From Gemmatimonadota bacterium (GTDB taxonomy: Bacteria; JAAXHH01), in the NCBI GenBank assembly GCA_026706345.1, contig JAPOYX010000169.1, positions 1-62,041 of the forward strand: a stretch of 62,041 bases of DNA, written 5' to 3'. Below the pieces are notes generated by a model. It saw only the letters and a program-made list of their open reading frames with translations, was not told the origin of the DNA and did not search any database. Within the stretch, counting starts at the first letter, position 1. Each line of letters opens with the position of its first letter. The position numbers and the translations under genes are program-made. Of the stretch, positions 1-62,041 are shown piece by piece.

Positions 1-270
1 GCGCCAATACTCTCCTTCGTCCCGACTGAAGACAAGGATATCTTTCGATACGCCAAATCCAGCCAATGCCTTCCACAGGCGGGTCGCCTCGGCGCGCCGG
101 TCTCTCCCATTCCCAAACGGCATAGATTCCACCACTACAAAATCGTAATCGGAATCTTCTTTTTCGTCGCCTCGAGCACGGGAACCGAAAAGGATAACCG
201 ACTCGGGACTGACTTCATCCACGATCACACCTACCATCTGGCGGAGTACATCTTTTTCAGCCGATTTCAC
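1..270 (-). CDS. MNT-type nucleotidyltransferase domain protein (C-terminally truncated by window edge)
   Basis: Reading from a GTG at 270 on the minus strand gives 90 residues that run off the window. The fragment carries the nucleotidyltransferase signature GSRARGD at about residues 28-34 followed by DSDYD, the two acidic metal ligands of the DNA polymerase beta-like (MNT) fold. Such proteins transfer a nucleotide to a protein or small-molecule acceptor; short forms are often the antitoxin half of HEPN/MNT pairs. A GGAG lies six bases before the GTG. The start overlaps the end of the upstream dioxygenase gene by 14 bases, so translation is probably coupled. Whether a HEPN partner follows cannot be seen here. 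Family assignment is firm; biological role is open. Confidence 0.8.
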   Translation of the reverse strand, partial: MKSAEKDVLRQMVGVIVDEVSPESVILFGSRARGDEKEDSDYDFVVVESMPFGNGRDRRAEATRLWKALAGFGVSKDILVFSRDEGEYWR

Positions 271-1069
271 GCAATTCTCCTCCAAAGTCCCGCAACTCGT
301 CGTCCCCGATCGGTACCAGAGGCGTGAAGTCCCTGTTGTTCTGGTACCACGGCCTCACCTCGCGCGTGCAGGCGTTGCCGACGGCGTTGTAGATCAGGTA
401 GAAGATGGCCCGTCGCCAGGGCGAGACGTTGTCGGCCGATCCGTGGACGATGTTGCTGTGGATCAGGGCGACCGAGCCCGCCGGGCCGATCAGCGGTTCG
501 ATGCCGTTCTCGTCGGCCAGGTGCTGCAGCGTCGGCCGGTCGATGTGGAACAGATCGTAACCGCGGCCCTTCGCGTCCTCGTGCAGTTCAGAGTCCAGCA
601 GGCCCCACCGGTGGGAACCCGGAATGATCAGCAGCGGCGAAGTAACGGGCGTGCAGTCGTCGATGAATACCGACGCCATGATGCAATTCGGCTCGGGCAT
701 GCCGTCGACCTTGTACCATGACGGGAAATCCTGGTGCCAGGTCCACGACGCCCCGCTCCCGAAGCCCTGCTTGGGATTCATGCGGGTCTGGTGGAGATAG
801 ACCTCGTCTCCCAGCAACTGGCGGACCGGGTCCATCAGGCGGGGAAGCCGCGCCAATCGTTCGAAGGGCTCGGAGTAGGTATGCGCTCCGAAGGCCAGCC
901 GGGCGGCCGTGGGGTCGTCCTTCTCCCGCACCACCTCCGGTCCCTGCCGGCTGAGCACATCCGGTACCGCGTCCTTTAGCGCCCTCACTTCCTGTTCGTC
1001 AAGCAACCCCGCGAAAAACAGGTAACCCGATTCGTGAAAAGCGGCGATCTGCTGGTCGTTAAGCGTCAT
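257..1069 (-). CDS. Phytanoyl-CoA dioxygenase (PhyH) family Fe(II)/2-oxoglutarate oxygenase, EctD-like
   Basis: A 270-residue protein, normal length for PhyH-type non-haem iron, 2-oxoglutarate-dependent oxygenases. The iron-binding facial triad is visible: His112 and Asp114 in WHQD, and His209 in IVHGSADN, followed by Arg219/Arg220 in the position that binds the 2-oxoglutarate carboxylate. The stretch around WHQDFPSWYKVDGMP, followed by the PGSH motif, resembles ectoine hydroxylases, but no ectoine genes are nearby, so the substrate is unknown. Cytosolic; no signal peptide. The 3' end overlaps a nucleotidyltransferase gene, suggesting a two-gene transcript. Function class is confident; hydroxylation target is not. 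Confidence 0.9.
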   Translation of the reverse strand: MTLNDQQIAAFHESGYLFFAGLLDEQEVRALKDAVPDVLSRQGPEVVREKDDPTAARLAFGAHTYSEPFERLARLPRLMDPVRQLLGDEVYLHQTRMNPKQGFGSGASWTWHQDFPSWYKVDGMPEPNCIMASVFIDDCTPVTSPLLIIPGSHRWGLLDSELHEDAKGRGYDLFHIDRPTLQHLADENGIEPLIGPAGSVALIHSNIVHGSADNVSPWRRAIFYLIYNAVGNACTREVRPWYQNNRDFTPLVPIGDDELRDFGGELREIG

Positions 1070-1224
1070 AGGTTTCTCTGCCGTTGTTCCCTTTTGGGTC
1101 TTGCTACCTCACGTCGAAAGCACAACTGAAGTCTAAGCACTTGGAAAATCTAAGTTACATCACGCCCGAAACGCCCGAAACAGACTCTGAAATGACGCTA
1201 CCGTTGTCGGAATGGCATTTTTAT

Positions 1225-1270
1225 GTTGGTAAAAGTGCTGAAATTACGCGTTTCTAGGTTGATAAAAGTG
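1225..1270. repeat. Pair of 13-bp direct repeats upstream of the PhyH gene
   Basis: GTTGGTAAAAGTG at 1225-1237 recurs as GTTGATAAAAGTG at 1258-1270, 12 of 13 bases identical and 33 bp apart (about three helical turns). They lie in the AT-richer 258-bp gap between the asparaginase gene end and the dioxygenase start. Same-face spacing upstream of a gene suggests regulator binding sites, but nothing proves it. The same gap also has a tandem CGCCCGAAA pair near 1165-1182. Confidence 0.4.
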
Positions 1271-1327
1271 TAGTAGGAAGCACTTAGTATCGTCAAGGTC
1301 GAGGTCAAGAGCGCTTAACAGGCGGCC

Positions 1328-2473
1328 TTACCCTTCTTCCTTCTCCCGATCCCTCTTCCTCTCTTCCACCCGCTCCATCAAACGTTCCATCGTCGGCGCG
1401 GGAATCTTCGATTTGTCATAGACGTACGCCAGGGGTACCAGCCGGGCGCCGTCGGCGTTGGCTACGGCGTAACTGTCCCGTCCGGGGAAGTACTCCAGGT
1501 ATTCATCCGGCATCTGGTACATGGTCGCCCCGCCGAACCGGCCGTCCTTGGCCACGGCGTAGAAGTTCAGGCTGAACATGGGCCGGCCGTCGTCCGTCAG
1601 CAGGCGGTCCTCCGTCATGGCCACGGCCCGTTCGAGCGTAGCCAGGCAGGCTTCCTGGGGTGATTTGCCCTGCCGCATGAACTCCACGATGAGAAAAGCA
1701 CCGCAGACCTTGATGTTCGCCTCGCCACGACCCGTGGAACCGGCGGCGCCCACTTCGTTGTCGCAGTACTGCCCCGTGCCGATGATGGGGCTGTCGCCCA
1801 CGCGGCCCGGGATCTTCCAGGACAGGCCGCTCGTGGTCGTCACGCTGCCGATATCACCGTTGGCGTCCACGCCGCACATGTTGATCGTGCCGCCCGGACG
1901 ATCGATCACGATATCGTCCTCGTGGTCGAGCCAGTCGTCGTCCGGGTTGAGCTGTGACCGCCAGCGCAGCCAGTCCTGCCTGCTCTCCTCGGACAACAGG
2001 TTCTGCTCCTTGAAACCCATGCCCAGGGCGAAGCGCTTCGCGCCCTTGCCGACCAGCATGATGTGGTCGGTGTAATCCATGATCGCCTTGGCCACCAGCG
2101 ACGCCGAGGCGATGTCCTCCAGCGCGGCGACGGAACCGGCCCGCCGGGTGGGTCCGTGCATGACGGACGCGTCCAGAGTGACGACGCCGTCCGCGTTCGG
2201 ACGCCCGCCCAGACCCACGGACTGGTCATATGGATCCAGCTCCTGAATGTTCACGCCGGCGATTACCGCGTCGAGCGGGTCGGACTGGTCCGTCGTCATC
2301 ATCTCGTAGGCTTTCCTGACGCCGCGGATCCCGTTGCGAGACGCGACAATGGTTGGCGGCGCGGGTGCGCTGTGGTTGGTGGGTACAGGTGCGGCGTGGG
2401 CCTTCGCGGACGCGGCGAGGCCGGTCAGCGCGAGGGCGGAAGTTTCCAGGAAGGCGCGGCGGGTAACAGGCAT
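1328..2473 (-). CDS. N4-(beta-N-acetylglucosaminyl)-L-asparaginase, Tat-exported
   Basis: A 381-residue Ntn-hydrolase of the glycosylasparaginase family, which cleaves the GlcNAc-Asn bond of glycoasparagines after autoproteolytic activation. The N-terminus is a Tat signal (VTRRAFLETSALALTGLAA), so the enzyme is exported folded. The nucleophile threonine follows a Gly pair in GGTINM (Thr196), where the precursor is expected to self-cleave; downstream GRVGDSPIIGTGQY with GAAGSTGRGE form the substrate pocket. A GAGG seven bases upstream supports this ATG. It is divergent from the FGE-like gene across a 188-bp gap. Together with the sialidase at 6.8 kb it hints at glycoconjugate scavenging. Confidence 0.92.
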   Translation of the reverse strand: MPVTRRAFLETSALALTGLAASAKAHAAPVPTNHSAPAPPTIVASRNGIRGVRKAYEMMTTDQSDPLDAVIAGVNIQELDPYDQSVGLGGRPNADGVVTLDASVMHGPTRRAGSVAALEDIASASLVAKAIMDYTDHIMLVGKGAKRFALGMGFKEQNLLSEESRQDWLRWRSQLNPDDDWLDHEDDIVIDRPGGTINMCGVDANGDIGSVTTTSGLSWKIPGRVGDSPIIGTGQYCDNEVGAAGSTGRGEANIKVCGAFLIVEFMRQGKSPQEACLATLERAVAMTEDRLLTDDGRPMFSLNFYAVAKDGRFGGATMYQMPDEYLEYFPGRDSYAVANADGARLVPLAYVYDKSKIPAPTMERLMERVEERKRDREKEEG

Positions 2474-2559
2474 GGGGCGACCTCTTTGTTGTAGAATGAT
2501 TATGCGGGGATTGCCAGAGTCAGGCCGGTATTATAAGTCGGCTGGTGCATCCATGACAA

Positions 2560-2575
2560 GGAAAAGTAGTTTTCC
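2560..2575. promoter_or_regulatory. Inverted repeat in divergent intergenic region
   Basis: GGAAAA and TTTTCC form six-base arms around a four-base centre, midway between the divergent starts at 2473 (minus) and 2662 (plus). It is not followed by a T-run long enough for a terminator and both flanking genes read away from it, so an operator is the better guess. Weak evidence. Confidence 0.3.
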
Positions 2576-2661
2576 GATCTTCTACATTCCGCCGCAATAC
2601 CGATCGTCGTGCAACCACGTCGATGCCGAATCCAATGCTGTTTTACTAAGGAGGATATTGC

Positions 2662-3609
2662 ATGAGTGTCGCTTCCCCCGAAAAGGCGACGAACGATGCA
2701 GACGGTGCGTCCCTGGTTCTGGTCCCCGAAGGTGCATTTACGATGGGATCGGGCCGTAAGGCCGTGCAGGCGCTCTGGCATGGCATGGGATGGGACCAGA
2801 AGTGGTTTGATCATCAGGTCGGCGGGAATCGCTGGATCGGCGAGTTACACGAGCACGATGTCGAGATCAGTGCTTTCTGGATGTATGAGGAACCGGTCAC
2901 CATCGGACAGTACCACGCGTTCATGGAAGATACAGAGAGAGAAGCGCCGGTCGATCAAGATATCCATGGTCCATGGAACAGTGCGTGGTCCGATGGGGCG
3001 CCTGTCCCGGGGAGCGAACCGCTTCCGGTCAGTTCGGTGAGTTGGGAAGACGCATGCGCCTATTGCGCCTGGGCGGGCGGCCGTCTGCCTACGGAAGCGG
3101 AATGGGAATACGCGGCGCGGGGCCCCGAAGGACGCGTCTTTCCCTGGGGAAACACGTGGATCGAAGATATTTGCCGATGTGCCAACGAAATTTCCGGTCG
3201 TCATTTCACCGATAACGATGAATGGAAGGAATGGCTTAACGGCGGCGGGTCCCGTAACAAGGATGGTTCTTACGACAACCCCTGTTGGCTTTCCGAACAC
3301 GTCGCACAGCTTGAAGGTCCCAGGCCGGCCCTGGACTATCCCGGTGATCGTACCTGGTGTGGCGTTTCAGGCATGGCGGGGCTTGTCCGGGAGTGGTGCA
3401 GCGACTGGTACGATCCCGACTACTATCCCGAAAGCCCCAGAAAGAACCCGCAAGGACCGGAGAATCCGTCGAAGCATCCCTGTCGCGCCATGCGGGGCGG
3501 AGCGTGGCTCTGTGCCGCGTATCAATGCAGAGGGGCGCAGCGACTTTTCTATCCTCCGGATACAAGAAACACGAACGATCATGGGCTTCGATGTGTCATT
3601 GATGTGTAG
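2662..3609 (+). CDS. Formylglycine-generating enzyme (SUMF1/FGE)-family protein with intact CxxxxC pair
   Basis: A 315-residue FGE-sulfatase-domain protein. The opening LVLVPEGAFTMGS and the central GGRLPTEAEWEYAARG are family hallmarks. Unlike many relatives that lack catalytic residues, it keeps two cysteines in GGAWLCAAYQC (Cys284 and Cys289), aligning with the copper-binding active-site pair of true formylglycine-generating enzymes, which convert a sulfatase cysteine to formylglycine. No sulfatase gene lies in this window. A strong AAGGAGG sits before the ATG. It ends seven bases from the convergent methyltransferase gene. Cytosolic by sequence (no signal peptide). It could alternatively be a non-catalytic or other oxygen-dependent member of the fold. 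Confidence 0.88.
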   Translation: MSVASPEKATNDADGASLVLVPEGAFTMGSGRKAVQALWHGMGWDQKWFDHQVGGNRWIGELHEHDVEISAFWMYEEPVTIGQYHAFMEDTEREAPVDQDIHGPWNSAWSDGAPVPGSEPLPVSSVSWEDACAYCAWAGGRLPTEAEWEYAARGPEGRVFPWGNTWIEDICRCANEISGRHFTDNDEWKEWLNGGGSRNKDGSYDNPCWLSEHVAQLEGPRPALDYPGDRTWCGVSGMAGLVREWCSDWYDPDYYPESPRKNPQGPENPSKHPCRAMRGGAWLCAAYQCRGAQRLFYPPDTRNTNDHGLRCVIDV

Positions 3610-3616
3610 GATAGGA

Positions 3617-4438
3617 TCAGCCCTCGCCCCGCACCCGGCTCAACACCTCGTACAGCATCACGCCGGCGGCCACGGCCAGGTTCAGCGAATCGGCGCGGCC
3701 GGCCATGGGAATGCGCACCACGGTGTCGCAGATATTCACAAGCTCATCTGAAAGACCGTGCTGCTCGCCGCCCAGGCACAGGAGGAGGGGTGGGGCGTAG
3801 GTCGCTGACCGGAAGTCGGCCGAAGCGGCGTCCGAAGTGCCGATCACCGGGATTCCGATCCTGTGCTTCCACTGGATCAGCGCTTCGAGCGAGGAACGAA
3901 CGACCTGCTGCGCGAAGACGGCGCCCATGCTCCCGCGGACGGCTTCCGGATCATAGGGATCCGCCGTGGTGCCCAGCAGGATGACCCCCGCCGCGCCCAC
4001 GGCGTCGCACGTCCGCAGGATCGAACCCAGGTTGCCCGGGCTGCCTACGTCCTCGAGAATCACCCAGCCGAGCGAGCCGTTCGCGGTAGAATCGACGCGT
4101 CCCACACCCGCATCGTCGAGCGCCGTCCACTTCTGCCTGACGACAACCCCAATACCCGCCGGGCCATCTTTCCCGGACAACGATCGAAACACATCGGCGC
4201 TGACCTCCAGGATTTCGACGCCATCCTCCCTGGCACACCGCACCGTGTCCCGCCCGAAATCGCTGCGCAGCAGTTCCGGCGCAACCACCAGCGTCTCTAT
4301 CTCGGCCCCGGTCTGCACGGCCTCTCCGGCAAGCCGGATGCCTTCCGCGAAGAACAAACCGGTTTCCTGTCGTTTCTTGCGCTGCGAGAGGGCGCGGATG
4401 GCCTTGATTCGGGGATTCTGCACACTGGTAAGGATCAT
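3617..4438 (-). CDS. TrmH/SpoU-family 2'-O-ribose RNA methyltransferase
   Basis: 273 residues from the ATG at 4438 (a TTG nine bases upstream is in frame but has no ribosome site). The N-terminal substrate-binding segment (NPRIKAIRAL, then FFAEGIRL) is typical of RlmB/TrmH-like enzymes. The SPOUT catalytic domain is complete: motif 1 in EDVGSPGNLGSILRT, motif 2 in LCLGGEQHGL, and motif 3 in GRADSLNLAVAAGVMLYE. These knotted enzymes methylate ribose 2'-OH in rRNA or tRNA using SAM. Which nucleotide is modified cannot be told from sequence. It stands alone, convergent with the FGE-like gene. Confidence 0.92.
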   Translation of the reverse strand: MILTSVQNPRIKAIRALSQRKKRQETGLFFAEGIRLAGEAVQTGAEIETLVVAPELLRSDFGRDTVRCAREDGVEILEVSADVFRSLSGKDGPAGIGVVVRQKWTALDDAGVGRVDSTANGSLGWVILEDVGSPGNLGSILRTCDAVGAAGVILLGTTADPYDPEAVRGSMGAVFAQQVVRSSLEALIQWKHRIGIPVIGTSDAASADFRSATYAPPLLLCLGGEQHGLSDELVNICDTVVRIPMAGRADSLNLAVAAGVMLYEVLSRVRGEG

Positions 4439-4697
4439 GAATGACAACCGTAAACGAGGCGGAGGATAGCGTCAAGTCTATCTTCCATCGAAGTATGGCC
4501 GTCCGCCGCTCCGAGTAAGGAGAATGACCATGGGCTTCGCAAGAGACTACCCGCCCCTGGCCCGGCACCACGCGCCCGCGGCCACGGACAATCACCTTGA
4601 CATCGGCTCTCCGGCCGCTATACCCTTTCCTTCACCGGTCGTCCTCGATGACCGACTTGCGTGATGTTCAGAACGCGCCGGCCCGAAAGGCTCCCCC

Positions 4698-6653
4698 ATG
4701 TCGGTCACCCGTCCGGAAACAACCCCAGAAAAACGTCAATTCTCCACGCCAAGGGAGATGGTCACCCCACGCGCCGTGGCCGTCGGCATGGCCTGCTCCC
4801 TGATTCTGGGAATCGCCGATCCCTACTCCAACATGATCATCCAGGGATCGTACCTGGGCAGCAACTTCACGCCCATCGGCGTGGTCTTTCTCTTCGCCGT
4901 CCTCGTCGGGATCATCAACACGCTCCTGCGCACATGGTCGCCGGGCCACGCGCTCACACAGGGCGAACTGGCCGTCGTCTACATCATGTCGCTCATCGCG
5001 TCGGCCATCCCGTCTTACGGGCTGACCGAAGTCCTGCTCCCGGCCATGGCGTCCATGTACTACGCCACGCCGGAAAACCGCTGGCTCGAGACCGTGACCC
5101 CCCACGTCGAGCCCTGGCTGATGCCCCAGGATCCCGAGACCGTAAGGTCGTTCTACGAAGGTCTTCCTGGGGGCGGAAGCATTCCCTGGAGCGATTGGGC
5201 CGTGCCGCTCGCCGCGTGGCTCAGCTTCGTCCTGGTGCTGTACTTCGTGGTGTTCTGCCTCACGGTCATCCTGCGCAAGCAGTGGGTGGAACGGGAACGC
5301 CTCGTCTTCCCCCTGGTCAAGCTGCCGGCCGAGATGATCGATCCGGGCGACGACGGTTCCCGTTCACGTCTCACGCCGTTCTTCCGGAACCGGATGATGT
5401 GGGCGGGTTTCTCCATTCCCTTCCTGATCAACGCGTGGAACGCCGTACACAACTACATCTACTTTTTTCCCACCATCTACTTCCAGGAGACCATCGGGCT
5501 CTTCAACAATCAGTTGGTGCTGCCCATCAATCTCTCCTTCCCACTGGTGGGCTTCGCCTATCTCCTCAGCCTCGAGATATCCTTCAGCCTCTGGCTCTTC
5601 TTCCTGCTCAGCCGGCTGCAGAACCTGGCGAACGCGAGCTTCGGCATCGACCTGGCGGGCAGTACCACGCTACCGGGCGAATACCAGATGTTCGGCGCCC
5701 TGCTGGTCCTGGCGCTGTTCAGTGTCTGGCTGGCCCGGGCGCACATCCGCGAGATCCTGGGCAAGGTGCTTCGCGGGGGAGGCTCCCCGGACGACGCCAA
5801 CGAATGTCTCTCCTATCGATTTGCCGTGATCGGCGGAGGGCTGGGCATCCTGTTCCTGCTCGGATGGCTGTGGATGATCGGCCTCTCCGTCTGGCTGGCC
5901 GTCATACTGCTGATCCTGGTGCTCGCCGTGTATGTCGGTTTCGCGCGGATCGTGGCGGAAGGCGGCGTGATCTTCGCGGAGACCTTCAACCCCCAGGAGT
6001 TCATGATCCACGGATTCACCGGGCCCCTGCTCGGCGCGCGCAATCTGGTGGCCATCGGACTGACCAAGTTCTGGTTGACACATACGCGCACGCTCATCAT
6101 GCCATCCATGGCCAATGGCCTGAAGCTGGCCGACACGGCGGGGATCCGGAACCAGCGCTGGCTGACCGCGGCCATCGGACTGGCCATACTTTGCAGCCTG
6201 GCCAGCTCGATCTATACGGTCATGTACCTGGCGTACGAATACGGGGGCATCAACCTCAACTGGCAGTTCTTCGGGGTGCTCCAGCAAAACCGGTTCAGTT
6301 ACTTCGCGACGACGATAACCGCCACGTCCGAACCCGCCGGACGATGGTTCTTCTTCGGGCTGGGCGCCGCCATCATGTGGGCGCTGATGTTCCTGCGGCA
6401 GAAGTTCATCTGGTGGCCTCTCCATTTCATCGGATTTCCCGTGGGCGCCTCCGCCCCGCTCCTCACCGCCTGGTTCTCCATATTCCTGGCGTGGATGATC
6501 AAGGGACTCATCCTCAAGTACGGCGGGATCGACATCTATCGCAAGATGCTGCCCTTCTTCCTGGGATTGATCCTCGGCGAGTTCGTCAGCGCGGGCTTAT
6601 GGGTCATCATAGATGGATTGACGGGCATTACGGGGCATATCATATTCAACTGA
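4698..6653 (+). CDS. Large polytopic membrane protein, DUF6785/DUF6784-like (OPT-transporter-like)
   Basis: A 651-residue protein with a short charged N-terminus and at least a dozen hydrophobic segments spread along the length (for example VGIINTLL near 75, a run near 375-400, and the C-terminal VSAGLWVIIDGLTGITG). Features such as ADPYSNMIIQGSYLGSNFTP near the start and GGVIFAETFNPQEFMIHGF in the second half recall the DUF6785 family, which is distantly like oligopeptide transporters and abundant in Planctomycetes and Latescibacteria. Substrate unknown. AAAGG lies seven bases before the ATG. It is 100 bp upstream of the sialidase and probably co-transcribed, so uptake of a released sugar or peptide is a reasonable guess only. 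Confidence 0.75.
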   Translation: MSVTRPETTPEKRQFSTPREMVTPRAVAVGMACSLILGIADPYSNMIIQGSYLGSNFTPIGVVFLFAVLVGIINTLLRTWSPGHALTQGELAVVYIMSLIASAIPSYGLTEVLLPAMASMYYATPENRWLETVTPHVEPWLMPQDPETVRSFYEGLPGGGSIPWSDWAVPLAAWLSFVLVLYFVVFCLTVILRKQWVERERLVFPLVKLPAEMIDPGDDGSRSRLTPFFRNRMMWAGFSIPFLINAWNAVHNYIYFFPTIYFQETIGLFNNQLVLPINLSFPLVGFAYLLSLEISFSLWLFFLLSRLQNLANASFGIDLAGSTTLPGEYQMFGALLVLALFSVWLARAHIREILGKVLRGGGSPDDANECLSYRFAVIGGGLGILFLLGWLWMIGLSVWLAVILLILVLAVYVGFARIVAEGGVIFAETFNPQEFMIHGFTGPLLGARNLVAIGLTKFWLTHTRTLIMPSMANGLKLADTAGIRNQRWLTAAIGLAILCSLASSIYTVMYLAYEYGGINLNWQFFGVLQQNRFSYFATTITATSEPAGRWFFFGLGAAIMWALMFLRQKFIWWPLHFIGFPVGASAPLLTAWFSIFLAWMIKGLILKYGGIDIYRKMLPFFLGLILGEFVSAGLWVIIDGLTGITGHIIFN

Positions 6654-6753
6654 AAACGCCACTGTCGGGCCGCGATACGCCCTTCTGGTCATGCGCTCAA
6701 CTACCTCGCGTAACGCGACACGCACTATCCCAAGGCAGACCCCGGAGTTTCTC

Positions 6754-7803
6754 ATGAACGGAACCTGCATGCAATCCGTCCTCTGGACCAGCGGCACGGA
6801 AGGTTATGATACCTACCGCATTCCGGCGATCATCGTAACGAGCCGGGGAACGGTCCTCGCCTTCTGCGAAGGCCGGAGGAACAGCCGAAGCGATACCGGC
6901 GATATCGATATGCTGGTGAAGCGCAGCGAGGACGGCGGCAGCACCTGGTCGGGTCAGGAGGTGGTGTGGAACGACTCGGGTAACACCTGCGGCAACCCCT
7001 GCCCGGTCGTCGACCGAGATACCGGGACCGTCTGGCTCCTGATGACCCACAACCTGGGCATCGACCATGAATCCGAGATCATCGCCGGAACGAGCCGGGG
7101 CTCGCGGACCGTGTGGGTCACGGCCAGCGACGACGACGGACGCACGTGGCGCGAGCCACGGGAGATCACCGCCACCGCCAAGCTTCCGGACTGGACGTGG
7201 TACGCCACCGGACCGGGCAACGGGATCCAGCTTGCCTCGGGCCGGCTGCTGATTCCCTGCGACCATATCGAGGCCGGCACAAACCGCTACTATTCCCACG
7301 TCGTCTACAGCGACGACCACGGGGAAACCTGGCGACTGGGCGGCACGACCTCGCGAGACCAGGTCAACGAATGCTGCGTCGCCGAACTAGAAAGCGGCGA
7401 CGTGTTGCTCAACACGCGCAACTACGACCGGTCGCTGCGCACCCGGCAGGTCACCGTCAGCGAGGACGGCGGGATGACCTGGCGGGACCAGCGCCACGAC
7501 GACACGCTGATCGAACCGATCTGCCAGGCGGCCCTTGTCCGTTACCCCGGCAGGGGCGACCGGCTGCTGTTCTCGAATCCGGCCAGCCGGGACGACCGGC
7601 GCAACCTCACCGTGCGTCTTTCCGAGAACGCCGGCCAATCCTGGCCTCATGAGAAGGTGCTGCATCCCGGACCGGCCGCCTATTCGTCCCTGGCCGTGCT
7701 TTCGGACGGGACCGTTGCCTGCCTGTACGAGCGGGGAGACGATAATCCCTACGAGACGATCACGCTTGCCCGGTTCGATCTGGCGTGGCTGGCGGATGGG
7801 TGA
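6754..7803 (+). CDS. Exo-alpha-sialidase-like BNR/Asp-box glycosidase
   Basis: 349 residues from the ATG at 6754, chosen because GGAG lies about seven bases upstream and because the (F/Y)RIP motif (YDTYRIPAI) then falls near the N-terminus as in sialidases; an earlier in-frame ATG at 6691 adds unrelated residues. Five Asp-boxes (SxDxGxTW type) are visible: SEDGGSTW, SDDDGRTW, SDDHGETW, SEDGGMTW and SENAGQSW, one per beta-propeller blade. Sialidases release terminal sialic acid; relatives act on other glycans. There is no obvious signal peptide, so the enzyme would act in the cytosol unless exported otherwise. It follows the membrane protein gene directly. Confidence 0.87.
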   Translation: MNGTCMQSVLWTSGTEGYDTYRIPAIIVTSRGTVLAFCEGRRNSRSDTGDIDMLVKRSEDGGSTWSGQEVVWNDSGNTCGNPCPVVDRDTGTVWLLMTHNLGIDHESEIIAGTSRGSRTVWVTASDDDGRTWREPREITATAKLPDWTWYATGPGNGIQLASGRLLIPCDHIEAGTNRYYSHVVYSDDHGETWRLGGTTSRDQVNECCVAELESGDVLLNTRNYDRSLRTRQVTVSEDGGMTWRDQRHDDTLIEPICQAALVRYPGRGDRLLFSNPASRDDRRNLTVRLSENAGQSWPHEKVLHPGPAAYSSLAVLSDGTVACLYERGDDNPYETITLARFDLAWLADG

Positions 7804-7919
7804 GGAACGGGCAGACGCAACTCGGATGGGTGGTCAGGAAAGACTTGGGGCGCGCGGACAACGGAAGTCTGTAGTTACTGAATCACATCGGCATAGACGC
7901 AGATAACCGGAGACCACAG

Positions 7920-8810
7920 ATGAAGGGCATCATTCTCGCGGGCGGACACGGGTTGCGTCTCTACCCGCAGACCGTCGCCGTTTCGAAGCAAATCATTCCC
8001 ATCTTCGACAAGCCGATGATCTACTATCCGCTGTCTGTGCTCATGATGGCGAATATCCGGGAAATCCTGGTCATCTCCTCCCCCGAGCACGTCGACCTGT
8101 ACCGAAAGCTCTTCGGAGACGGAAGCGCGCTCGGGATGCACTTCGAATATGCCGTGCAACCTGCGCCCGAGGGGGTGGCGCAGGCCTTTCTGATCGGTGA
8201 ATCGTTCATCGGGGATGAACCCTGTGCCCTGATTTTCGGCGACAACTTCTTCCACGGAAGCAGCCTGTCCGAGATGGTCGAAAGGGCTGCGGGGCACAAA
8301 GAGGGAGGACTGGTGTTCGCCTGCTACGTCAAGGAACCCGAACGGTACGGCGTGGTCGAATTCGACGCACGGCAACGCGCCGTCAATATCGAGGAAAAAC
8401 CCCGTCATCCCCGGTCCAACTACGCCGTCACCGGATTGTACTTCTATGACAACGAGGTCGTTTCCATCGCGAAAACACTGCGCCCGTCCGGGCGCGGCGA
8501 ACTCGAGATCACCGACGTCAACAACATCTATCTCCGCAGGGGAAAACTGACGGTGGAGCGCTTCGACGAAGGGATCGTCTGGATGGATACCGGCACGCCG
8601 GAAAGTCTCCTGGAAGCGAGCAACTTCGTCCAGGCCATTGAGCACCGGCAGGGACTGAAGATAGGCTGCGTCGAGGAGATCGCCTACCGGAAGGGGTACA
8701 TCGGCCGGGACCAGGTGCTCAGGATCGGAAACCTTGTGGAAGATAACCCGTATTGCGAGTACCTGCGCCGCCTATGCGGTCCGGGCGGTCCGGGCGGTCA
8801 GGTCGAATGA
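7920..8810 (+). CDS. rmlA: Glucose-1-phosphate thymidylyltransferase (RmlA/RfbA)
   Basis: A 296-residue sugar nucleotidyltransferase making dTDP-glucose from glucose-1-phosphate and dTTP, the first step to dTDP-rhamnose and related sugars. Recognisable features are the N-terminal nucleotide loop, FDKPMIYYPLSVLM, FGDNFF, EEKP, VTGLYFYDN and the RGELEITDVN segment. The loop reads GGHGLRLYP rather than the usual GGSGTRLYP, a mild deviation. The last residues are a low-complexity GGPGGPGG-type tail encoded by a tandem nonamer. The rest of the rml pathway is not in the window. GGAG is present upstream of the ATG. Confidence 0.93.
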   Translation: MKGIILAGGHGLRLYPQTVAVSKQIIPIFDKPMIYYPLSVLMMANIREILVISSPEHVDLYRKLFGDGSALGMHFEYAVQPAPEGVAQAFLIGESFIGDEPCALIFGDNFFHGSSLSEMVERAAGHKEGGLVFACYVKEPERYGVVEFDARQRAVNIEEKPRHPRSNYAVTGLYFYDNEVVSIAKTLRPSGRGELEITDVNNIYLRRGKLTVERFDEGIVWMDTGTPESLLEASNFVQAIEHRQGLKIGCVEEIAYRKGYIGRDQVLRIGNLVEDNPYCEYLRRLCGPGGPGGQVE

Positions 8811-8850
8811 GCGGCCCCGGCGCCGCACGACCTTAGCGCCGAACGACCTT
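8782..8850. repeat. Short tandem repeats at and after the rmlA 3' end
   Basis: A GGTCCGGGC-type nonamer is repeated at the end of rmlA, and just beyond its stop ACGACCTTAGCG occurs twice within about 16 bp (around 8828-8850). This looks like slippage-derived low complexity; no function is assigned. Confidence 0.4.
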
Positions 8851-8860
8851 AGCGGACCGG

Positions 8861-9436
8861 TTATACCGTCTGCCGCTTCAGCCGGACCTCGGTCAGGTCC
8901 GCGCCGTCGAGCAGGGCGTTGCGCATCTCCGTCTCGTACATGTGGGCGTGGGACAGGTTGGCGTTCCGCAGGTCAACCCCCGTAAGGTCCGCCTCGCCGA
9001 AGAGACACCAGGTCATGTCGGCACCCTCGAAGCTCGTGGCCGCGGCAAAGGGATCGTCGGACTGGAACTTCGGCACCCCGATGCGGGCCGCCCGCAGGTC
9101 CGCCTTCCTGAAGCTGGCGCCCGACGCGGTCGTGCCGTTGAGAAACGCGCCGACCAGGTGGGCGCCGTCGAACCTTGCCCCCACGATGTGGGCGCCGATG
9201 AGCACGGCCCGTTCCATCTTCGCGCCCGAGAAATCCGCGCCGTTCATCTTCGCGTCGCGAAACTCCGACTCGGTCAGGTCGGCCTTCGTGAAATCGGTTC
9301 CTTCGAGGTTGGCGTCCCTGAAATCGACGCGGGGCAGAACGGCCTCCGACAGGTCCACGCCGCCCAGGTCCACGCCCGTAAGATCGCCCGTGTCCGCCGC
9401 CCGGGCCAGCGCCTCTTCCCTGTTCAGTTTCTCCAT
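8861..9436 (-). CDS. Pentapeptide-repeat protein
   Basis: 191 residues, of which roughly 15-185 are pentapeptide repeats of the A(D/N)LxG type, for example DLGGVDLSEAVL, ANLEGTDFTKADL and ADLTGVDLRNANL. Such repeats fold as a right-handed quadrilateral beta-helix. A few family members mimic DNA and protect gyrase (Qnr/MfpA), but the sequence here gives no reason to prefer that. An AAAGGA five bases before the ATG supports the start. Its end faces rmlA (convergent). Cytosolic, function unknown. Confidence 0.9.
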   Translation of the reverse strand: MEKLNREEALARAADTGDLTGVDLGGVDLSEAVLPRVDFRDANLEGTDFTKADLTESEFRDAKMNGADFSGAKMERAVLIGAHIVGARFDGAHLVGAFLNGTTASGASFRKADLRAARIGVPKFQSDDPFAAATSFEGADMTWCLFGEADLTGVDLRNANLSHAHMYETEMRNALLDGADLTEVRLKRQTV

Positions 9437-9513
9437 GATTTTCCTTTACCGGGTTGAACATCGCTCGTAAGTTTTGGCACTCATGCTTTCCACCCTGCAC
9501 GGCCGCCCGCAGG

Positions 9514-10359
9514 CTATCGGACGTGGTTCTTCAGCGTGCCGATGCCTTCCACATAGGTTTCCATGTAGTCGCCGGCCTTGAGCAGGATCTTCGGATCGCG
9601 GAACACGCCCACGCCCGCGGGCGTACCGGTCGAGATCACGTCGCCCGGCAACAGGGTCATGGCGTTCGATATGCGCGACACCAGGGTGGGTACGTTGAAG
9701 ATGAGGTTGTCCGTGTTGCTGTCCTGCAGGACCTCTCCGTTCAATGTCAGTTTCACGGCGAGCGTGTTCGGGTCGGGGATCTCGTCCTTCGTAACCAGCC
9801 ACGGACCCATGGGACAGAACGTGTCGTAGCTCTTACCCTGGTGCCACTGCTGCTGCCGGAACTGGATGTCGCGGGCGCTGACATCGTTGGCCACCGTGTA
9901 CCCGGCGATGTAGGCGTACGCGTCCGCCTCGGACACGGCGGTGGCGGTCTTGCCGATGACTACGGCGAGCTCCACCTCGTAGTCCACCTGTTCGCTTTCC
10001 GTGGGCAGCACCACGTCGTCGTACGGACCGACCACGGACGAGGTGGCCTTGGAGAAGAGCAGCGGGTGCTCGGGCAGCGGCACATTCTGCTCCGTCGCAT
10101 GATCGAGGTAGTTGAGCCCGACACAGACGATCTTGGGCGGCCGGGGTATGGGAGACGCCAGCCGCGCGCCGTCCAGGGGCGTCCGTGCACCGGCGCCGCT
10201 TTCCACCGCCCCTGCTACGTCCCCGAGGGCATCCGCTTCCAGCACGCCGAGAACGGTACCGGGCAGCGATTCGTCGGCGGACCGCAGATCGACGATCTCA
10301 TCGCCGACAACGGCGCCGATCCGTTCCTGTCCGCTGCCTCCATAGGTCACAAGCTTCAT
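9514..10359 (-). CDS. Fumarylacetoacetate hydrolase (FAH) family protein
   Basis: A 281-residue FAH-fold enzyme. The N-terminal subdomain is followed by the core starting KIVCVGLNYLDHA. The metal site is recognisable in DYEVELAVVIG and in the aspartate of YTVANDVSARDIQ; GDVISTGTPAGVG is the usual C-terminal signature. Members hydrolyse or decarboxylate C-C bonds of acylpyruvates and 2-oxo acids in aromatic or sugar-acid catabolism (for example 2,4-diketo-3-deoxy sugar-acid hydrolases). CAGGAG sits six bases before the ATG. The next upstream gene on the same strand is a 2-hydroxyacid dehydrogenase, consistent with a small 2-oxo/2-hydroxy acid pathway. Confidence 0.92.
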   Translation of the reverse strand: MKLVTYGGSGQERIGAVVGDEIVDLRSADESLPGTVLGVLEADALGDVAGAVESGAGARTPLDGARLASPIPRPPKIVCVGLNYLDHATEQNVPLPEHPLLFSKATSSVVGPYDDVVLPTESEQVDYEVELAVVIGKTATAVSEADAYAYIAGYTVANDVSARDIQFRQQQWHQGKSYDTFCPMGPWLVTKDEIPDPNTLAVKLTLNGEVLQDSNTDNLIFNVPTLVSRISNAMTLLPGDVISTGTPAGVGVFRDPKILLKAGDYMETYVEGIGTLKNHVR

Positions 10360-10451
10360 GTCAGGCTCCTGTATCCGGTCATTCCGGCATAGGTTGAAGG
10401 TTCCAGATGCTGTCTTGGGACTCAGGTACGATTGATTCAGATTCGATTAAC

Positions 10452-11432
10452 TCAGATCCGATACCGCTTCCATTCCGGGTTCACGCAGTTCGGCGGGTCC
10501 GCGCCGTTGACCATGGCGATCAGGTTGGCGGCAGCCATGTTCCCCATCCGGATGCGCGTGGCGACCGTACCGCTGCCGACATGGGGCAGCATGACCACGT
10601 TCTCCAGGTCCGCGAGCCCCGGTTCCAGTTCGGGTTCCCGCTCGAATACGTCGAGTCCCGCGCCCGCGATGACGCCGTCTCGCAAGGCCTGCACCAGGGC
10701 CTTTTCGTCGACCACGGGTCCCCGCGTGGTATTGATGAGGTAGGCCGTGGGCTTCATCAGGTCCAGCTCTCGGGCGCTAATGAGGTGGGTGGTCTCGAGC
10801 GTAAGCGGCACGTGGAGGGACACGAAATCCGATTCCCTGAGCAGATCGTCCAGCGGGAGATACCGCGCGCCCGTACACTCGATGGTCGCATTGCGTCTGC
10901 GACTCGTATAAACCACGGACATGGAAAAACCCGCGGCACGCCGGGCCGTGGCCGTGCCGATGCGTCCGCCCCCCACGATGCCGAGCGTCTTGCCCGTTAC
11001 GTCGCTGCCCAGCATCAGCAGGGGTCCCCAGCCAGTAAACCGTCCTTCCCGCACGAACCGGTCCCCTTCCGCCACGCGCCGGGCCGTGGCGAAAATGAGC
11101 GCCCAGGCGATGTCGGCGGTCGTGTCGGTCAGCACGCCCGGCGTGTTGGACACCGGAATACCCCGCCGCGTGCAGGCATCCACGTCGATATTGTTGTACC
11201 CGACCGCGTAGATGGCTACGCCCCGAAGCCCGGGAGAAATGTCCAGTACCTCGTCGTCGATGTCCTCCGTCAACAGGCAGAGCAGCCCGTCGCGGCCCCG
11301 AACCGCCTCGAGGAATTCATCGCGGGTCAACGCCCGGTCGTGGGGGTTGACGTCCACCACCCCGCAGGCCGCTTCCAGCATCCGGATGGATTCATCGGGG
11401 ATGCGCCGGGTAACGAGTACGTTAGCGCTCAC
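10452..11432 (-). CDS. D-2-hydroxyacid dehydrogenase, NAD(P)-dependent (glyoxylate/hydroxypyruvate reductase type)
   Basis: 326 residues from a GTG at 11432, which puts the typical beta-strand ANVLVTRRIPDE at the N-terminus; an in-frame ATG at 11483 would add 17 unlikely residues lying inside the neighbouring gene. The Rossmann fingerprint is GIVGGGRIGTATA. The catalytic trio is visible as Arg in NTTRGPVVDE, Glu in DVFEREPEL and His in LPHVGSGTVATR. The enzyme interconverts 2-oxo acids and D-2-hydroxy acids. It overlaps the end of the MocA-like gene by 11 bases, so the two are translationally coupled, and the FAH gene follows 92 bases later. Confidence 0.9.
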   Translation of the reverse strand: MSANVLVTRRIPDESIRMLEAACGVVDVNPHDRALTRDEFLEAVRGRDGLLCLLTEDIDDEVLDISPGLRGVAIYAVGYNNIDVDACTRRGIPVSNTPGVLTDTTADIAWALIFATARRVAEGDRFVREGRFTGWGPLLMLGSDVTGKTLGIVGGGRIGTATARRAAGFSMSVVYTSRRRNATIECTGARYLPLDDLLRESDFVSLHVPLTLETTHLISARELDLMKPTAYLINTTRGPVVDEKALVQALRDGVIAGAGLDVFEREPELEPGLADLENVVMLPHVGSGTVATRIRMGNMAAANLIAMVNGADPPNCVNPEWKRYRI

Positions 11433-12033
11433 CGGGTTCGGATTCCTCCCTCCATCTTCGCAGCGCCTCTTCATAATCGCCACGGTAGTCCAGGTCGAAC
11501 AGTACCGCGTCCGTATCCACGGGCACCTGGCGCACGCTATCGGCGTGCCGGTCGCGCAACGCTTTCAAACCGCCCTGATTCGACTCGAACAGGATTTCTT
11601 CCCGATACGCGGGCGATACGATCATGGGATGGCCCAGCTTTCCGTCATACGTCGGAAGTACCATGCCTTCGGGACGCCGCTCGTATTCGGCAATCAACTG
11701 GTTCACGATCCCCGCCGTGACCAGGGGCTGATCGCCGAGGGCGACCAGGAATGCCTGTTCGGGATGGATGTACGCCAGGCCGCATCGGATCGAGGAAACC
11801 ATGTCGCCTTCCGGGTCCGGATTGTAGGCAAAACGGACCGGCAGCCCGGAGATACGCTTTACAATGTCCATGGCGCGGTGGCCCAGTACCACGACGACGT
11901 CCTTGGCCAGGCGCGAACGCGTCAGCATCCGGATCACCTGTTCGATCAACGTGACGTTACCGAAGGGGAGCAACTGCTTCAGCGTCCCCATGCGCTCGGA
12001 CCGGCCGGCGGCGAGTACGAGACCCGTGATCAT
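11422..12033 (-). CDS. MocA/MobA-like molybdenum cofactor nucleotidyltransferase
   Basis: 203 residues with the NTP-binding loop LAAGRSERMGTLKQLLPFG at the N-terminus, the metal aspartate in ALGDQPLV and the GHPMIVS motif. This pattern fits MocA-type molybdopterin cytidylyltransferases, which finish the cofactor for xanthine-oxidase-family enzymes. No molybdoenzyme is seen in the window, so a different small-molecule nucleotidyl transfer is possible. It is the first gene of a probable three-gene unit with the dehydrogenase and the FAH hydrolase. Confidence 0.85.
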   Translation of the reverse strand: MITGLVLAAGRSERMGTLKQLLPFGNVTLIEQVIRMLTRSRLAKDVVVVLGHRAMDIVKRISGLPVRFAYNPDPEGDMVSSIRCGLAYIHPEQAFLVALGDQPLVTAGIVNQLIAEYERRPEGMVLPTYDGKLGHPMIVSPAYREEILFESNQGGLKALRDRHADSVRQVPVDTDAVLFDLDYRGDYEEALRRWREESEPGER

Positions 12034-12067
12034 AGCGTCGACGATGCCTTTACCCGCGCGTCAACCA

Positions 12068-12358
12068 TCAATCGTCCACGTGGGTCGCGTCTATGAAATA
12101 TACCTTGTCGCGATCGTACCATTGCCGGTCCTCTTCACGGAACCAGGTGTATACGGTCTTCCCGTCGGGGCTGGTCGTGATGAAACGCTGCCCGAGATTC
12201 GAGATCGTGGAACCCATGACGATGTTCTCGGCCCTGGCCGGCTCAGGATTCAGCGGTGTAGCCACGCTGGGCAGATCATCCTTGAACGCATTGGCCAGCA
12301 GACCGACGGCGATCAGCGTCAACACGACTTTCGTGTAACGATCGACTTTGATTTCCAT
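12068..12358 (-). CDS. Small membrane-anchored protein of unknown function
   Basis: 96 residues from the ATG at 12358, preceded by GGAGG; a GTG 18 bases further upstream is in frame but would include that ribosome site. Residues about 9-26 (VVLTLIAVGLLANAF) form a single membrane anchor or uncleaved signal. The rest is soluble and polar with a mixed pattern (GQRFITTSPDGKTVYTWF) that suggests a small beta-domain on the outside. It lies just upstream of the MocA-like gene on the same strand. I do not recognise a family. Confidence 0.65.
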   Translation of the reverse strand: MEIKVDRYTKVVLTLIAVGLLANAFKDDLPSVATPLNPEPARAENIVMGSTISNLGQRFITTSPDGKTVYTWFREEDRQWYDRDKVYFIDATHVDD

Positions 12359-12688
12359 GTGGCGTGGATCCTCCACGTTGGTGAGGTGAACAACTGCCGA
12401 ACAGGTCCTCGAAACGCGGAACTTCCGGGAACCTGTTCATACATTCGTTCAGCATGAAGGACGTCGTACCTCGAGACGGCCTCCATACCGTTTTAGGCGA
12501 ATGCGGAATCGGGGTGAATCTATCCTTTTCGGGCAGGCCGAGTCAATCAAAAAATGCTTGACGCCAACCCCCCGGAAGTGTAAGCTCAACGGACTTTCAA
12601 CCGCGTTGTAAGTCGAACAGAAACAAGTGATTTAGCGCGACAAACGTCAACCTGTACCAAGCGCTGCAAAGGACACTGGGAGTCCGTC
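12359..12688. other. 330-bp intergenic region between divergent genes
   Basis: The gap separates the small membrane protein (minus) from the E2 gene (plus). Apart from the weak promoter-like element at 12558-12586, I see no RNA gene, inverted repeat or further coding potential. Confidence 0.6.
12558..12586 (+). promoter_or_regulatory. Possible sigma-70-type promoter for the E2 gene
   Basis: TTGACG at 12558-12563 is followed after 17 bases by TAAGCT at 12581-12586. The -35 is a good match and the -10 a poor one. The distance to the E2 start is about 100 bases. Suggestive only. Confidence 0.3.
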
Positions 12689-14062
12689 ATGGCCACTGAA
12701 GTCATCATGCCCGTACTCGGCATGACCATGGAATCCGGAATCATCGTGGAGTGGATGAAAAAGGAAGGCGATTCCGTCACGGAAGGCGAGGTGCTGTTCA
12801 ACGTCGAAACGGACAAGAGCGTGATGGAGGTGGAGGCCAAGGCTTCCGGCACGCTGCTCAAGATACTGCACGGTCCGGGAGACGACGTTCCCATTCAGCA
12901 GGTCATCGCATACATCGGCGAAGCGGGTGAGACGATCGCCGGGGACGGAGATGAAGGCGACAGCAGCGCGGATGGAGGCCCTGACGGTGACGCGGGTGCC
13001 GCGAAGACAGGCGCCGCTGAGGCAGCGCCGGAAGCCGTCCAGGCCGCCGGATCTCCCCAACAGAACGGTCAAGGCGCGCCGGCCGCCACCGAATCAGGCG
13101 GACAGTCTGGCCAGCCTGGGCAGCCCGCCCGCGTCAAGATTTCGCCCAAGGCGCGCCGCCACGCGCGGGACCTCGGTGTTTCGATCGAAAACATCGTGGG
13201 GACGGGACCTGGCGGACGGATCGTATTCTCCGACGTAGAGGCCTTCGCCTCCCAGGCCGGTGCGGCATCGGCTCCGGTGCCAGTTCCCGCAGCGGCCGCG
13301 GCATCCACGGCAACACCCGCGACTCCCCCGGCGCCAGCCGGCCCGGGTTCGAAACGCGTCCAGCGCCGCGCCCCGCTCAGCGGACTGCGCAAGGTCGCCG
13401 CGACGCGACTGGCCGAAAGCGCGTCGACCATTCCCCACTTCTACCTCACCATGGACGTGGACATGACCCGCCTCGCCGGGCTTCGTGAACAGCTGATCGC
13501 CTACGGTGAGAAACGCGGCCTGGCCCGGGTCTCCGTGAACGACCTGATCATCAAGGCCGCGGGCATCGCCTTGCGGTCCTTTCCCGCGGTCAACGCCTCC
13601 CTCGAAGGCAGCGAGGTCGTGGAGTATGCGGACGTGAACGTGGGCTTCGCCGTCGCCCTTGACGACGGACTGGTCGTACCCGTCGTGGCAGCCGCCGATC
13701 AGAAATCGGTCTTCGAGATCGCCGCGGTGACCAGATCTCTGGGCGAGAAGGCCCGCGGACGCGGTCTCGGCCCCGAAGACTACGGTTACGGCACCTTCAC
13801 CATCTCCAATCTCGGCATGTACGGCGTAGACCAGTTCACGGCCATCATCAACCCGCCGGAAGCGGCCATCCTCGCCGTGGGGCAGGTCAAGGACACCACC
13901 GTCGCGGTGGACGGCAAGGTCGAGATCAGGGCCATGATGTCAATCACCCTTTCCTCCGACCACCGGCTCATCGACGGCGCGGTCGCCGGACAGTTCCTGG
14001 CCCACCTCAGGGACGTCCTCGAGCAGCCGCTCGAACTCCTGATCGGGCAGGACGGGATGTGA
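12689..14062 (+). CDS. 2-oxoacid dehydrogenase E2 component (dihydrolipoamide acyltransferase)
   Basis: 457 residues in classic E2 order. Residues 1-80 are a lipoyl domain with the lipoylated Lys43 in ETDKSVMEVEA; 85-145 are an acidic, then Ala/Pro/Gly-rich linker; about 148-183 form the peripheral-subunit-binding domain (KISPKARRHARDLG, then GTGPGGRI); a second Ala/Pro linker leads to the catalytic acyltransferase core from about 225, ending in SSDHRLIDGA with catalytic His425 and Asp429. GGGAG lies six bases before the ATG. No E1 or E3 gene is adjacent, so those subunits must be encoded elsewhere; substrate (pyruvate, branched-chain or acetoin) cannot be assigned. Confidence 0.95.
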   Translation: MATEVIMPVLGMTMESGIIVEWMKKEGDSVTEGEVLFNVETDKSVMEVEAKASGTLLKILHGPGDDVPIQQVIAYIGEAGETIAGDGDEGDSSADGGPDGDAGAAKTGAAEAAPEAVQAAGSPQQNGQGAPAATESGGQSGQPGQPARVKISPKARRHARDLGVSIENIVGTGPGGRIVFSDVEAFASQAGAASAPVPVPAAAAASTATPATPPAPAGPGSKRVQRRAPLSGLRKVAATRLAESASTIPHFYLTMDVDMTRLAGLREQLIAYGEKRGLARVSVNDLIIKAAGIALRSFPAVNASLEGSEVVEYADVNVGFAVALDDGLVVPVVAAADQKSVFEIAAVTRSLGEKARGRGLGPEDYGYGTFTISNLGMYGVDQFTAIINPPEAAILAVGQVKDTTVAVDGKVEIRAMMSITLSSDHRLIDGAVAGQFLAHLRDVLEQPLELLIGQDGM

Positions 14063-14164
14063 GCCACTTCCGTGATCGCCAGATTGTGGTCCCGCTGAAA
14101 TATACGCAGTTTGACGAATTGCGGCCCTGTTTATACCGCGGCGAGCAATGGTATAGAATACCAC

Positions 14165-14800
14165 ATGACCAACGATAATCGGCACGATCAAGACCACACG
14201 GACCCGCCCCCGGATATCGAGTTGCGCGTGAAAGCGCTCGAATCGCTGCTCGTGGAGAAAGGCCTCGTCGATCCGGAAGCGCTGGACGCACTCATCGACC
14301 TGTACCAGGACAAGATCGGCCCGGCGAACGGGAAACACGTCGTGGCGCGTGCATGGACGGATGAAGCGTTCAGACGCTGGCTGCTGGACGACCCGAATGC
14401 CGCCATCGCATCGATGGGCTACGTAGGGGCGCAGGGCGAGCAGATGCGTGTCGTGGAGAACACGGACGACGTGCACAACCTCGTTGTCTGTACGCTCTGC
14501 TCCTGCTACCCGTGGCCGCTCCTCGGCCTGCCTCCAGTCTGGTACAAGTCCGCGCCATACAGAGCACGGGCCGTCGTAGATCCGCGCGGCGTGATAAAAC
14601 AGTTCGGAACGGAGGTAGCCGAACGGAAAGAGGTGCGCGTGTGGGATTCCACTTCCGAAATGCGCTACCTCGTGCTGCCGCAGCGTCCCGAAGGCACGGA
14701 TGGATGGAGTAAGGAGGAACTCAGGGAACTCGTGACGCGCAACGCCATGATCGGGGTCGAGGAGGCGCTGCATCCGGAATCGGAGGTCCGCAAAGCATGA
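14165..14800 (+). CDS. nthA: Nitrile hydratase alpha subunit, cobalt type
   Basis: 211 residues from the ATG at 14165 (the frame opens 54 bases earlier but without a sensible start). The metal-binding motif is CTLCSC at residues 109-114; threonine at the second position marks the non-corrin cobalt class, whereas iron enzymes have serine. Two of the cysteines are normally oxidised to sulfinic and sulfenic acids. The protein hydrates nitriles to amides as an alpha-beta heterodimer. Its stop overlaps the beta start in ATGA. No amidase for the product is in the window. Confidence 0.95.
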
Positions 14801-15468
14801 GCGGTGTACACGATATGGGCGGGATGCGGGGGTTCGGGCCGGTGCGGCCGGAGCCGGAGTCCGAGGAGCCGGTCTTCCACGAGGAATGGGAGGGCCGGGT
14901 GTACGGAATCGTCCGGCTCATGGGACTTCTGGGCCTGTGGAACATCGACATGTCGCGCCACAACAGGGAACAATTGCCTCCCGCCGACTATCTCGCCAAC
15001 TCCTATTATGAGAATTGGTTCGCGGGGATCAGGAAGCAACTGGTCAAGTCCGGTCTCGTTTCGAAGAAGGAACTGCAGGCGGGCAGGGCATCGACCCCCG
15101 TGCCGGAACGCATCATGGAGAAGGTGGCACATGCCGAACAGGTGCGTGCGGCCCCCTACATGACTACGAGCTACGTCCGGCCTGCGTCTTCACCGCCCCG
15201 GTTTTCGTCGGGCGACCGTGTGCGCGCGATCAACCACTATCCACCTGGGCACACCCGGGTACCGGGCTATGTCCGAGGCCACAAGGGGATCGTGCGTGAG
15301 CACTACGGATCGCAGGTGTATCCGGACCTGAGCGCCCGGGGCGTGGACGAGGGAAGGCATCTCTACAACGTACGCTTCGAGGGGCGTGATCTGTGGGGGG
15401 AATCGGCCAACGTGAACAGCGCCGTCTACGTCGACCTCTGGGAGACTTACCTGGAACCTGCACCATGA
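14797..15468 (+). CDS. nthB: Nitrile hydratase beta subunit
   Basis: 223 residues with the family opening [15 protein letters not shown], the central helical segment ([14 protein letters not shown]) and the C-terminal SH3-like barrel ([30 protein letters not shown]). It supplies arginines that hydrogen-bond to the oxidised cysteines of the alpha subunit. Four-base overlaps with both neighbours (ATGA at each junction) indicate a translationally coupled operon. Length is normal for the cobalt class. Confidence 0.95.
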
Positions 15469-15905
15469 CAGACACGCAACAGCCCGGCGGCACGAATGGA
15501 CTGGGGGACATCCCGTTGGAGGACATCCCGCTGGGGAACATCCCGCTTGGGGGCGATGGCTCGCCGGTATTTGCAGCGCCATGGGAGGCATCGGCGTTTG
15601 CGATCACGGTGCGTCTCTCAGGCGAAGGTTACTTCACGTGGGACGAGTGGACCGCCACGCTGAGCGAGGAGATACGCGCGGCGCAGCAGGAGGGCGGCCC
15701 CGACCTGGGCGATACGTACTACAGGCACTGGCTTCGGACCCTGGAGCGCCTCTGCAGAAAACACGGGCTCGTGTCGCAGGAGGAAGCGTCCGACCGCAAG
15801 GACGCGTGGGAAAGGGCGTATCTCAACACGCCGCACGGAAAACCGGTCGAACTAGCGCCAGAACACCATTACAATTTCCCGCGTGAGCCATTCATGCGCC
15901 GCTGA
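15465..15905 (+). CDS. Nitrile hydratase accessory (activator) protein
   Basis: 146 residues from the ATG overlapping the beta stop. After the N-terminus, residues 41 onward (PWEASAFAITVRLSGEGYFTWDEW) match the small nitrile-hydratase activator family, which resembles the beta-subunit N-terminal half and delivers cobalt into the alpha subunit by subunit swapping. Residues about 15-30 contain three near-perfect five-residue repeats (DIPLE, DIPLG, NIPLG) encoded by a tandem 15-bp DNA repeat, which is not a usual part of the family and may be a recent expansion. It completes the alpha-beta-activator operon. Confidence 0.88.
   Translation: MTDTQQPGGTNGLGDIPLEDIPLGNIPLGGDGSPVFAAPWEASAFAITVRLSGEGYFTWDEWTATLSEEIRAAQQEGGPDLGDTYYRHWLRTLERLCRKHGLVSQEEASDRKDAWERAYLNTPHGKPVELAPEHHYNFPREPFMRR
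15512..15556 (+). repeat. Tandem 15-bp repeat inside the nitrile hydratase activator gene
   Basis: Three copies of a GACATCCCGCTGGGG-like unit encode DIPLE/DIPLG/NIPLG. The nucleotide copies differ at few positions, which suggests recent slippage rather than old protein-level conservation. Repeat number may vary between strains. Confidence 0.55.
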
Positions 15906-16086
15906 ACGCGGATTCTGCCAGAACCGGTGATCCATCGCGGACTGGCGACCCATTCAGATCCAGTGATCCATCCAGGTCAGGCAACCCTTCCAAGTCAGGC
16001 GAAGTTTGTTTACGAGGTTTGAGGGAACGACGCACACTAATCCATAAAGCGGAGTTCTCATTCAACCTCGATAAAAGGACCTGACC

Positions 16087-16344
16087 ATGAAAACCATCGG
16101 CATATTCATGCAGGGAACCACGACCGTAGGCGTGCTCGTCCTGGCGATCCTTACCTTCATGGGACGTTCGACGAATGCGCTGCGGGAGGATATCGCAGCG
16201 TTGCGGGCTGAGATGAACGTGAAGTTCTCAGAGGTTCGGACCGAAATGCACGGTATAAACATCCGCCTGGATCGGGTGAATACCCGCCTGGGCAGGGTCG
16301 AAGAACATCTTCGGATTTCCGACGACCATCAGGTCGACCGCTGA
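16087..16344 (+). CDS. Small membrane protein with C-terminal coiled coil
   Basis: 85 residues. Residues about 8-25 (MQGTTTVGVLVLAILTFM) are one membrane span; the remainder is strongly helical with heptad spacing (LREDIAALRAEM, then IRLDRVNTRLGRVEEHL), so a parallel coiled coil projecting from the membrane is likely. AAAGGA precedes the ATG by eight bases. Small membrane/coiled-coil proteins of this form are common and of unknown function. It sits 21 bases upstream of the oxidoreductase gene and could be co-transcribed. Confidence 0.65.
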   Translation: MKTIGIFMQGTTTVGVLVLAILTFMGRSTNALREDIAALRAEMNVKFSEVRTEMHGINIRLDRVNTRLGRVEEHLRISDDHQVDR

Positions 16345-16365
16345 TTTCTAAATTGGAGAACTCCG

Positions 16366-17448
16366 TTGACGGACTCCGGAGACGAAGCCTTTCAAGCCGT
16401 GCGGGACACCGCACCGAAGCATACTTATCGCGGCGCCGTGATCGGTTGCGGCAGGATGGGCAGCACCATCGACGACGAGCACGTCGGTCAGCCCCATTAC
16501 CCTTGGCCGTGGGCGCACGCGCCCGCCATGATGGAGGCACGGGGGATCGATCTCGTGGCCGCCGCGGACGAGGATCCCGCCAAACTCGCGGATTTCGGGC
16601 ACCGCTGGGGCGTTTCGGCCCTGTACACCGACTACCGCGAAATGGTTGAGAAGGAAGCGATCGACGTGGTCTGCCTGACCACCCGGCCCGAGCCGCGTGC
16701 GGAGATCACGGCGGGGTTGGCCGAACTCGGGGTCAAGGCCATCTTCGCCACGAAACCGATGTGCCGCACGCTCGCCGAAGCCGATGCCATGATCAATGCC
16801 TGCGCAAGGAACGGCGTCATCCTCGCCATGGCCTGCCATCTAAACTGGTACGGTTACTACACGAACGCCCGGAAACTCATCGCCGATGGCGCCATCGGAC
16901 CCTTGAAGACCATGGTCTGCCACAGCCCGTCGACGCTGTCCAACATCCAGAGCCACACCCTGGCCCTGTTGCGGCTCTTTGCCGGTGCGCCGGCCCGATG
17001 GGTAGTCGGCCTGATCGACACGGACGAGCAGGCGCGGTCCGATACCGATATTCCCGGAACAGGTATCGTAGTATACGAAAACGAAGTCCGGACCATACTG
17101 AACTCCCGGTCCGAATCGCATGTTTACTCGTGGTCCCTAGAGTTCATCGGCGAAACCGGCCGTATCGTCTCCCGAAACTCTCACGCACAGTTCGAGTTGT
17201 GGACCCCGAATGCCGTAACGGGCGCACCTGCTCAGACCCACCTGCCCGGACCCTGGCATCCCCGGAGCTCCATGGTCGATGCGATAGAAGGCGTATGCCG
17301 TTCTATCGAAGCGGGAAGGGAAACGACTTGCCCGGGCGAATTCGGCCGCGAAGCCCTCGAAATCGCCATTGCCATCCGGGAATCCCACCGCCGGGGCAAC
17401 GTGCGCATTGACCTGCCGCTTGAGGATCGGAGTTTAAGGATTGGGTAG
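16366..17448 (+). CDS. Gfo/Idh/MocA-family NAD(P)-dependent oxidoreductase
   Basis: 360 residues from a TTG at 16366; GGAG seven bases upstream and no other suitable start support this. The Rossmann loop is IGCGRMGS at about 25-32. The position usually occupied by the family's EKP motif reads TKPMCRTL: the lysine is kept and the glutamate lost. The C-terminal alpha/beta domain is complete. The usual histidine around HLNWYGYYTNARKL is present. Members oxidise or reduce sugars, inositols and related polyols. It is the last GC-rich gene before the accessory island. Confidence 0.88.
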   Translation: MTDSGDEAFQAVRDTAPKHTYRGAVIGCGRMGSTIDDEHVGQPHYPWPWAHAPAMMEARGIDLVAAADEDPAKLADFGHRWGVSALYTDYREMVEKEAIDVVCLTTRPEPRAEITAGLAELGVKAIFATKPMCRTLAEADAMINACARNGVILAMACHLNWYGYYTNARKLIADGAIGPLKTMVCHSPSTLSNIQSHTLALLRLFAGAPARWVVGLIDTDEQARSDTDIPGTGIVVYENEVRTILNSRSESHVYSWSLEFIGETGRIVSRNSHAQFELWTPNAVTGAPAQTHLPGPWHPRSSMVDAIEGVCRSIEAGRETTCPGEFGREALEIAIAIRESHRRGNVRIDLPLEDRSLRIG

Positions 17449-17565
17449 CCGGTATGGGTGGGAACATGTGCTGACGTCAGGCACAGCTTTTTGTTGTTTC
17501 ACTCGGCACCGGTCCTTTGCATATGGTCCGGCGCATCGGGGCCTCCGCCGAGAGTACCCGCCCCA

Positions 17566-17781
17566 TCAACTTCCACCAAAGAAGATCAACTTTATTGCGA
17601 TCATCACTGCTGCAACCGCGACAGGGATTGCTATCCCTATATAGAGATAAACATCCGCTTTAGTGAGCAGATGTGCTGTATGTTCTTTTACTGCGGCTAT
17701 CTCCCTCTCAAGGGATCTCATGTCATCCCTGGTAGCTAGAGGTCCAAGCTTAGCGTCCCGTGTTGTATCGCATATCCGCAT
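17566..17781 (-). CDS. Small coiled-coil/membrane protein, hypothetical
   Basis: 71 residues from the ATG at 17781 (other in-frame starts exist at 17850 and 17718). A charged helix (TRDDMRSLEREIAAVKEH) leads to a C-terminal membrane span (YLYIGIAIPVAVAAVMIAIK). The amino-acid pattern is protein-like, not a shadow, and no gene competes on the other strand. The start is uncertain since only a weak AAGG is upstream. It is at the left end of the island and its architecture mirrors, in reverse, the 85-residue protein at 16.1 kb. Confidence 0.5.
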   Translation of the reverse strand: MRICDTTRDAKLGPLATRDDMRSLEREIAAVKEHTAHLLTKADVYLYIGIAIPVAVAAVMIAIKLIFFGGS

Positions 17782-17891
17782 TTCAGGATACCTTGACAAG
17801 TACGTACAAGACCGGTTCATTTTCTCGGATGCGCGTGGAGCAGCGCCCACAGTAGTACACCTCCATCTACTTCACAAGACAGGCAATCCTG

Positions 17892-20675
17892 ATGCGTCTT
17901 TCGTGGAACGAGGTCCGTACACGCGCCGCCGCTTTCGCCGAAGAGTGGCGCGACGCGTCCTACGAGAAGGGCGAGACACAGTCATTTTACAACGACTTCT
18001 TCCAGGTTTTCGGAGTTCGACGACGAAACGTAGCTCGGTACGAAGAGCATGTGAAGAAGCTGAACAACAGCCAGGGCTTCATCGATCTGTTCTGGCCCGG
18101 GGTATTGATCGTCGAGCAGAAGAGCGCCGGCCGCGACCTCGAAAGTGCCTACGAGCAGGCCGGCGACTATTTTGACGCCCTGCCCGATCACGAAAAACCC
18201 CGCTACCTCCTGGTTAGCGACTTTCAGAATTTCGAACTACGAGACCTGGACGAGTCCCGAACCGACTCTTTCGAACTCAAGGACCTTTCTGCCCACGTGG
18301 AGTCATTCGGCTTCATCATGGGCGTGCAGCGCAAGACTTTTCGCGACCAGGATCCGGTCAACATCGAGGCCGCCGAACTGGTTGGAAAGCTGCACGATGC
18401 TCTTGATTCAGTCGGCTACCGGGGAGAAAATCTCGAACGTTTTCTTGTAAGAATCGTCTTTTGTCTCTTCGCAGATGACACCGGTATCTTCGACACGCGC
18501 GATATATTCAGTGACTTCATCGAAACACGCACGAGCGAGGACGGTTCCAACCTGGGCGCGTTGCTGGCCGAACTGTTCCAGGTGCTCGATACGCCGGAGG
18601 GCGAACGCATTTCGACGCGGGACGAAGACCTCGCGCGGTTCCCCTACATCAACGGCGCGTTATTTGACGGGCCATTGCGCATACCCGCCTTCGACGCGTC
18701 TATGCGGCGCCTGTTGCTGGAAGCCTGCAACTTCGACTGGTCGAATATCTCTCCAGCGATCTTTGGCGCATTGTTCCAATCGGTCATGGATCCCGTTGAA
18801 CGCAGGGCTTCAGGGGCGCACTACACTACCGAGAAGAACATCCTCAAGGTAATCGAACCGCTGTTCATGGACGACCTCCGCACGGAGTTCGAGCGGCTCA
18901 GGTCTCGCAAGGACAGCCGGCGCGTCAGCGAACTTCGAAGGTTTCAGAGAAAACTGGTGGACTTGCGGTTCTTCGACCCGGCATGCGGCTGCGGCAACTT
19001 CCTCATCATAGCCTACCGGGAATTGCGGCTGCTAGAGATGGACGTGATCAGGGAGATCAGGACAGCGACCGGCGCCAGCGGACAGGCAATGCTGGACGTA
19101 GAGTTGATTTCGCTCGTCAACGTGGATCAGTTCTACGGTATCGAGTTGGGTGAGTTCTCTGCTCGTATAGCCGAGACGGCATTGTGGATGATGGATCACA
19201 TCATGAACAACAGGCTCAGCCTGGAGTTCGGCCAGACCTATACCCGCATCCCGCTGAGCACTTCTCCTCATATCGTCCAGGGAGATGCGTTAGAAATAGA
19301 TTGGGCGACGATTTTACCGCCCGAAGAGTGTTCGTATGTACTTGGAAATCCTCCATTTGGTGGATTTGTGATGCGCGATGAGAAAAAGCAGTTACAGACT
19401 AAGGCTTTAATGACCAAGCTTGGCACCGGTGGTTCACGTCTTGACTATGTAGCCGCATGGTTCTTAAAAGCGGGTGCGTATTACAAAGGAAAGCAGGCAC
19501 GAATTGCTTTTGTCGCAACTAACTCTATCACTCAGGGCGAGCAGGTAGCTCAACTCTGGCCGGCGTTATTCGATCGGTACAATCTTGAAATAACATTTGG
19601 TCACAGGACCTTCCCTTGGGGTTCAGATGCCAAGGGGAAAGCTCATGTACATGTCGTAATCGTCGGCATGTCTGACCGTGAATCCACACCGCCTAGACGT
19701 CAGCTCTTCTCCTACGAGAATCCTGGTGATGAGCCCGAGTCAATCGAACCCAGCTACATTAGTCCGTATCTCTTGGATACTAGCCAACTCAATAACCATC
19801 ATCTCGTGGTCAAACGGCAACGAAACTCGATATCCGGTCTTCCCAAAATCGGAGTCGGCACAAAGCCCGTCGACGATGGGCACTACATTCTCAATAGAGA
19901 AGAACGAGAGGAATTCTTAGTGTGGGAGCCCCAAGCCGAAATGTTGCTCAGGCCCTTCATCGGTGGGCGAGAATATATCAATGGCGTTGAGCGTTGGCTG
20001 CTCCATGTAGATGAAGAGTCGCCCTCTGTTTTGCGGTCACTACCGAGCGTTATGAACCGAATCCGCGCTGTGAAGGAATTCAGGTTAAGGTATGCAGGGA
20101 AACTGGGTAACTCACTAGCTGAACGACCCACAAAGTACCATGTCGCCGTCGTTCCGACGACCGATTTTCTGGTCATACCGGAAGTAAGCTCCGAGCGACG
20201 GCAGTACACGCCTATAGGTTATTTGAAGCCGCCTGCTATTCCAAGCAATCAGCTACTGGTCGTTCAAGATGCGACGTTAACTCTTTTTGCCTTGTTAACC
20301 TCGGCCATGCATATGGCTTGGATGCGTCATGTCGGCGGAAGACTGAAAAGCGATTATCGCTATTCTAGTGGCTTAGTTTACAATTCTTTTCCTACACCGG
20401 TCGATTTCAGGGAAGAGAATGAAGAACTTTCTAAACTTGAGCCGTATGCCCAGGCCGTGCTTGATGCCCGTAATGCCCATCCTGGCGCGATAATGGCTGA
20501 CCTTTATGATCCAGATCTAATGCCCTCCGACCTGCGCCGTGCACATCAGGCACTTGACCGCGCTGTAGATCGGTTCTATCGTCCAAAACGTTTTGCCTCA
20601 GAACGAGAGCGGGTCGAGCATCTTTTTGTGCTTTATGAGAGGACGCGGATGCCGCTCGAATTGAGGAACTACTGA
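17892..20675 (+). CDS. Type IIL (MmeI-like) single-chain restriction endonuclease-methyltransferase
   Basis: 927 residues in MmeI order. An N-terminal PD-(D/E)XK nuclease has Asp65, nine residues, then Glu75-Gln-Lys77 (IVEQKSAG), the same D-x9-ExK spacing as MmeI. A helical spacer (about 160-300) follows, then the gamma-class N6-adenine methyltransferase with SAM motif DPACGCGNF (362-370) and catalytic NPPF (486-489), then a target-recognition region (about 640-830) and a C-terminal helical tail. One polypeptide recognises, hemimethylates and cuts about 20 bp away in this family; no separate methylase is needed. Codon use is less GC-rich than the flanking genes, especially in the recognition domain. 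Convergent with the signalling operon. Confidence 0.93.
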   Translation: MRLSWNEVRTRAAAFAEEWRDASYEKGETQSFYNDFFQVFGVRRRNVARYEEHVKKLNNSQGFIDLFWPGVLIVEQKSAGRDLESAYEQAGDYFDALPDHEKPRYLLVSDFQNFELRDLDESRTDSFELKDLSAHVESFGFIMGVQRKTFRDQDPVNIEAAELVGKLHDALDSVGYRGENLERFLVRIVFCLFADDTGIFDTRDIFSDFIETRTSEDGSNLGALLAELFQVLDTPEGERISTRDEDLARFPYINGALFDGPLRIPAFDASMRRLLLEACNFDWSNISPAIFGALFQSVMDPVERRASGAHYTTEKNILKVIEPLFMDDLRTEFERLRSRKDSRRVSELRRFQRKLVDLRFFDPACGCGNFLIIAYRELRLLEMDVIREIRTATGASGQAMLDVELISLVNVDQFYGIELGEFSARIAETALWMMDHIMNNRLSLEFGQTYTRIPLSTSPHIVQGDALEIDWATILPPEECSYVLGNPPFGGFVMRDEKKQLQTKALMTKLGTGGSRLDYVAAWFLKAGAYYKGKQARIAFVATNSITQGEQVAQLWPALFDRYNLEITFGHRTFPWGSDAKGKAHVHVVIVGMSDRESTPPRRQLFSYENPGDEPESIEPSYISPYLLDTSQLNNHHLVVKRQRNSISGLPKIGVGTKPVDDGHYILNREEREEFLVWEPQAEMLLRPFIGGREYINGVERWLLHVDEESPSVLRSLPSVMNRIRAVKEFRLRYAGKLGNSLAERPTKYHVAVVPTTDFLVIPEVSSERRQYTPIGYLKPPAIPSNQLLVVQDATLTLFALLTSAMHMAWMRHVGGRLKSDYRYSSGLVYNSFPTPVDFREENEELSKLEPYAQAVLDARNAHPGAIMADLYDPDLMPSDLRRAHQALDRAVDRFYRPKRFASERERVEHLFVLYERTRMPLELRNY

Positions 20676-20865
20676 TCAGATCGGTTGTTCGAGGGGGAAG
20701 TATGATGTGGGGGTGGTTTAATCTTCTGATTGACTCGTTTGAGGGGGGCTCGCATCTTTATTCTTACTATCCACTTAAGCCGGTCTGCAACTTCGTATCC
20801 TTCCCTTGTAACCAAAATGACTCGCTTCCGAGTGCCTTTCAAAACGTTACACCATGGCGCCTTCT

Positions 20866-22665
20866 CTACACTGGTCCTTGATCGGCATCTGAGCTTGCAG
20901 GTACCTCAGTGGAGTGCCCGAAATAATGATCGAAGGCGGTTCGTGCCTGATATTGGGTAAACTTCGTAAGCAACGCACCCGACCACGGTTGTCGAAGTCG
21001 CAACATCCGCTTTACGCCGTACTTTAAGATCTTGCCGGTTACGATTGGCCCGAACTTCAGAGAGGTGGTCGATCCCGGCAAGGCAAGTGAGGGTGTTTCT
21101 TCGTCGAGATCCTTATTTTTCAGTTCTTCATACCGATCCAGCGCCTTGTCATAGAAACTGCGTAACTTCTGGTAACGCTTTTCCCAAGGTTCAATCAGCA
21201 ACGCTGGACATTCCGCGTTCACATCTATCTCAGCTGAGCCTTCCTCGCATACCGCGCAAAGATCCAGTACGACAAGCGGTACTTGATAAACTCTCGCGAG
21301 ATTGGCGAACGCAGAGCTGCCAGTTTCTTCCTCGTAGAAAGGAAGTTCTTCCCAGTTTTCCCGTTTCTCGGTGCAGCCGAACACCAACTCCACCACAGCC
21401 GCCATACGTCCAAACTTTTTGTCCTCGTAGTTTCGCATTCCGTCCTTGCGGACCATCAGGTCACACGGTTGTGCAAGCAGGATGTAATACTTTTCATTCG
21501 TACTGAACCAAAAGACGTCACCGATATCTATCGGTGTGTGAAAACGGTTTAGTTCGTCGTCCGAGTCGTAAATCTCGAATCGTTGTATTCGCAACGATTC
21601 GTCTGAGTCGTTGTCGCCGTCAAGAGCTGTAGCGATTGCCTCGGGGGCGGCACTCAACCTTCGTGCAGCCGCAACCGAATCGGGCATGTCCTGATCCTGG
21701 AGCAAACGCGAACGCGCCTCTCGTTGCATAAGAATATGGAAAATCCGGAGCAGCGTTTCAGGTTCCCAAATTCCTTCTTTTCGCGAAGACGCGAACACCA
21801 TCCTGTCAAAATCCAAGACTGACAGAGACTCCATCGCCTTTTTTGCTTCGCTGAGAGAATCCTTAAAGATCGACCAAGCCTTGCTTTTCACACGCGCATA
21901 GCGGCCGCTCAAGGCCGTCAAACGCAACATGCCCAGAAACCCGTAGTAATTCGGCGGGTCTTGCAGCCGTCCCTTCGAGATAACAACGAATCGGTCGCGC
22001 TCAAGGCCGTGTTCCTCTGACAGGTTGACCCACGCTTCAAACTCGTCATTCAAAGGAACCGTGTGGCTAATCAGACCGACGTATCCAATGTTTGTGGACT
22101 GCGCCTCGTGTATCTGTTTCAAGCCCTCGTTCTCAGCCTCTGGCTCTTCCCGGCTAAAGTCTCGATCAAAAAGCACCAATGTGTTCTGGGCCTTCGCACC
22201 CTTGAGAAGGGTGGTCCCTTTCTCCCTCCACTCACTCAGGGAAAGCAGAACGAAGTCAAGTCCCGCAAGTCCACCCAGGATTTCCTCGAGCGAACCCGCC
22301 GCCTTGAAGTCATCGGCCGCCGTCTCATCCTGCCCGGTTTCGCCATCTGCTAAGGATGCAGACGACGCGGCATGCAACTTGCGGGCCTCCACTACCACAC
22401 GCCTCCGCTCCGTGTTATTCAGTTTCTCCCAAGTTTCTCTAACTTCATCAGTCCATACCGCATGCGGAGCGTCAAAGTAAATCTCTTCTAAATGAGGCAG
22501 CCGCGACGACTCTGCGGGCACCAATTCTGAACATATCCCCAACAACTCCTCGACGTTGGCCGCGTATTCGTCATCTATTACCACGACTCGAGATATCCCT
22601 ACGGTATCGAGAAGTTTCTTAGCATCCCTTCGGACTTTATTCAGCACCTCCGCTGCACTATTCAC
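20866..22665 (-). CDS. Divergent response-receiver domain protein with C-terminal effector of unknown function
   Basis: 599 residues from a GTG at 22665, chosen because GGGAG lies six bases upstream and the start then overlaps the kinase stop by eight bases. The N-terminal domain looks like a receiver: acidic pair in VVVIDDEY (Asp31-Asp32), a putative phosphoacceptor in LVLFDRDF (Asp167 or Asp169), a hydroxyl residue in GLISHT (Ser200/Thr202) and the lysine in FVVISKG (Lys231). About 100 residues are inserted between the acidic pair and the phosphoacceptor. The remainder (about 240-599) holds a conserved-looking IGDVFWF, then YYILLAQPCDLMVRKDG, of unknown role. It resembles the response receiver domain family seen in conflict loci. 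Probable partner of the upstream kinase. Confidence 0.72.
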   Translation of the reverse strand: MNSAAEVLNKVRRDAKKLLDTVGISRVVVIDDEYAANVEELLGICSELVPAESSRLPHLEEIYFDAPHAVWTDEVRETWEKLNNTERRRVVVEARKLHAASSASLADGETGQDETAADDFKAAGSLEEILGGLAGLDFVLLSLSEWREKGTTLLKGAKAQNTLVLFDRDFSREEPEAENEGLKQIHEAQSTNIGYVGLISHTVPLNDEFEAWVNLSEEHGLERDRFVVISKGRLQDPPNYYGFLGMLRLTALSGRYARVKSKAWSIFKDSLSEAKKAMESLSVLDFDRMVFASSRKEGIWEPETLLRIFHILMQREARSRLLQDQDMPDSVAAARRLSAAPEAIATALDGDNDSDESLRIQRFEIYDSDDELNRFHTPIDIGDVFWFSTNEKYYILLAQPCDLMVRKDGMRNYEDKKFGRMAAVVELVFGCTEKRENWEELPFYEEETGSSAFANLARVYQVPLVVLDLCAVCEEGSAEIDVNAECPALLIEPWEKRYQKLRSFYDKALDRYEELKNKDLDEETPSLALPGSTTSLKFGPIVTGKILKYGVKRMLRLRQPWSGALLTKFTQYQARTAFDHYFGHSTEVPASSDADQGPV

Positions 22666-25162
22666 CGGTTGCTCCCGACAGGTCGAGTTCGAATACATAC
22701 CTCCTGCCGCGTTCGTTGCGATCTGCCAGAAGCACAAGATCGCAGGACTCCGAGTCAAGAAGTTGGCGGCAGACATACAGACCCAATCCTCTACCTTCCC
22801 CGGTGCGCTTCATCGTTACAAAAGGCTCGAACAGAGAGTCCTCTACACTTTCGTCCACACCTGCACCATTGTCCGCTACCCGCACGTAGGGCTCGGCGAC
22901 GACGATCTTTATCTCACCCGTTTCTACCAAACCAGCACGAATCGCTTCCTTAAGCCAGTACTCCGCGTTTAATACCAAATTGTCAAACACCTGTGTTAAC
23001 TTGCCCTTGTTCATATAAACCGCGAATCCGTTAGATTGGGTTTGCACATCCAGCTTTATTACGTTCTGAGCCAGCCTCTCTTCGTAGAAACCTCCGAACT
23101 CGTTGAAGAAGGCGACTGTGTCGATTCGTTCCCTTCGTTCGCGCAGATAGCGCAAGGAAGGAGTAAGATGAGCGAGTTGCTTACGCATTGCGGCCACACT
23201 GGATCTAACTTCCTCGATAAACGCTATCATCAATGCCCTGCGGGCCCGTCCTTCCATCTCCCGTATCAATACTGAACTCTTTCTCGCGAGCCGATCTGCG
23301 ATGTTGTGTATCTCGTGGGATAGCGCCTCAGCAGTAAGACCCAGGCTAATGCTCTCGTACATGGCGGACAATTGTTCGTTTAAGGCCTCCCAGCGTCGAT
23401 CCAGAACATCTTTCATCGCCTTAAGTTCCGTAGCTTCATCCAGAGCCGAAGAGACCTCGTCTAACAACTCCTCCTCTCTCATCACTTCGTTCGACACAGT
23501 CGAAAGTTCTGCTTCGAGGCTCTCAAGAGCACTCGACTCGGGAGAACCTGCTATGAGTCTCTTGTCCAATTCGTTACGTACCGCACCTAGCATCTTGGCA
23601 GCTCCTGCCGTAGCTTTTGTTAGTGATCCGGTTCTTTGCTGCACCTTAGTTTTTTCCAACGACAGTTTTCCCGCGATGCGGTCGATACGCTGAGTGACCG
23701 CCGAGTGTGGTTCTTCTGGTGTTACCCCTGCTTGCTGGTCACGATGTGCGTTCAGGAAGCTAAGTACACCGCGCCTGAAATAGTTTTGAGCGTCACCCGC
23801 GAACCTGATAAACTCCGTCAACAGTGCAAAAAAGTTTTCGTAGTGAGGGGTCACCAGAAACCCCTCCCGACTCGTAGTCTCCTTGAGGTCCGGGTTATCC
23901 CGCGCACTAATCGCAACGAATCCCAACACGTTTCCAGGTCGCAGGCCGTAATAGGACGTAGCTTCCGTCTGTTGCTTCCCCAAGCCCAGCCAATCTTCTC
24001 CGACGCGGATACCGAACCCATCACGGTATACTCGAATACCGGCGAGGTCCTTAACCAGCTCCCGGTACTCGGATTGCCGGCTCACCGCGTCATCCTTGAA
24101 CTCGGAGCTTTCAAGCGACACAGCATCAACCTCCCCCCGGAAAGGACCTGGACTTACTGCCGACTTCGTGACTCGCCTGATACGGTCCAGATCATCCAGC
24201 GAGCGCTGCGTTCTAAACTCGACGAACCATCCCTCGCGTTCCGAGCGAACAAAGTGCCTTGGTCGGCCCTTGCCTGTCCTACTGGTAAAAAACTCAAATA
24301 GTGCCTCGCCGCTGTCCACTAAGCAAAGTGACTTGAAGAGTTGCTCGTTATCCTTACCACTTGGCTGGAAGAACTTCAGCCGCGCAGTGCCCGATATATC
24401 TAAGACTTGTCCGTCGAACTTGAATACGTACTTCAGCAGTGCTGCTTCGCGCACTTTCTTCGCGATTTCCGCAAGCTCCAGAGTCTTTCCGTCGACTTCC
24501 AAGTGCACGTGGAAATCGTCCGCTTCTTCGAATGGGGAGAGCATTCCCGATAGTTTTCGCTGAAGGTCCAATACATGCTCACTTGCCTGCCACATTTCGC
24601 GTTCACGGAGACCCGACAGAATGAGCTTTGTCCCGTGCTGCTTGCCGCACACGTTGTTTCGCTCGAACTGGACTGGCACCTCGCCTAGGTTGGTCGTGTC
24701 GCGGAAGTCCTTCCAAGAGAAGGCGATGTACTGCTCGATATTCGGTTGTTTGCGAGACTGAGTGATGATCTCGACGTTATGCGCCAGCCTTTGACTACCC
24801 AACCGCCCTAGACCTTTGTCTCCTATGGGTGTTCGTCCTCGAAGAGTCTCTCGCCCTGCGTCCTTCTGCTCTCGTTTTGGAGAGTTCGCGATGGTGAGCC
24901 AGCCACGCCGAATTGTTTCCTCGTCCATACCATTGCCGTTGTCCTCGACGAGAATCGACCCTGCGGCGTCAGAATACCCCCGTCCCAATTTGTTCTCAGC
25001 GCGAGTATCGATAGTTACGTTCACCCAAGTGGCGTCAGCGTCGTAGCTGTTCTTCACAAGCTCCACGAGCGCCTGAACGACGTCCGTAATGAGTTCCTCG
25101 CCAAGTCGAAAGACTACTGCCGCGTTGATGTCGAATCGAGGTTGAAAGCGTTCTTCTGCCAA
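22658..25162 (-). CDS. Dual-GHKL ATPase: MORC/Hsp90-like N-terminal module plus C-terminal histidine kinase module
   Basis: 834 residues with two separate GHKL ATP-binding modules. The first (about 10-250) has ALVELVKNSYDAD (Glu34, Asn38), DNGNGM (74-79) and GDKGLGRLG (114-122), as in Hsp90/MutL/MORC ATPases. Residues 250-490 resemble a transducer-type domain. A coiled coil follows (about 500-600). The C-terminal module is a histidine kinase: H-box LSHEIHN with His616, N-box FDNLVLNAEYW (Asn728, Asn732), G1 ADNGAG (764-768), F-box FEPFVTM and G2 GRGLGL (790-795). No membrane segment, so the stimulus is intracellular. The gene starts nine bases after the methyltransferase stop and overlaps the receiver gene. 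MORC-like ATPases are known beside restriction-modification genes. Confidence 0.9.
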   Translation of the reverse strand: MAEERFQPRFDINAAVVFRLGEELITDVVQALVELVKNSYDADATWVNVTIDTRAENKLGRGYSDAAGSILVEDNGNGMDEETIRRGWLTIANSPKREQKDAGRETLRGRTPIGDKGLGRLGSQRLAHNVEIITQSRKQPNIEQYIAFSWKDFRDTTNLGEVPVQFERNNVCGKQHGTKLILSGLREREMWQASEHVLDLQRKLSGMLSPFEEADDFHVHLEVDGKTLELAEIAKKVREAALLKYVFKFDGQVLDISGTARLKFFQPSGKDNEQLFKSLCLVDSGEALFEFFTSRTGKGRPRHFVRSEREGWFVEFRTQRSLDDLDRIRRVTKSAVSPGPFRGEVDAVSLESSEFKDDAVSRQSEYRELVKDLAGIRVYRDGFGIRVGEDWLGLGKQQTEATSYYGLRPGNVLGFVAISARDNPDLKETTSREGFLVTPHYENFFALLTEFIRFAGDAQNYFRRGVLSFLNAHRDQQAGVTPEEPHSAVTQRIDRIAGKLSLEKTKVQQRTGSLTKATAGAAKMLGAVRNELDKRLIAGSPESSALESLEAELSTVSNEVMREEELLDEVSSALDEATELKAMKDVLDRRWEALNEQLSAMYESISLGLTAEALSHEIHNIADRLARKSSVLIREMEGRARRALMIAFIEEVRSSVAAMRKQLAHLTPSLRYLRERRERIDTVAFFNEFGGFYEERLAQNVIKLDVQTQSNGFAVYMNKGKLTQVFDNLVLNAEYWLKEAIRAGLVETGEIKIVVAEPYVRVADNGAGVDESVEDSLFEPFVTMKRTGEGRGLGLYVCRQLLDSESCDLVLLADRNERGRRYVFELDLSGATGE

Positions 25163-25171
25163 GGTCGTACC

Positions 25172-26617
25172 CTATGCCTTCCTAAACACGAGGATCGCCT
25201 CCGCACGCATCGTGTTCGCGATGGAGTTCCTCGTCGCCATCCTCTTACTCGGGATTTTCCGCTCCAATTTCGTCACTGGACGACACCCTTTGGCCACAAG
25301 CAATTCCTCAAGTATGGCGTCGGTCGGAATCGGCTCACCGCCGACCCGTCTATTTCCGATTGTCCAGATCAAATACGCTCCAGATCTGAGCACGGCGACA
25401 GCAGACCGAAGAGCACGGTCCAGGTCACGACAAAAAGCAGCAACTCGCTTCCCTCTGTCTGGTGGAAACGCTTCAAGTCTGCTCAACGTGTGCTTTAGAC
25501 TCGGGCTGATTTCAAGCAAATGCTTGGCCTCTTGAACTGCCTTCCTCCGCAACCCACCCAGACTCTGTGTGTCGATCTCATGGGTAGTACGAAGGCAGCA
25601 GGCGTGGGCACCCTCGTCGATATCCTCCAAATCTATCCACTGAAGTGGGAGGTAGGAGTACTGACCATATGGCACAGTCGTCGTATTGTCTCCATAAGGC
25701 GGCGATGTGATTAACAGGTCTTGTAGACGCGCGCCGGGCCTCAACTTCGTCGAATCACACAATCGAATCTCCAGATCGCCCCGATAATACCCGTTGGTGG
25801 TCAAGCGTCTGGATTCCCGTAAAACTTCCGCCTCTTCGTTAAGGCGCGTAGTCATGTCGGATACGACCGTAGCGAAGGTTTCTAGCGGATTGACATTTCG
25901 AGACTCTATATCTACTTTATTCCGGACATGTAACTTGAATGTGGAGGTGCGCGAGTTGCTCGTCAGCCTGACCGTCTCCGCAAGACCGGTCCAAAGCACG
26001 CGGCGACACCAACCGTGATCTACGTAGCGTATCGCTCGACGAATGCGAGAAAGTTGGTTAATGGCGACCGCGCAGAACCACTTATTCAAACCTGGGAACT
26101 CCGCCTCAATCTTACTGCCTCGATCCGCACTCGCGCGTTCGACAACCTCCTTGGCGATGTTCTCAAGTCTATGGACGTGGAATGGCCCTGCCTTCGTCCG
26201 GCACAACAGCACCGCAAGAGGGTTGATGTCTTGTCCCTCATAATTCAACCCTAGGCGCATACTTTCAACTAGCGTGGTTCCAGAACCGGCGAACGGGTCA
26301 AACACTCGCGTCACTCGCCTATCGACCCCCGTCACGACCTTGATAAGCACAGCCTGCATTCCAGGTACCATCATCGCGGGGTACTGCGTCAAGCCCTGGC
26401 TTTGTCCCCGTGCCGCCCGCCCCCTGAATGCCCAGTAGTCCTCGTCTGCATGGGACAATCGGTGGAGTTCGTTGGCAATTCTGTCGTCGGTCGAAGCACT
26501 CAAGTCGGTGTAATCATCTTCTTCCAGTCCGTCCACCTCACCGAGCACCGGTTCGCGCTGACTCGTTTGACCCACCCTCGTAGCCGTACAGTCTTTGGTC
26601 ATCTCAAGGATTGACAT
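25172..26617 (-). CDS. Site-specific DNA methyltransferase (N4-cytosine/N6-adenine type)
   Basis: 481 residues from the ATG at 26617, with AGGGG ten bases upstream; a GTG 33 bases earlier is in frame. The SAM motif is FDPFAGSGTTL (about 106-116) and the catalytic motif is TSPPYG (304-309); SPPY is typical of amino-methyltransferases, often N4-cytosine. About 190 residues lie between the two motifs and are probably the target-recognition region. Motif I precedes motif IV. It is the first gene of a tight operon with the dual-GHKL kinase and receiver protein. No nuclease is encoded in this operon, which is unusual for a restriction locus. Confidence 0.9.
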   Translation of the reverse strand: MSILEMTKDCTATRVGQTSQREPVLGEVDGLEEDDYTDLSASTDDRIANELHRLSHADEDYWAFRGRAARGQSQGLTQYPAMMVPGMQAVLIKVVTGVDRRVTRVFDPFAGSGTTLVESMRLGLNYEGQDINPLAVLLCRTKAGPFHVHRLENIAKEVVERASADRGSKIEAEFPGLNKWFCAVAINQLSRIRRAIRYVDHGWCRRVLWTGLAETVRLTSNSRTSTFKLHVRNKVDIESRNVNPLETFATVVSDMTTRLNEEAEVLRESRRLTTNGYYRGDLEIRLCDSTKLRPGARLQDLLITSPPYGDNTTTVPYGQYSYLPLQWIDLEDIDEGAHACCLRTTHEIDTQSLGGLRRKAVQEAKHLLEISPSLKHTLSRLEAFPPDRGKRVAAFCRDLDRALRSAVAVLRSGAYLIWTIGNRRVGGEPIPTDAILEELLVAKGCRPVTKLERKIPSKRMATRNSIANTMRAEAILVFRKA

Positions 26618-27190
26618 CGGTTTCAAACCCCTATCATTCCTGTCCGGCACGCCGTTGGCAATTATCGTAGAGGGAAGTCGTTGCTGACGCTATGTAAGCA
26701 TATCTCTGTCGGGTAGTCATGTATCCGCACTTTATCATCAGGATTTAACCTTAGAAGGCTGCGGACGTTACTGAACGGTATTTCAAGTTCAGGGTCTGGG
26801 TCCACAACCTAAAATCCCCTTTCATAAACCGAGGACCAATTTTAACAGTCGAATATCGACCGGATTCCTCTACTCAAAAATACGGTTTACGAGATGTACA
26901 ACAATTGTTTTTCTGACGATTTTTATTAATCTGGCCCAATATATGGTAACTTGACCGCTATTTCATACGCATACGTAAATATCGAAATTACAATATGATA
27001 TATCAGTAATCTTCATCCATTCTGCTTTACGAATTCACCATTTTGACCTTGTGTAAACTCATTCGATTTTTGGAGGAGATTAAACATTATTTACGTGTAT
27101 ATTCACAACATTATTGACTTGTGATTCTACATCATTATATACTTGTACATCCACGTCTATCAAACCAACAAGCTTACGCGGAAGTCCAGC
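26618..27190. other. AT-rich 570-bp divergent intergenic region of the accessory island
   Basis: This gap separates the methyltransferase operon (minus) from the Fic gene (plus). Composition is markedly more AT-rich than the chromosome around it, especially 26850-27170, and it must hold the promoters of both units. Aside from three 24-bp iterons at its right end I see no coding potential or RNA gene. Confidence 0.7.
27085..27156 (+). repeat. Three tandem 24-bp iterons upstream of the wHTH-Fic gene
   Basis: Units start at 27085, 27109 and 27133, each opening with CATTAT and sharing AC(G/T)TGT eight bases in. Pairwise identity is 16-18 of 24. The array ends 34 bases before the start of a gene whose protein has an N-terminal winged helix, so it is a good candidate for its own operator. 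Exact 24-bp phasing over three copies is unlikely by chance even in AT-rich sequence. Confidence 0.65.
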
Positions 27191-28759
27191 ATGGCCAAAC
27201 CCAACGAAAAACTCGCCGCGTCGCTGATACGACTCGAAAACCTCCAGAAAGGAGGAAGACGGGTTTTTCGCTCCATCGAACTTACGCGCGTCCACCGCGA
27301 ACGCCTGCTTCGAAACGGCTACCTGCAGCAGGTCATGAAGGGCTGGCTGATCTCGTCCAGCCCCAATGCCCATCCGGGTGACACGACTTCGTGGTTTGCT
27401 TCATTCTGGGCATTCTGCGTTTCCTACTGCACGGCGCGGTTCGGCGAAGCCTGGCATCTTGCCCCCGAGCTGTCCCTGTTGCTTCATGCTGGAAAAACAG
27501 TTATCCCTCGACAGGTTGTCATCTATGCGCCCAAAGGCGCCAACAATACAGTCCAACTACCATTCGGTACGTCGCTCTACAATCTCAAGCAAGAGGACAC
27601 GCGGGCCGAAGAGGACGTAACGACGCGGGACGGTCTGAGGATCCTTGTACCCGAAGCTGCCCTCATCAAGGTCCCTAAAGCGTTCTTTGTCCGCTACCCG
27701 GTTGAAGCCCGAATCGCACTTTCCGGCGTACGCGATGCGGCCGACGTACTGGGCCGCCTTCTCGACGGCGGCCATTCAGCCGTTGCCGGTCGGCTTGCCG
27801 GGGCCTTCCGCCGGATCGGCCTGGCAGCAATAGCCGACGAGATTCTCAAAGTTATGAAAAGCGCCGGTTACGATGTGCGCGAGTCCGACCCATTTGAGCC
27901 AGCGCAGGCATTCAGTGCGTTAAAAGGGACCAAAGAGCCGATTGCCAGGCGACTGCAATCCTTGTGGGAGACTTTTCGGGAGCCGGTAATTGCGGCGTTC
28001 CCGAAGTCTCCTGAACCACCTTCGAACCCAAAAGCCTATCTGGCTTTTGTCGATGGCATCTACTGCGACGACGCTTACCATTCGCTATCGATTGAGGGGT
28101 ACCGCGTGACACCGAGCCTGATTGAACGGGTGCGCTCGGGCAACTGGGATCCAGATGACAATGAAGCTGACCGGAGAAGCCAGGATGCGCTTGCCGCGCG
28201 CGGTTACTGGCAGGCCTTTCAACTGGTTCGAGAGGCGGTCGGTGAAGTGATCGCCGATGCCAATCCAGGCGACTTGGTCCGTAACACTCACCGGGACTGG
28301 TATCGCGGGTTGTTCCAGCCTTTCGTTGCCGCTGGGCTGTTCTCGAGTTCGGTTCTTTCCGGCTATCGCAACGAAGCCGTATTTCTACGAGGTTCACGCC
28401 ATGTACCGCCACGTGACGAGGCGGTCAGCGACGCCATGCCGGCCTTGTTCGGCTTGCTTGAGGAGGAAACTGTGCCCTCAGTACGCGCCGTGCTGGGACA
28501 CTGGCTGTTTGGCTACATCCATCCCTATCCTGACGGCAACGGGCGTATGGCGCGGTTTGTAATGAACGTCTTGTTGGCCTCGGGCGGTTACCCGTGGACG
28601 GTCATTCGCGTCCAGGATCGCACCGCCTATCTTGCCGCGCTCGAAAGCGCGAGTACTGATCAGGATATCAAGCCATTTGCGCGGTTTGTGGCGGAGCAGG
28701 TCACGCGGTCCAGAGGAGCAGATGGGGTAGTTCGGCACAAGTCTGGCTCGAAATACTAA
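27191..28759 (+). CDS. AbiEi-like winged-helix/Fic domain fusion protein
   Basis: 522 residues from the ATG at 27191; GGAAG is six bases upstream and the frame before it covers the iterons. Residues 1-200 resemble AbiEi-type antitoxin proteins: a winged helix (RRVFRSIELTRVHRERLLRNGYLQQV) followed by the AbiEi-like C-terminal fold. Residues about 300-510 are a Fic domain with the complete HPYPDGNGRMAR motif (His444), the AMP-transferase active site. An inhibitory helix motif SLSIEG ([S/T]xxxE[G/N], about 298-303) lies just before it, as in class II self-inhibited Fic proteins. The protein may therefore combine DNA-binding regulator, toxin and self-inhibitor in one chain. Role in phage defence or cell regulation is inferred. 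Confidence 0.88.
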   Translation: MAKPNEKLAASLIRLENLQKGGRRVFRSIELTRVHRERLLRNGYLQQVMKGWLISSSPNAHPGDTTSWFASFWAFCVSYCTARFGEAWHLAPELSLLLHAGKTVIPRQVVIYAPKGANNTVQLPFGTSLYNLKQEDTRAEEDVTTRDGLRILVPEAALIKVPKAFFVRYPVEARIALSGVRDAADVLGRLLDGGHSAVAGRLAGAFRRIGLAAIADEILKVMKSAGYDVRESDPFEPAQAFSALKGTKEPIARRLQSLWETFREPVIAAFPKSPEPPSNPKAYLAFVDGIYCDDAYHSLSIEGYRVTPSLIERVRSGNWDPDDNEADRRSQDALAARGYWQAFQLVREAVGEVIADANPGDLVRNTHRDWYRGLFQPFVAAGLFSSSVLSGYRNEAVFLRGSRHVPPRDEAVSDAMPALFGLLEEETVPSVRAVLGHWLFGYIHPYPDGNGRMARFVMNVLLASGGYPWTVIRVQDRTAYLAALESASTDQDIKPFARFVAEQVTRSRGADGVVRHKSGSKY

Positions 28760-28867
28760 TTGTCCGATTATTAGTAATTTGGGTCACGTGACGTCCGACC
28801 GTGAGGTTCTCCATACATCCCACGTATGGCGTCCAACTGCCTTGATCAACGACTATACTGACTCCGA

Positions 28868-29230
28868 TCACAACTCCTCCACCTCGTCCGGCTCCGGCAT
28901 CTCCGCAAAGCGCACTGCTTTCACCGTCTTTCGTCCTTCGAGTAGGGCCCGCGCCAGTCGGTGACCGCCGTCCATCAGTCGTCCGTTGTCGTTTATGATC
29001 ACGGGGTTGCGCGGATCGGTCTCATTAATCCGCCTGCAGTGCGCGGCAATCTCCCGGATCGTCGGCGTCTTGCTCTCACCGAACCAGCAGTCGCGGTCCA
29101 ACTCCGCAAAACTCTCCACGTCTACATCGTATTCCGGAAGATCCTTCGCCAGTTTCCATAAGCGTTCGGTGTACCAGATGTATCGCTTGCCGTCGCGTTC
29201 GGTCGAATGGGTTTGCCTGGGTCTCCGCAA
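28868..29230 (-). CDS. Stand-alone ParB/Srx-like domain protein
   Basis: 120 residues from a TTG at 29230 with GAGGAG ten bases upstream. The C-terminal half has NPVIINDNGRLMDGGHRLARALLEG, split here as NPVIIND and MDGGHRLARALLEG, matching the ParB/sulfiredoxin fold nucleotide-binding core (box II with GHR). There is no HTH or CTP-clamp dimerisation part, so it is not a chromosome-partition ParB. Short ParB-like proteins of this kind often occur near mobile or defence genes. It follows the ankyrin gene by a few bases and is likely co-transcribed with it. Confidence 0.78.
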   Translation of the reverse strand: MRRPRQTHSTERDGKRYIWYTERLWKLAKDLPEYDVDVESFAELDRDCWFGESKTPTIREIAAHCRRINETDPRNPVIINDNGRLMDGGHRLARALLEGRKTVKAVRFAEMPEPDEVEEL

Positions 29231-29234
29231 TTCG

Positions 29235-29656
29235 CTATTTCTCCTCTGGCTTCGTATTCTTATTGAGGGACCTCAGCAGCTTCACGACTTCCGCGGCTTC
29301 CTTGCCTCCCTTTCTCGCGTGGGCCATGAGCGAAATCCCATGGGGGCCCGGCTTGTCTTTTTCAGATGGATTGTCGGCGAGAACGGCCTGCACGACGCTC
29401 AGCTTCCCCAACATGGCCGCGGCATAAAGGTCGATGCGCGCCCCATGCTGAAGCAGATATTCCGCGATGTCCTTACGCCCCATATGGGCCGCCGCCCCCA
29501 GCCCCGTTTCCCAGTCGCCGCGCCCCAGTCCCAGCAGGCGTTGACCAGTGCGGGCTCTTTGTCGAGCAATGCCTTGACACTCTCGAAATCGCTATGGGCG
29601 TCGTAAACGAAACGATGTACAGTTTCCGGTTCTAATGCTGCCTTCTTGGGAGACAT
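29235..29656 (-). pseudogene. Ankyrin-repeat protein gene interrupted by a single-base frameshift
   Basis: Two overlapping reading frames together give one ankyrin-repeat protein. The upstream frame (29656 to about 29525) encodes MSPKKAALEPETVHRF and goes through ALVNACWDWG; the downstream frame from about 29523 continues GDWETGLGAAAHMGR, then IAEYLLQHGARIDLY and AMLGKLSVVQAVLADNP to the stop at 29235. Joining them needs one extra base in the GC-rich run at 29518-29526. The homopolymer-like context makes a sequencing or assembly error plausible; otherwise the gene is freshly broken. The intact product would be about 140 residues with at least three ankyrin repeats. Confidence 0.75.
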
Positions 29657-29747
29657 ATGCTTGTATCCTTTCTCATTTTGTCGGAATCGTAAGACGGATC
29701 GTTCACCCGCACAATGTCTTCATACCTTGTTTCACTTCACTCCTCCT

Positions 29748-30539
29748 TCACCCCTCCTTCACCGCCGAAAACCTCAACCGGATGTAGTCCGCCGTCCAAG
29801 CGCCGTCCGCATCGCACAGGTTGGGCCGCATGGTTTCCCGGACCTCGTCCAGAAACCCCGGGCGATCCGCGGTCGGCACCCGGGACGTGAAGCTTTCGGC
29901 AAAGGTTTCCAGCCAGCCTCCGATGTCGCCTGGCAGCGGTGTGGGCCGGGGGATGAGCGCGATGTACTTCACGTCGAACCCTTGCCGCGTAAGCCGTCCC
30001 CTGTACTCCTCGTCAGTCGGGAAATACCAGGGATTGACGCCTTCCTCCCAGAGGCCGCGCCGCTTCAGAGCCTCCGTAAGCGCGTGTACAATGGTGTCCA
30101 CGCACCCGTGTCCGCCGCATTCGGCCACGAATCGGCCGCCGGGTTTCAACGCACGGTGCACACCCGCGATCACCTCGTCGGGATGGCCCATCCAGTGAAG
30201 GGCGGCGTTGCTGAACACCGCGTCAAATTCACCTTCGAAATCCAGCGCGTGCCCGTCCGTGACTTGGGCCTCGAGGCCCAGCTTTCGCGCCGCCTCGATC
30301 TGCTCCGCGCTGCTGTCGACGCCGACGACGCTGCAGCCCATATCGACGAGTTTCGCCGTCAGCGCCCCGTCGCCACATCCCAGGTCCAGGATGCGTTCGC
30401 CCGGCTGCGGCTCCAGCAACTCGACCACCGGCATACCCAGGTCGGCCACAAACCGGGCGTTGCGCGCGTAGCGTTCCGGGTCCCAGGATTGCGCGGATTT
30501 CAGCCGGTCCTCCATCCGGTCTCCCATTCGATCCACCAT
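29748..30539 (-). CDS. Class I SAM-dependent methyltransferase
   Basis: 263 residues. The SAM loop is ILDLGCGDGALT at about 49-60, with the acidic ribose ligand in VVGVDSSAEQ and a post-loop FSNAALHWM. The C-terminal half (PRPTPLPGDIGGWLETF) resembles trans-aconitate methyltransferase and UbiE-like small-molecule enzymes. The N-terminus has an odd MVDRMGDRMEDRL repeat. GGGGAG is just upstream of the ATG. It lies 15 bases downstream of the first FtsX-like permease gene, so a shared transcript is likely. Substrate unknown. Confidence 0.88.
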   Translation of the reverse strand: MVDRMGDRMEDRLKSAQSWDPERYARNARFVADLGMPVVELLEPQPGERILDLGCGDGALTAKLVDMGCSVVGVDSSAEQIEAARKLGLEAQVTDGHALDFEGEFDAVFSNAALHWMGHPDEVIAGVHRALKPGGRFVAECGGHGCVDTIVHALTEALKRRGLWEEGVNPWYFPTDEEYRGRLTRQGFDVKYIALIPRPTPLPGDIGGWLETFAESFTSRVPTADRPGFLDEVRETMRPNLCDADGAWTADYIRLRFSAVKEG

Positions 30540-30554
30540 TCGTCTCCCCGTTTC

Positions 30555-32945
30555 TCACTCACTGCGCAGCACTTCCGCGGGATTGGTAAGCGCGGCCCTG
30601 ATCACATGGTATCCGATCGTCATCATCGTGATGATCAGGGCTGCCCCGCCGGACGCGAAAAAGATACCCCATCCGAATTCCTCGCGGTAGGCGAAGTTCT
30701 CCAGCCAGCGCCCCATGATCAGCCAGGCCGACGGCCAGGCCACGATGTTGGCCACGAGCACCAGGCCGACGAATTCGGCGGACAGCATGGCGAGCAGACG
30801 GCGCACGGTAGCGCCCAGCGCCTTGCGGATGCCGATCTCCCGAGTGCGCCGTTCGACCGTGAATGAAACCAGCGCGACGAGACCCAGGCAGGTCAGGAAA
30901 ACCGCCACAAGGGCAAACACGCCGAAGAAGTAGCCGATACGCATTTCATTCCGGTACAGACGGTCGATGTCTTCGTCGAGAAACGTATAGGCAAAGGGGA
31001 AATCGGGGAAGAAATCCGACCATGCCTCTTCGATGTATTCCAGGGTGCTCCTGATATCTTCCGGTTGGATCCGGACCACCAGGTGCAGGCCGGTGCCGTG
31101 AAAGAGTACGAGCGGCTCGATGGGCAGGTGAAGCGTCCTGAAGTGGAAGTCCCGGATTACGCCGACCACCGTGTGCGTGTATCCACTGGCGAAACGGATC
31201 TGTTGCCCGATGGCCTCTTTGGGTGTTTCCCAGCCCAGGACACGCAGCGCCGCCTCGTTGATCACGATGTTTTCCCATTCCGTGTCGTTTCTGAATGCCC
31301 CGCGATGGGACCGGCCTGCGAGCAATTCCATGCCCATCGTCTCTACGAAGTCCACGGAGGCCTGGAAACCCTGGACGTCATGCCTTACGTGGTCCGGGTC
31401 CTCGACGCGCTGCATCGTGCCCGACGACGACCGGCCGATGGTGCCGAACAGTCCGGGCAGGGTTATGGCCTGGCTCACGCCGTCCACACCGGGGTACTGC
31501 AGCAGGACGTCTTTCCACGGCTGGTAGTTGACCGCCACTTGCTCGACCGTCGGAATTACGATCACCTGGTCCTTCTCGAAGCCCAGCTTCTTGTGCTGAA
31601 CGAAGTCCAACTGACTGAACAGGAGGCCGGTGCCGATGATCAGCGCGGTGGAAATGGCGAACTGAAAAACGACCAGGATCTTCCTGGACCACGCACCGCC
31701 CGGCAGGTAAGGCCGACCTTCCTTGAGCCCAGGAATGGCCCGCACGGAGGAAAACACGAGGGCCGGGTATCCGCCCGAAAGGAGTCCGATGAGGATCGCG
31801 ACGGCCGGCAGGGCGAGCCACCACAGGGGGTGCAGCGCATGGGCCGAGGCTATCGGCTGGCCCAGCAGGGCGTCGAAATACGGGCCAATGAAATAGATGG
31901 CCAGGAGGGCGATTAACAGGGCCAGGATGGTCATCAGGACCGATTCCCCCAGGCACTGCCGGATCAACTGTCCCCGGGACGCCCCGAGTATCTTGCGCAT
32001 GGCGATCTCGCGGGCACGGTGCACGAACTGTGCCGTGGAGAGGTTTACATAATTCACCGAGGCGATGACCAGGATGAACAGCCCGATGGCGATCAGGATG
32101 TACACGTAGGTGACATCGGTGTTGGCGCCGTGCTCGTGCTCGAGATGGGAGTAAAGATGGATGTCGGTGAGGGGTTGCAGCGTCAATTCGTAACGGGCGA
32201 GGTTTTCCAGGTAACTCGCGTCGACGTGTCTCTCCACGAAACCGGGCAGTTTCCGCTGGGTCTCCTCCGGCGGATGGCCCTCCGGCAACACGATGTAATT
32301 GTAGAAAAGGGTGGTGTACCACACTTCGGGATACCCGCTCCAGCCGAATTTGTCGTAACCGGATGCCAGCGAAATCAGCAGATCGGCTTGGAAATGGGCG
32401 TTTTCCGGGAAGTTTTCAATGACGCCGGTGACGGTCAGCAGCATGTAGCCGTTGTCGGCGATGATCGTCTTCCCCATGGGATCTTCATCGCCGAAGTACT
32501 TCCGGGCCGTATCCTCGGTGATCACCACGGTGTAAGGCGCTTCGAGGGCGTGATCCGGATCGCCCTGGACGAAGGGCAGGGTAAAGACGTCGAACATCCC
32601 GCTGTTGACCCAGTACACGTTCTTTTCATAGTAAACCCGGTCTTCATACTTCATGATCCAGGTGCCTATCGTGGGAAGCATCCGGGCGTAGTGCTGGATT
32701 TCGGGGAAGTCGGCCTGGAGCATCGGAGACAGTTCACGGGGAGACCGAGCGCTGTCGTTGAGCGTTACCCGGTAAATGCGGTCGGCCTTTTCGTGGTAGC
32801 GGTCGTAGCTAAGTTCGTAGCGCACGTACAGGAAGATCAGGATGGCGCATACCAGGCCGACGGCCAAGCCGAGGACGTTTATGGCCGTGTAACCCCTGTA
32901 CCGGCTCATGTGCCGCAGGGATATGTTGATCTGGTTCCCTGGCAT
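30555..32945 (-). CDS. FtsX/MacB-like ABC transporter permease (paralog 1)
   Basis: 796 residues from the second of two adjacent ATGs at 32945; AAAGGA is six bases upstream, and the in-frame extension to 33125 lies inside the NADH dehydrogenase gene. The layout is TM1 (about 22-42), a MacB-type extracytoplasmic domain (the LSYDRYHEKADRIYRV motif right after TM1), three FtsX-type TMs (about 285-420), a further TM, a second extracytoplasmic domain and three C-terminal TMs ending TNPAEVLRSE. Such duplicated permeases act with a separate ATPase to drive periplasmic work, often peptide or lipoprotein handling. No ATPase gene lies nearby. Confidence 0.9.
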   Translation of the reverse strand: MPGNQINISLRHMSRYRGYTAINVLGLAVGLVCAILIFLYVRYELSYDRYHEKADRIYRVTLNDSARSPRELSPMLQADFPEIQHYARMLPTIGTWIMKYEDRVYYEKNVYWVNSGMFDVFTLPFVQGDPDHALEAPYTVVITEDTARKYFGDEDPMGKTIIADNGYMLLTVTGVIENFPENAHFQADLLISLASGYDKFGWSGYPEVWYTTLFYNYIVLPEGHPPEETQRKLPGFVERHVDASYLENLARYELTLQPLTDIHLYSHLEHEHGANTDVTYVYILIAIGLFILVIASVNYVNLSTAQFVHRAREIAMRKILGASRGQLIRQCLGESVLMTILALLIALLAIYFIGPYFDALLGQPIASAHALHPLWWLALPAVAILIGLLSGGYPALVFSSVRAIPGLKEGRPYLPGGAWSRKILVVFQFAISTALIIGTGLLFSQLDFVQHKKLGFEKDQVIVIPTVEQVAVNYQPWKDVLLQYPGVDGVSQAITLPGLFGTIGRSSSGTMQRVEDPDHVRHDVQGFQASVDFVETMGMELLAGRSHRGAFRNDTEWENIVINEAALRVLGWETPKEAIGQQIRFASGYTHTVVGVIRDFHFRTLHLPIEPLVLFHGTGLHLVVRIQPEDIRSTLEYIEEAWSDFFPDFPFAYTFLDEDIDRLYRNEMRIGYFFGVFALVAVFLTCLGLVALVSFTVERRTREIGIRKALGATVRRLLAMLSAEFVGLVLVANIVAWPSAWLIMGRWLENFAYREEFGWGIFFASGGAALIITMMTIGYHVIRAALTNPAEVLRSE

Positions 32946-34273
32946 CATTCGTCCTTTGCAGATCTTGTCTCGTGATTGAGCCCGCCGAATCGCCACTCGC
33001 GTTCGACGATAAGGCGCGCGCCGCGCCGGAACGTCACATAGGACCAGGCCCAGTGCAGCAAGACGAGCAATCGGTTCTTGAAACCCACGAGGAAGTAGAC
33101 GTGGACGACCAGCCAGGTGACCCACGCGAACCAGCCGGAGAACCTGAGCCTGCCGATTTCCGCCACGGCGCGGCTGCGGCCGATGGTCGCCATCTGGCCC
33201 CGGTCGACGAACCGGAAGGTCTCGCGCGGTTTACCGGCCAGCTCGCGGCAGATCAGCCTCGCCACGTAACGTCCCTGCTGGATCGCCACGGGCGCCGTAC
33301 CGGGAAGTGGGCTGCCGGTCTGGTGGGTAAAGCAGGCCTGGTCGCCCGCAACGAACACGGTCGGGTGTCCCGGGATGCTCAGGTCTTCGTTGACGATAAC
33401 ACGTCCCCCGCGGTCCGTCTCGATGCCGTCCTGCTCATGCTGCCCATCCAGTTCAACGCCACGTGTGGGCGCGGCAACCGCAACTTCAACGCCCCGTACG
33501 CCCGCCGCCCAGAGCACCGTCGAGGACCGGATGCGTTCCGGGCCCGCTTGCACGCCGTGCTCGTCGATATCCGTCGCCAGGGTGTTCGGCCAGACCTGCA
33601 CGCCGAGTTTTTCCAGGTCCCGCGCCGCCCGCGCCGCCTGCTGCTCGGAGAACATCGAGAGAATGCGCGGACCCGACTCGATCAGGATGACTCGCGTGAG
33701 GCGGGTGTCGATGTTTCGGAAATCCCTGGCGAGCGTGAATCGGCTCATCTCCCCAATGGCGCCCGCCAACTCGACGCCGGTCGGGCCTCCGCCGATGACT
33801 ACGAAGGTCAATAGCTGCCGGCGTGTCTCGGGATCGTCGGTCCGTTCCGCCGCTTCGAAGGCGCTCAGCAGCCGGCGACGGACCTCGGTGGCCTGCGGAA
33901 TCGTCTTCAAGCTCGGCGCGTGCTCCTCCCAGTCCCCGTGGCCGAAATAGCTCGGGATCGACCCGCAGCAGAGCAGCAGGTAATCATATTCGAGCTTTCC
34001 GAAATCTGCCGATACGGTCCCCGCCTGCAGGTCGACGCCTTCCACCGATCCCTGCAGCACCGAGATGTTTCGGCAGCGTGCAAGCACGCTTCGTATGGGC
34101 GTGGCGATATCGGCGGGCGACAGGCCGGCCATGGCCACCTGGTAGAGCAGCGGCTGGAACAGGTGGTAGTTCTGCCGGTCGACCAGCGTTACGCGGACGT
34201 CTGCCCGGCCGCCGAGTTTCTTGGCTGCGTTCAGGCCGGCGAAACCGCCTCCCACGATTACGACGTGTTTCAT
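32945..34273 (-). CDS. ndh: Type II NADH dehydrogenase (NDH-2), FAD-dependent
   Basis: 442 residues. The FAD dinucleotide fold is IVGGGFAGLNAAKKL at 6-20, the quinone-site region is LFQPLLYQVAMAGLSPADIA, and the NADH fold is VVIGGGPTGVELAGAIGEM. The FAD C-terminal motif is VFVAGDQA. Residues about 385-420 (WFAWVTWLVVHVYFLVGFKN) form the amphipathic membrane-binding helices. NDH-2 passes electrons from NADH to quinone without pumping protons. Its stop overlaps the following permease start, so it is translationally linked to that gene, an odd pairing. Confidence 0.92.
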   Translation of the reverse strand: MKHVVIVGGGFAGLNAAKKLGGRADVRVTLVDRQNYHLFQPLLYQVAMAGLSPADIATPIRSVLARCRNISVLQGSVEGVDLQAGTVSADFGKLEYDYLLLCCGSIPSYFGHGDWEEHAPSLKTIPQATEVRRRLLSAFEAAERTDDPETRRQLLTFVVIGGGPTGVELAGAIGEMSRFTLARDFRNIDTRLTRVILIESGPRILSMFSEQQAARAARDLEKLGVQVWPNTLATDIDEHGVQAGPERIRSSTVLWAAGVRGVEVAVAAPTRGVELDGQHEQDGIETDRGGRVIVNEDLSIPGHPTVFVAGDQACFTHQTGSPLPGTAPVAIQQGRYVARLICRELAGKPRETFRFVDRGQMATIGRSRAVAEIGRLRFSGWFAWVTWLVVHVYFLVGFKNRLLVLLHWAWSYVTFRRGARLIVEREWRFGGLNHETRSAKDE

Positions 34274-34382
34274 CGGGTTTACCGTCCTGTTACGTATGGC
34301 CTGCGCCCGCGAACATTCTGGATGGCCGCGGCGGCCGTATCACCAGGCACCGGTCACGCCTTCTGAACCGTATGGCGTTACT

Positions 34383-36758
34383 TCACTCATTTCGCAACAC
34401 CTTTGCCGGATTGGTCAAAGCGGTCCTGACCACGTGGTAACTGATGGTGATCAGCGTAATCAGCAGGGCGGCGGCACCAGAGAGAAAGAAGACCTCCCAG
34501 CCGACCTCCGTACGGTAGGCAAAGGACTCGAGCCAGCGTTGCATGATCAGCCAGGCCGCCGGCCACGCAAAGACATTTGCGATGAGCACGAATCCTACGA
34601 ATTCTCCCGACAGCAACACCAATACCTGTCGTATGGAAGCACCCAGCGCTTTGCGTACGCCGATCTCCCTGGTTCTCCGTTCCACGGTGAAGGAAACCAA
34701 CGCGAACAGGCCCAGGCAGGCAAGGAAAACTGCCACCAGGGCAAATACGCCGAATACGTAACCGATCCGTACTTCAGACCTGTACAGGCGTTCGATGTTT
34801 TCGTCGAGAAACGTATACGCAATTGGGAAACCCGGGAAAAAACTCGACCACTGGCTTTCAATGTAATCCAGCGTATTCTCCGTGTCGTCAGGGTGGAGGC
34901 GGACGGCCAGATGAAGGCCGCCGCCCAGGAACAGCACGATCGGCTCTATCTTCAAATGCATCGATCGAAAATGGAAATCCCTGACGACACCGATCACCGT
35001 TTTAGTCGAGCCGTTACCGAAACGGACCTCCTGGCCAATGGCCGCCTCCGGCGTGTCCCAGCCCAATACACGCTGCGCCGTTTCGTTGATCACGACGTTC
35101 ACTTCCTCGGATTTCCTGACCAGCGCGCTGCTATGCGCCCGGCCGGCAAGCACAACCATGCCCAGGGTCTCCACGAAATCCAGCCCGACGTTCAGGCCCT
35201 GCACATCATGCCTGGCATTGTCCGGATCATCGACCCGCTGTATCGTACCAGTCGATACCTGTCCGATGTTCCCTTCGAGCCCCGGAAGGGACCTGCTGTG
35301 GGTCACCGCTGCCACGCCGGTATGTTGCAGCAAGGCTTCTTTCCAGGGCAGGAAGTCTTCTAATACGTCACCTACGGTTGGTATCACGATCACCTGTTCT
35401 TTGTCGAAACCCAGTTGCTTGCTTTGGAGGTATTCCATCTGATCGAACAGGATGCCCGTGCTGATGATCATCGCGATGGATATCGTAAACTGGATGACCA
35501 CCAGGATCTTCCGCGACAGTCCTCCGGCCGCTTCGAGCTGCCGGCCTCCCTTCACGCCCTGTACCGGCTGCATGGCGGAAAGCAGCAACGCCGGGTAGCT
35601 TCCGGACAGCAAACCCACAAGCAGCGCGCCGACTGGAAGGACGAGCCACCAGATACCAGCACTCGTGAATTCCGCCGTTACCGGCTTCCCCGCGAAACCG
35701 TCGAAATACGGTGAAATCATAAAAAGAGCCGCCAGGGCGATCATCAGCGCCATGGCGGTTACCAGGACCGACTCTCCCAGGAACTGCCGAATCAACTGGG
35801 AGCGATACGCGCCAAACACTTTGCGCAAGCCCACTTCTCTGGTCCGGCCGGCAAACCGGGCGGTTGACAGGTTGATGAAATTGATACAGGCGACGACCAG
35901 GATGAAGAGAGCTATGGCCGAAAGGATGTAGATATAGGCGATGTCGCTGTTGGCGCCAGTCTCGTGCTCGAGATTGGAATGGAGATGGATGTCGGGCACC
36001 GGTTGCAGGATGAGTTCGAAGCGGCCGCCCCGTTCCCTCAGCCCTTCCCCGATGTGCCTGTTGACGAAGTCGGGAAGCTGCTCCTCGATCGCGGCCCGGG
36101 AATGGCCTTCAGTCATCACGATGTAGGTGTAGAAATTGATCCACGACCAGTAACGCAGATCACTCGCCGACGACGAGGACAGCGAAATGAAGAAGTCGGC
36201 CTGAAAGTGGGTGTTTTCCGGCGTGTTTTCCATGACACCGGTAACGGTCAGCATCATAAAACCGTTATCTGCGTTGATCGTCTTGCCCATCGGATCTGCT
36301 TCACCGAAGTATTTTCGAGCCGTATCTTCGCTGATCACAACAGAGTAGGGCGCCTCCAGGGCCGTTCGGGAATCGCCGCGGATCAGAGGAAAGGTAAAGA
36401 TGCCGAACAGGGCGTTGTCCGCCCAGTAGACCCGGTTTTCATAGTAGATCTTCTCTTCGTGTTTCATAATCCACGTACCGGTCGTCGGGAGCAGCCGGAC
36501 AAAACTCAGGATCTCGGGGAAATCCTCCTGAAGCGCCGGACCCACGGGCGGAGGCGTCCGGGCATCGTTGTTGACCGCTACTCTGTAAATGCGATCCGCC
36601 TTCTCATGATAGCGGTCGTAACTGAGTTCGAAGCGGACATAGAGAAATATCAGCATGGCGCAGACCATCCCCACGGTCAGCCCGAGGACGTTGATCGCCG
36701 TGTATCCTTTCTGCCTTGTCCAATGGCGAATCGCTATGGTTACGTAGTTCTTGAGCAT
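34383..36758 (-). CDS. FtsX/MacB-like ABC transporter permease (paralog 2)
   Basis: 791 residues with the same layout as paralog 1: MLKNYVTIAIRHW, TM1 (GYTAINVLGLTVGMVCAMLI), the FELSYDRYHEKADRIYRV element, paired extracytoplasmic domains and seven further TMs, ending TNPAKVLRNE. The residues shared with paralogs 1 and 3 are spread over the whole length, so they arose by tandem duplication or share substrate class. No strong ribosome site is seen. It is 109 bases from the NADH dehydrogenase start. Confidence 0.9.
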   Translation of the reverse strand: MLKNYVTIAIRHWTRQKGYTAINVLGLTVGMVCAMLIFLYVRFELSYDRYHEKADRIYRVAVNNDARTPPPVGPALQEDFPEILSFVRLLPTTGTWIMKHEEKIYYENRVYWADNALFGIFTFPLIRGDSRTALEAPYSVVISEDTARKYFGEADPMGKTINADNGFMMLTVTGVMENTPENTHFQADFFISLSSSSASDLRYWSWINFYTYIVMTEGHSRAAIEEQLPDFVNRHIGEGLRERGGRFELILQPVPDIHLHSNLEHETGANSDIAYIYILSAIALFILVVACINFINLSTARFAGRTREVGLRKVFGAYRSQLIRQFLGESVLVTAMALMIALAALFMISPYFDGFAGKPVTAEFTSAGIWWLVLPVGALLVGLLSGSYPALLLSAMQPVQGVKGGRQLEAAGGLSRKILVVIQFTISIAMIISTGILFDQMEYLQSKQLGFDKEQVIVIPTVGDVLEDFLPWKEALLQHTGVAAVTHSRSLPGLEGNIGQVSTGTIQRVDDPDNARHDVQGLNVGLDFVETLGMVVLAGRAHSSALVRKSEEVNVVINETAQRVLGWDTPEAAIGQEVRFGNGSTKTVIGVVRDFHFRSMHLKIEPIVLFLGGGLHLAVRLHPDDTENTLDYIESQWSSFFPGFPIAYTFLDENIERLYRSEVRIGYVFGVFALVAVFLACLGLFALVSFTVERRTREIGVRKALGASIRQVLVLLSGEFVGFVLIANVFAWPAAWLIMQRWLESFAYRTEVGWEVFFLSGAAALLITLITISYHVVRTALTNPAKVLRNE

Positions 36759-37016
36759 ATCGGGAAACTGGAGATCATACCTTCTAGATCAGGAGGCATC
36801 CTGCTGACTTAGTGCACGCAATCAACACTTTACAACACAGCAGCGGCAATACACAGTTGACTTGCGCTTGCGTTCGGAATTTACGCTAGTGAGTCTGTAT
36901 TTATACCAACGCCCAGATGCATAATGTATATTTCTCTTCATCGTCATGTTATTTGAAAAGACCTGCGACCGGATCGATCCCGTAGCAGGTCCGTGCTTAT
37001 CCAGGGAGTTTCTGTA

Positions 37017-38039
37017 ATGGCAAAACCCGAGATCAAGACCACCGTCGTCGGCAGCTATCCCATCCCCGACTGGCTGGCAGCCTATCCCAGCACGCCCAAC
37101 CTGATCGACGCGGCCAAGGTGATCCTGAAGACCCAGGAACTGGCCGGAATCGACGTGCTCACCGACGGGGAGCTGTCCCGTTTCGACGTCGGCCACCCGG
37201 AGACCAACGGGATGATCGAGTATTTCATCCGGCCCATGTCCGGGATCACGACGGAGGTATCGCGGGAGATCCTCGCCGAATTCAGAGCGCGTGAGGGAAT
37301 GGCTTTCCGTAGTACCCCGGGCGGCATCGTGCGCGGTAAGATAGGAGAAGGCGCGCTCAACCTCCCGGCCGCGTGGCAGTCCATCCGGCCGCTCACGGAC
37401 CGCACCCTCAAGTTCACGGTCACCTCGCCCTACATGCTGGCCAAGACGCTCCTGGATGAGCACTACGGCGATCTGCGCGCCATGACCATGGACATCGCCG
37501 AGGTGTTGCGCAGGCAGGTCGCCGAGATCGACGCGCCGATCCTGCAGGTGGACGAAGCCAACCTCACCGGCCATCCCGAGGACGCGGACTGGGCCCACGA
37601 ACCCGTCAATCACGTGCTCAGCGCCGTGCAGGACGAGAAGGGGCTGCACCTCTGCTTCGGCAACTACGGCGGGCAGAGCATCCAGTCCGGCCTGTGGAAC
37701 GACCTGATGGGATTCCTGAACAACCTGGACGTCGACCATCTCGTCCTGGAGTTCGCCCGGCGAGGTTATGACGAACTGCCGATGTTCAGGGAGCTGCGCG
37801 AAGAGATCGCGCTGGGTGTGGGCGTGGTGGACATCAAGGACAACGGCGTGGAGTCGCCGGACGAGGTCGCCCGCCGCATCGAACACGCCGTCGACGTGCT
37901 CGGACCGGAACGCGTGCGCTGGGTGCACCCCGATTGCGGATTCTGGATGCTCCCCCGCAGCGTGGCGGACCGCAAGATGGCCAGCCTGGTAGCGGGGCGG
38001 GACCTCGTGCTGGGCCGGGACCTGGCGCTGGGACAGTAA
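37017..38039 (+). CDS. MetE-like cobalamin-independent methionine synthase C-terminal-domain protein
   Basis: 340 residues from the ATG at 37017, with AGGGAG eight bases upstream. It corresponds to only the C-terminal catalytic half of MetE. The zinc ligands are all present: His211 and Cys213 in HLCFGN, Glu245 in LVLEFARRG and Cys307 in HPDCGFW; VVGSYP near the N-terminus and DGELSR are also family motifs. Such short forms transfer methyl groups to a thiol but use donors other than long-chain folates in many bacteria. It is divergent from paralog 2 and convergent with paralog 3 of the permeases. Confidence 0.9.
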   Translation: MAKPEIKTTVVGSYPIPDWLAAYPSTPNLIDAAKVILKTQELAGIDVLTDGELSRFDVGHPETNGMIEYFIRPMSGITTEVSREILAEFRAREGMAFRSTPGGIVRGKIGEGALNLPAAWQSIRPLTDRTLKFTVTSPYMLAKTLLDEHYGDLRAMTMDIAEVLRRQVAEIDAPILQVDEANLTGHPEDADWAHEPVNHVLSAVQDEKGLHLCFGNYGGQSIQSGLWNDLMGFLNNLDVDHLVLEFARRGYDELPMFRELREEIALGVGVVDIKDNGVESPDEVARRIEHAVDVLGPERVRWVHPDCGFWMLPRSVADRKMASLVAGRDLVLGRDLALGQ

Positions 38040-38100
38040 CAGCCCGTCCCCGCGCCCGGATTCAGCACGCAAAATCCGGCGGCTTCTTCCAACCTCTTTC

Positions 38101-40497
38101 TCACTCGCCGCGCAACACTTCGGCCGGATTGGCCAGCGCGGTCCTGGCTACATGGTAACCGATGGTCAGCACCGTGATCAGCAGGGCCACGCCCCCGGCG
38201 CCGAAAAAGATCCCCCACCCCAGGTCGATCCGGTAGGCGAAAGATTCGAGCCAGCGGCTCATGAACAGCCAGGCGGCCGGCCAGGCGATGGCATTGGCGA
38301 GGAGCACGAGGCCGACGAATTCGGCGGACAGCATGGCGAGCATGCGACGCACGGAAGCGCCCAGCGCCTTGCGGATGCCGATCTCCCGGACCCGGCGCTC
38401 GACCGTGTATGAGACCAGCGCGAAGAGGCCCATACAGGCGAGCAGCACCCCTGCCACCGCGAAAACCGCGAAGACGTACCCGATGCGCTGTTCGGCCCGG
38501 TACAGCCGATCGATATCCTCGTCGATGAAGGAGAAGGCGAAAGGGAAGTCCGGGAAATACCGCGCCCAGGCCTGTTCAATGTACTCCAGCGTAGTTTTCG
38601 TGTCCTCGGGTTGGATCCTGACCGCGATGAGTTGTCCGCGGCCGTAAAGGATCACGAGGGGTTCGATGGGCAGGTGCAATGAACGAAGGTGAAAGTCCCG
38701 AACTACGCCAATGACGGTCTGCGTCATGCCGATGCCGAACTGGACCTGTCGGCCCAGGCCCTCTTCGGGCGTATCCCAGCCCAGAAGGCGCATAGCGGTC
38801 TCGTTGAGCAGGATCTTGTCGGATTCGGCCTGGCTGTCCAACGGACCGATGAACGACCTTCCCGCCAGCAATTCGAATCCCAGTGTCTCCGCGTAGCCCG
38901 CGGCGACGATAATGCCCTGAAGGTCGTGCTTGACCTGTTCCGGATCTTCAACGCGCCAGGCCGTTTCGGAGGTCACCCACCCGATGTTCCCTTCCAATCC
39001 GGGCAGGTAGATACCCTGGCTCACGTCGGCTACCCCGCTGTATCCGAGTAGGTCGTCCTTCCAGGGCTGGTACTTGTAGGCCACCTCGGCGATCGAGGGT
39101 ATGGCGATCACCTGCTCCTTGTCGAATCCCAGGTGCTTGTTCTGGATGTAGCTGATCTGGCCGAACAGGACCCCCGTGCCGATGAGCAGCGAGATGGATA
39201 TGGCGAACTGGACGACGACGAGCACCTTCCTCGTAAGCGCCCGGTCCGTTTCGTTCGGCCGGCCTGGCCGGCCCTTCTTGAGACCGGGAATCGTCCCGGT
39301 GGACGAGAGCCTGAGCGCAGGATAGCCGCCGGATGCGAAGCCGACGAAAACCGCAATGGCCGGCAACACCACCCACCACAGGACATGCCCCATGAACCCG
39401 GCCGATGCCGGCATTCCCGTCAGCGCATCGAACAAGGGAGATACCAGCCAGACCGCCAGCAGCGCGATCAGCAGGGCCGCGACCGTCAGCAGCACCGACT
39501 CTCCCAGGTACTGCCGGACCAGGTGCAGACGAGACGCGCCAAGGACCTTGCGCATGCCGATCTCCCGCACCCGGTGGGCAAATTGCGCGGTGGACAGGTT
39601 TACATAGTTGATACACACGATGACCAGGATAAACAGCCCCATGGCCAACAGGATGTAGACATAGCTGATATCGGTATTGACGCCGGGCTCGTTCTCGAGG
39701 TGGGAATACAGGTGAATGTCGGTGACCGGTTGTAGTGAAAACTCGTATCGGCCGCCGCGCACCTTGAGTTGCTCTCCCACGTGCCGGTCCACGAGTTCGG
39801 GAAACTTCGCCGCCAGGTCCGCCGGCGAAACGCCTTCTGCCAGCATGATGTACGTGTAGAAGAAGAACGAGTCCCAGTTCTCCCGCGACCAGCGACCGTA
39901 CTCCTCGTACCCCGATGCCAGCGAAATGAAGAAATCGGCCTGGAAATGGGTATTCGCCGGCATGTTTTCCATGATCCCGGTGACCGTCAGCAACATGAAG
40001 CCGTTATCGGCATCGATCGTCTTGCCCATCGGATCTTCGTCGCCAAAATACCTGCGGGCCGTATCTTCGCTGATGACCACGGTATACGGCGCTTCAAGCG
40101 CGCGGTCCGGATCTCCCTGGACCAGGGGCAGCCTGAAGAAATCGAACAGCGAGCTTTCAGCCCAGTAAACCCCTCTTTCGTAGTAAACGCGGTCTTCGTA
40201 CTTCATGACCCAGGTGCCGGTCGTGGGGTGCATGCGCAGATGGCGCCGGACTTCGGGGAAGTCGGCCTGCAGCGCCGGGCCCACGCTGCGGGGCGTCTTG
40301 GCGTTGTCGTTAAACACAACCCGGTATATCCGATCGGCCTGCTCGTGGTAGCGGTCATAGCTCAGTTCGTGCCCGACATACAGGAAGATCAGGATGGCGC
40401 AGGCCAACCCGACCGCCAGGCTCAGGACATTGACCAACGTATAGCCCTTGTGTCGGCTCAGGTGACGCAACGCTATGGTCAGGTCGCTGTTGAGCAT
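38101..40497 (-). CDS. FtsX/MacB-like ABC transporter permease (paralog 3)
   Basis: 798 residues. It opens MLNSDLTIALRHLSRHKGYT with TM1 at about 22-42 and the HELSYDRYHEQADRIYRV element, followed by the same two-halved plan as paralogs 1 and 2 and ending TNPAEVLRGE in the related form (ANPAEVLRGE). Alignment by eye shows the strongest agreement in TM1, the FGDEDPMGKTI segment, and the last 120 residues (TREIGIRKALGA-type loop). It is separated from paralog 2 by the MetE-like gene, so the three copies are not strictly tandem. Confidence 0.9.
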   Translation of the reverse strand: MLNSDLTIALRHLSRHKGYTLVNVLSLAVGLACAILIFLYVGHELSYDRYHEQADRIYRVVFNDNAKTPRSVGPALQADFPEVRRHLRMHPTTGTWVMKYEDRVYYERGVYWAESSLFDFFRLPLVQGDPDRALEAPYTVVISEDTARRYFGDEDPMGKTIDADNGFMLLTVTGIMENMPANTHFQADFFISLASGYEEYGRWSRENWDSFFFYTYIMLAEGVSPADLAAKFPELVDRHVGEQLKVRGGRYEFSLQPVTDIHLYSHLENEPGVNTDISYVYILLAMGLFILVIVCINYVNLSTAQFAHRVREIGMRKVLGASRLHLVRQYLGESVLLTVAALLIALLAVWLVSPLFDALTGMPASAGFMGHVLWWVVLPAIAVFVGFASGGYPALRLSSTGTIPGLKKGRPGRPNETDRALTRKVLVVVQFAISISLLIGTGVLFGQISYIQNKHLGFDKEQVIAIPSIAEVAYKYQPWKDDLLGYSGVADVSQGIYLPGLEGNIGWVTSETAWRVEDPEQVKHDLQGIIVAAGYAETLGFELLAGRSFIGPLDSQAESDKILLNETAMRLLGWDTPEEGLGRQVQFGIGMTQTVIGVVRDFHLRSLHLPIEPLVILYGRGQLIAVRIQPEDTKTTLEYIEQAWARYFPDFPFAFSFIDEDIDRLYRAEQRIGYVFAVFAVAGVLLACMGLFALVSYTVERRVREIGIRKALGASVRRMLAMLSAEFVGLVLLANAIAWPAAWLFMSRWLESFAYRIDLGWGIFFGAGGVALLITVLTIGYHVARTALANPAEVLRGE

Positions 40498-40613
40498 AAG
40501 TCACTTCCCGGTTGGGACGCGTCCGGTGACTATCCAGGTGATCTTTCACTCCGGCGGAAACGCGGCTGGTCCAACTCCGCACGCGGTAGCGCGGGTTCCC
40601 CTCGATCTCCAAC

Positions 40614-42107
40614 TCAAACGCCCAGCATCCGCATCATCACCGTATATACCAGCACGGTAATCAGTACGACGCCCAGCAGGTTCAGCCAGAACCCGGCGCG
40701 GATCATCTGCTGGATGGTGACGTGGCCGGACCCGAAGACGATAGCGTTGGGCGGCGTGGCGACCGGCAGCATGAAGGCGCAGCTGGCGGCGATGGCGGCC
40801 GGTACGATCAGCATGAAGGGGTGCAGGTCGAATACCGGCGCCAGGGCGGCCAGGATCGGGATGAACGTGGCGGTGGTGGCGGTGTTGCTGGTCAGTTCCG
40901 TGAGGAAGATCACGAGCGCGATGACGGCCATGACGAGGAGCAGCGTAGGGATGCCGGACAGGATCGCCAATTGGTGTCCGATGTACTCCCCCACGCCGTT
41001 GACCCGGATGGCCGCGGCCAGGCTGAGCCCGCCTCCGAAGAGCAGCAGGATCCCCCAGGGGATCTTCAGGGCAGTTTCCCAGTTCATCACGAAAATCCGC
41101 CGTTTCACGTCCACCGGCACGACGAAGAGGACCAGCGCCGCGACCATGGCGATGACCGGATCGGACAGGCCCGCCAGCGGGTTCATGTCTCCGATCTGGA
41201 CGTTCACCAGCAACGGCCTCGTAATCCACGACACGGCCGCGAGCAGAAACACCGCCAGGACGACCCTTTCCCCCCGCGACATGACCCCCAGTTCCCGGTA
41301 GGCCCTTTCCGTCACTTCTCTGCTTCCCTCGATGCGCTCGCCCCGAAGGGGATACAGGACCCGGGTCAGCATCAGCCAGACCAGCGGCAGGAAGACGGCC
41401 ACCAGGGGGAGCCCCACGCCCATCCACCGCACGAAGCTGATTTCCTGGCCGAGGCTGGACTGGATAAAGGAAGCGAGGAAGACGTTGGGCGGGGTGCCTA
41501 TGATCGTGCCGATGCCGCCTATGGACGCCGCGTAGGCGATGCCAAGGAGCAGGCACAGAGCGAAATGCGGCCGCGCCTTCGTTCCGTTGCCGCCGTTCCC
41601 GTCACCGCCTTCTCCGCTACCCATCCCCAAGCTTCCGGGTTCCACCTGCTCCACCAGGGCGATGATGCTGAGCGCGATGGGTAGCATCATGACCGCCGTG
41701 GCCGTGTTGGATACCCACATGCTGAAGAAGGCCGTCACCCCCATGAAGCACGCCACGATACCCGCCGGGTGGTCGCCCGCCGCACGTAGCGCCTTGAGCG
41801 CCAGGCGCCGGTGAAGTCCCCATCGCTGCATGGTCAGGGCGATGAGGAAGCCGCCCATGAAGAGGAAGATCAATTCGTGGGCGTAGGGCGCGGCCGCCGC
41901 GCGCACCGACGCCGCTCCGGTCATGGGGAGGGCAACCAGCGGCAGGAGCGCTGTGGCGTAAAGCTCAACGGCCTCCGTCATCCACCAGACCGCCATCCAC
42001 ACCGCCAGGGCCGTCGTGGCCCGACCCGCGTTAGAGAACACGACCGTCTCGCCCGCGCCGTTCGGATACGCGTGGGGCAACAGGCCGTAGAGCAGAACCG
42101 CGAGCAA
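40614..42107 (-). CDS. SLC13/DASS-type sodium-coupled anion (dicarboxylate/sulfate) symporter
   Basis: 497 residues from a TTG at 42107, with 11-12 membrane spans. Two inverted-repeat substrate motifs are visible: FSMWVSNTATAVMML and LTELTSNTATTATFIPI, the SNT signatures that bind sodium and substrate in DASS carriers. The hydrophobic first span (TTIQWIGLIAGPLLAVLLY) begins in frame upstream of the TTG, but an in-frame stop lies at 42183-42185 and there is no ATG or GTG between, so either an unusual start is used or the 5' end has been damaged. Substrate (succinate, malate, sulfate) cannot be assigned. Confidence 0.88.
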   Translation of the reverse strand: MLAVLLYGLLPHAYPNGAGETVVFSNAGRATTALAVWMAVWWMTEAVELYATALLPLVALPMTGAASVRAAAAPYAHELIFLFMGGFLIALTMQRWGLHRRLALKALRAAGDHPAGIVACFMGVTAFFSMWVSNTATAVMMLPIALSIIALVEQVEPGSLGMGSGEGGDGNGGNGTKARPHFALCLLLGIAYAASIGGIGTIIGTPPNVFLASFIQSSLGQEISFVRWMGVGLPLVAVFLPLVWLMLTRVLYPLRGERIEGSREVTERAYRELGVMSRGERVVLAVFLLAAVSWITRPLLVNVQIGDMNPLAGLSDPVIAMVAALVLFVVPVDVKRRIFVMNWETALKIPWGILLLFGGGLSLAAAIRVNGVGEYIGHQLAILSGIPTLLLVMAVIALVIFLTELTSNTATTATFIPILAALAPVFDLHPFMLIVPAAIAASCAFMLPVATPPNAIVFGSGHVTIQQMIRAGFWLNLLGVVLITVLVYTVMMRMLGV

Positions 42108-42438
42108 CGGACCCGCGATAAGGCCGATCCATTGAATGGTGGTTTTGAGGCTTTTGGAATTCGCAGAGATTTGAGACCGTCCCTATTTCAGGTGGACTTG
42201 GCTCACTACCGAATCGATGGAGACGGCACACCGAAGAAACTGGCATGCTTACACGGCAAGCATGGGTTAACTAAAGGAACAGTAGCGGTGATTAGTCAAG
42301 ACAATAAGACGCTATGGATTGACCCGTCCGACCGACCAGGACTACAGGCGAAAATGCTTGCAAACAAGGCGCATTGGGACTATTTTAACTTCCCTATTTC
42401 GGATACGCCGGGAATCGGCCAAACCCACAGGAGGACCC
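42108..42438. other. 330-bp divergent intergenic region
   Basis: The segment between the symporter and rhodanese genes is less GC-rich than either. TCCCTATTTC occurs twice (around 42179 and 42401), which could be a shared regulatory element. I see no RNA gene or additional coding frame apart from the N-terminal continuation of the symporter. Confidence 0.5.
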
Positions 42439-42834
42439 ATGAAAGACCAGATCGCACACTACGAGAACAAGCTGAAATACGAGATCGATTCTTATGACCT
42501 GTGGGAGTCCATTACCCTGGGCAAGGACATCGTCGTAGTGGACGCGCGGTCCGAGGAAGCCTACGCAGAACGCCATATCCCTGGCGCCGTGAACATCCCG
42601 CACCGGACCATGGACCCCGATACCACGGCCTCCCTGGATAAAGACGTGCTGTACGTGACCTATTGCGACGGCATCGGGTGCAACGCGTCGACCAAGGGCG
42701 CGCTCAACATGGCCAGGCTGGGTTTCAACGTCAAGGAACTCATGGGCGGCCTCGACTGGTGGATCCGGGACGGATACGAAACAGAAGGCCTGCAGGCCAC
42801 CGAGGGCAGGGCACTGGTCTGCGGTTGCGGATAG
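42439..42834 (+). CDS. Rhodanese-like domain protein
   Basis: 131 residues from the ATG at 42439, preceded by AGGAGG; longer frames upstream have no ribosome site. The rhodanese fold is complete: VVVDARSEEAYAERHIPGAVNIPH, shown here as VVDARSEEAY and HIPGAVNIPH, and the active-site loop YCDGIGCNAS with Cys76 (the persulfide carrier) and a second Cys81. The C-terminus ends CGCG. Such small proteins transfer sulfane sulfur or sense it. No partner is obvious in the neighbourhood. Confidence 0.92.
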   Translation: MKDQIAHYENKLKYEIDSYDLWESITLGKDIVVVDARSEEAYAERHIPGAVNIPHRTMDPDTTASLDKDVLYVTYCDGIGCNASTKGALNMARLGFNVKELMGGLDWWIRDGYETEGLQATEGRALVCGCG

Positions 42835-42849
42835 CATTCGTTCCTGCGT

Positions 42850-42996
42850 CTATGCCTCCCCATCCCGCCTCCCCATCCTCCGGAACAGCGCCCTGATATC
42901 GCCCAGGGCGCCAACGCTGACATACACGGCCACGACCGCAAATAGCAGCAGGCAAAGCACAAAAACCACCGCCCAGAGCGTGCTCCAGAACTCCAT
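42850..42996 (-). CDS. 48-residue membrane protein, putative small subunit of the SSS symporter
   Basis: Reading minus from the ATG at 42996 gives MEFWSTLWAVVFVLCLL followed by a hydrophobic run to about residue 28 and a basic tail (IRALFRRMGRRDGEA). AAAGGAGG lies six bases upstream, and the ATG overlaps the symporter's TGA, so it is translationally coupled. The single span with a positive cytoplasmic tail matches small proteins found directly after several sodium/solute symporters, which stabilise the carrier. Function is inferred from position; the coding call is well supported by the ribosome site and coupling. Confidence 0.75.
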   Translation of the reverse strand: MEFWSTLWAVVFVLCLLLFAVVAVYVSVGALGDIRALFRRMGRRDGEA

Positions 42997-44591
42997 CACG
43001 CTTCCTCCTTTCGGTCCGTGCGGGCCGGGTGCTCAAGACGGGCCAAGCTGTCCGAGCCGTCCGAGCCGTCCGGACGGTCCGGACGGTCCGGAAACACCAG
43101 CGATCCGGCGAACATGAGGACCAGGGCCAGCGCGGTGATGGCCAGCCCGATCTCGTCGCTTTGGTACATGCCCAGTCCCAGCGCCTGATTCACGGGTCCG
43201 AGGCCCGCCACGGCGCCGATGCCCGCGATGAGCGCCAGGTAGGCTCCCACGGTGCTCGCCCGCTTCCAGTACAACCCCGCCAGCAGCAGCGTGAAGGCGC
43301 CGGTGAAGTAGATGGCGCCGCTCACGGCCATGTAGTCCCACAGGTCCTGCCCCAGGTCGTACCAGAGTCCCCATACGAGCAGGAACAAACCGATCACCAG
43401 GATGAAGATGCGCGACAGCGCCAGACGCCACCGGGTGGTCAGGCGCTCGTTCGTGGCCGGCGCCACGACGTCGTGGGTCAGCACCGACGCCCAGCAGAGC
43501 AGGTAGCTGTCGTGGGTCGACATGAAGGCGGCGAGGAGCCCCGCGCCGACGAGGCCGATGATGCCGGTGGGCAGGATCTGGGACAGGAAGAGGGGCATGG
43601 CCTGCAGCGTCATCGTGGGGTCGGCGGTGGGCGACCCGGTTTCATCGAAGAAGAACCCGCGGAACTCGGGGTTGTTGAAAAAAAACGTGAGCGCGCAGAT
43701 GCCGAGGAACTGGGGGATCATGAACCGGATCAGGAAGCCGATGGAGGACCACCGGTACAGCCGGCGCACCACTTCCACGCTTTCGGCGGCGCAGGCGCGC
43801 ATGACCGAGGTCTGCCATACGGCGCAGGATACCAGCCCCGCCGTGAAGATCATCCACATGATGTAGGAGGGTCCGAAGCCGCTGCCTTCGAGCAGGGGAT
43901 TGAAGCCGGGCTCGCCGTGGACGGCCGCCACGGTTTCGACGATGGTCGGCCAGCCGAGGGCGTACACCGCCATGCCGCAGGTGAGGATCATGCCGAAGGA
44001 GAGGATCACGAACTGGATGTAGTCGGTGATCACCACCGAGACCATGCCGCCCATGATGGTGTAGGCGATGACCAGCGCCAGCATGACGGTCATAACCACG
44101 GCGACGGCGTTGGGATCGGTCAGGCCCGTCAGGCCGGTCACGAACAGGGCGCCCGCCTTGAGGAACAGGCCCATGTTCAGGATGCCCGCGAAGGCGAGGA
44201 GCAGGCCGCCGAATACGCGCACACCCCGGCTGAACCGTTTCTCGTAGAATTCCGGGATCGTCATTACACCCAGCCGGCGCAGGGGCACCACGATGAAGCC
44301 GGTCATGCCCACGATAAAGGTAACGACGCCGGCGATGACCGCGATGTGGAAGGCGGCGAAACCCCCGGTGAATCCCTTCTGGGCCGAGTACATGACCGTC
44401 ACCAGCCCCAGCTCGCTCCCGATCATGGTCGCCACGGCCAGGCGGGACTTGAGCGACCGGCTCGCCACGATGTAGTCCCCCATGTCCCGGATGTACCGGT
44501 TCATGTAAAGGCCCACGCCCACCGTGGCCGCCATGTAAACCGCGACGATCAGCCAGTCCAGGGTACCGAAATTCGTAGGGAGAGACGGCAT
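42996..44591 (-). CDS. Sodium:solute symporter (SSS/SLC5 family)
   Basis: 531 residues and about 13 membrane spans. The N-terminal (ASRSLKSRLAVATMIGSELG) and central (AGLLAAFMSTHDSYLLCWASVL) segments are SSS-family landmarks; the latter is the sodium-site TM8 with Ser/Thr residues. The C-terminal tail is charged and low in complexity (PDRPDRPDGSDGSDS), encoded by a GC-rich tandem repeat. Substrate (sugar, amino acid, monocarboxylate, proline-like) is not predictable. It is coupled to the 48-residue membrane protein downstream. No strong ribosome site is seen at this ATG. Confidence 0.92.
   Translation of the reverse strand: MPSLPTNFGTLDWLIVAVYMAATVGVGLYMNRYIRDMGDYIVASRSLKSRLAVATMIGSELGLVTVMYSAQKGFTGGFAAFHIAVIAGVVTFIVGMTGFIVVPLRRLGVMTIPEFYEKRFSRGVRVFGGLLLAFAGILNMGLFLKAGALFVTGLTGLTDPNAVAVVMTVMLALVIAYTIMGGMVSVVITDYIQFVILSFGMILTCGMAVYALGWPTIVETVAAVHGEPGFNPLLEGSGFGPSYIMWMIFTAGLVSCAVWQTSVMRACAAESVEVVRRLYRWSSIGFLIRFMIPQFLGICALTFFFNNPEFRGFFFDETGSPTADPTMTLQAMPLFLSQILPTGIIGLVGAGLLAAFMSTHDSYLLCWASVLTHDVVAPATNERLTTRWRLALSRIFILVIGLFLLVWGLWYDLGQDLWDYMAVSGAIYFTGAFTLLLAGLYWKRASTVGAYLALIAGIGAVAGLGPVNQALGLGMYQSDEIGLAITALALVLMFAGSLVFPDRPDRPDGSDGSDSLARLEHPARTDRKEEA
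43048..43095. repeat. GC-rich tandem repeat in the symporter 3' end
   Basis: GTCCGAGCC and GTCCGGACG units alternate (CCGTCCGAG, then CCGTCCGGACGGTCCGG), forming a near-palindromic low-complexity tract that encodes the repetitive Pro-Asp-Arg/Gly-Ser-Asp C-terminus. It could form a hairpin in the message. Confidence 0.45.
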
Positions 44592-44679
44592 GGATTGGTG
44601 GAGCCGAGATGAGTTCTGGATTACCAGGAGGAACCGTCTTCGCAGGCGCGCATTTCGTAGGCCCGCATTTCACGGGCCT

Positions 44680-44731
44680 GCATCGGGATCAGGCGCGCAT
44701 CGCGTTTTCAGACGCGTATCGGGATCAGGCG
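44680..44731. repeat. Short direct repeat between purB and the symporter gene
   Basis: A TCGGGATCAGGCG core occurs around 44682 and again around 44719. The stretch 44636-44735 also has several GGC(C/G)CGCAT-like words. No function is assigned. Confidence 0.35.
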
Positions 44732-46161
44732 TCTTCTCCGTCGGCGCCCGGAGCATCCTGTTTGCCTGCCGCGCGTTCCGGTACGATGTCCTCGCCCTCC
44801 CGGGCGATGTGCCGGGCCAGTTCCGGCGCAAGACCGACGTAATCCGCGGGGGTCAGGGCGAGCAGGCGCAGCTTGTCGTCGTCCGGCAGGTCCAGGTCGC
44901 GGATCAGGTCCTCCATGATCTCCTGGGTAATGGCCTGTCCCCGGGTCAGCGCCTTCATCCGCTCGTAGGGGTTCTCATGGCCGGCCTTGCGCATGACCAT
45001 CTGCACCGCTTCCGCCAGCACCTCCCAGGCCCCGTCGAGGTCGGCGCTCACCGCGTCCCGGTCCACTTCCGCGCGTTCCATGCCCTGGATGGCCGAATGG
45101 ATCGCCAACAGTGAGTGGCCGATGGCCACGCCGACGTTCCGCAGGGCGGAGGAGTCGCTCAGGTCGCGTTGCTGACGCGATACCTGCAGCTTTCCGGCCA
45201 GGTGTTCCAGCAGCGCGTTGCTGACGCCCACGTTGGCCTCGGAATTCTCGAAATCGATAGGGTTCACCTTGTGGGGCATGACCGAGGAACCCGCCTCGGT
45301 GTCCACCACCTTCTGACGGAAGTAGCCCAGGGAAATGTACGACCACATGTCCCGGTCGAAATCGAGCAGCACGGTATTGAAGCGCATCAGCCGGTGGAAG
45401 AGCTCCGCCAGGTAGTCGTGGGGTTCGATCTGTATGGTGATCGGATTGAAGGTCAACCCCAGGCGGTCCTCGACGAAGTGACGGGCAACGGCCTCCCAGG
45501 GCACATCGGGATACACGACGAGGTGGGCGTTGTAGTTCCCCACCGCCCCGTTGAACTTGCCGAGGTATTCGCTACGAGCGACCTGGTCGAGCTGGCGACG
45601 CCAGCGGGCGACGAACACGGCCAGTTCCTTGCCGACGGTGGTGGGCGTGGCGGATTGCCCGTGGGTGTGGCTGAGCATCGGAATGTCCGCCGTCTCGCCG
45701 GCGAGGGTGGCCGCCGCGGCGATCAGGTCCTGGCTTCCGGGCAGCCACTCCTGCTGGATCCCGTCCCTGAGCATGAGGGCGTAGGCGAGATTGTTGATAT
45801 CTTCGGAAGTACAGCAGAAATGGACCGATTCGGTGACGTCCTCCAAGGAGGTCCCGGCAATGGCTTCCCGTACGTAGTACTCCACCGCCTTGACGTCATG
45901 GCGGGTTTCCTGTTCGATTTCCTTGATCCGCCCAGCCTGCGCGTCGGTGAAATCAAGGACCAGCGACCGCAGGAAACCGGTCTCTTCCTCGGAAAAGACA
46001 CGCACGTGGCCGATCTCGGGCCGCTCCGCCATGGTGATCAGCCATTCGATCTCCACGTGCAGCCGGTACTTGATCAGCGCCCATTCGGAGAAATAGGAGG
46101 AGAGGCCCTTCAGCCGGTCGCCGTAGCGGCCGTCCAGGGGAGATAGTGATCGCAGAGACAT
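44725..46161 (-). CDS. purB: Adenylosuccinate lyase
   Basis: 478 residues, close to the long E. coli-type PurB. It catalyses two beta-eliminations in purine synthesis (SAICAR to AICAR, adenylosuccinate to AMP). The opening SLRSLSPLDGRYGDRL, the catalytic-His region MLSHTHGQSATPTTVGKE and the fumarase/lyase signature GSSVMPHKVNPIDFENSE are all intact; the flexible signature loop supplies the catalytic serine. Cytosolic homotetramer. It is not in an operon with other pur genes here. Confidence 0.96.
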   Translation of the reverse strand: MSLRSLSPLDGRYGDRLKGLSSYFSEWALIKYRLHVEIEWLITMAERPEIGHVRVFSEEETGFLRSLVLDFTDAQAGRIKEIEQETRHDVKAVEYYVREAIAGTSLEDVTESVHFCCTSEDINNLAYALMLRDGIQQEWLPGSQDLIAAAATLAGETADIPMLSHTHGQSATPTTVGKELAVFVARWRRQLDQVARSEYLGKFNGAVGNYNAHLVVYPDVPWEAVARHFVEDRLGLTFNPITIQIEPHDYLAELFHRLMRFNTVLLDFDRDMWSYISLGYFRQKVVDTEAGSSVMPHKVNPIDFENSEANVGVSNALLEHLAGKLQVSRQQRDLSDSSALRNVGVAIGHSLLAIHSAIQGMERAEVDRDAVSADLDGAWEVLAEAVQMVMRKAGHENPYERMKALTRGQAITQEIMEDLIRDLDLPDDDKLRLLALTPADYVGLAPELARHIAREGEDIVPERAAGKQDAPGADGEDA

Positions 46162-46517
46162 GAGTCGCCCCGAATCCGGAACCTGCCTGTTTTCGCTTTG
46201 CCGCGGTTTCAGTATACCTTCCGACCAAGGGAGTCGGCAAGGTTCTTTATTTCAGCGTCCGGCAAAACGCCGGTTTCGTGGGAGCTGATCTGCTTGATTC
46301 AGTACGCACCGCCCTCTATATTCAGCCCACCTTTGTGACTCCGTTTGTGACTCCGCGCGTGTAACCTTTCTGACTCCGCGCGTATTCTCTGGGCTCCGCG
46401 CAGGTACCTCCATTCATCCGGCCGCGCGCGTCGCGTTTCGCGTTTGAGGTTCGCGCGGATGTTCAAAGGGTACGATTTCAGTCGGACACGGCTTATGTTC
46501 CCTGGAGCAACTGATCC
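46162..46517. other. 356-bp intergenic region with degenerate short repeats
   Basis: The divergent gap between purB and the sarcosine-oxidase-like gene. Within 46334-46403 the words TGACTCCG and CTCCGCGC recur several times with 8-22 bp spacing. Otherwise no RNA or coding signal is seen. Confidence 0.5.
46334..46403. repeat. Cluster of TGACTCCG/CTCCGCGC words
   Basis: TGACTCCG appears at about 46336, 46348 and 46370, twice extended to TGACTCCGCGCGT, and GGCTCCGCGCAGG follows near 46391. This is a degenerate tandem cluster in a promoter region; it may be a regulator site or slippage product. Confidence 0.4.
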
Positions 46518-47660
46518 GTGAACCGTCCATCCTCCTCATACGACGTCATCGTAGTCGGCGTGGGCGGCATGGGCAGCGCCGCGGCCTGGCACCTTGCCCG
46601 GCGCGGCTGCCGCGTGCTGGGCCTCGAGCAGTTCAACATCCCCCACGATCGGGGGTCTTCCCACGGACAGACGCGGATCATCCGCCTGGCCTATTCCGAG
46701 CACCCGTCCTACGTGCCGCTGCTCCGGCGCGCCTACGCGTTGTGGCGTGAAATCGAGGAAAGGGCGGGCGAGCGGCTGCTGCACATCACGGGAGCGCTGG
46801 ACGCCGGCCCCGCGGACGACTGGGTCTTCCGGGGTTCGAAGGCATCCTGCGAGGAGCACGGCCTGCCCCACGAGATCCTCACGGGAGAGGAGGTGAACCG
46901 CCGTTTCCCCGGCTACCGTTTGCCGGAGGACATCATGGCGGTTTTTCAAACGGACGGCGGCTATCTCCTGCCGGAGCGCTGCATCGTCGCCCACGTGGAG
47001 GCGGCACAGGAAGCGGGCGCCGAGATACGGGCGTGCGAACCGGTATTGGACTGGAAGTCGAACGGCCGAAGCGTCACGGTAGAGACTTCGAAATCGACCT
47101 ACACGGCGGACCGTTTGGTGATCACGACGGGCGGCTGGATCGGCAAGGTGGTGACACTGCTGGATCGGGTGGTGCAACCGGAACGCCAAGTCCTCGGCTG
47201 GTTTCAGCCCCGGCGACTCGATCTCTTCCTGCCAGACCGGTTCCCGGTATTCAACCTGCAGGTTGCCGAGGGCCGGTACTACGGGCTTCCGGTGCATGGC
47301 GTGCCGGGATTCAAGATCGGGCGGTACCATCACCTGGAAGAAACGGCGGACATGGACGGGATCGACCGATCCACCCATCCCCGGGACGAGGCCGTGCTCC
47401 GGAAATTCGCCGAACGCTACTTTCCCGATGGCTCGGGGCCCACCATGAGTCTCCAGGTCTGCGTCTTCACCAATACCGCCGACGGCCATTTCATCCTGGA
47501 CGCGCACCCGGAGTATCCGAACGTCTACGTCGCGTCCCCCTGCTCCGGCCACGGTTTCAAGTTCTGCAGCGTTATCGGAGAGGTCATGGCCGACCTGGCC
47601 ACCACGGGCAAAACCTCGCACGACATCGCCCTGCACAGACTGGCGCGGCTCAATTCCTAA
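46518..47660 (+). CDS. Monomeric sarcosine oxidase / N-methyl-amino-acid oxidase-like flavoenzyme
   Basis: 380 residues from a GTG at 46518 with GGAG ten bases upstream. The FAD fold is VIVVGVGGMGSAAAWHLARRG at the N-terminus (here VVGVGGMGSAAAWHLA), followed by the SSHGQTRIIRLAYSE segment typical of the MSOX/MTOX family. Cys315 in QVCVFTNTADGHF is at the same place as the cysteine covalently linked to FAD in monomeric sarcosine oxidase, and SGHGFKF near the C-terminus is also diagnostic. It oxidatively demethylates secondary amines such as sarcosine or N-methyltryptophan, giving formaldehyde and H2O2. Substrate is uncertain. Confidence 0.92.
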   Translation: MNRPSSSYDVIVVGVGGMGSAAAWHLARRGCRVLGLEQFNIPHDRGSSHGQTRIIRLAYSEHPSYVPLLRRAYALWREIEERAGERLLHITGALDAGPADDWVFRGSKASCEEHGLPHEILTGEEVNRRFPGYRLPEDIMAVFQTDGGYLLPERCIVAHVEAAQEAGAEIRACEPVLDWKSNGRSVTVETSKSTYTADRLVITTGGWIGKVVTLLDRVVQPERQVLGWFQPRRLDLFLPDRFPVFNLQVAEGRYYGLPVHGVPGFKIGRYHHLEETADMDGIDRSTHPRDEAVLRKFAERYFPDGSGPTMSLQVCVFTNTADGHFILDAHPEYPNVYVASPCSGHGFKFCSVIGEVMADLATTGKTSHDIALHRLARLNS

Positions 47661-47739
47661 ATCCACATGGCGAAGGAATCCGGGGAAGCCAGCCGAAGCG
47701 CCTACCCCCTCAGGTCAGCCTGCTCGCGCAGGTCAGCGC

Positions 47740-48162
47740 CTATCCACGCGGTTCGTAGTTCAGCCTGAGATAGGTGACCGTGGCGTGGGCGACTCGAACG
47801 CCGGCGTCGTTGGTGATCACGACCTCGCCGTAAATGACCTTGCGGCCGTTCTTGATGACGCGGGCCTCGGCGTTCAGGGCTTCTTCGCTGGCGGCATGGA
47901 GGTACGTGACCGTCAGGTTGGTGGTCACCGTGTCCCGCGTAATACCGTTCAGCGTGGCATGGGCCATGTACGCCATGGTATCGACCAGGGAGGCCGTCAC
48001 CCCGCCGTGCACAAGGTTGTAGGACTGGGCGAACCGGGGCTGATAAGGCAGCCGGCCATGACATACGCCTTCATCCACCTCGACGATCCGCAATCCGAGA
48101 TCATGGACGAAGGGCACGCCGTCTACGAATTCCTGGAGCTCTTCGACGGTTACCTGGGGCAT
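47740..48162 (-). CDS. PaaI-type hotdog-fold acyl-CoA thioesterase
   Basis: 140 residues from the ATG at 48162; the frame extends far upstream but that part is antisense to the radical SAM gene. The hotdog-fold signature is NLVHGGVTASLVDTMAYMA, followed by VTTNLTVTYLHAA and GEVVITND. PaaI-like thioesterases cleave phenylacetyl- or similar acyl-CoAs and often serve as housekeeping CoA-recycling enzymes. No clear ribosome site. It is convergent with the oxidase gene. Confidence 0.88.
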   Translation of the reverse strand: MPQVTVEELQEFVDGVPFVHDLGLRIVEVDEGVCHGRLPYQPRFAQSYNLVHGGVTASLVDTMAYMAHATLNGITRDTVTTNLTVTYLHAASEEALNAEARVIKNGRKVIYGEVVITNDAGVRVAHATVTYLRLNYEPRG

Positions 48163-48383
48163 GGGAATTGCGTGGTCTGTTCGCCTTCCTGCGGGATCGG
48201 GACGGTCGGTTAACGCTAAGGCGGATGATAACCAGAAAACCGCCGCCTGTCCATTACTATATGGCCCGGCCGCGGACCCGGGCGAAGCGGGCCGCCTGAC
48301 GGACGATGCGGACTGCCTGGCCATCACATTCCGGCCGGATCGGCGCGGGCGATCCGGGCAGCTCAGGCGGTCCAACTGTGCCA

Positions 48384-49226
48384 TCACGATCCGGTCGGAA
48401 CGCCCTCCCGGTTGAATCCTTCCTTGCTGTACGCGACGCGACCGGCGCCGAGGGAATCCTTGAGCGCATCCACCAGCGCGTGATGGGCGCCGAGCCGGTA
48501 CCATTCCCCGTAACCGAACCGCTGGTACATCTCCCGCACCTGGAGGCGCTCGGTACGCATGCCGCCCGACCCGTCCCCGTCGAAATAGGTATCCACGACC
48601 ACGGAGTGGCAGCGGTCCCGGATCGTTTCCACGAACGTCTCCGGGTCGTTGGGCAGCATGGGGCTGATCGTGATCCGGACCGCAAGGCCGGCATCCATGG
48701 CGGTGTCGAGCGTCTTGAGCCGAGCGGCCACGGACGGCGCATGGGGCGTTAGATCGCGCCTTACGGTCTCGTCGTGGGTTTCGAGCGTCAGGTTCAGCTC
48801 TACCCGGTCGATGCGCTTCAGCACGTCGAAGTCCCGGCGGACCATGGGGCTGCGGGTCTGCACGACGAGCCGGTCCGGTTGCAGACCGGCAAACACCTCC
48901 AGGCACCGCCGCGTGATCCGGTACTTCGACTCCGCGCCCTGGTAGGGATCCGTGGCGGAACTCAGGAACACCCGCACCTCTTTGTCCCTTCTCTTCAGCC
49001 TGGCCATCTCGGCCTCGAGCCGTTCGGGCGCGTTGATCTTGACGTCCACGTAGTCGCCCCACGCCCCGCCGTGGTAGAGGTGGACGGGCAGGGCCTGCAC
49101 GTAGCAGTAGGGACACCGGTACACACAGCCGACATAGGGCTGCAGGGTGTGGGTAAAGCCATCCAGGAACCCGCCCGTGCGGGTCAGGATCGACTTGCAG
49201 GTTATTTCACGTACGTTTGTGGCCAT
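48384..49226 (-). CDS. Radical SAM protein of the SplB/Rv2578c type
   Basis: 280 residues. The iron-sulfur cluster cysteines are Cys34, Cys38 and Cys41 in GCVYRCPYCYV, CxxxCxxC as in radical SAM enzymes. Downstream SSATDPYQGAESKY, then LVVQTRSPMVRRD and LTLETHDE match the family distantly related to spore photoproduct lyase. This family is widespread in non-sporulating bacteria and its substrate is not known to me. It lies between the thioesterase and PriA genes on the same strand, 66 bases after priA. Confidence 0.9.
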   Translation of the reverse strand: MATNVREITCKSILTRTGGFLDGFTHTLQPYVGCVYRCPYCYVQALPVHLYHGGAWGDYVDVKINAPERLEAEMARLKRRDKEVRVFLSSATDPYQGAESKYRITRRCLEVFAGLQPDRLVVQTRSPMVRRDFDVLKRIDRVELNLTLETHDETVRRDLTPHAPSVAARLKTLDTAMDAGLAVRITISPMLPNDPETFVETIRDRCHSVVVDTYFDGDGSGGMRTERLQVREMYQRFGYGEWYRLGAHHALVDALKDSLGAGRVAYSKEGFNREGVPTGS

Positions 49227-49292
49227 TCGCTTCGACCTTCGGCGGCCGGGCCTTTCCCATTCTGCCGGATCTTCCCGCCGGTCCTGTTACGG

Positions 49293-51752
49293 TCACATCA
49301 ACCCCACCGGGTCCACGTCGATTTTCAGATGAATACGCCGGTTGTCCGCGGCGCGCTCCCAGTGCAGCCGGGTCCGCCGCACGGTGTCGCGCAGGCGGAC
49401 GGAATGGCTGCTCCGCGCGATGATCTGCCAGCGATACTGGTTTCGCACGCGGGCAATCACCGGGGGCGCGGGACCGAGTATGTTCAATTCCGCCGCGTAC
49501 TTCCGCATGATCCCGGCGAATCGGCGCGCTTCCCGCATCACGTATTCGTCCTGCTCGCCCTGGAACAGGATTCCGACCATGCGCCCGAAGGGCGGATAGC
49601 CAAGCGCCTTCCTGTCGGTGATTTCCCGGGCGTAAAAAGACTCGTAGTCGTGCGCCTGCGCGCTGGTCACGCTGTGATGGCCCCGGGAATAGGTCTGGAC
49701 GATCACCTCCCCGCCCAGCTTCCCCCGTCCGGTCCGTCCGGCGACCTGCGTCAGCAACTGAAAGGTCCGCTCGCTGGCCCTGAAATCCGGGAGGTTGAGC
49801 GACGTGTCGGCCGAGATGACGCCCACGAGCGTCACGTTCGGAAAGTCGAATCCCTTGGCCACCATCTGCGTGCCGAGCAGGATATCCGCCTCGTGATTGA
49901 GCACCTGGTGGAAGATGTCCTGGTGGGAGCCTTTCCGCGTCGTGGTATCCATGTCCATGCGGACGATCCGGGCGTCCGGAAACCGCTCCTTCAGTTCCTC
50001 CTCGACGCGCTGGGTGCCCACGCCCCGGTAGCCGATCGAATCGGAACGGCACTTCGGGCAGGCCTCCGGGGCCTGTTCCCGGTGATCGCAGTAGTGGCAC
50101 CGCATGAACAGGCTGTCGGCGTGGTAGGTCATCGTCACGCTGCAATGGGGACAGGACACGGACAGTCCGCAGTCATAGCACTGGACGAAGGGCGAGAATC
50201 CGCGCCGGTTCAGGAAGAGGATGATCTGCTCCTTCCGGGCGAGCCGGTCCCTGATCCGGTCGGCCAGGGGAGCGGAGAAAATCGAAAGGCGGCCCAGCCT
50301 GCGCTCTTCCCGCATGTCCACGATCCGAACGCCCGGCAGGGGCCGCCGGTCCACCCGCCTGGTCAGGCGGCTGCACGCGAATTTTCCGTTCTGCGTATTG
50401 GCGTAGGTCTCCAGGGAAGGCGTCGCGCTGCCCATGACCGTCACGGCGTTCGCCATCCGGGCCCGGACGACCGCCACGTCCCGCGCATGGTAGAGCGGGG
50501 GGTCGTCGAACTGCTTGTAGGACGGCTCATGCTCTTCGTCGATGACGATCAGGCCGAGGTCGGACAGCGGCGCGAACACGGCGGACCGGGCGCCCACCAC
50601 GATGCGGTAGTCCCCGGCGCGGGTCCGCCGCCAGGAGTCGTACCGCTCTCCCGAAGACAGGCCGCTGTGCAGGACGGTGACGAGATCGCCGAAGTGGGCG
50701 CGGAACTGCCGCACGGCCTGCGGGGTCAGGGCGAGTTCCGGCACGAGCACGATAGCCGATCGGCCCGATTCGAGGGTCTTTTCTATGGATTTCACGTATA
50801 CGTGCGTCTTCCCGCTGCCGGTGACGCCGTAGAGGAGCAGGGACTTGAACGCGCCTTCGCCGATGGCGCCGTGGATCGCGCGCAATGCGGCGGCCTGCTC
50901 GTCCGTGGGATCGACCGCGCCGGGATCGGGCAGTTCGGCATCCCGGTAGGGGTCGCGTATCGTCTCGACCTCGCTGAGCGACACCAGGCCCTTTTTCTCG
51001 AGTCTTCTGACCACGGCCCGTTCGATCCGGCCCAGATGGCGCAATTGTTCCGTGGTCAGCCTGCCGTCATGCCGCGCCAGGAGATTGACGCAACTGGCCT
51101 GCCGGGGCGAGCGGGGGATCAGCCTGGAAATGATCTTCTCCGCATCCTCCCTGGACGGGATCAATTCGACCCAGGTCTCGTACCGGATGCCCGGACCTCC
51201 GCCGGAATCTCCGATTGATATCGATACCAGACCCTTCGCCTCGAGGCCTCGCAGGGCCGCAAAGGGCTGGCGCATGCGGGTCCGGCGCCTGAGACCGGAC
51301 AGGGTGATGGCCCCCTGTTCGGGAACCTCGGCGAGCAGTTCGGCCTGGCGGGGCGCGGTGCGCCGGAGCCGGTCCATGCACTCGGGGGGACACGGACCGT
51401 CCCGGCTTACGATCTGATCGCCTTCCGACAGCAGACCTGCGGGGAGGGCCGCCTTGATCGCTTCGCCCCACGGGCAGAGATAATACCGGCCAATCCACCG
51501 CGTGAGTTCGAGCAACGTGGCGTCCAGGACCGGCTCGCGGTCGAGGACGTCCGATAGCGGTTTGTAGCGTTCCACGGGACAGGTTTCGGAAAGTCCCGTG
51601 ATGACGCCGGTCATCCTGCGGTTCGTGAAGGCGACGGACACCCTGCGGCCGGGCAGCGCCGTGTCGAGGAGTTTATCCGGAATGCTGTAGGAGAAAACCT
51701 GGTCTACCGGAAGGGGGAGGGCTATTTCGGCAAACCGGACGGAGGCCGCCAT
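49293..51752 (-). CDS. priA: Primosomal protein N' (PriA helicase)
   Basis: 819 residues. The N-terminal DNA-binding domains (about 1-270) include the 3'-terminus pocket; the superfamily 2 helicase has Walker A YGVTGSGKT (308-316) and DEEH box (405-408). The zinc domain near 525-575 keeps its cysteine pairs (CYDCG, CPHC, CHYC, CPKC). PriA restarts stalled replication forks by loading DnaB through other primosome proteins. Length is slightly above the E. coli 732 residues, mostly from an inserted region near 120-260. Confidence 0.96.
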   Translation of the reverse strand: MAASVRFAEIALPLPVDQVFSYSIPDKLLDTALPGRRVSVAFTNRRMTGVITGLSETCPVERYKPLSDVLDREPVLDATLLELTRWIGRYYLCPWGEAIKAALPAGLLSEGDQIVSRDGPCPPECMDRLRRTAPRQAELLAEVPEQGAITLSGLRRRTRMRQPFAALRGLEAKGLVSISIGDSGGGPGIRYETWVELIPSREDAEKIISRLIPRSPRQASCVNLLARHDGRLTTEQLRHLGRIERAVVRRLEKKGLVSLSEVETIRDPYRDAELPDPGAVDPTDEQAAALRAIHGAIGEGAFKSLLLYGVTGSGKTHVYVKSIEKTLESGRSAIVLVPELALTPQAVRQFRAHFGDLVTVLHSGLSSGERYDSWRRTRAGDYRIVVGARSAVFAPLSDLGLIVIDEEHEPSYKQFDDPPLYHARDVAVVRARMANAVTVMGSATPSLETYANTQNGKFACSRLTRRVDRRPLPGVRIVDMREERRLGRLSIFSAPLADRIRDRLARKEQIILFLNRRGFSPFVQCYDCGLSVSCPHCSVTMTYHADSLFMRCHYCDHREQAPEACPKCRSDSIGYRGVGTQRVEEELKERFPDARIVRMDMDTTTRKGSHQDIFHQVLNHEADILLGTQMVAKGFDFPNVTLVGVISADTSLNLPDFRASERTFQLLTQVAGRTGRGKLGGEVIVQTYSRGHHSVTSAQAHDYESFYAREITDRKALGYPPFGRMVGILFQGEQDEYVMREARRFAGIMRKYAAELNILGPAPPVIARVRNQYRWQIIARSSHSVRLRDTVRRTRLHWERAADNRRIHLKIDVDPVGLM

Positions 51753-51769
51753 AGGCTGTCACCGCCGTT

Positions 51770-53113
51770 TCAATATACCCGATAGAGCTGGTATCTTCCG
51801 TAGCCATCGAAGTCGACGAAAACGAAACTGCGGCTGATGTTGTAGTAATGCCACACCTGGTAGGGATGGGAGTAGGACCGGTCCCAGGTGTGCCTTTCCA
51901 CTTCGTCCGGCGGACCATAGACGATGTAGATCCGCCCCTGGTCGCTGCGCCAGCCTTTCCTCAGTCCGTCGTCAAAGTTCTCGTTCGCGTACGCGATCCG
52001 CCGGTAGTACATGATCATGTTTTCGTTTCGATCCGTACCCGGCGTGGGGTCCCGCCTTTTCCAGAACGCTTCCAGCGCTTCTTTCTGTTCGCCGGCCGGG
52101 GCGTCCCTGTACTTCTTGAGCACGTCCAGTTCGTCGTTCTTGGCGATATACCTCAACTGCTCGGTGATCTCCCTGAAATTCTTGGCCGCCGTCAGGGGCA
52201 GCAGGAACTGCCAGGTGATATGGAATTCCGACTTGGACTTCGCCCGGTTCCGCACGGCCCGGTCGTCGACCTCGATTTCCAGGGTGTATACGCCCTGGGA
52301 CAGTTCACTGGTGTCGAACCGGCCGCTGTACGCGCCGATATTGCCCTGTCGCTCCAGGGGCTCCTCCCGGTTCAACACTTCCCGGCCCGACGACGACTTG
52401 ATCTTGTATGCCACTGTCAAGGGCTGTTGCGCCTCCTCGGCCGCGTCCGTATACACCTCGTAGTAGATGTACATGTCGGTGTGGTCCTCGCCGAAGGCGC
52501 GGGACAGGTTGGGAACGACCCGGATGCCTCTGCGGTCCAAGCCGACGTTGGCGGGGCCCTCCAGGACCAGGCCGGCGAATTGAATGTCGCTTATGCTGAG
52601 CCGGTCCTTGTAGTAATCCGGCACCTCGAAGGGCCTGGAAATGTCTTGCTGATCGCCCGCGTCCTGGTCATAGAGCGTGATTTGCAGGTCGTACTTCCCG
52701 GGCGGGAGGTAGGTGGTGTACAGCTGCGCGCGGGACGGGTCCATCACGCGCGTCTCGGCGTCCGTATCCACCACGACCGAATCCCGGAGGGTCTCGGCGG
52801 AAACCTGGTAGTCGTCATCGTCGATCACGATCAGGGAAAGTTCGAAACGGGCGGCGTAGCGGTCCCCGGACTTGACGAAATTGAACAGTTCGTTCGAAAG
52901 GCGGTAGTAGCAGTCGACACGCGTGCTGTCGACCGAATCCCCCCGGGAGGTCACGATATCCACCACCGCGAGCCCGGGGTTGATGCTGCCATGCTCGTCT
53001 GGAGGAGCGGGACCGGGCGGCGCCGCTCCCGCCGAGACGGCCGGAACCGTCAGCAGCAGCGCAATCCCGACTCCCCGCCATAGCCGGTTGCCGGTTTCAG
53101 TCATACGGACCAT
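51770..53113 (-). CDS. GWxTD domain-containing exported protein
   Basis: 447 residues from the ATG at 53113, which has GAGGG five bases upstream; the frame starts earlier but without a signal-like N-terminus. A signal peptide (LWRGVGIALLLTVPAVSAGAA) is followed by beta-rich domains and the C-terminal GWxTD module: KGWRSDQGRIYIVYGPPDE, here GWRSDQGRIY and VYGPPDE, then FVFVDFDGYGRYQLY. The family is typical of the FCB group and Acidobacteria, is usually exported, and its function is unknown. Its presence is one of the main hints to the organism's affiliation. Confidence 0.9.
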   Translation of the reverse strand: MVRMTETGNRLWRGVGIALLLTVPAVSAGAAPPGPAPPDEHGSINPGLAVVDIVTSRGDSVDSTRVDCYYRLSNELFNFVKSGDRYAARFELSLIVIDDDDYQVSAETLRDSVVVDTDAETRVMDPSRAQLYTTYLPPGKYDLQITLYDQDAGDQQDISRPFEVPDYYKDRLSISDIQFAGLVLEGPANVGLDRRGIRVVPNLSRAFGEDHTDMYIYYEVYTDAAEEAQQPLTVAYKIKSSSGREVLNREEPLERQGNIGAYSGRFDTSELSQGVYTLEIEVDDRAVRNRAKSKSEFHITWQFLLPLTAAKNFREITEQLRYIAKNDELDVLKKYRDAPAGEQKEALEAFWKRRDPTPGTDRNENMIMYYRRIAYANENFDDGLRKGWRSDQGRIYIVYGPPDEVERHTWDRSYSHPYQVWHYYNISRSFVFVDFDGYGRYQLYRVY

Positions 53114-53509
53114 CGGAACCCTCACTGAGCATCTGAAGAACACGAATGCAGGCGAGCCCGGCCGGCGATCGACAGCGTCCTTCCCGCGATCGTCCGGGCA
53201 CCCGCCAAAGGCGTCGATACGGTTGTTACGGGATACTGCTTTCAATATATTTGCATAACACAGGCCCACAAAGTTTTATTTGCTCCCGCGCAGCGGTCGA
53301 ATCCCGACGAACCGATTTGACATTACGCTTTACCGCCGGTAGCCGGCCACATTATATAGAATCCACAAACCGCAGTATCGGTTCCCTTTTTGAAGCGGCC
53401 GAAGACGGTATCCAGGTGCCGAAGACGGTATCCAGGTGCCGAAGGCCGGTTCCGGCCGGTCGCGGTCGGTACGATACACCTGCAGTCCGGAAGAAGAAAG
53501 GATGGAGGC
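53114..53509. other. 396-bp divergent intergenic region
   Basis: This lies between the GWxTD gene and the oxidoreductase gene. It contains a perfect 20-bp tandem duplication near its right end. The left part has an AT-rich stretch (CAATATATTTGCATAACA around 53243) that may hold a promoter. No RNA gene is seen. Confidence 0.5.
53401..53440. repeat. Perfect 20-bp tandem duplication
   Basis: The 20-base unit at 53401-53420 (beginning GAAGACGGTATCC) is repeated exactly at 53421-53440, and a degenerate GAAGGCCGGT follows. It lies about 70 bases before the oxidoreductase start. Identity of the copies suggests a recent event or strain-level variation. Confidence 0.8.
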
Positions 53510-54559
53510 GTGAGCGGAACGAGAGTGGGCTTCATCGGCGGAGGCGGAATCGCCCGGGAACACATGAAGTATCTGTCCGAGATGGAGGACGTGGAACTGG
53601 CGGCGGTGGCCGACATCAGCGCGGACGCGCTGGATCTCTGCCGCGAAATGTACGGCATTCCCCACTGCTTCACCGATTACAGGGAACTGCTGGGCATGGA
53701 TTCAATCGACGCGGTCACGGTCGGCACGCCGAACAGCGCCCATTGCGAGCCGACGGTCGACGCGCTCCGGGCCGGCAAGGACGTGCTGGTGGAAAAACCC
53801 ATGGCGATCACGGCGGAGGAGGCGGCGGAAATGGTCAGGACGAGCCGGGACACGGGCCGCATCCTGGTCATCGGCTTTCAGCACCGGTTCGCGCCCGAGG
53901 CGCAGATGCTCAAGCGGTTCATCGACCGGGGGGAATTCGGCAGGATCCTGTACGGACGCTGTCTCGCGCTGCGCCGCCGGGGGATTCCGAACTGGGGCGT
54001 TTTCGGCCGCAAGGATCTCCAGGGCGGCGGGGCCTTGATCGATATCGGCGTGCACATGATCGAAGCGGCCCACTATCTCATGGGATCGCCGCAACCCGTC
54101 AGCGCCTTCGGAAGCGCATACACGTACCTCGGCGACCGCCCCAGCGACACCGTGTCCATGTGGCCCGACTGGGACCGCGAGACGTATTCCGTCGAGGATC
54201 TGGCCGTGGGGATGATCCGGTTCGACAACGGCGCCACGCTCTCGGTGGAGGCCTCCTTCGCGGCCCATATCGGCAAGGGCGAATGGACCTTCTCCCTCAT
54301 GGGCGAGAAGGCCGGCGGCCAGTTCAGTCCGCCCATGGTCTTCAAAGACCAGTCCGGCACCATGGTCAACATGACGCCGGACTACCTGCCGGACACGGAC
54401 GGCTTTCGGTACAAGCTGCGGCACTTCGTGGACTGCGTGCAGACCCGGAAACCGTCCGAGGCGCCGGGGGAACACGGCCTCCTCGTGCAACAGATCCTGA
54501 ACGGCATCTACCGCTCCGCCGAAACGGGGCGGGAAGTCCCGTTGGAACCCATGATATGA
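53510..54559 (+). CDS. Gfo/Idh/MocA-family NAD(P)-dependent oxidoreductase
   Basis: 349 residues from a GTG at 53510 with AAGGA eight bases upstream; a longer frame upstream is low-complexity and includes the tandem repeat. The Rossmann loop is GFIGGGGIAREH, the EKPMAITAEEA motif is canonical, and DIGVHMIEAAHYLMG carries the usual catalytic histidine region. These enzymes act on sugars, inositols or sugar acids. It is followed 96 bases later by a PhyH-type gene on the same strand, and a LacI cluster lies beyond, suggesting a regulated catabolic unit. Confidence 0.92.
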   Translation: MSGTRVGFIGGGGIAREHMKYLSEMEDVELAAVADISADALDLCREMYGIPHCFTDYRELLGMDSIDAVTVGTPNSAHCEPTVDALRAGKDVLVEKPMAITAEEAAEMVRTSRDTGRILVIGFQHRFAPEAQMLKRFIDRGEFGRILYGRCLALRRRGIPNWGVFGRKDLQGGGALIDIGVHMIEAAHYLMGSPQPVSAFGSAYTYLGDRPSDTVSMWPDWDRETYSVEDLAVGMIRFDNGATLSVEASFAAHIGKGEWTFSLMGEKAGGQFSPPMVFKDQSGTMVNMTPDYLPDTDGFRYKLRHFVDCVQTRKPSEAPGEHGLLVQQILNGIYRSAETGREVPLEPMI

Positions 54560-54655
54560 ACCACGGGAATCGCCGGGACTCCAGTGGATATCTGCCGGTT
54601 CCGAACGCGGATTTCGATTGCGGGGACGGCGCTTTCCAATGCCGGGAGGTATGCG

Positions 54656-55477
54656 TTGCTGACCGTTGAACAGCGGTCCTGCTGGCATGACTACGGTTCC
54701 GAGAACACCCCCCGGGCAGTCCCCGAATCCCACCTGTCGGCCACGATAGCGGCCATCGCCGCGTTCCTGGACCTGGACCCCGACGATCCGGCAACGTGGT
54801 ACGAGGGTCCGCCGCGCCGTCTCGGATTCGTCGAGATGTACCATCACCAGTCCATATGGGACAACCGGCAGCATCCCCGCGTATACGAGGCCTTCAGGAG
54901 CCTCTGGGAGGAGGAGAAACTGTGGGTCAGCATCGACCGCGCCAACATGACGCCGCCCGAGCGGGAAGGCACGGCGCACGGGTTCAACGAGCCGCTGATA
55001 CACTGGGACATCGACACCTCGGATCATCCCGGACGGTTCAAGGTGCAGGGGGTGCTGTACCTGACAGATACGGCGGGAAACCAGGGCGGCTTCCAGTGCG
55101 TCCCGGGGTTCCACAGGCAGTTTTTCGAATGGGTGAAAACCCAGCCTGCCGATCGTGATCCCTGGCGTCCGGACCTCGGCGGGTTGACACCGGAAACGAT
55201 CCCCGGAAAGGCGGGCGACCTGCTCATCTGGCACAGCCTGCTTCCCCATGGAAACAGCCGCAACACGTCCGACAGGCCCCGCTGGTGCCAGTACATTTCC
55301 GCCAGCCCGAGCCGGGAGCAAGACGAGTCCATGCGCCAGCACCGCGTCTCGCTCTGGCGAGACCGCATGCACCCGGACGTATTTCCGGGCGATCCCCGCG
55401 GCGTCGAACGCCGGGACGGCCCCGCGCGCCTTACCGCCCTGGGCCGCCGGCTGCTGGGCCTGGATCGCTGGGAATAA
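54656..55477 (+). CDS. Phytanoyl-CoA dioxygenase (PhyH) family protein
   Basis: 273 residues from a TTG at 54656: GGGAGG lies six bases upstream and the resulting N-terminus (LLTVEQRSCWHDYG) fits the family, whereas a GTG 72 bases earlier adds an atypical segment. The iron triad is His116 and Asp118 in IHWDID and His198 in LPHGNSRN, with Arg207/209 as the 2-oxoglutarate anchor. It belongs to a different PhyH subgroup from the one at the left end of the window. Likely co-transcribed with the upstream oxidoreductase. Substrate unknown. Confidence 0.88.
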   Translation: MLTVEQRSCWHDYGSENTPRAVPESHLSATIAAIAAFLDLDPDDPATWYEGPPRRLGFVEMYHHQSIWDNRQHPRVYEAFRSLWEEEKLWVSIDRANMTPPEREGTAHGFNEPLIHWDIDTSDHPGRFKVQGVLYLTDTAGNQGGFQCVPGFHRQFFEWVKTQPADRDPWRPDLGGLTPETIPGKAGDLLIWHSLLPHGNSRNTSDRPRWCQYISASPSREQDESMRQHRVSLWRDRMHPDVFPGDPRGVERRDGPARLTALGRRLLGLDRWE

Positions 55478-55541
55478 CCTTCCGTATTTCGATTCGGATA
55501 AGACCGATGGCGAAGCATTGTATTCCAGTGGCCGGGATGGT

Positions 55542-56564
55542 CTATACTCCGTCCTCTCCACAGGACTCCCGTACGATGAGGCGGGAACGGAGCGTGACCT
55601 GCTCCGTCGTATCTTCTCCACCGATCTGGCGAAGCATCAGATCCATCGCCGACCGGGCTATCTCCTCGTACGGGACGGCCATCGTGGTCAGCGCGGGCGA
55701 CAGGTAGGCCGATACGTCTATGTCTCCAAAACCCACCACGGCGACGTCTTCCGGAACCCGAAGGCCCACGTCGCGCAGACCGCGGCAAACGCCGATCGCC
55801 GTATAGTCATCCCTGCACAGCAACGCGGTAAAGCGGTCCCGGAGGTTCTGGCCCTGGATGTAGCCGCCTTCGCCACGGATGCCCAGGGGAGGTATGATCT
55901 CATGCGGCAGGTCGTTGTCCCTCATCGCCCCGGCGTATCCTCTACCCTTGGACGAAACCGGGCTTTCCATATCCAGATTCTGGCCGATGAAGCCGATCCT
56001 GCGGTGTCCCAGCTCGATCAGATGGTTTGTCGCCTCGTAGAAATCGGCCTCGAGATCCAGAACGACCCCCGGGATGTGATCCGTGGGGTAGTGATACGTT
56101 ACCACCGGAATGTGGTTCCGCACCATGCCGCGAATTCGATCCGATTCCTCTCTGTCGCCCCGCGTGTTGATCAGGAGTCCGTCCACGCCCCTTGAGATCA
56201 ACTGCCTGATCTGCATGCCCTGGTCGTCCTGCGAAGACCGGGAAGTCCGGTTCACCGCCATGCCCATCAGCAGCCTGTACTGCTCTTTTTCCGCGACCCT
56301 GAGAATCTGTTCGGTCTGCGTTCCGTACGTTTCAAGCGAAATCTGGTAGGTGAGCAGACCCAGGGTGCCCGTCTTCCCGGTTACGAATCCCTGCGCCATC
56401 AGATTGGGGGTATACTGCATCTCCTCCGCGGTCTGCTTGACCAGCATCCGGGTCTTTTCGTTGACGAGATAAGACGCAGTACGGGATAGCGCCCGAGAAA
56501 CCGTGGAATGGGAGATTCCCAGTCGCTGAGCAATGTCCTTAATGGTTACCAGCTTGACTCTCAT
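55542..56564 (-). CDS. LacI-family transcriptional regulator (1 of 3)
   Basis: 340 residues from the ATG at 56564; the frame runs 300 bases further upstream without a matching domain. The DNA-binding headpiece is VTIKDIAQRLGISHSTVSRALS with the hinge helix at MQYTPNLMAQG. The periplasmic-binding-like core has the DVAVVGFGDID and SPALTTMAVPYEEI motifs. The last residues (SRLIVRESCG) are shared by all three regulators here. A near-palindrome lies 38 bases before the start. Effector unknown; by position the Gfo/PhyH pair is a candidate target. Confidence 0.92.
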   Translation of the reverse strand: MRVKLVTIKDIAQRLGISHSTVSRALSRTASYLVNEKTRMLVKQTAEEMQYTPNLMAQGFVTGKTGTLGLLTYQISLETYGTQTEQILRVAEKEQYRLLMGMAVNRTSRSSQDDQGMQIRQLISRGVDGLLINTRGDREESDRIRGMVRNHIPVVTYHYPTDHIPGVVLDLEADFYEATNHLIELGHRRIGFIGQNLDMESPVSSKGRGYAGAMRDNDLPHEIIPPLGIRGEGGYIQGQNLRDRFTALLCRDDYTAIGVCRGLRDVGLRVPEDVAVVGFGDIDVSAYLSPALTTMAVPYEEIARSAMDLMLRQIGGEDTTEQVTLRSRLIVRESCGEDGV

Positions 56565-56912
56565 GGACCGATCCGATCTACTTCGGTTTCGGGAACTGAT
56601 AGGCAATCGGTTGCCATCCAACGCTGAACGAGCCCGGTTCGACCGATCCCGGATCGCTGGGTCTGAGGCATTCGAGTTTAAATGTGAATCGTGCTGGCTG
56701 GAACGCCAGGGCGCCTTGTTCGAATCAGTACGATGGCAGAGATTTATACCATCACTAAAGATAAAATGGGGCGGTCGACTGTCAAGAAAGTTGAGATTCG
56801 GGAATAGAGGGATAGAGGTGGGATCAGGTAGGGCCCGGAGCATGACTATGCCCGAGAAAATCAACCCGGCGAAGCCGATCGCGAAGGAGAAAGTTGATTT
56901 GAACGCCGTAGA
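56565..56912. other. 348-bp intergenic region between LacI regulators 1 and 2
   Basis: The region holds the candidate operator at 56602-56615 and otherwise no coding or RNA signal I can support. It is somewhat AT-richer around 56740-56810 (ATACCATCACTAAAGATAAAA), probably the promoter of regulator 1. Confidence 0.5.
56602..56615. promoter_or_regulatory. Candidate LacI-type operator upstream of regulator 1
   Basis: GGCAATCGGTTGCC has 12 of 14 bases symmetric around a central CG, the form preferred by LacI/GalR proteins. It lies 38 bases before the regulator 1 start, suitable for autoregulation. No copy of it was noticed at other genes. Confidence 0.45.
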
Positions 56913-57956
56913 TCACTTCGGCGTCCGGGAGGAGTCCATGATGGCCGATCCACAGGATTCCCGTACAATCAGGCTGGACGTCAGGACGACCTGGCACACG
57001 ACTTCCTGGCCTTCGATTATCTTCAGCATCAAGTCCATCGCCGTACGCGCGATTCCCCTGGCCGGCGTCGACTGCGTGGTCAGCGCGGGCGTCACGAAGG
57101 CCGATACGTCCGAATCGCCGCAACCCACGACGGCGACGTCCTGCGGTACGCGGATCCCCGATTCGCCCAGGCCGCGATACACGCCGATGGCCGTGTAATC
57201 GGTGCAACAAACGAGGGCGGAGTACCGGTCCTTTACTTCTCGGGACAGCCGATACCCCGATTCGGTCTCCTGTCGGCCGACGGCCAGGCTTTCAGGATGG
57301 AGACCGAATTCATTCATGGCGTTGAAGTATCCTCTGCCCTTGGAAGAACCCTGACCGGGTCCTTCCCAGTTTTCGCCGAGGAACCCGATACGTTTGTGTC
57401 CCAGCGCGATCAAGTGTTCTGTCGCCCGGTAGAACCCCGCGGCGAAATCCAGTACGACGCCCGGAAAGCCCCGGGCAGGATAGTAAAAGGTCACCACGGG
57501 TACCCGGCCGTCAACCGCGCCCAGGATACGTTCCGGCTCTCCCATGCCCCCTGTGGTCTGCACCAGGAGTCCATCTATCCCCCTTGATATGAACTGCTCG
57601 ATCTGCGCCGCCTGATCGACCTCCGAAGACGAGGAATCCCACTCGGCGGACATGCCCACCAGGAGCCGGTAATTCCTTTCATCGGCGGCCCTGAGAAAGC
57701 TCTCGATCTGGGCGCCGGCCTGCTCCTGGTAGCACTCGCAGGCCAGCAGGCCCAGTGTGCCCGTTTTTCCGGTGGCAAATCCCTTGGCCAGCAAGTTGGG
57801 CCTGTAGGCGAACTCCTCGGCAATCTGCTCGACCTGTCTGCGGGTTTCCTCGCTTACCATGTGCGACTTGTTCCGAGACAGAGCGCGAGACACCGTGGAA
57901 TGGGAGACCCCCAGGGTCTTCGCGATGTCTTTGATGGTCACCCGCTTCTTTTTCAT
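56913..57956 (-). CDS. LacI-family transcriptional regulator (2 of 3)
   Basis: 347 residues from the ATG at 57956 with GGAAAGG upstream. The headpiece is VTIKDIAKTLGVSHSTVSRALS. The core resembles regulator 1 throughout (GKTGTLGLLA, SRGIDGLL, SSKGRGY, TDYTAIGVYRGL, VVGCGDSDVSAF, SLIVRESCG). This supports tandem gene duplication. The near-identical core indicates related ligands, but the pocket residues differ enough that they are likely not redundant. Confidence 0.93.
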   Translation of the reverse strand: MKKKRVTIKDIAKTLGVSHSTVSRALSRNKSHMVSEETRRQVEQIAEEFAYRPNLLAKGFATGKTGTLGLLACECYQEQAGAQIESFLRAADERNYRLLVGMSAEWDSSSSEVDQAAQIEQFISRGIDGLLVQTTGGMGEPERILGAVDGRVPVVTFYYPARGFPGVVLDFAAGFYRATEHLIALGHKRIGFLGENWEGPGQGSSKGRGYFNAMNEFGLHPESLAVGRQETESGYRLSREVKDRYSALVCCTDYTAIGVYRGLGESGIRVPQDVAVVGCGDSDVSAFVTPALTTQSTPARGIARTAMDLMLKIIEGQEVVCQVVLTSSLIVRESCGSAIMDSSRTPK

Positions 57957-58058
57957 CGGCCCTTTCCACCCTGGCTCGCCGGATCGGCTCCAGGCAACAG
58001 GGGTTCCACCGCGAACCCTGCCGATTTCCAGTACATCAAGGATCCGGAACGAATTACA

Positions 58059-58068
58059 CACGTTTGCA
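58059..58068. promoter_or_regulatory. Candidate operator half-palindrome upstream of regulator 2
   Basis: CACACGTTTG differs by one base from the perfect palindrome CACACGTGTG found upstream of regulator 3. It is 103 bases before the regulator 2 start. The shared word suggests cross- or co-regulation. Confidence 0.35.
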
Positions 58069-58134
58069 AAACCAAATTTGGCGAAGGCCCGTCCACATGT
58101 CAAATCTTTTTTGAATCGGTTTGGGACTGGTATC

Positions 58135-59166
58135 CTATCTCGCGCCGCAGGATTCTCTTACGGTAAGATGCGGTTTGAAGGAGCGCTCCCGCGGGACGGG
58201 ACGCCCCCGGAGTTGTCGCAGAATCCCCTGTACCGCAGCAAAGGCAATATCCTCGAAGGGGATGGAAAGCGTTGTCAGGGATGGGCTGACGTAAGCCGAG
58301 ACTTCGAAGTCCCCGCAGCCGGTCACCGCCACGTCATCCGGCACATGCACGCCGGATTCGATCAGTGCCCGGCAGACGCCGAGGGCCGTGTAATCACAGC
58401 AGCATACGAAGGCCGTAAACCGGCCGCCCAGTTCCTTCCCCAGGTGGTATCCGGACCGGGTGCGGGCGGCTTCAACGGGAGCGAGGCGGGGAGCCAGGCC
58501 ATGCTTGCGCATCGCGAAGCGATAACCCTTGCCCAGTGCCGGCAGACCGTCGGCCCGAATCCCGACTTCGCCCAGAAAGCATATCCGTTCATGCCCGAGT
58601 CCGATCAGATGCTCGGTCACCTCCTGAATGCCCGATGCAAGGTCCAGAGAAACGCCGGTCATATCGTCTGCAGCGTATCCAAAGGTCACGACCGGCAGTC
58701 CGCCCGGCGCGGCATGGACGGTCGGTGCGGACTCCGCTTCGTCGCCGATCGTCTGGATCAGGATGCCGTCTATGTCGCGAGACGTCAGTTGCATGAGCTG
58801 CTCGACCCGTTCGTCTTCCAGGGCGGATGCAGTCCGGTTGGCGGCCGCCGCGACCAGAACCTGGTAACCGTGCCCGCCGGCGGTCCGTACCAGGTGATGA
58901 ATCTGCCTGCCGGCGATCTCCGATCCGATCCGGTTGGCGAGCAGCCCCAGGACGCCTCCTCTTCCCTTCACGAAAGTCTGCGCCATGAGATTGGGCGAAT
59001 AGTCCATGTCTTCCGCGGCCTGTTCCACCAGAAGGCGCGTCCGTTCCTTGACGAGATGGGACCTTTGGGAAGACAGCGCCCTGGAGACCGTGGAGTACGA
59101 AATGCCCAGGCGCCTGGCGATATCCTTGATCGTAACCGGTCTGTTTCTCACGGGTCTGATTCCCAT
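58135..59166 (-). CDS. LacI-family transcriptional regulator (3 of 3)
   Basis: 343 residues. The headpiece is VTIKDIARRLGISYSTVSRALS, followed by the hinge MDYSPNLMAQTF. It shares with the other two GGVLGLLA-like, SRDIDGIL, CDYTALGVCRAL, VTGCGDFEVSAYVS and LTVRESCG. It is the most divergent of the three. A perfect 10-bp palindrome lies about 50 bases upstream of the start. A GTG at 59148 is an alternative start. The divergent APC permease lies 484 bases away. Confidence 0.92.
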   Translation of the reverse strand: MGIRPVRNRPVTIKDIARRLGISYSTVSRALSSQRSHLVKERTRLLVEQAAEDMDYSPNLMAQTFVKGRGGVLGLLANRIGSEIAGRQIHHLVRTAGGHGYQVLVAAAANRTASALEDERVEQLMQLTSRDIDGILIQTIGDEAESAPTVHAAPGGLPVVTFGYAADDMTGVSLDLASGIQEVTEHLIGLGHERICFLGEVGIRADGLPALGKGYRFAMRKHGLAPRLAPVEAARTRSGYHLGKELGGRFTAFVCCCDYTALGVCRALIESGVHVPDDVAVTGCGDFEVSAYVSPSLTTLSIPFEDIAFAAVQGILRQLRGRPVPRERSFKPHLTVRESCGAR

Positions 59167-59650
59167 GGCCGTACGCAGTTCATGAAGGCGTGAAGACGCA
59201 GTGCTTTCTTCTCAGCGCACACGTGTGTATAAGCAACTGTGACAATATGTCGGGATCATTGCATGGTATCTCGAAAGCATGTCGGATAATTTGAATCTGC
59301 GGAATGGGTACCTTGCAGAAGTTGAACCAAGCCGTCGGGAACTACCGGTCCAGCACAGGCGGGAACGGCCTTCGCTGACCCGTCCCTAAAGTAGATACCA
59401 ATCGGAAGACTTGTCAAGCAGCAAGGTGACGCGCGGCGGCCTCAGGTTTAAAGGCCAGTAGCGCGCCTGGCGGCCCGCCTCGCTTCGTACGAGAGAATAA
59501 AACGGTGGCGGACCACGCCTGCCGCATGGTATTTTGCCCGACACACCAGCGTGTCTACCTGGAATACTTTAATCGCCCTGGTCTCCCGGCCGCTTCCGCG
59601 AGACCCGTGACCATGCGTCCTCCACGCGACGCATCACGGAATACGCACCC
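59167..59650. other. 484-bp divergent intergenic region
   Basis: The gap between regulator 3 and the amino-acid permease. It contains a perfect palindrome at 59218-59227. No RNA gene or additional coding frame is supported. It is long enough to hold a regulated promoter for the permease as well as one for the regulator. Confidence 0.55.
59218..59227. promoter_or_regulatory. Perfect palindrome upstream of regulator 3
   Basis: CACACGTGTG is a perfect 10-bp palindrome with a central CG, as in LacI-family operators, 52 bases before the regulator 3 start. A related word (CACACGTTTG) lies upstream of regulator 2. Confidence 0.45.
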
Positions 59651-61030
59651 ATGAAACCAACCTCTTCGTCCAGTCCCTTCGAACTCGAAACCGAGTTGAG
59701 GCGCGACCTGGGCGTCGTTTCGGCTACGAGTATCATCGTCGGGGGCATCATCGGCTCCGGCATCTTCGGCGCACCGGCCGGAATCGCGCAGCAACTGGGC
59801 AATCCCGGCCTGTTTCTCCTGGTCTGGATCGTCGGAGGCGCCCTGTGTTTCGCCGGCGCGCTGTGTTTCGCCGAACTCGGCACCATGATGCCCCGCAGCG
59901 GCGGGCAGTTCGTCTACCTCAAGGAGGCGTTCCCCCCCATCGTGGCCTTTTTGTACGGGTGGGTGGAAGTCGTCCTGCTTCAGAGCGCCGGCCTAGCGGC
60001 CATCGGTGCGATCTGTACCAGTTACATGGGGTATTTTCTGCCGTTCATCTCGTCCCAAGTAGCCGTATTCGACCTTGGTTCCTTCGTTATCTCGTCCCAG
60101 CAGGTCGCCATCTGGATCCTTCTGATCTTCCTCTGCTTCGTAAACTATGTCGGCGTGCGGTTCGGCGGCCTGGTGATGAACCTGACCACTTTCGCCAAAG
60201 TTTCGGCGCTGGCGGGACTCGCGTTGCTGGCGATCGTGCTGGGGGGAGACGGGCAGCATTTCCAGCCGCTGGTGCCGCCGGATATCGACGCGGGCATTCT
60301 GACCATCCTGGGTCCGGCCATGATCGGCGCGCTCTTCGCGTACCAGGGATGGGTCAATACCAGCATGGTCATGGGGGAAGTGCGGGAGCCACAACGCATA
60401 CTGCCCCGGGTCATCCTGTTCGGCCTGGGCCTGTGCACCCTGGTCTACCTGGCGGTGAACTGGTCCTACCTGTACATCCTGGGCATCGACGGTATCGCGA
60501 CCTCGGACCGGGTGGCGGCCGATGTCGCAACATGGCTGATCGGTCCGGTCGGCGGTTCGCTGATCTCCGCGGCAGTCATGATTTCAACCTTCGGGACGAT
60601 GAACGGCACCCTGATCATCACGCCCCGGATACCGTACGCCATGGCGCGGGCGGGCATGTTCTTCAAGTCCTTTACCCATGTACATCCCCGGTTCAAGACC
60701 CCTTCCCGCGCTATCCTGGCTACGACCGTCTGGGCCATCCTCTGGACTTTCCTGGGCAACTTCCAGGCCATCATCAACGCCTTCGTCTATATCGTCTACC
60801 TGTACTACGGGCTGAACGTCCTCGCCCTCATCGTACTGCGGCGCAAGCATCCGGATGCGAAGCGACCCTACAAGGTACCCGGCTACCCCTACGTTCCCGC
60901 GTTTTTCCTGGTGGTGGTCGCATGGGTCGTGGCGACGGTCATCATCCAGAACTTCATGCAGGCACTGCCCGGACTGGGCGTCCTCGGGCTTGGCGCAGTC
61001 GTTTACCTGATCTGGTTCCGGAAAGCCTGA
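59651..61030 (+). CDS. APC-superfamily amino acid permease
   Basis: 459 residues with 12 spans, typical of the APC/LAT family. TM1 carries the unwound substrate-binding motif GGIIGSGIFGAPAG, followed by GALCFAGALCFAELGTMMPRSGG in TM2 (GALCFAELGTMMPRSGG), with a charged PYKVPGYPYVPAF segment before the C-terminal spans. Amino acids or polyamines are likely substrates. No partner light chain is expected in bacteria. It is divergent from LacI regulator 3. Confidence 0.92.
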   Translation: MKPTSSSSPFELETELRRDLGVVSATSIIVGGIIGSGIFGAPAGIAQQLGNPGLFLLVWIVGGALCFAGALCFAELGTMMPRSGGQFVYLKEAFPPIVAFLYGWVEVVLLQSAGLAAIGAICTSYMGYFLPFISSQVAVFDLGSFVISSQQVAIWILLIFLCFVNYVGVRFGGLVMNLTTFAKVSALAGLALLAIVLGGDGQHFQPLVPPDIDAGILTILGPAMIGALFAYQGWVNTSMVMGEVREPQRILPRVILFGLGLCTLVYLAVNWSYLYILGIDGIATSDRVAADVATWLIGPVGGSLISAAVMISTFGTMNGTLIITPRIPYAMARAGMFFKSFTHVHPRFKTPSRAILATTVWAILWTFLGNFQAIINAFVYIVYLYYGLNVLALIVLRRKHPDAKRPYKVPGYPYVPAFFLVVVAWVVATVIIQNFMQALPGLGVLGLGAVVYLIWFRKA

Positions 61031-61097
61031 AGCGATAGGTCTCGCGTCGTTCCAGCGCTGCCGTATTCCGGCCCATCTGTCTGTCGCCGTTCAGGGT

Positions 61098-62041
61098 CTA
61101 TCCTGATTCACCGGCAGCAGTTCTCTCCGCCTTGAAACCCACCGCGAACAGGATCAGGACCAGGATGACCAGGACGGCGGGCAGGCTCCAGAACACCTGC
61201 CAGTCGGACAGGTCCAGGCTCCCCGTCGAATCCAGAAAGGTGTTGTAGACCCGGCCGGCGACCTGGGCGCCGATCAGCATGCCCAGGCCGCTGGATACGA
61301 GGACGAACAGCCCCTGGGCCTGTCCGCGGTTGGCGGGTGTGGCCTGCTGGTCCACGTAGACGTGGGCGGTCACGAAGAAGAAGTCGTAGCAGATGCCGTG
61401 GAGGATGATCCCCGTGACGATAAGCGACCACAGGGTGTCCGGCGCGCCGAGAGAGAACAGCCCGTACCGGACGATCCAGGCCGCCATCGCGATCAGCAGC
61501 ATCCGCTTCACGCCGAGCCGGCGGAAGAAGAAGGGCATGCACAGCATCAGGAATACTTCGGACACCTGGCCCAGCGTCTGCGTGCCCGCGATGTTGGCGA
61601 ATCCGGTCGCGCCGAGGTAGATCTGCGTGAAGTTGTAATAGAAGGCCAGCGGGATGCAGAGGAGCAGGGCGCTGAAGATGAACAGGTAGAACGACCGGCT
61701 TCCCAGTTCCTGCAAGGCGTCCAGCCCGATCACGGACCGCAGCGACGCCTTCCTGCCCGCGGCGGCCGGCGGCGTCCGGCCGAGCGTGAAGCTGTACAGC
61801 CCCATGACCAGGCCTGCGACCCCCGTCGTGTAGAGCGGCCAGGCCGTCTCTTCGGGAATGATCCGGCCCGAGAAGAGACCCAGGACGAAGCTGATGAAGA
61901 GCCCCGCGGCGATCCAGCCGATCGTGCCGAACACCCGGATCAGGGGATACTGCGCCTCCCGATCCTCGACGCGGTGAAAGGTGATGGCGTTCACCAGGCC
62001 GAGGGTCGGCATGTAGCAGATATTGTAGACCAGCAGGAGGA
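61098..62041 (-). CDS. MFS transporter, nucleoside:proton symporter-like (N-terminally truncated by window edge)
   Basis: The visible 314 residues are the C-terminal two-thirds; the frame stays open to the window end (VYNICYMPTLGLVNAI). The segment CYMPTLGLVNAITFHRV and the IRVFGTIGWIAAGLF motif in TM5 are typical of the NupG-like nucleoside:H+ symporters. About nine spans are visible. The start lies outside the window, so the ATG at 62012 is internal. Convergent with the APC permease. Confidence 0.85.
   Translation of the reverse strand, partial: LLLVYNICYMPTLGLVNAITFHRVEDREAQYPLIRVFGTIGWIAAGLFISFVLGLFSGRIIPEETAWPLYTTGVAGLVMGLYSFTLGRTPPAAAGRKASLRSVIGLDALQELGSRSFYLFIFSALLLCIPLAFYYNFTQIYLGATGFANIAGTQTLGQVSEVFLMLCMPFFFRRLGVKRMLLIAMAAWIVRYGLFSLGAPDTLWSLIVTGIILHGICYDFFFVTAHVYVDQQATPANRGQAQGLFVLVSSGLGMLIGAQVAGRVYNTFLDSTGSLDLSDWQVFWSLPAVLVILVLILFAVGFKAERTAAGESG

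Follow-up and report, generated by a model that had tools for sequence, protein, structure and literature searches.

The window (the whole 62,041-nucleotide stretch of DNA analysed here, from a Gemmatimonadota bacterium) carries, at the right edge of a low-GC stretch, a gene that encodes an AbiEi-like module and a Fic domain in one chain, preceded by three tandem repeats (Table 1). As an earlier, sequence-only reading of this DNA had said, the gene is directed away from a minus-strand kinase/methyltransferase operon. That reading also placed it inside the island to which the operon belongs, which our comparison with genomes G003, G001 and G011 does not bear out. The restriction-modification/kinase block spans ~17.6-27.0 kb by this comparison; G003 has the whole set (block and Fic gene), G001 has an MmeI-like gene and the Fic gene and lacks the kinase/methyltransferase genes, and in G011, of the same genus, the array and Fic gene occupy the same place, straight after a Gfo/Idh gene, with no block present. 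Block and Fic gene therefore come and go separately. Compared with G001 and G011, left-side homology starts at ~27082, where the repeats start, so that the conserved unit consists of array and gene. The window contains no tRNA or Rfam elements.

Table 1. Positions of the fusion gene, its parts, the upstream repeats and the orphan arrays of related genomes
Feature	Position	Strand	Remarks
AbiEi-like/Fic fusion gene	27191..28759	+	522 aa, ATG start
AbiEi-like winged helix, residues 1-60	27191..27370	+	AF2 models, Foldseek
AbiEi-like C-terminal subdomain, residues 61-235	27371..27895	+	AF2 model, Foldseek
Loop between strands, residues 113-119	27527..27547	+	residues 117 and 119 covary with repeat base 13
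SLSIEG inhibitory motif, residues 298-303	28082..28099	+	contains Glu302; alignment
Fic catalytic motif HPYPDGNGRMAR, residues 444-455	28520..28555	+	conserved in 54-member alignment
Putative operator repeat unit 1, TAAACATTATTTACGTGTATATTC	27081..27104	+	24 bp; weakest of the three
Putative operator repeat unit 2, ACAACATTATTGACTTGTGATTCT	27105..27128	+	contains -35 hexamer
Putative operator repeat unit 3, ACATCATTATATACTTGTACATCC	27129..27152	+	contains -10 hexamer
Promoter-like site TTGACT-18-TATACT	27114..27143	+	hexamers 24 nt apart, start to start
Orphan 24-bp x3 arrays	~1346-1504 of each locus		L229 (G008), L231 (G009), L232 (G004), L233 (G006)

Several other features of the window were seen in passing. 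The MmeI-like Type IIG restriction-modification gene (17892-20675) is 92% identical to its G003 counterpart in one part, with the C-terminal part ~70% identical or unalignable, a divergence that suggests exchange of the target recognition region. The apparent minus-strand operon at 20866-26650 encodes a DNA methyltransferase, a protein of 834 aa that has two HATPase domains (its N-terminus BbrUII-like, its C-terminus histidine-kinase-like) and a 636-aa protein without a family match; it is a candidate restriction or defence operon. Three paralogous stretches (30555-33125, 34382-36707 and 38095-40478) share ~70% DNA identity, the first of them encoding an FtsX/MacB-like ABC permease.

The Fic half of the fusion protein is readily recognised. 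Pfam Fic (PF02661) covers residues 365-462 (E=7e-12), and among solved structures human FICD is the closest relative (phmmer E=8e-18); its inhibitory TVAIEG pairs in the phmmer alignment with SLSIEG, upstream of the Fic motif. The catalytic motif, HPYPDGNGRMAR, which begins at H444, satisfies the general HxFx(D/E)GN(G/K)RxxR with Tyr replacing Phe. Residues S298, L299, S300, I301, E302, H444, P445, D448-R452 and R455 are invariant in an alignment of 54 members, so that both the intact Fic motif and the SLSIEG inhibitory motif of the sequence-only reading stand. Alignment to FICD would put SLSIEG near the ATP site of the Fic domain and, judged by its sequence, the protein has the class II Fic layout. 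A subset of Bacteroidota members (e.g. L030, L044, L055, L063) reads SLSIE[R/K]Y, retaining the Glu with the next Gly changed to Arg or Lys. The VbhA antitoxin is a class I inhibitory-helix protein; its Pfam model gives weak, sub-threshold matches in 16/54 members and, in the one member checked by position, the match spans 292-312, over the SLSIEG motif. An AlphaFold2 model of the full chain, made with the 54 relatives as alignment (pLDDT 90.7, pTM 0.87), retrieved FICD (E=2e-10) and the AbiEi structure 6y8q (E=4e-4) in Foldseek, as well as CdFic, SoFic and CbFic2. In this model the last Fic helix (494-514) is followed by a short disordered tail; there is no C-terminal winged-helix domain after Fic, the putative DNA module being N-terminal instead.

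That N-terminal module is recognised by fold. The AlphaFold2 model of residues 1-240 (pLDDT 94.7) matched three PDB chains at E<=0.001 in Foldseek, all of the AbiEi family: Streptococcus agalactiae AbiEi (6y8q, two chains, E=4e-5) and Mycobacterium tuberculosis Rv2827c (1zel, E=2e-4). Weaker matches, at E=0.01 and above, were nucleotidyltransferases, in line with the NTase-like core reported for AbiEi C-terminal domains (CTDs) (PMC7319586). Residues 1-240 of this protein have no Pfam match; the AbiEi_4 model found 2/54 members at E=0.011, at or below noise, and not the window protein, and a sequence profile of the module retrieved nothing relevant from the PDB. The AbiEi-like fold proposed from sequence for residues 1-200 was open to contradiction by a structural model, and the model bears it out.

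The sequence-only reading had suggested a search for the same fusion in other genomes, and it proves to be a widespread family. By tblastn, 194 plasmid records match, 74 of them with 80% or more of the chain aligned, and most carry the annotation ‘Fic family protein’; in GTDB contigs the search gave 479 confirmed relatives (E<=1e-3). The best 80 of the 479 are 45-72% identical and align over almost all of the chain; their hosts belong to several proteobacterial classes, Bacteroidota, Acidobacteriota, Desulfobacterota, Myxococcota, Gemmatimonadota, Actinomycetota and other groups. Within the window's genus the fusion gene is variable, being present in 5/12 genomes. When residues 1-235 were used as query, the strong matches listed were essentially only genes of the AbiEi-like/Fic fusion, so that a link to Fic seems characteristic of this AbiEi-like subfamily. 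We found no description of the fusion or of its repeats in the open-access PMC literature, and the family, although widespread, is apparently unstudied. A Variovorax plasmid (L011:2625-4148) encodes a second Fic-family chain whose N-terminus looks AbiEi-like by eye; it is ~21% identical to the window protein and lacks the 24-bp array.

No neighbour or partner gene is conserved across 88 neighbourhoods, the commonest cluster being a generic signalling protein in 5/88, which agrees with the earlier expectation of a toxin without a partner gene. Nor is there an AbiEii/DUF1814 toxin partner in the window, or one that recurs in those neighbourhoods. Type IV toxin-antitoxin systems are defined by a separate, non-interacting toxin and antitoxin; here there is a single gene. 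The AbiEi-like part might yet be an antitoxin against AbiEii-type toxins encoded elsewhere, making the chain a hybrid of two toxin-antitoxin systems, and both its fold and the finding that the AbiEi CTD alone gives antitoxicity (PMC3985639) speak for this; but with no AbiEii-like gene recurring nearby and so generic a commonest neighbour, we give it the slimmest of chances. The module looks more like a DNA reader than like an antitoxin. An assignment to defence was set aside, the PADLOC matches being to generic Fic models. On two conjugative plasmids, of Agrobacterium (L209) and Sinorhizobium (L210), the family gene is flanked by traH and by an HTH gene adjoining traM, a position that hints at a possible link to conjugation control.

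Alignment of orthologs brought out what the module might read, a tandem array of three direct repeats of 24 bp that occupies 27081-27152. The -35 (TTGACT, 27114-27119) and -10 (TATACT, 27138-27143) hexamers lie at equal phase within units 2 and 3, and the TTGACT/TATACT pair recurs at equal spacing upstream of nine other family genes, three belonging to the same genus. A scan allowing periods of 12-40 bp, with arrays called at z>=5, found them in 77/93 family upstream regions, all with a period of 23-25 and 71 with exactly 24. Downstream controls gave 4/88 at z>=5 and 0/88 at period 23-25; regions upstream of other ORFs in the same loci gave 29/401, two of them at period 24. Since the starts of genes in the AbiEi control loci had been called only approximately, these loci were scanned whole: arrays of period 23-25 at z>=6 occurred in 0/13 loci with stand-alone AbiEi and 0/23 with other Fic genes, and in 25/51 newly fetched family loci. 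The 75 best arrays have 3-7 units and end a median of 20 bp 5′ of the start codon, each unit combining a fairly constant part (ACRRCA, A at 9) with a core (12-17) whose sequence depends on the lineage. An inverted-repeat operator was set aside as the direct 24-bp period is plain. The window's own genome has no further tandem arrays of the unit, and outside matches are single and at control level, which makes self-regulation, and not a regulon, the probable role. A strong promoter-like site on the minus strand (27134-27163, TTGATA-18-TATAAT, 11/12) extends into the array and might drive the divergent operon, which is ~480 bp away.

The strongest evidence that the fusion protein binds these repeats, with its CTD adding specificity, comes from covariation between protein residues and repeat bases. 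When mutual information was computed for all 522 residues against the 24 unit positions, using 75 genes, the pair of residue 119 and base 13 came first, 117 with base 13 tied second with 441 and base 16, and 131 with base 14 came seventh. In the combined set of 108 genes, 119-base 13 (z 11.9) and 117-base 13 (z 9.8) were first and second of 12,528 pairs. In the AlphaFold2 model the loop 113-119 contains residues 117 and 119, and the strand 128-133 contains residue 131; all three are within the AbiEi-like CTD, and their states are chemically sensible (R117 with G, N119 with A, D131 with C). Winged-helix residues were accordingly rejected as main determinants of specificity, since the highest-ranking pairs fall in the CTD and not in the recognition helix; pairs such as 441-base 16 were discarded because both states seem to be shared within a single clade. 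A part for the CTD in specificity fits AbiEi, in which the full-length protein including the CTD is required for DNA binding and repression (PMC3985639, PMC7319586).

Five rules were written from the training genes before most test genes had been fetched; seven plasmid genes fetched earlier were left out of training. The 28 test genes are each <85% identical to any training gene, not all being mutually independent, and their repeat units were located with the core masked. Out of sample, R117 predicted G13 in 4/4 (against 1/24 of the others), N119 predicted A13 in 8/8 (5/20) and D131 predicted C14 in 15/15 (4/13). The rule K119 to C13 was weak (2/3 versus 2/25, p=0.045), and M132 to A14 failed (3/6 versus 6/22). 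Among 30 sister pairs on a Fic-domain tree, those of the same 117/119 class had the same base 13 in 18/18 cases and those of different class a different base in 9/12 (p=1.5e-5). Base 14 was not significant in the sister-pair test (p=0.5), so it rests on the out-of-sample rule.

These results bear on whether the reader of the repeats is another protein, or the repeats are mere promoter sequence, with the AbiEi-like domain doing something else. The coincidence of the repeats with the -35 and -10 hexamers of the window gene, and their variation by lineage, would suit that explanation, but base 13 follows residues 117/119 both in sister pairs and out of sample, most family arrays lack a TTGAC-like/TATAAT-like pair at this spacing, and upstream regions of other genes lack such arrays (the two of 401 at period 24 noted above); we consider it unlikely. 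The promoter repression of the sequence-only reading is instead supported by the candidate operator array and by covariation that holds out of sample.

Four genomes of the same genus without the Fic gene (G004, G006, G008, G009) retain a three-unit 24-bp array at the same site, between the 3′ ends of convergent genes. These orphan arrays score 47-52, compared with 46-65 in gene-bearing genomes and below 0 for random windows. Judged by flank distances, the gene was probably lost about three times separately; the nearest gene-bearing relative of G009 is G011 (92-94%). Recent gene loss without constraint would explain the orphan arrays, the alternative being that leftover arrays are protective. 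They also invite the idea that the array serves chiefly for recombination or as a place where the gene lands, and not as an operator, as does the presence of the gene on plasmids and its variability within the genus; but the promoter register of the window array, the position of arrays just 5′ of the start codon (the 20-bp median given above), the residue/base covariation and the lack of any recombinase recurring beside the family gene make this very improbable.

Thus the Fic/AbiEi-like make-up, the repeat array and the covariation of residues and bases together look like an autorepressing class II Fic protein. We propose a single-gene AMP-transferase whose AbiEi-like module binds the repeats of its own promoter and whose Fic domain is restrained by Glu302, and put the probability of this at a little over three in four. 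The module (winged helix plus C-terminal subdomain) would bind the 24-bp units probably as one monomer per repeat, head to tail, with the winged helix contacting the conserved ACAACA part while the C-terminal subdomain contacts the variable core; the bound protein would cover both the -35 and -10 hexamers and so keep its own expression low. The Fic domain, restrained by its own glutamate in SLSIEG, is predicted to perform AMP transfer and may serve growth arrest, a toxin role being plausible by likeness to other Fic proteins (PMC9755527, PMC7479194). Against autorepression stand, besides the failed and weak rules and the base-14 result given above, the direct orientation of the repeats, those of AbiEi and Rv2827c being inverted, and the four genomes with array and without gene, which plain autoregulation does not need. 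A different proposal, which we think unlikely, is that the fusion is silent while docked on the repeats (or deAMPylating, an option modelled on DNA-bound CbFic2 as reported), so that loss of the array frees active enzyme and the array is the antidote; array copies left in gene-losing genomes would then protect against the enzyme.

If autorepression is right, a widespread Fic family gains a clear, testable control mode, and the covariation can be read as a table of residues and bases for the AbiEi-like fold; we found no published map of base-specific contacts for this fold in the open-access PMC literature. Each family member would also come with a natural, defined DNA ligand, making the question of DNA switching of class II Fic enzymes testable.

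Human FICD/HYPE is the best match of the Fic half in sequence and fold, including the inhibitory helix and catalytic motif, and differs at its N-terminus, where it has TPR repeats, and in being an ER protein. For residues 1-240 the resemblance is instead to AbiEi and Rv2827c (COG5340), type IV antitoxins of the same fold that autoregulate through 23-bp sites (PMC3985639, PMC7319586), as compared with the 24-bp repeats here; they are encoded by separate genes beside an AbiEii nucleotidyltransferase toxin, whereas here the module shares one chain with a Fic enzyme. AbiEi operators start TGTTGC (PMC3985639) and our constant part reads TGTTGT on the other strand, a short likeness that is suggestive only. 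CbFic2 of Coxiella burnetii (PDB 8cil), in which DNA binding switches AMPylation to deAMPylation (PMC10628234), and Shewanella SoFic are likewise class II Fic proteins that combine a winged-helix domain with an inhibitory [S/T]xxxEG motif upstream; the domain is C-terminal in them and comes without an AbiEi-like CTD, and a promoter repeat array is not described for them in the literature examined. CccR of Yersinia pseudotuberculosis (PDB 7xux) is a Fic chain that represses its own promoter (PMC9755527); its HTH domain is C-terminal and of another kind, and it is secreted by a T6SS, in contrast to the N-terminal AbiEi-like module and tandem-repeat array of our family, but it likewise joins a Fic and a DNA-binding domain in one chain with the own-promoter repression that we propose here.
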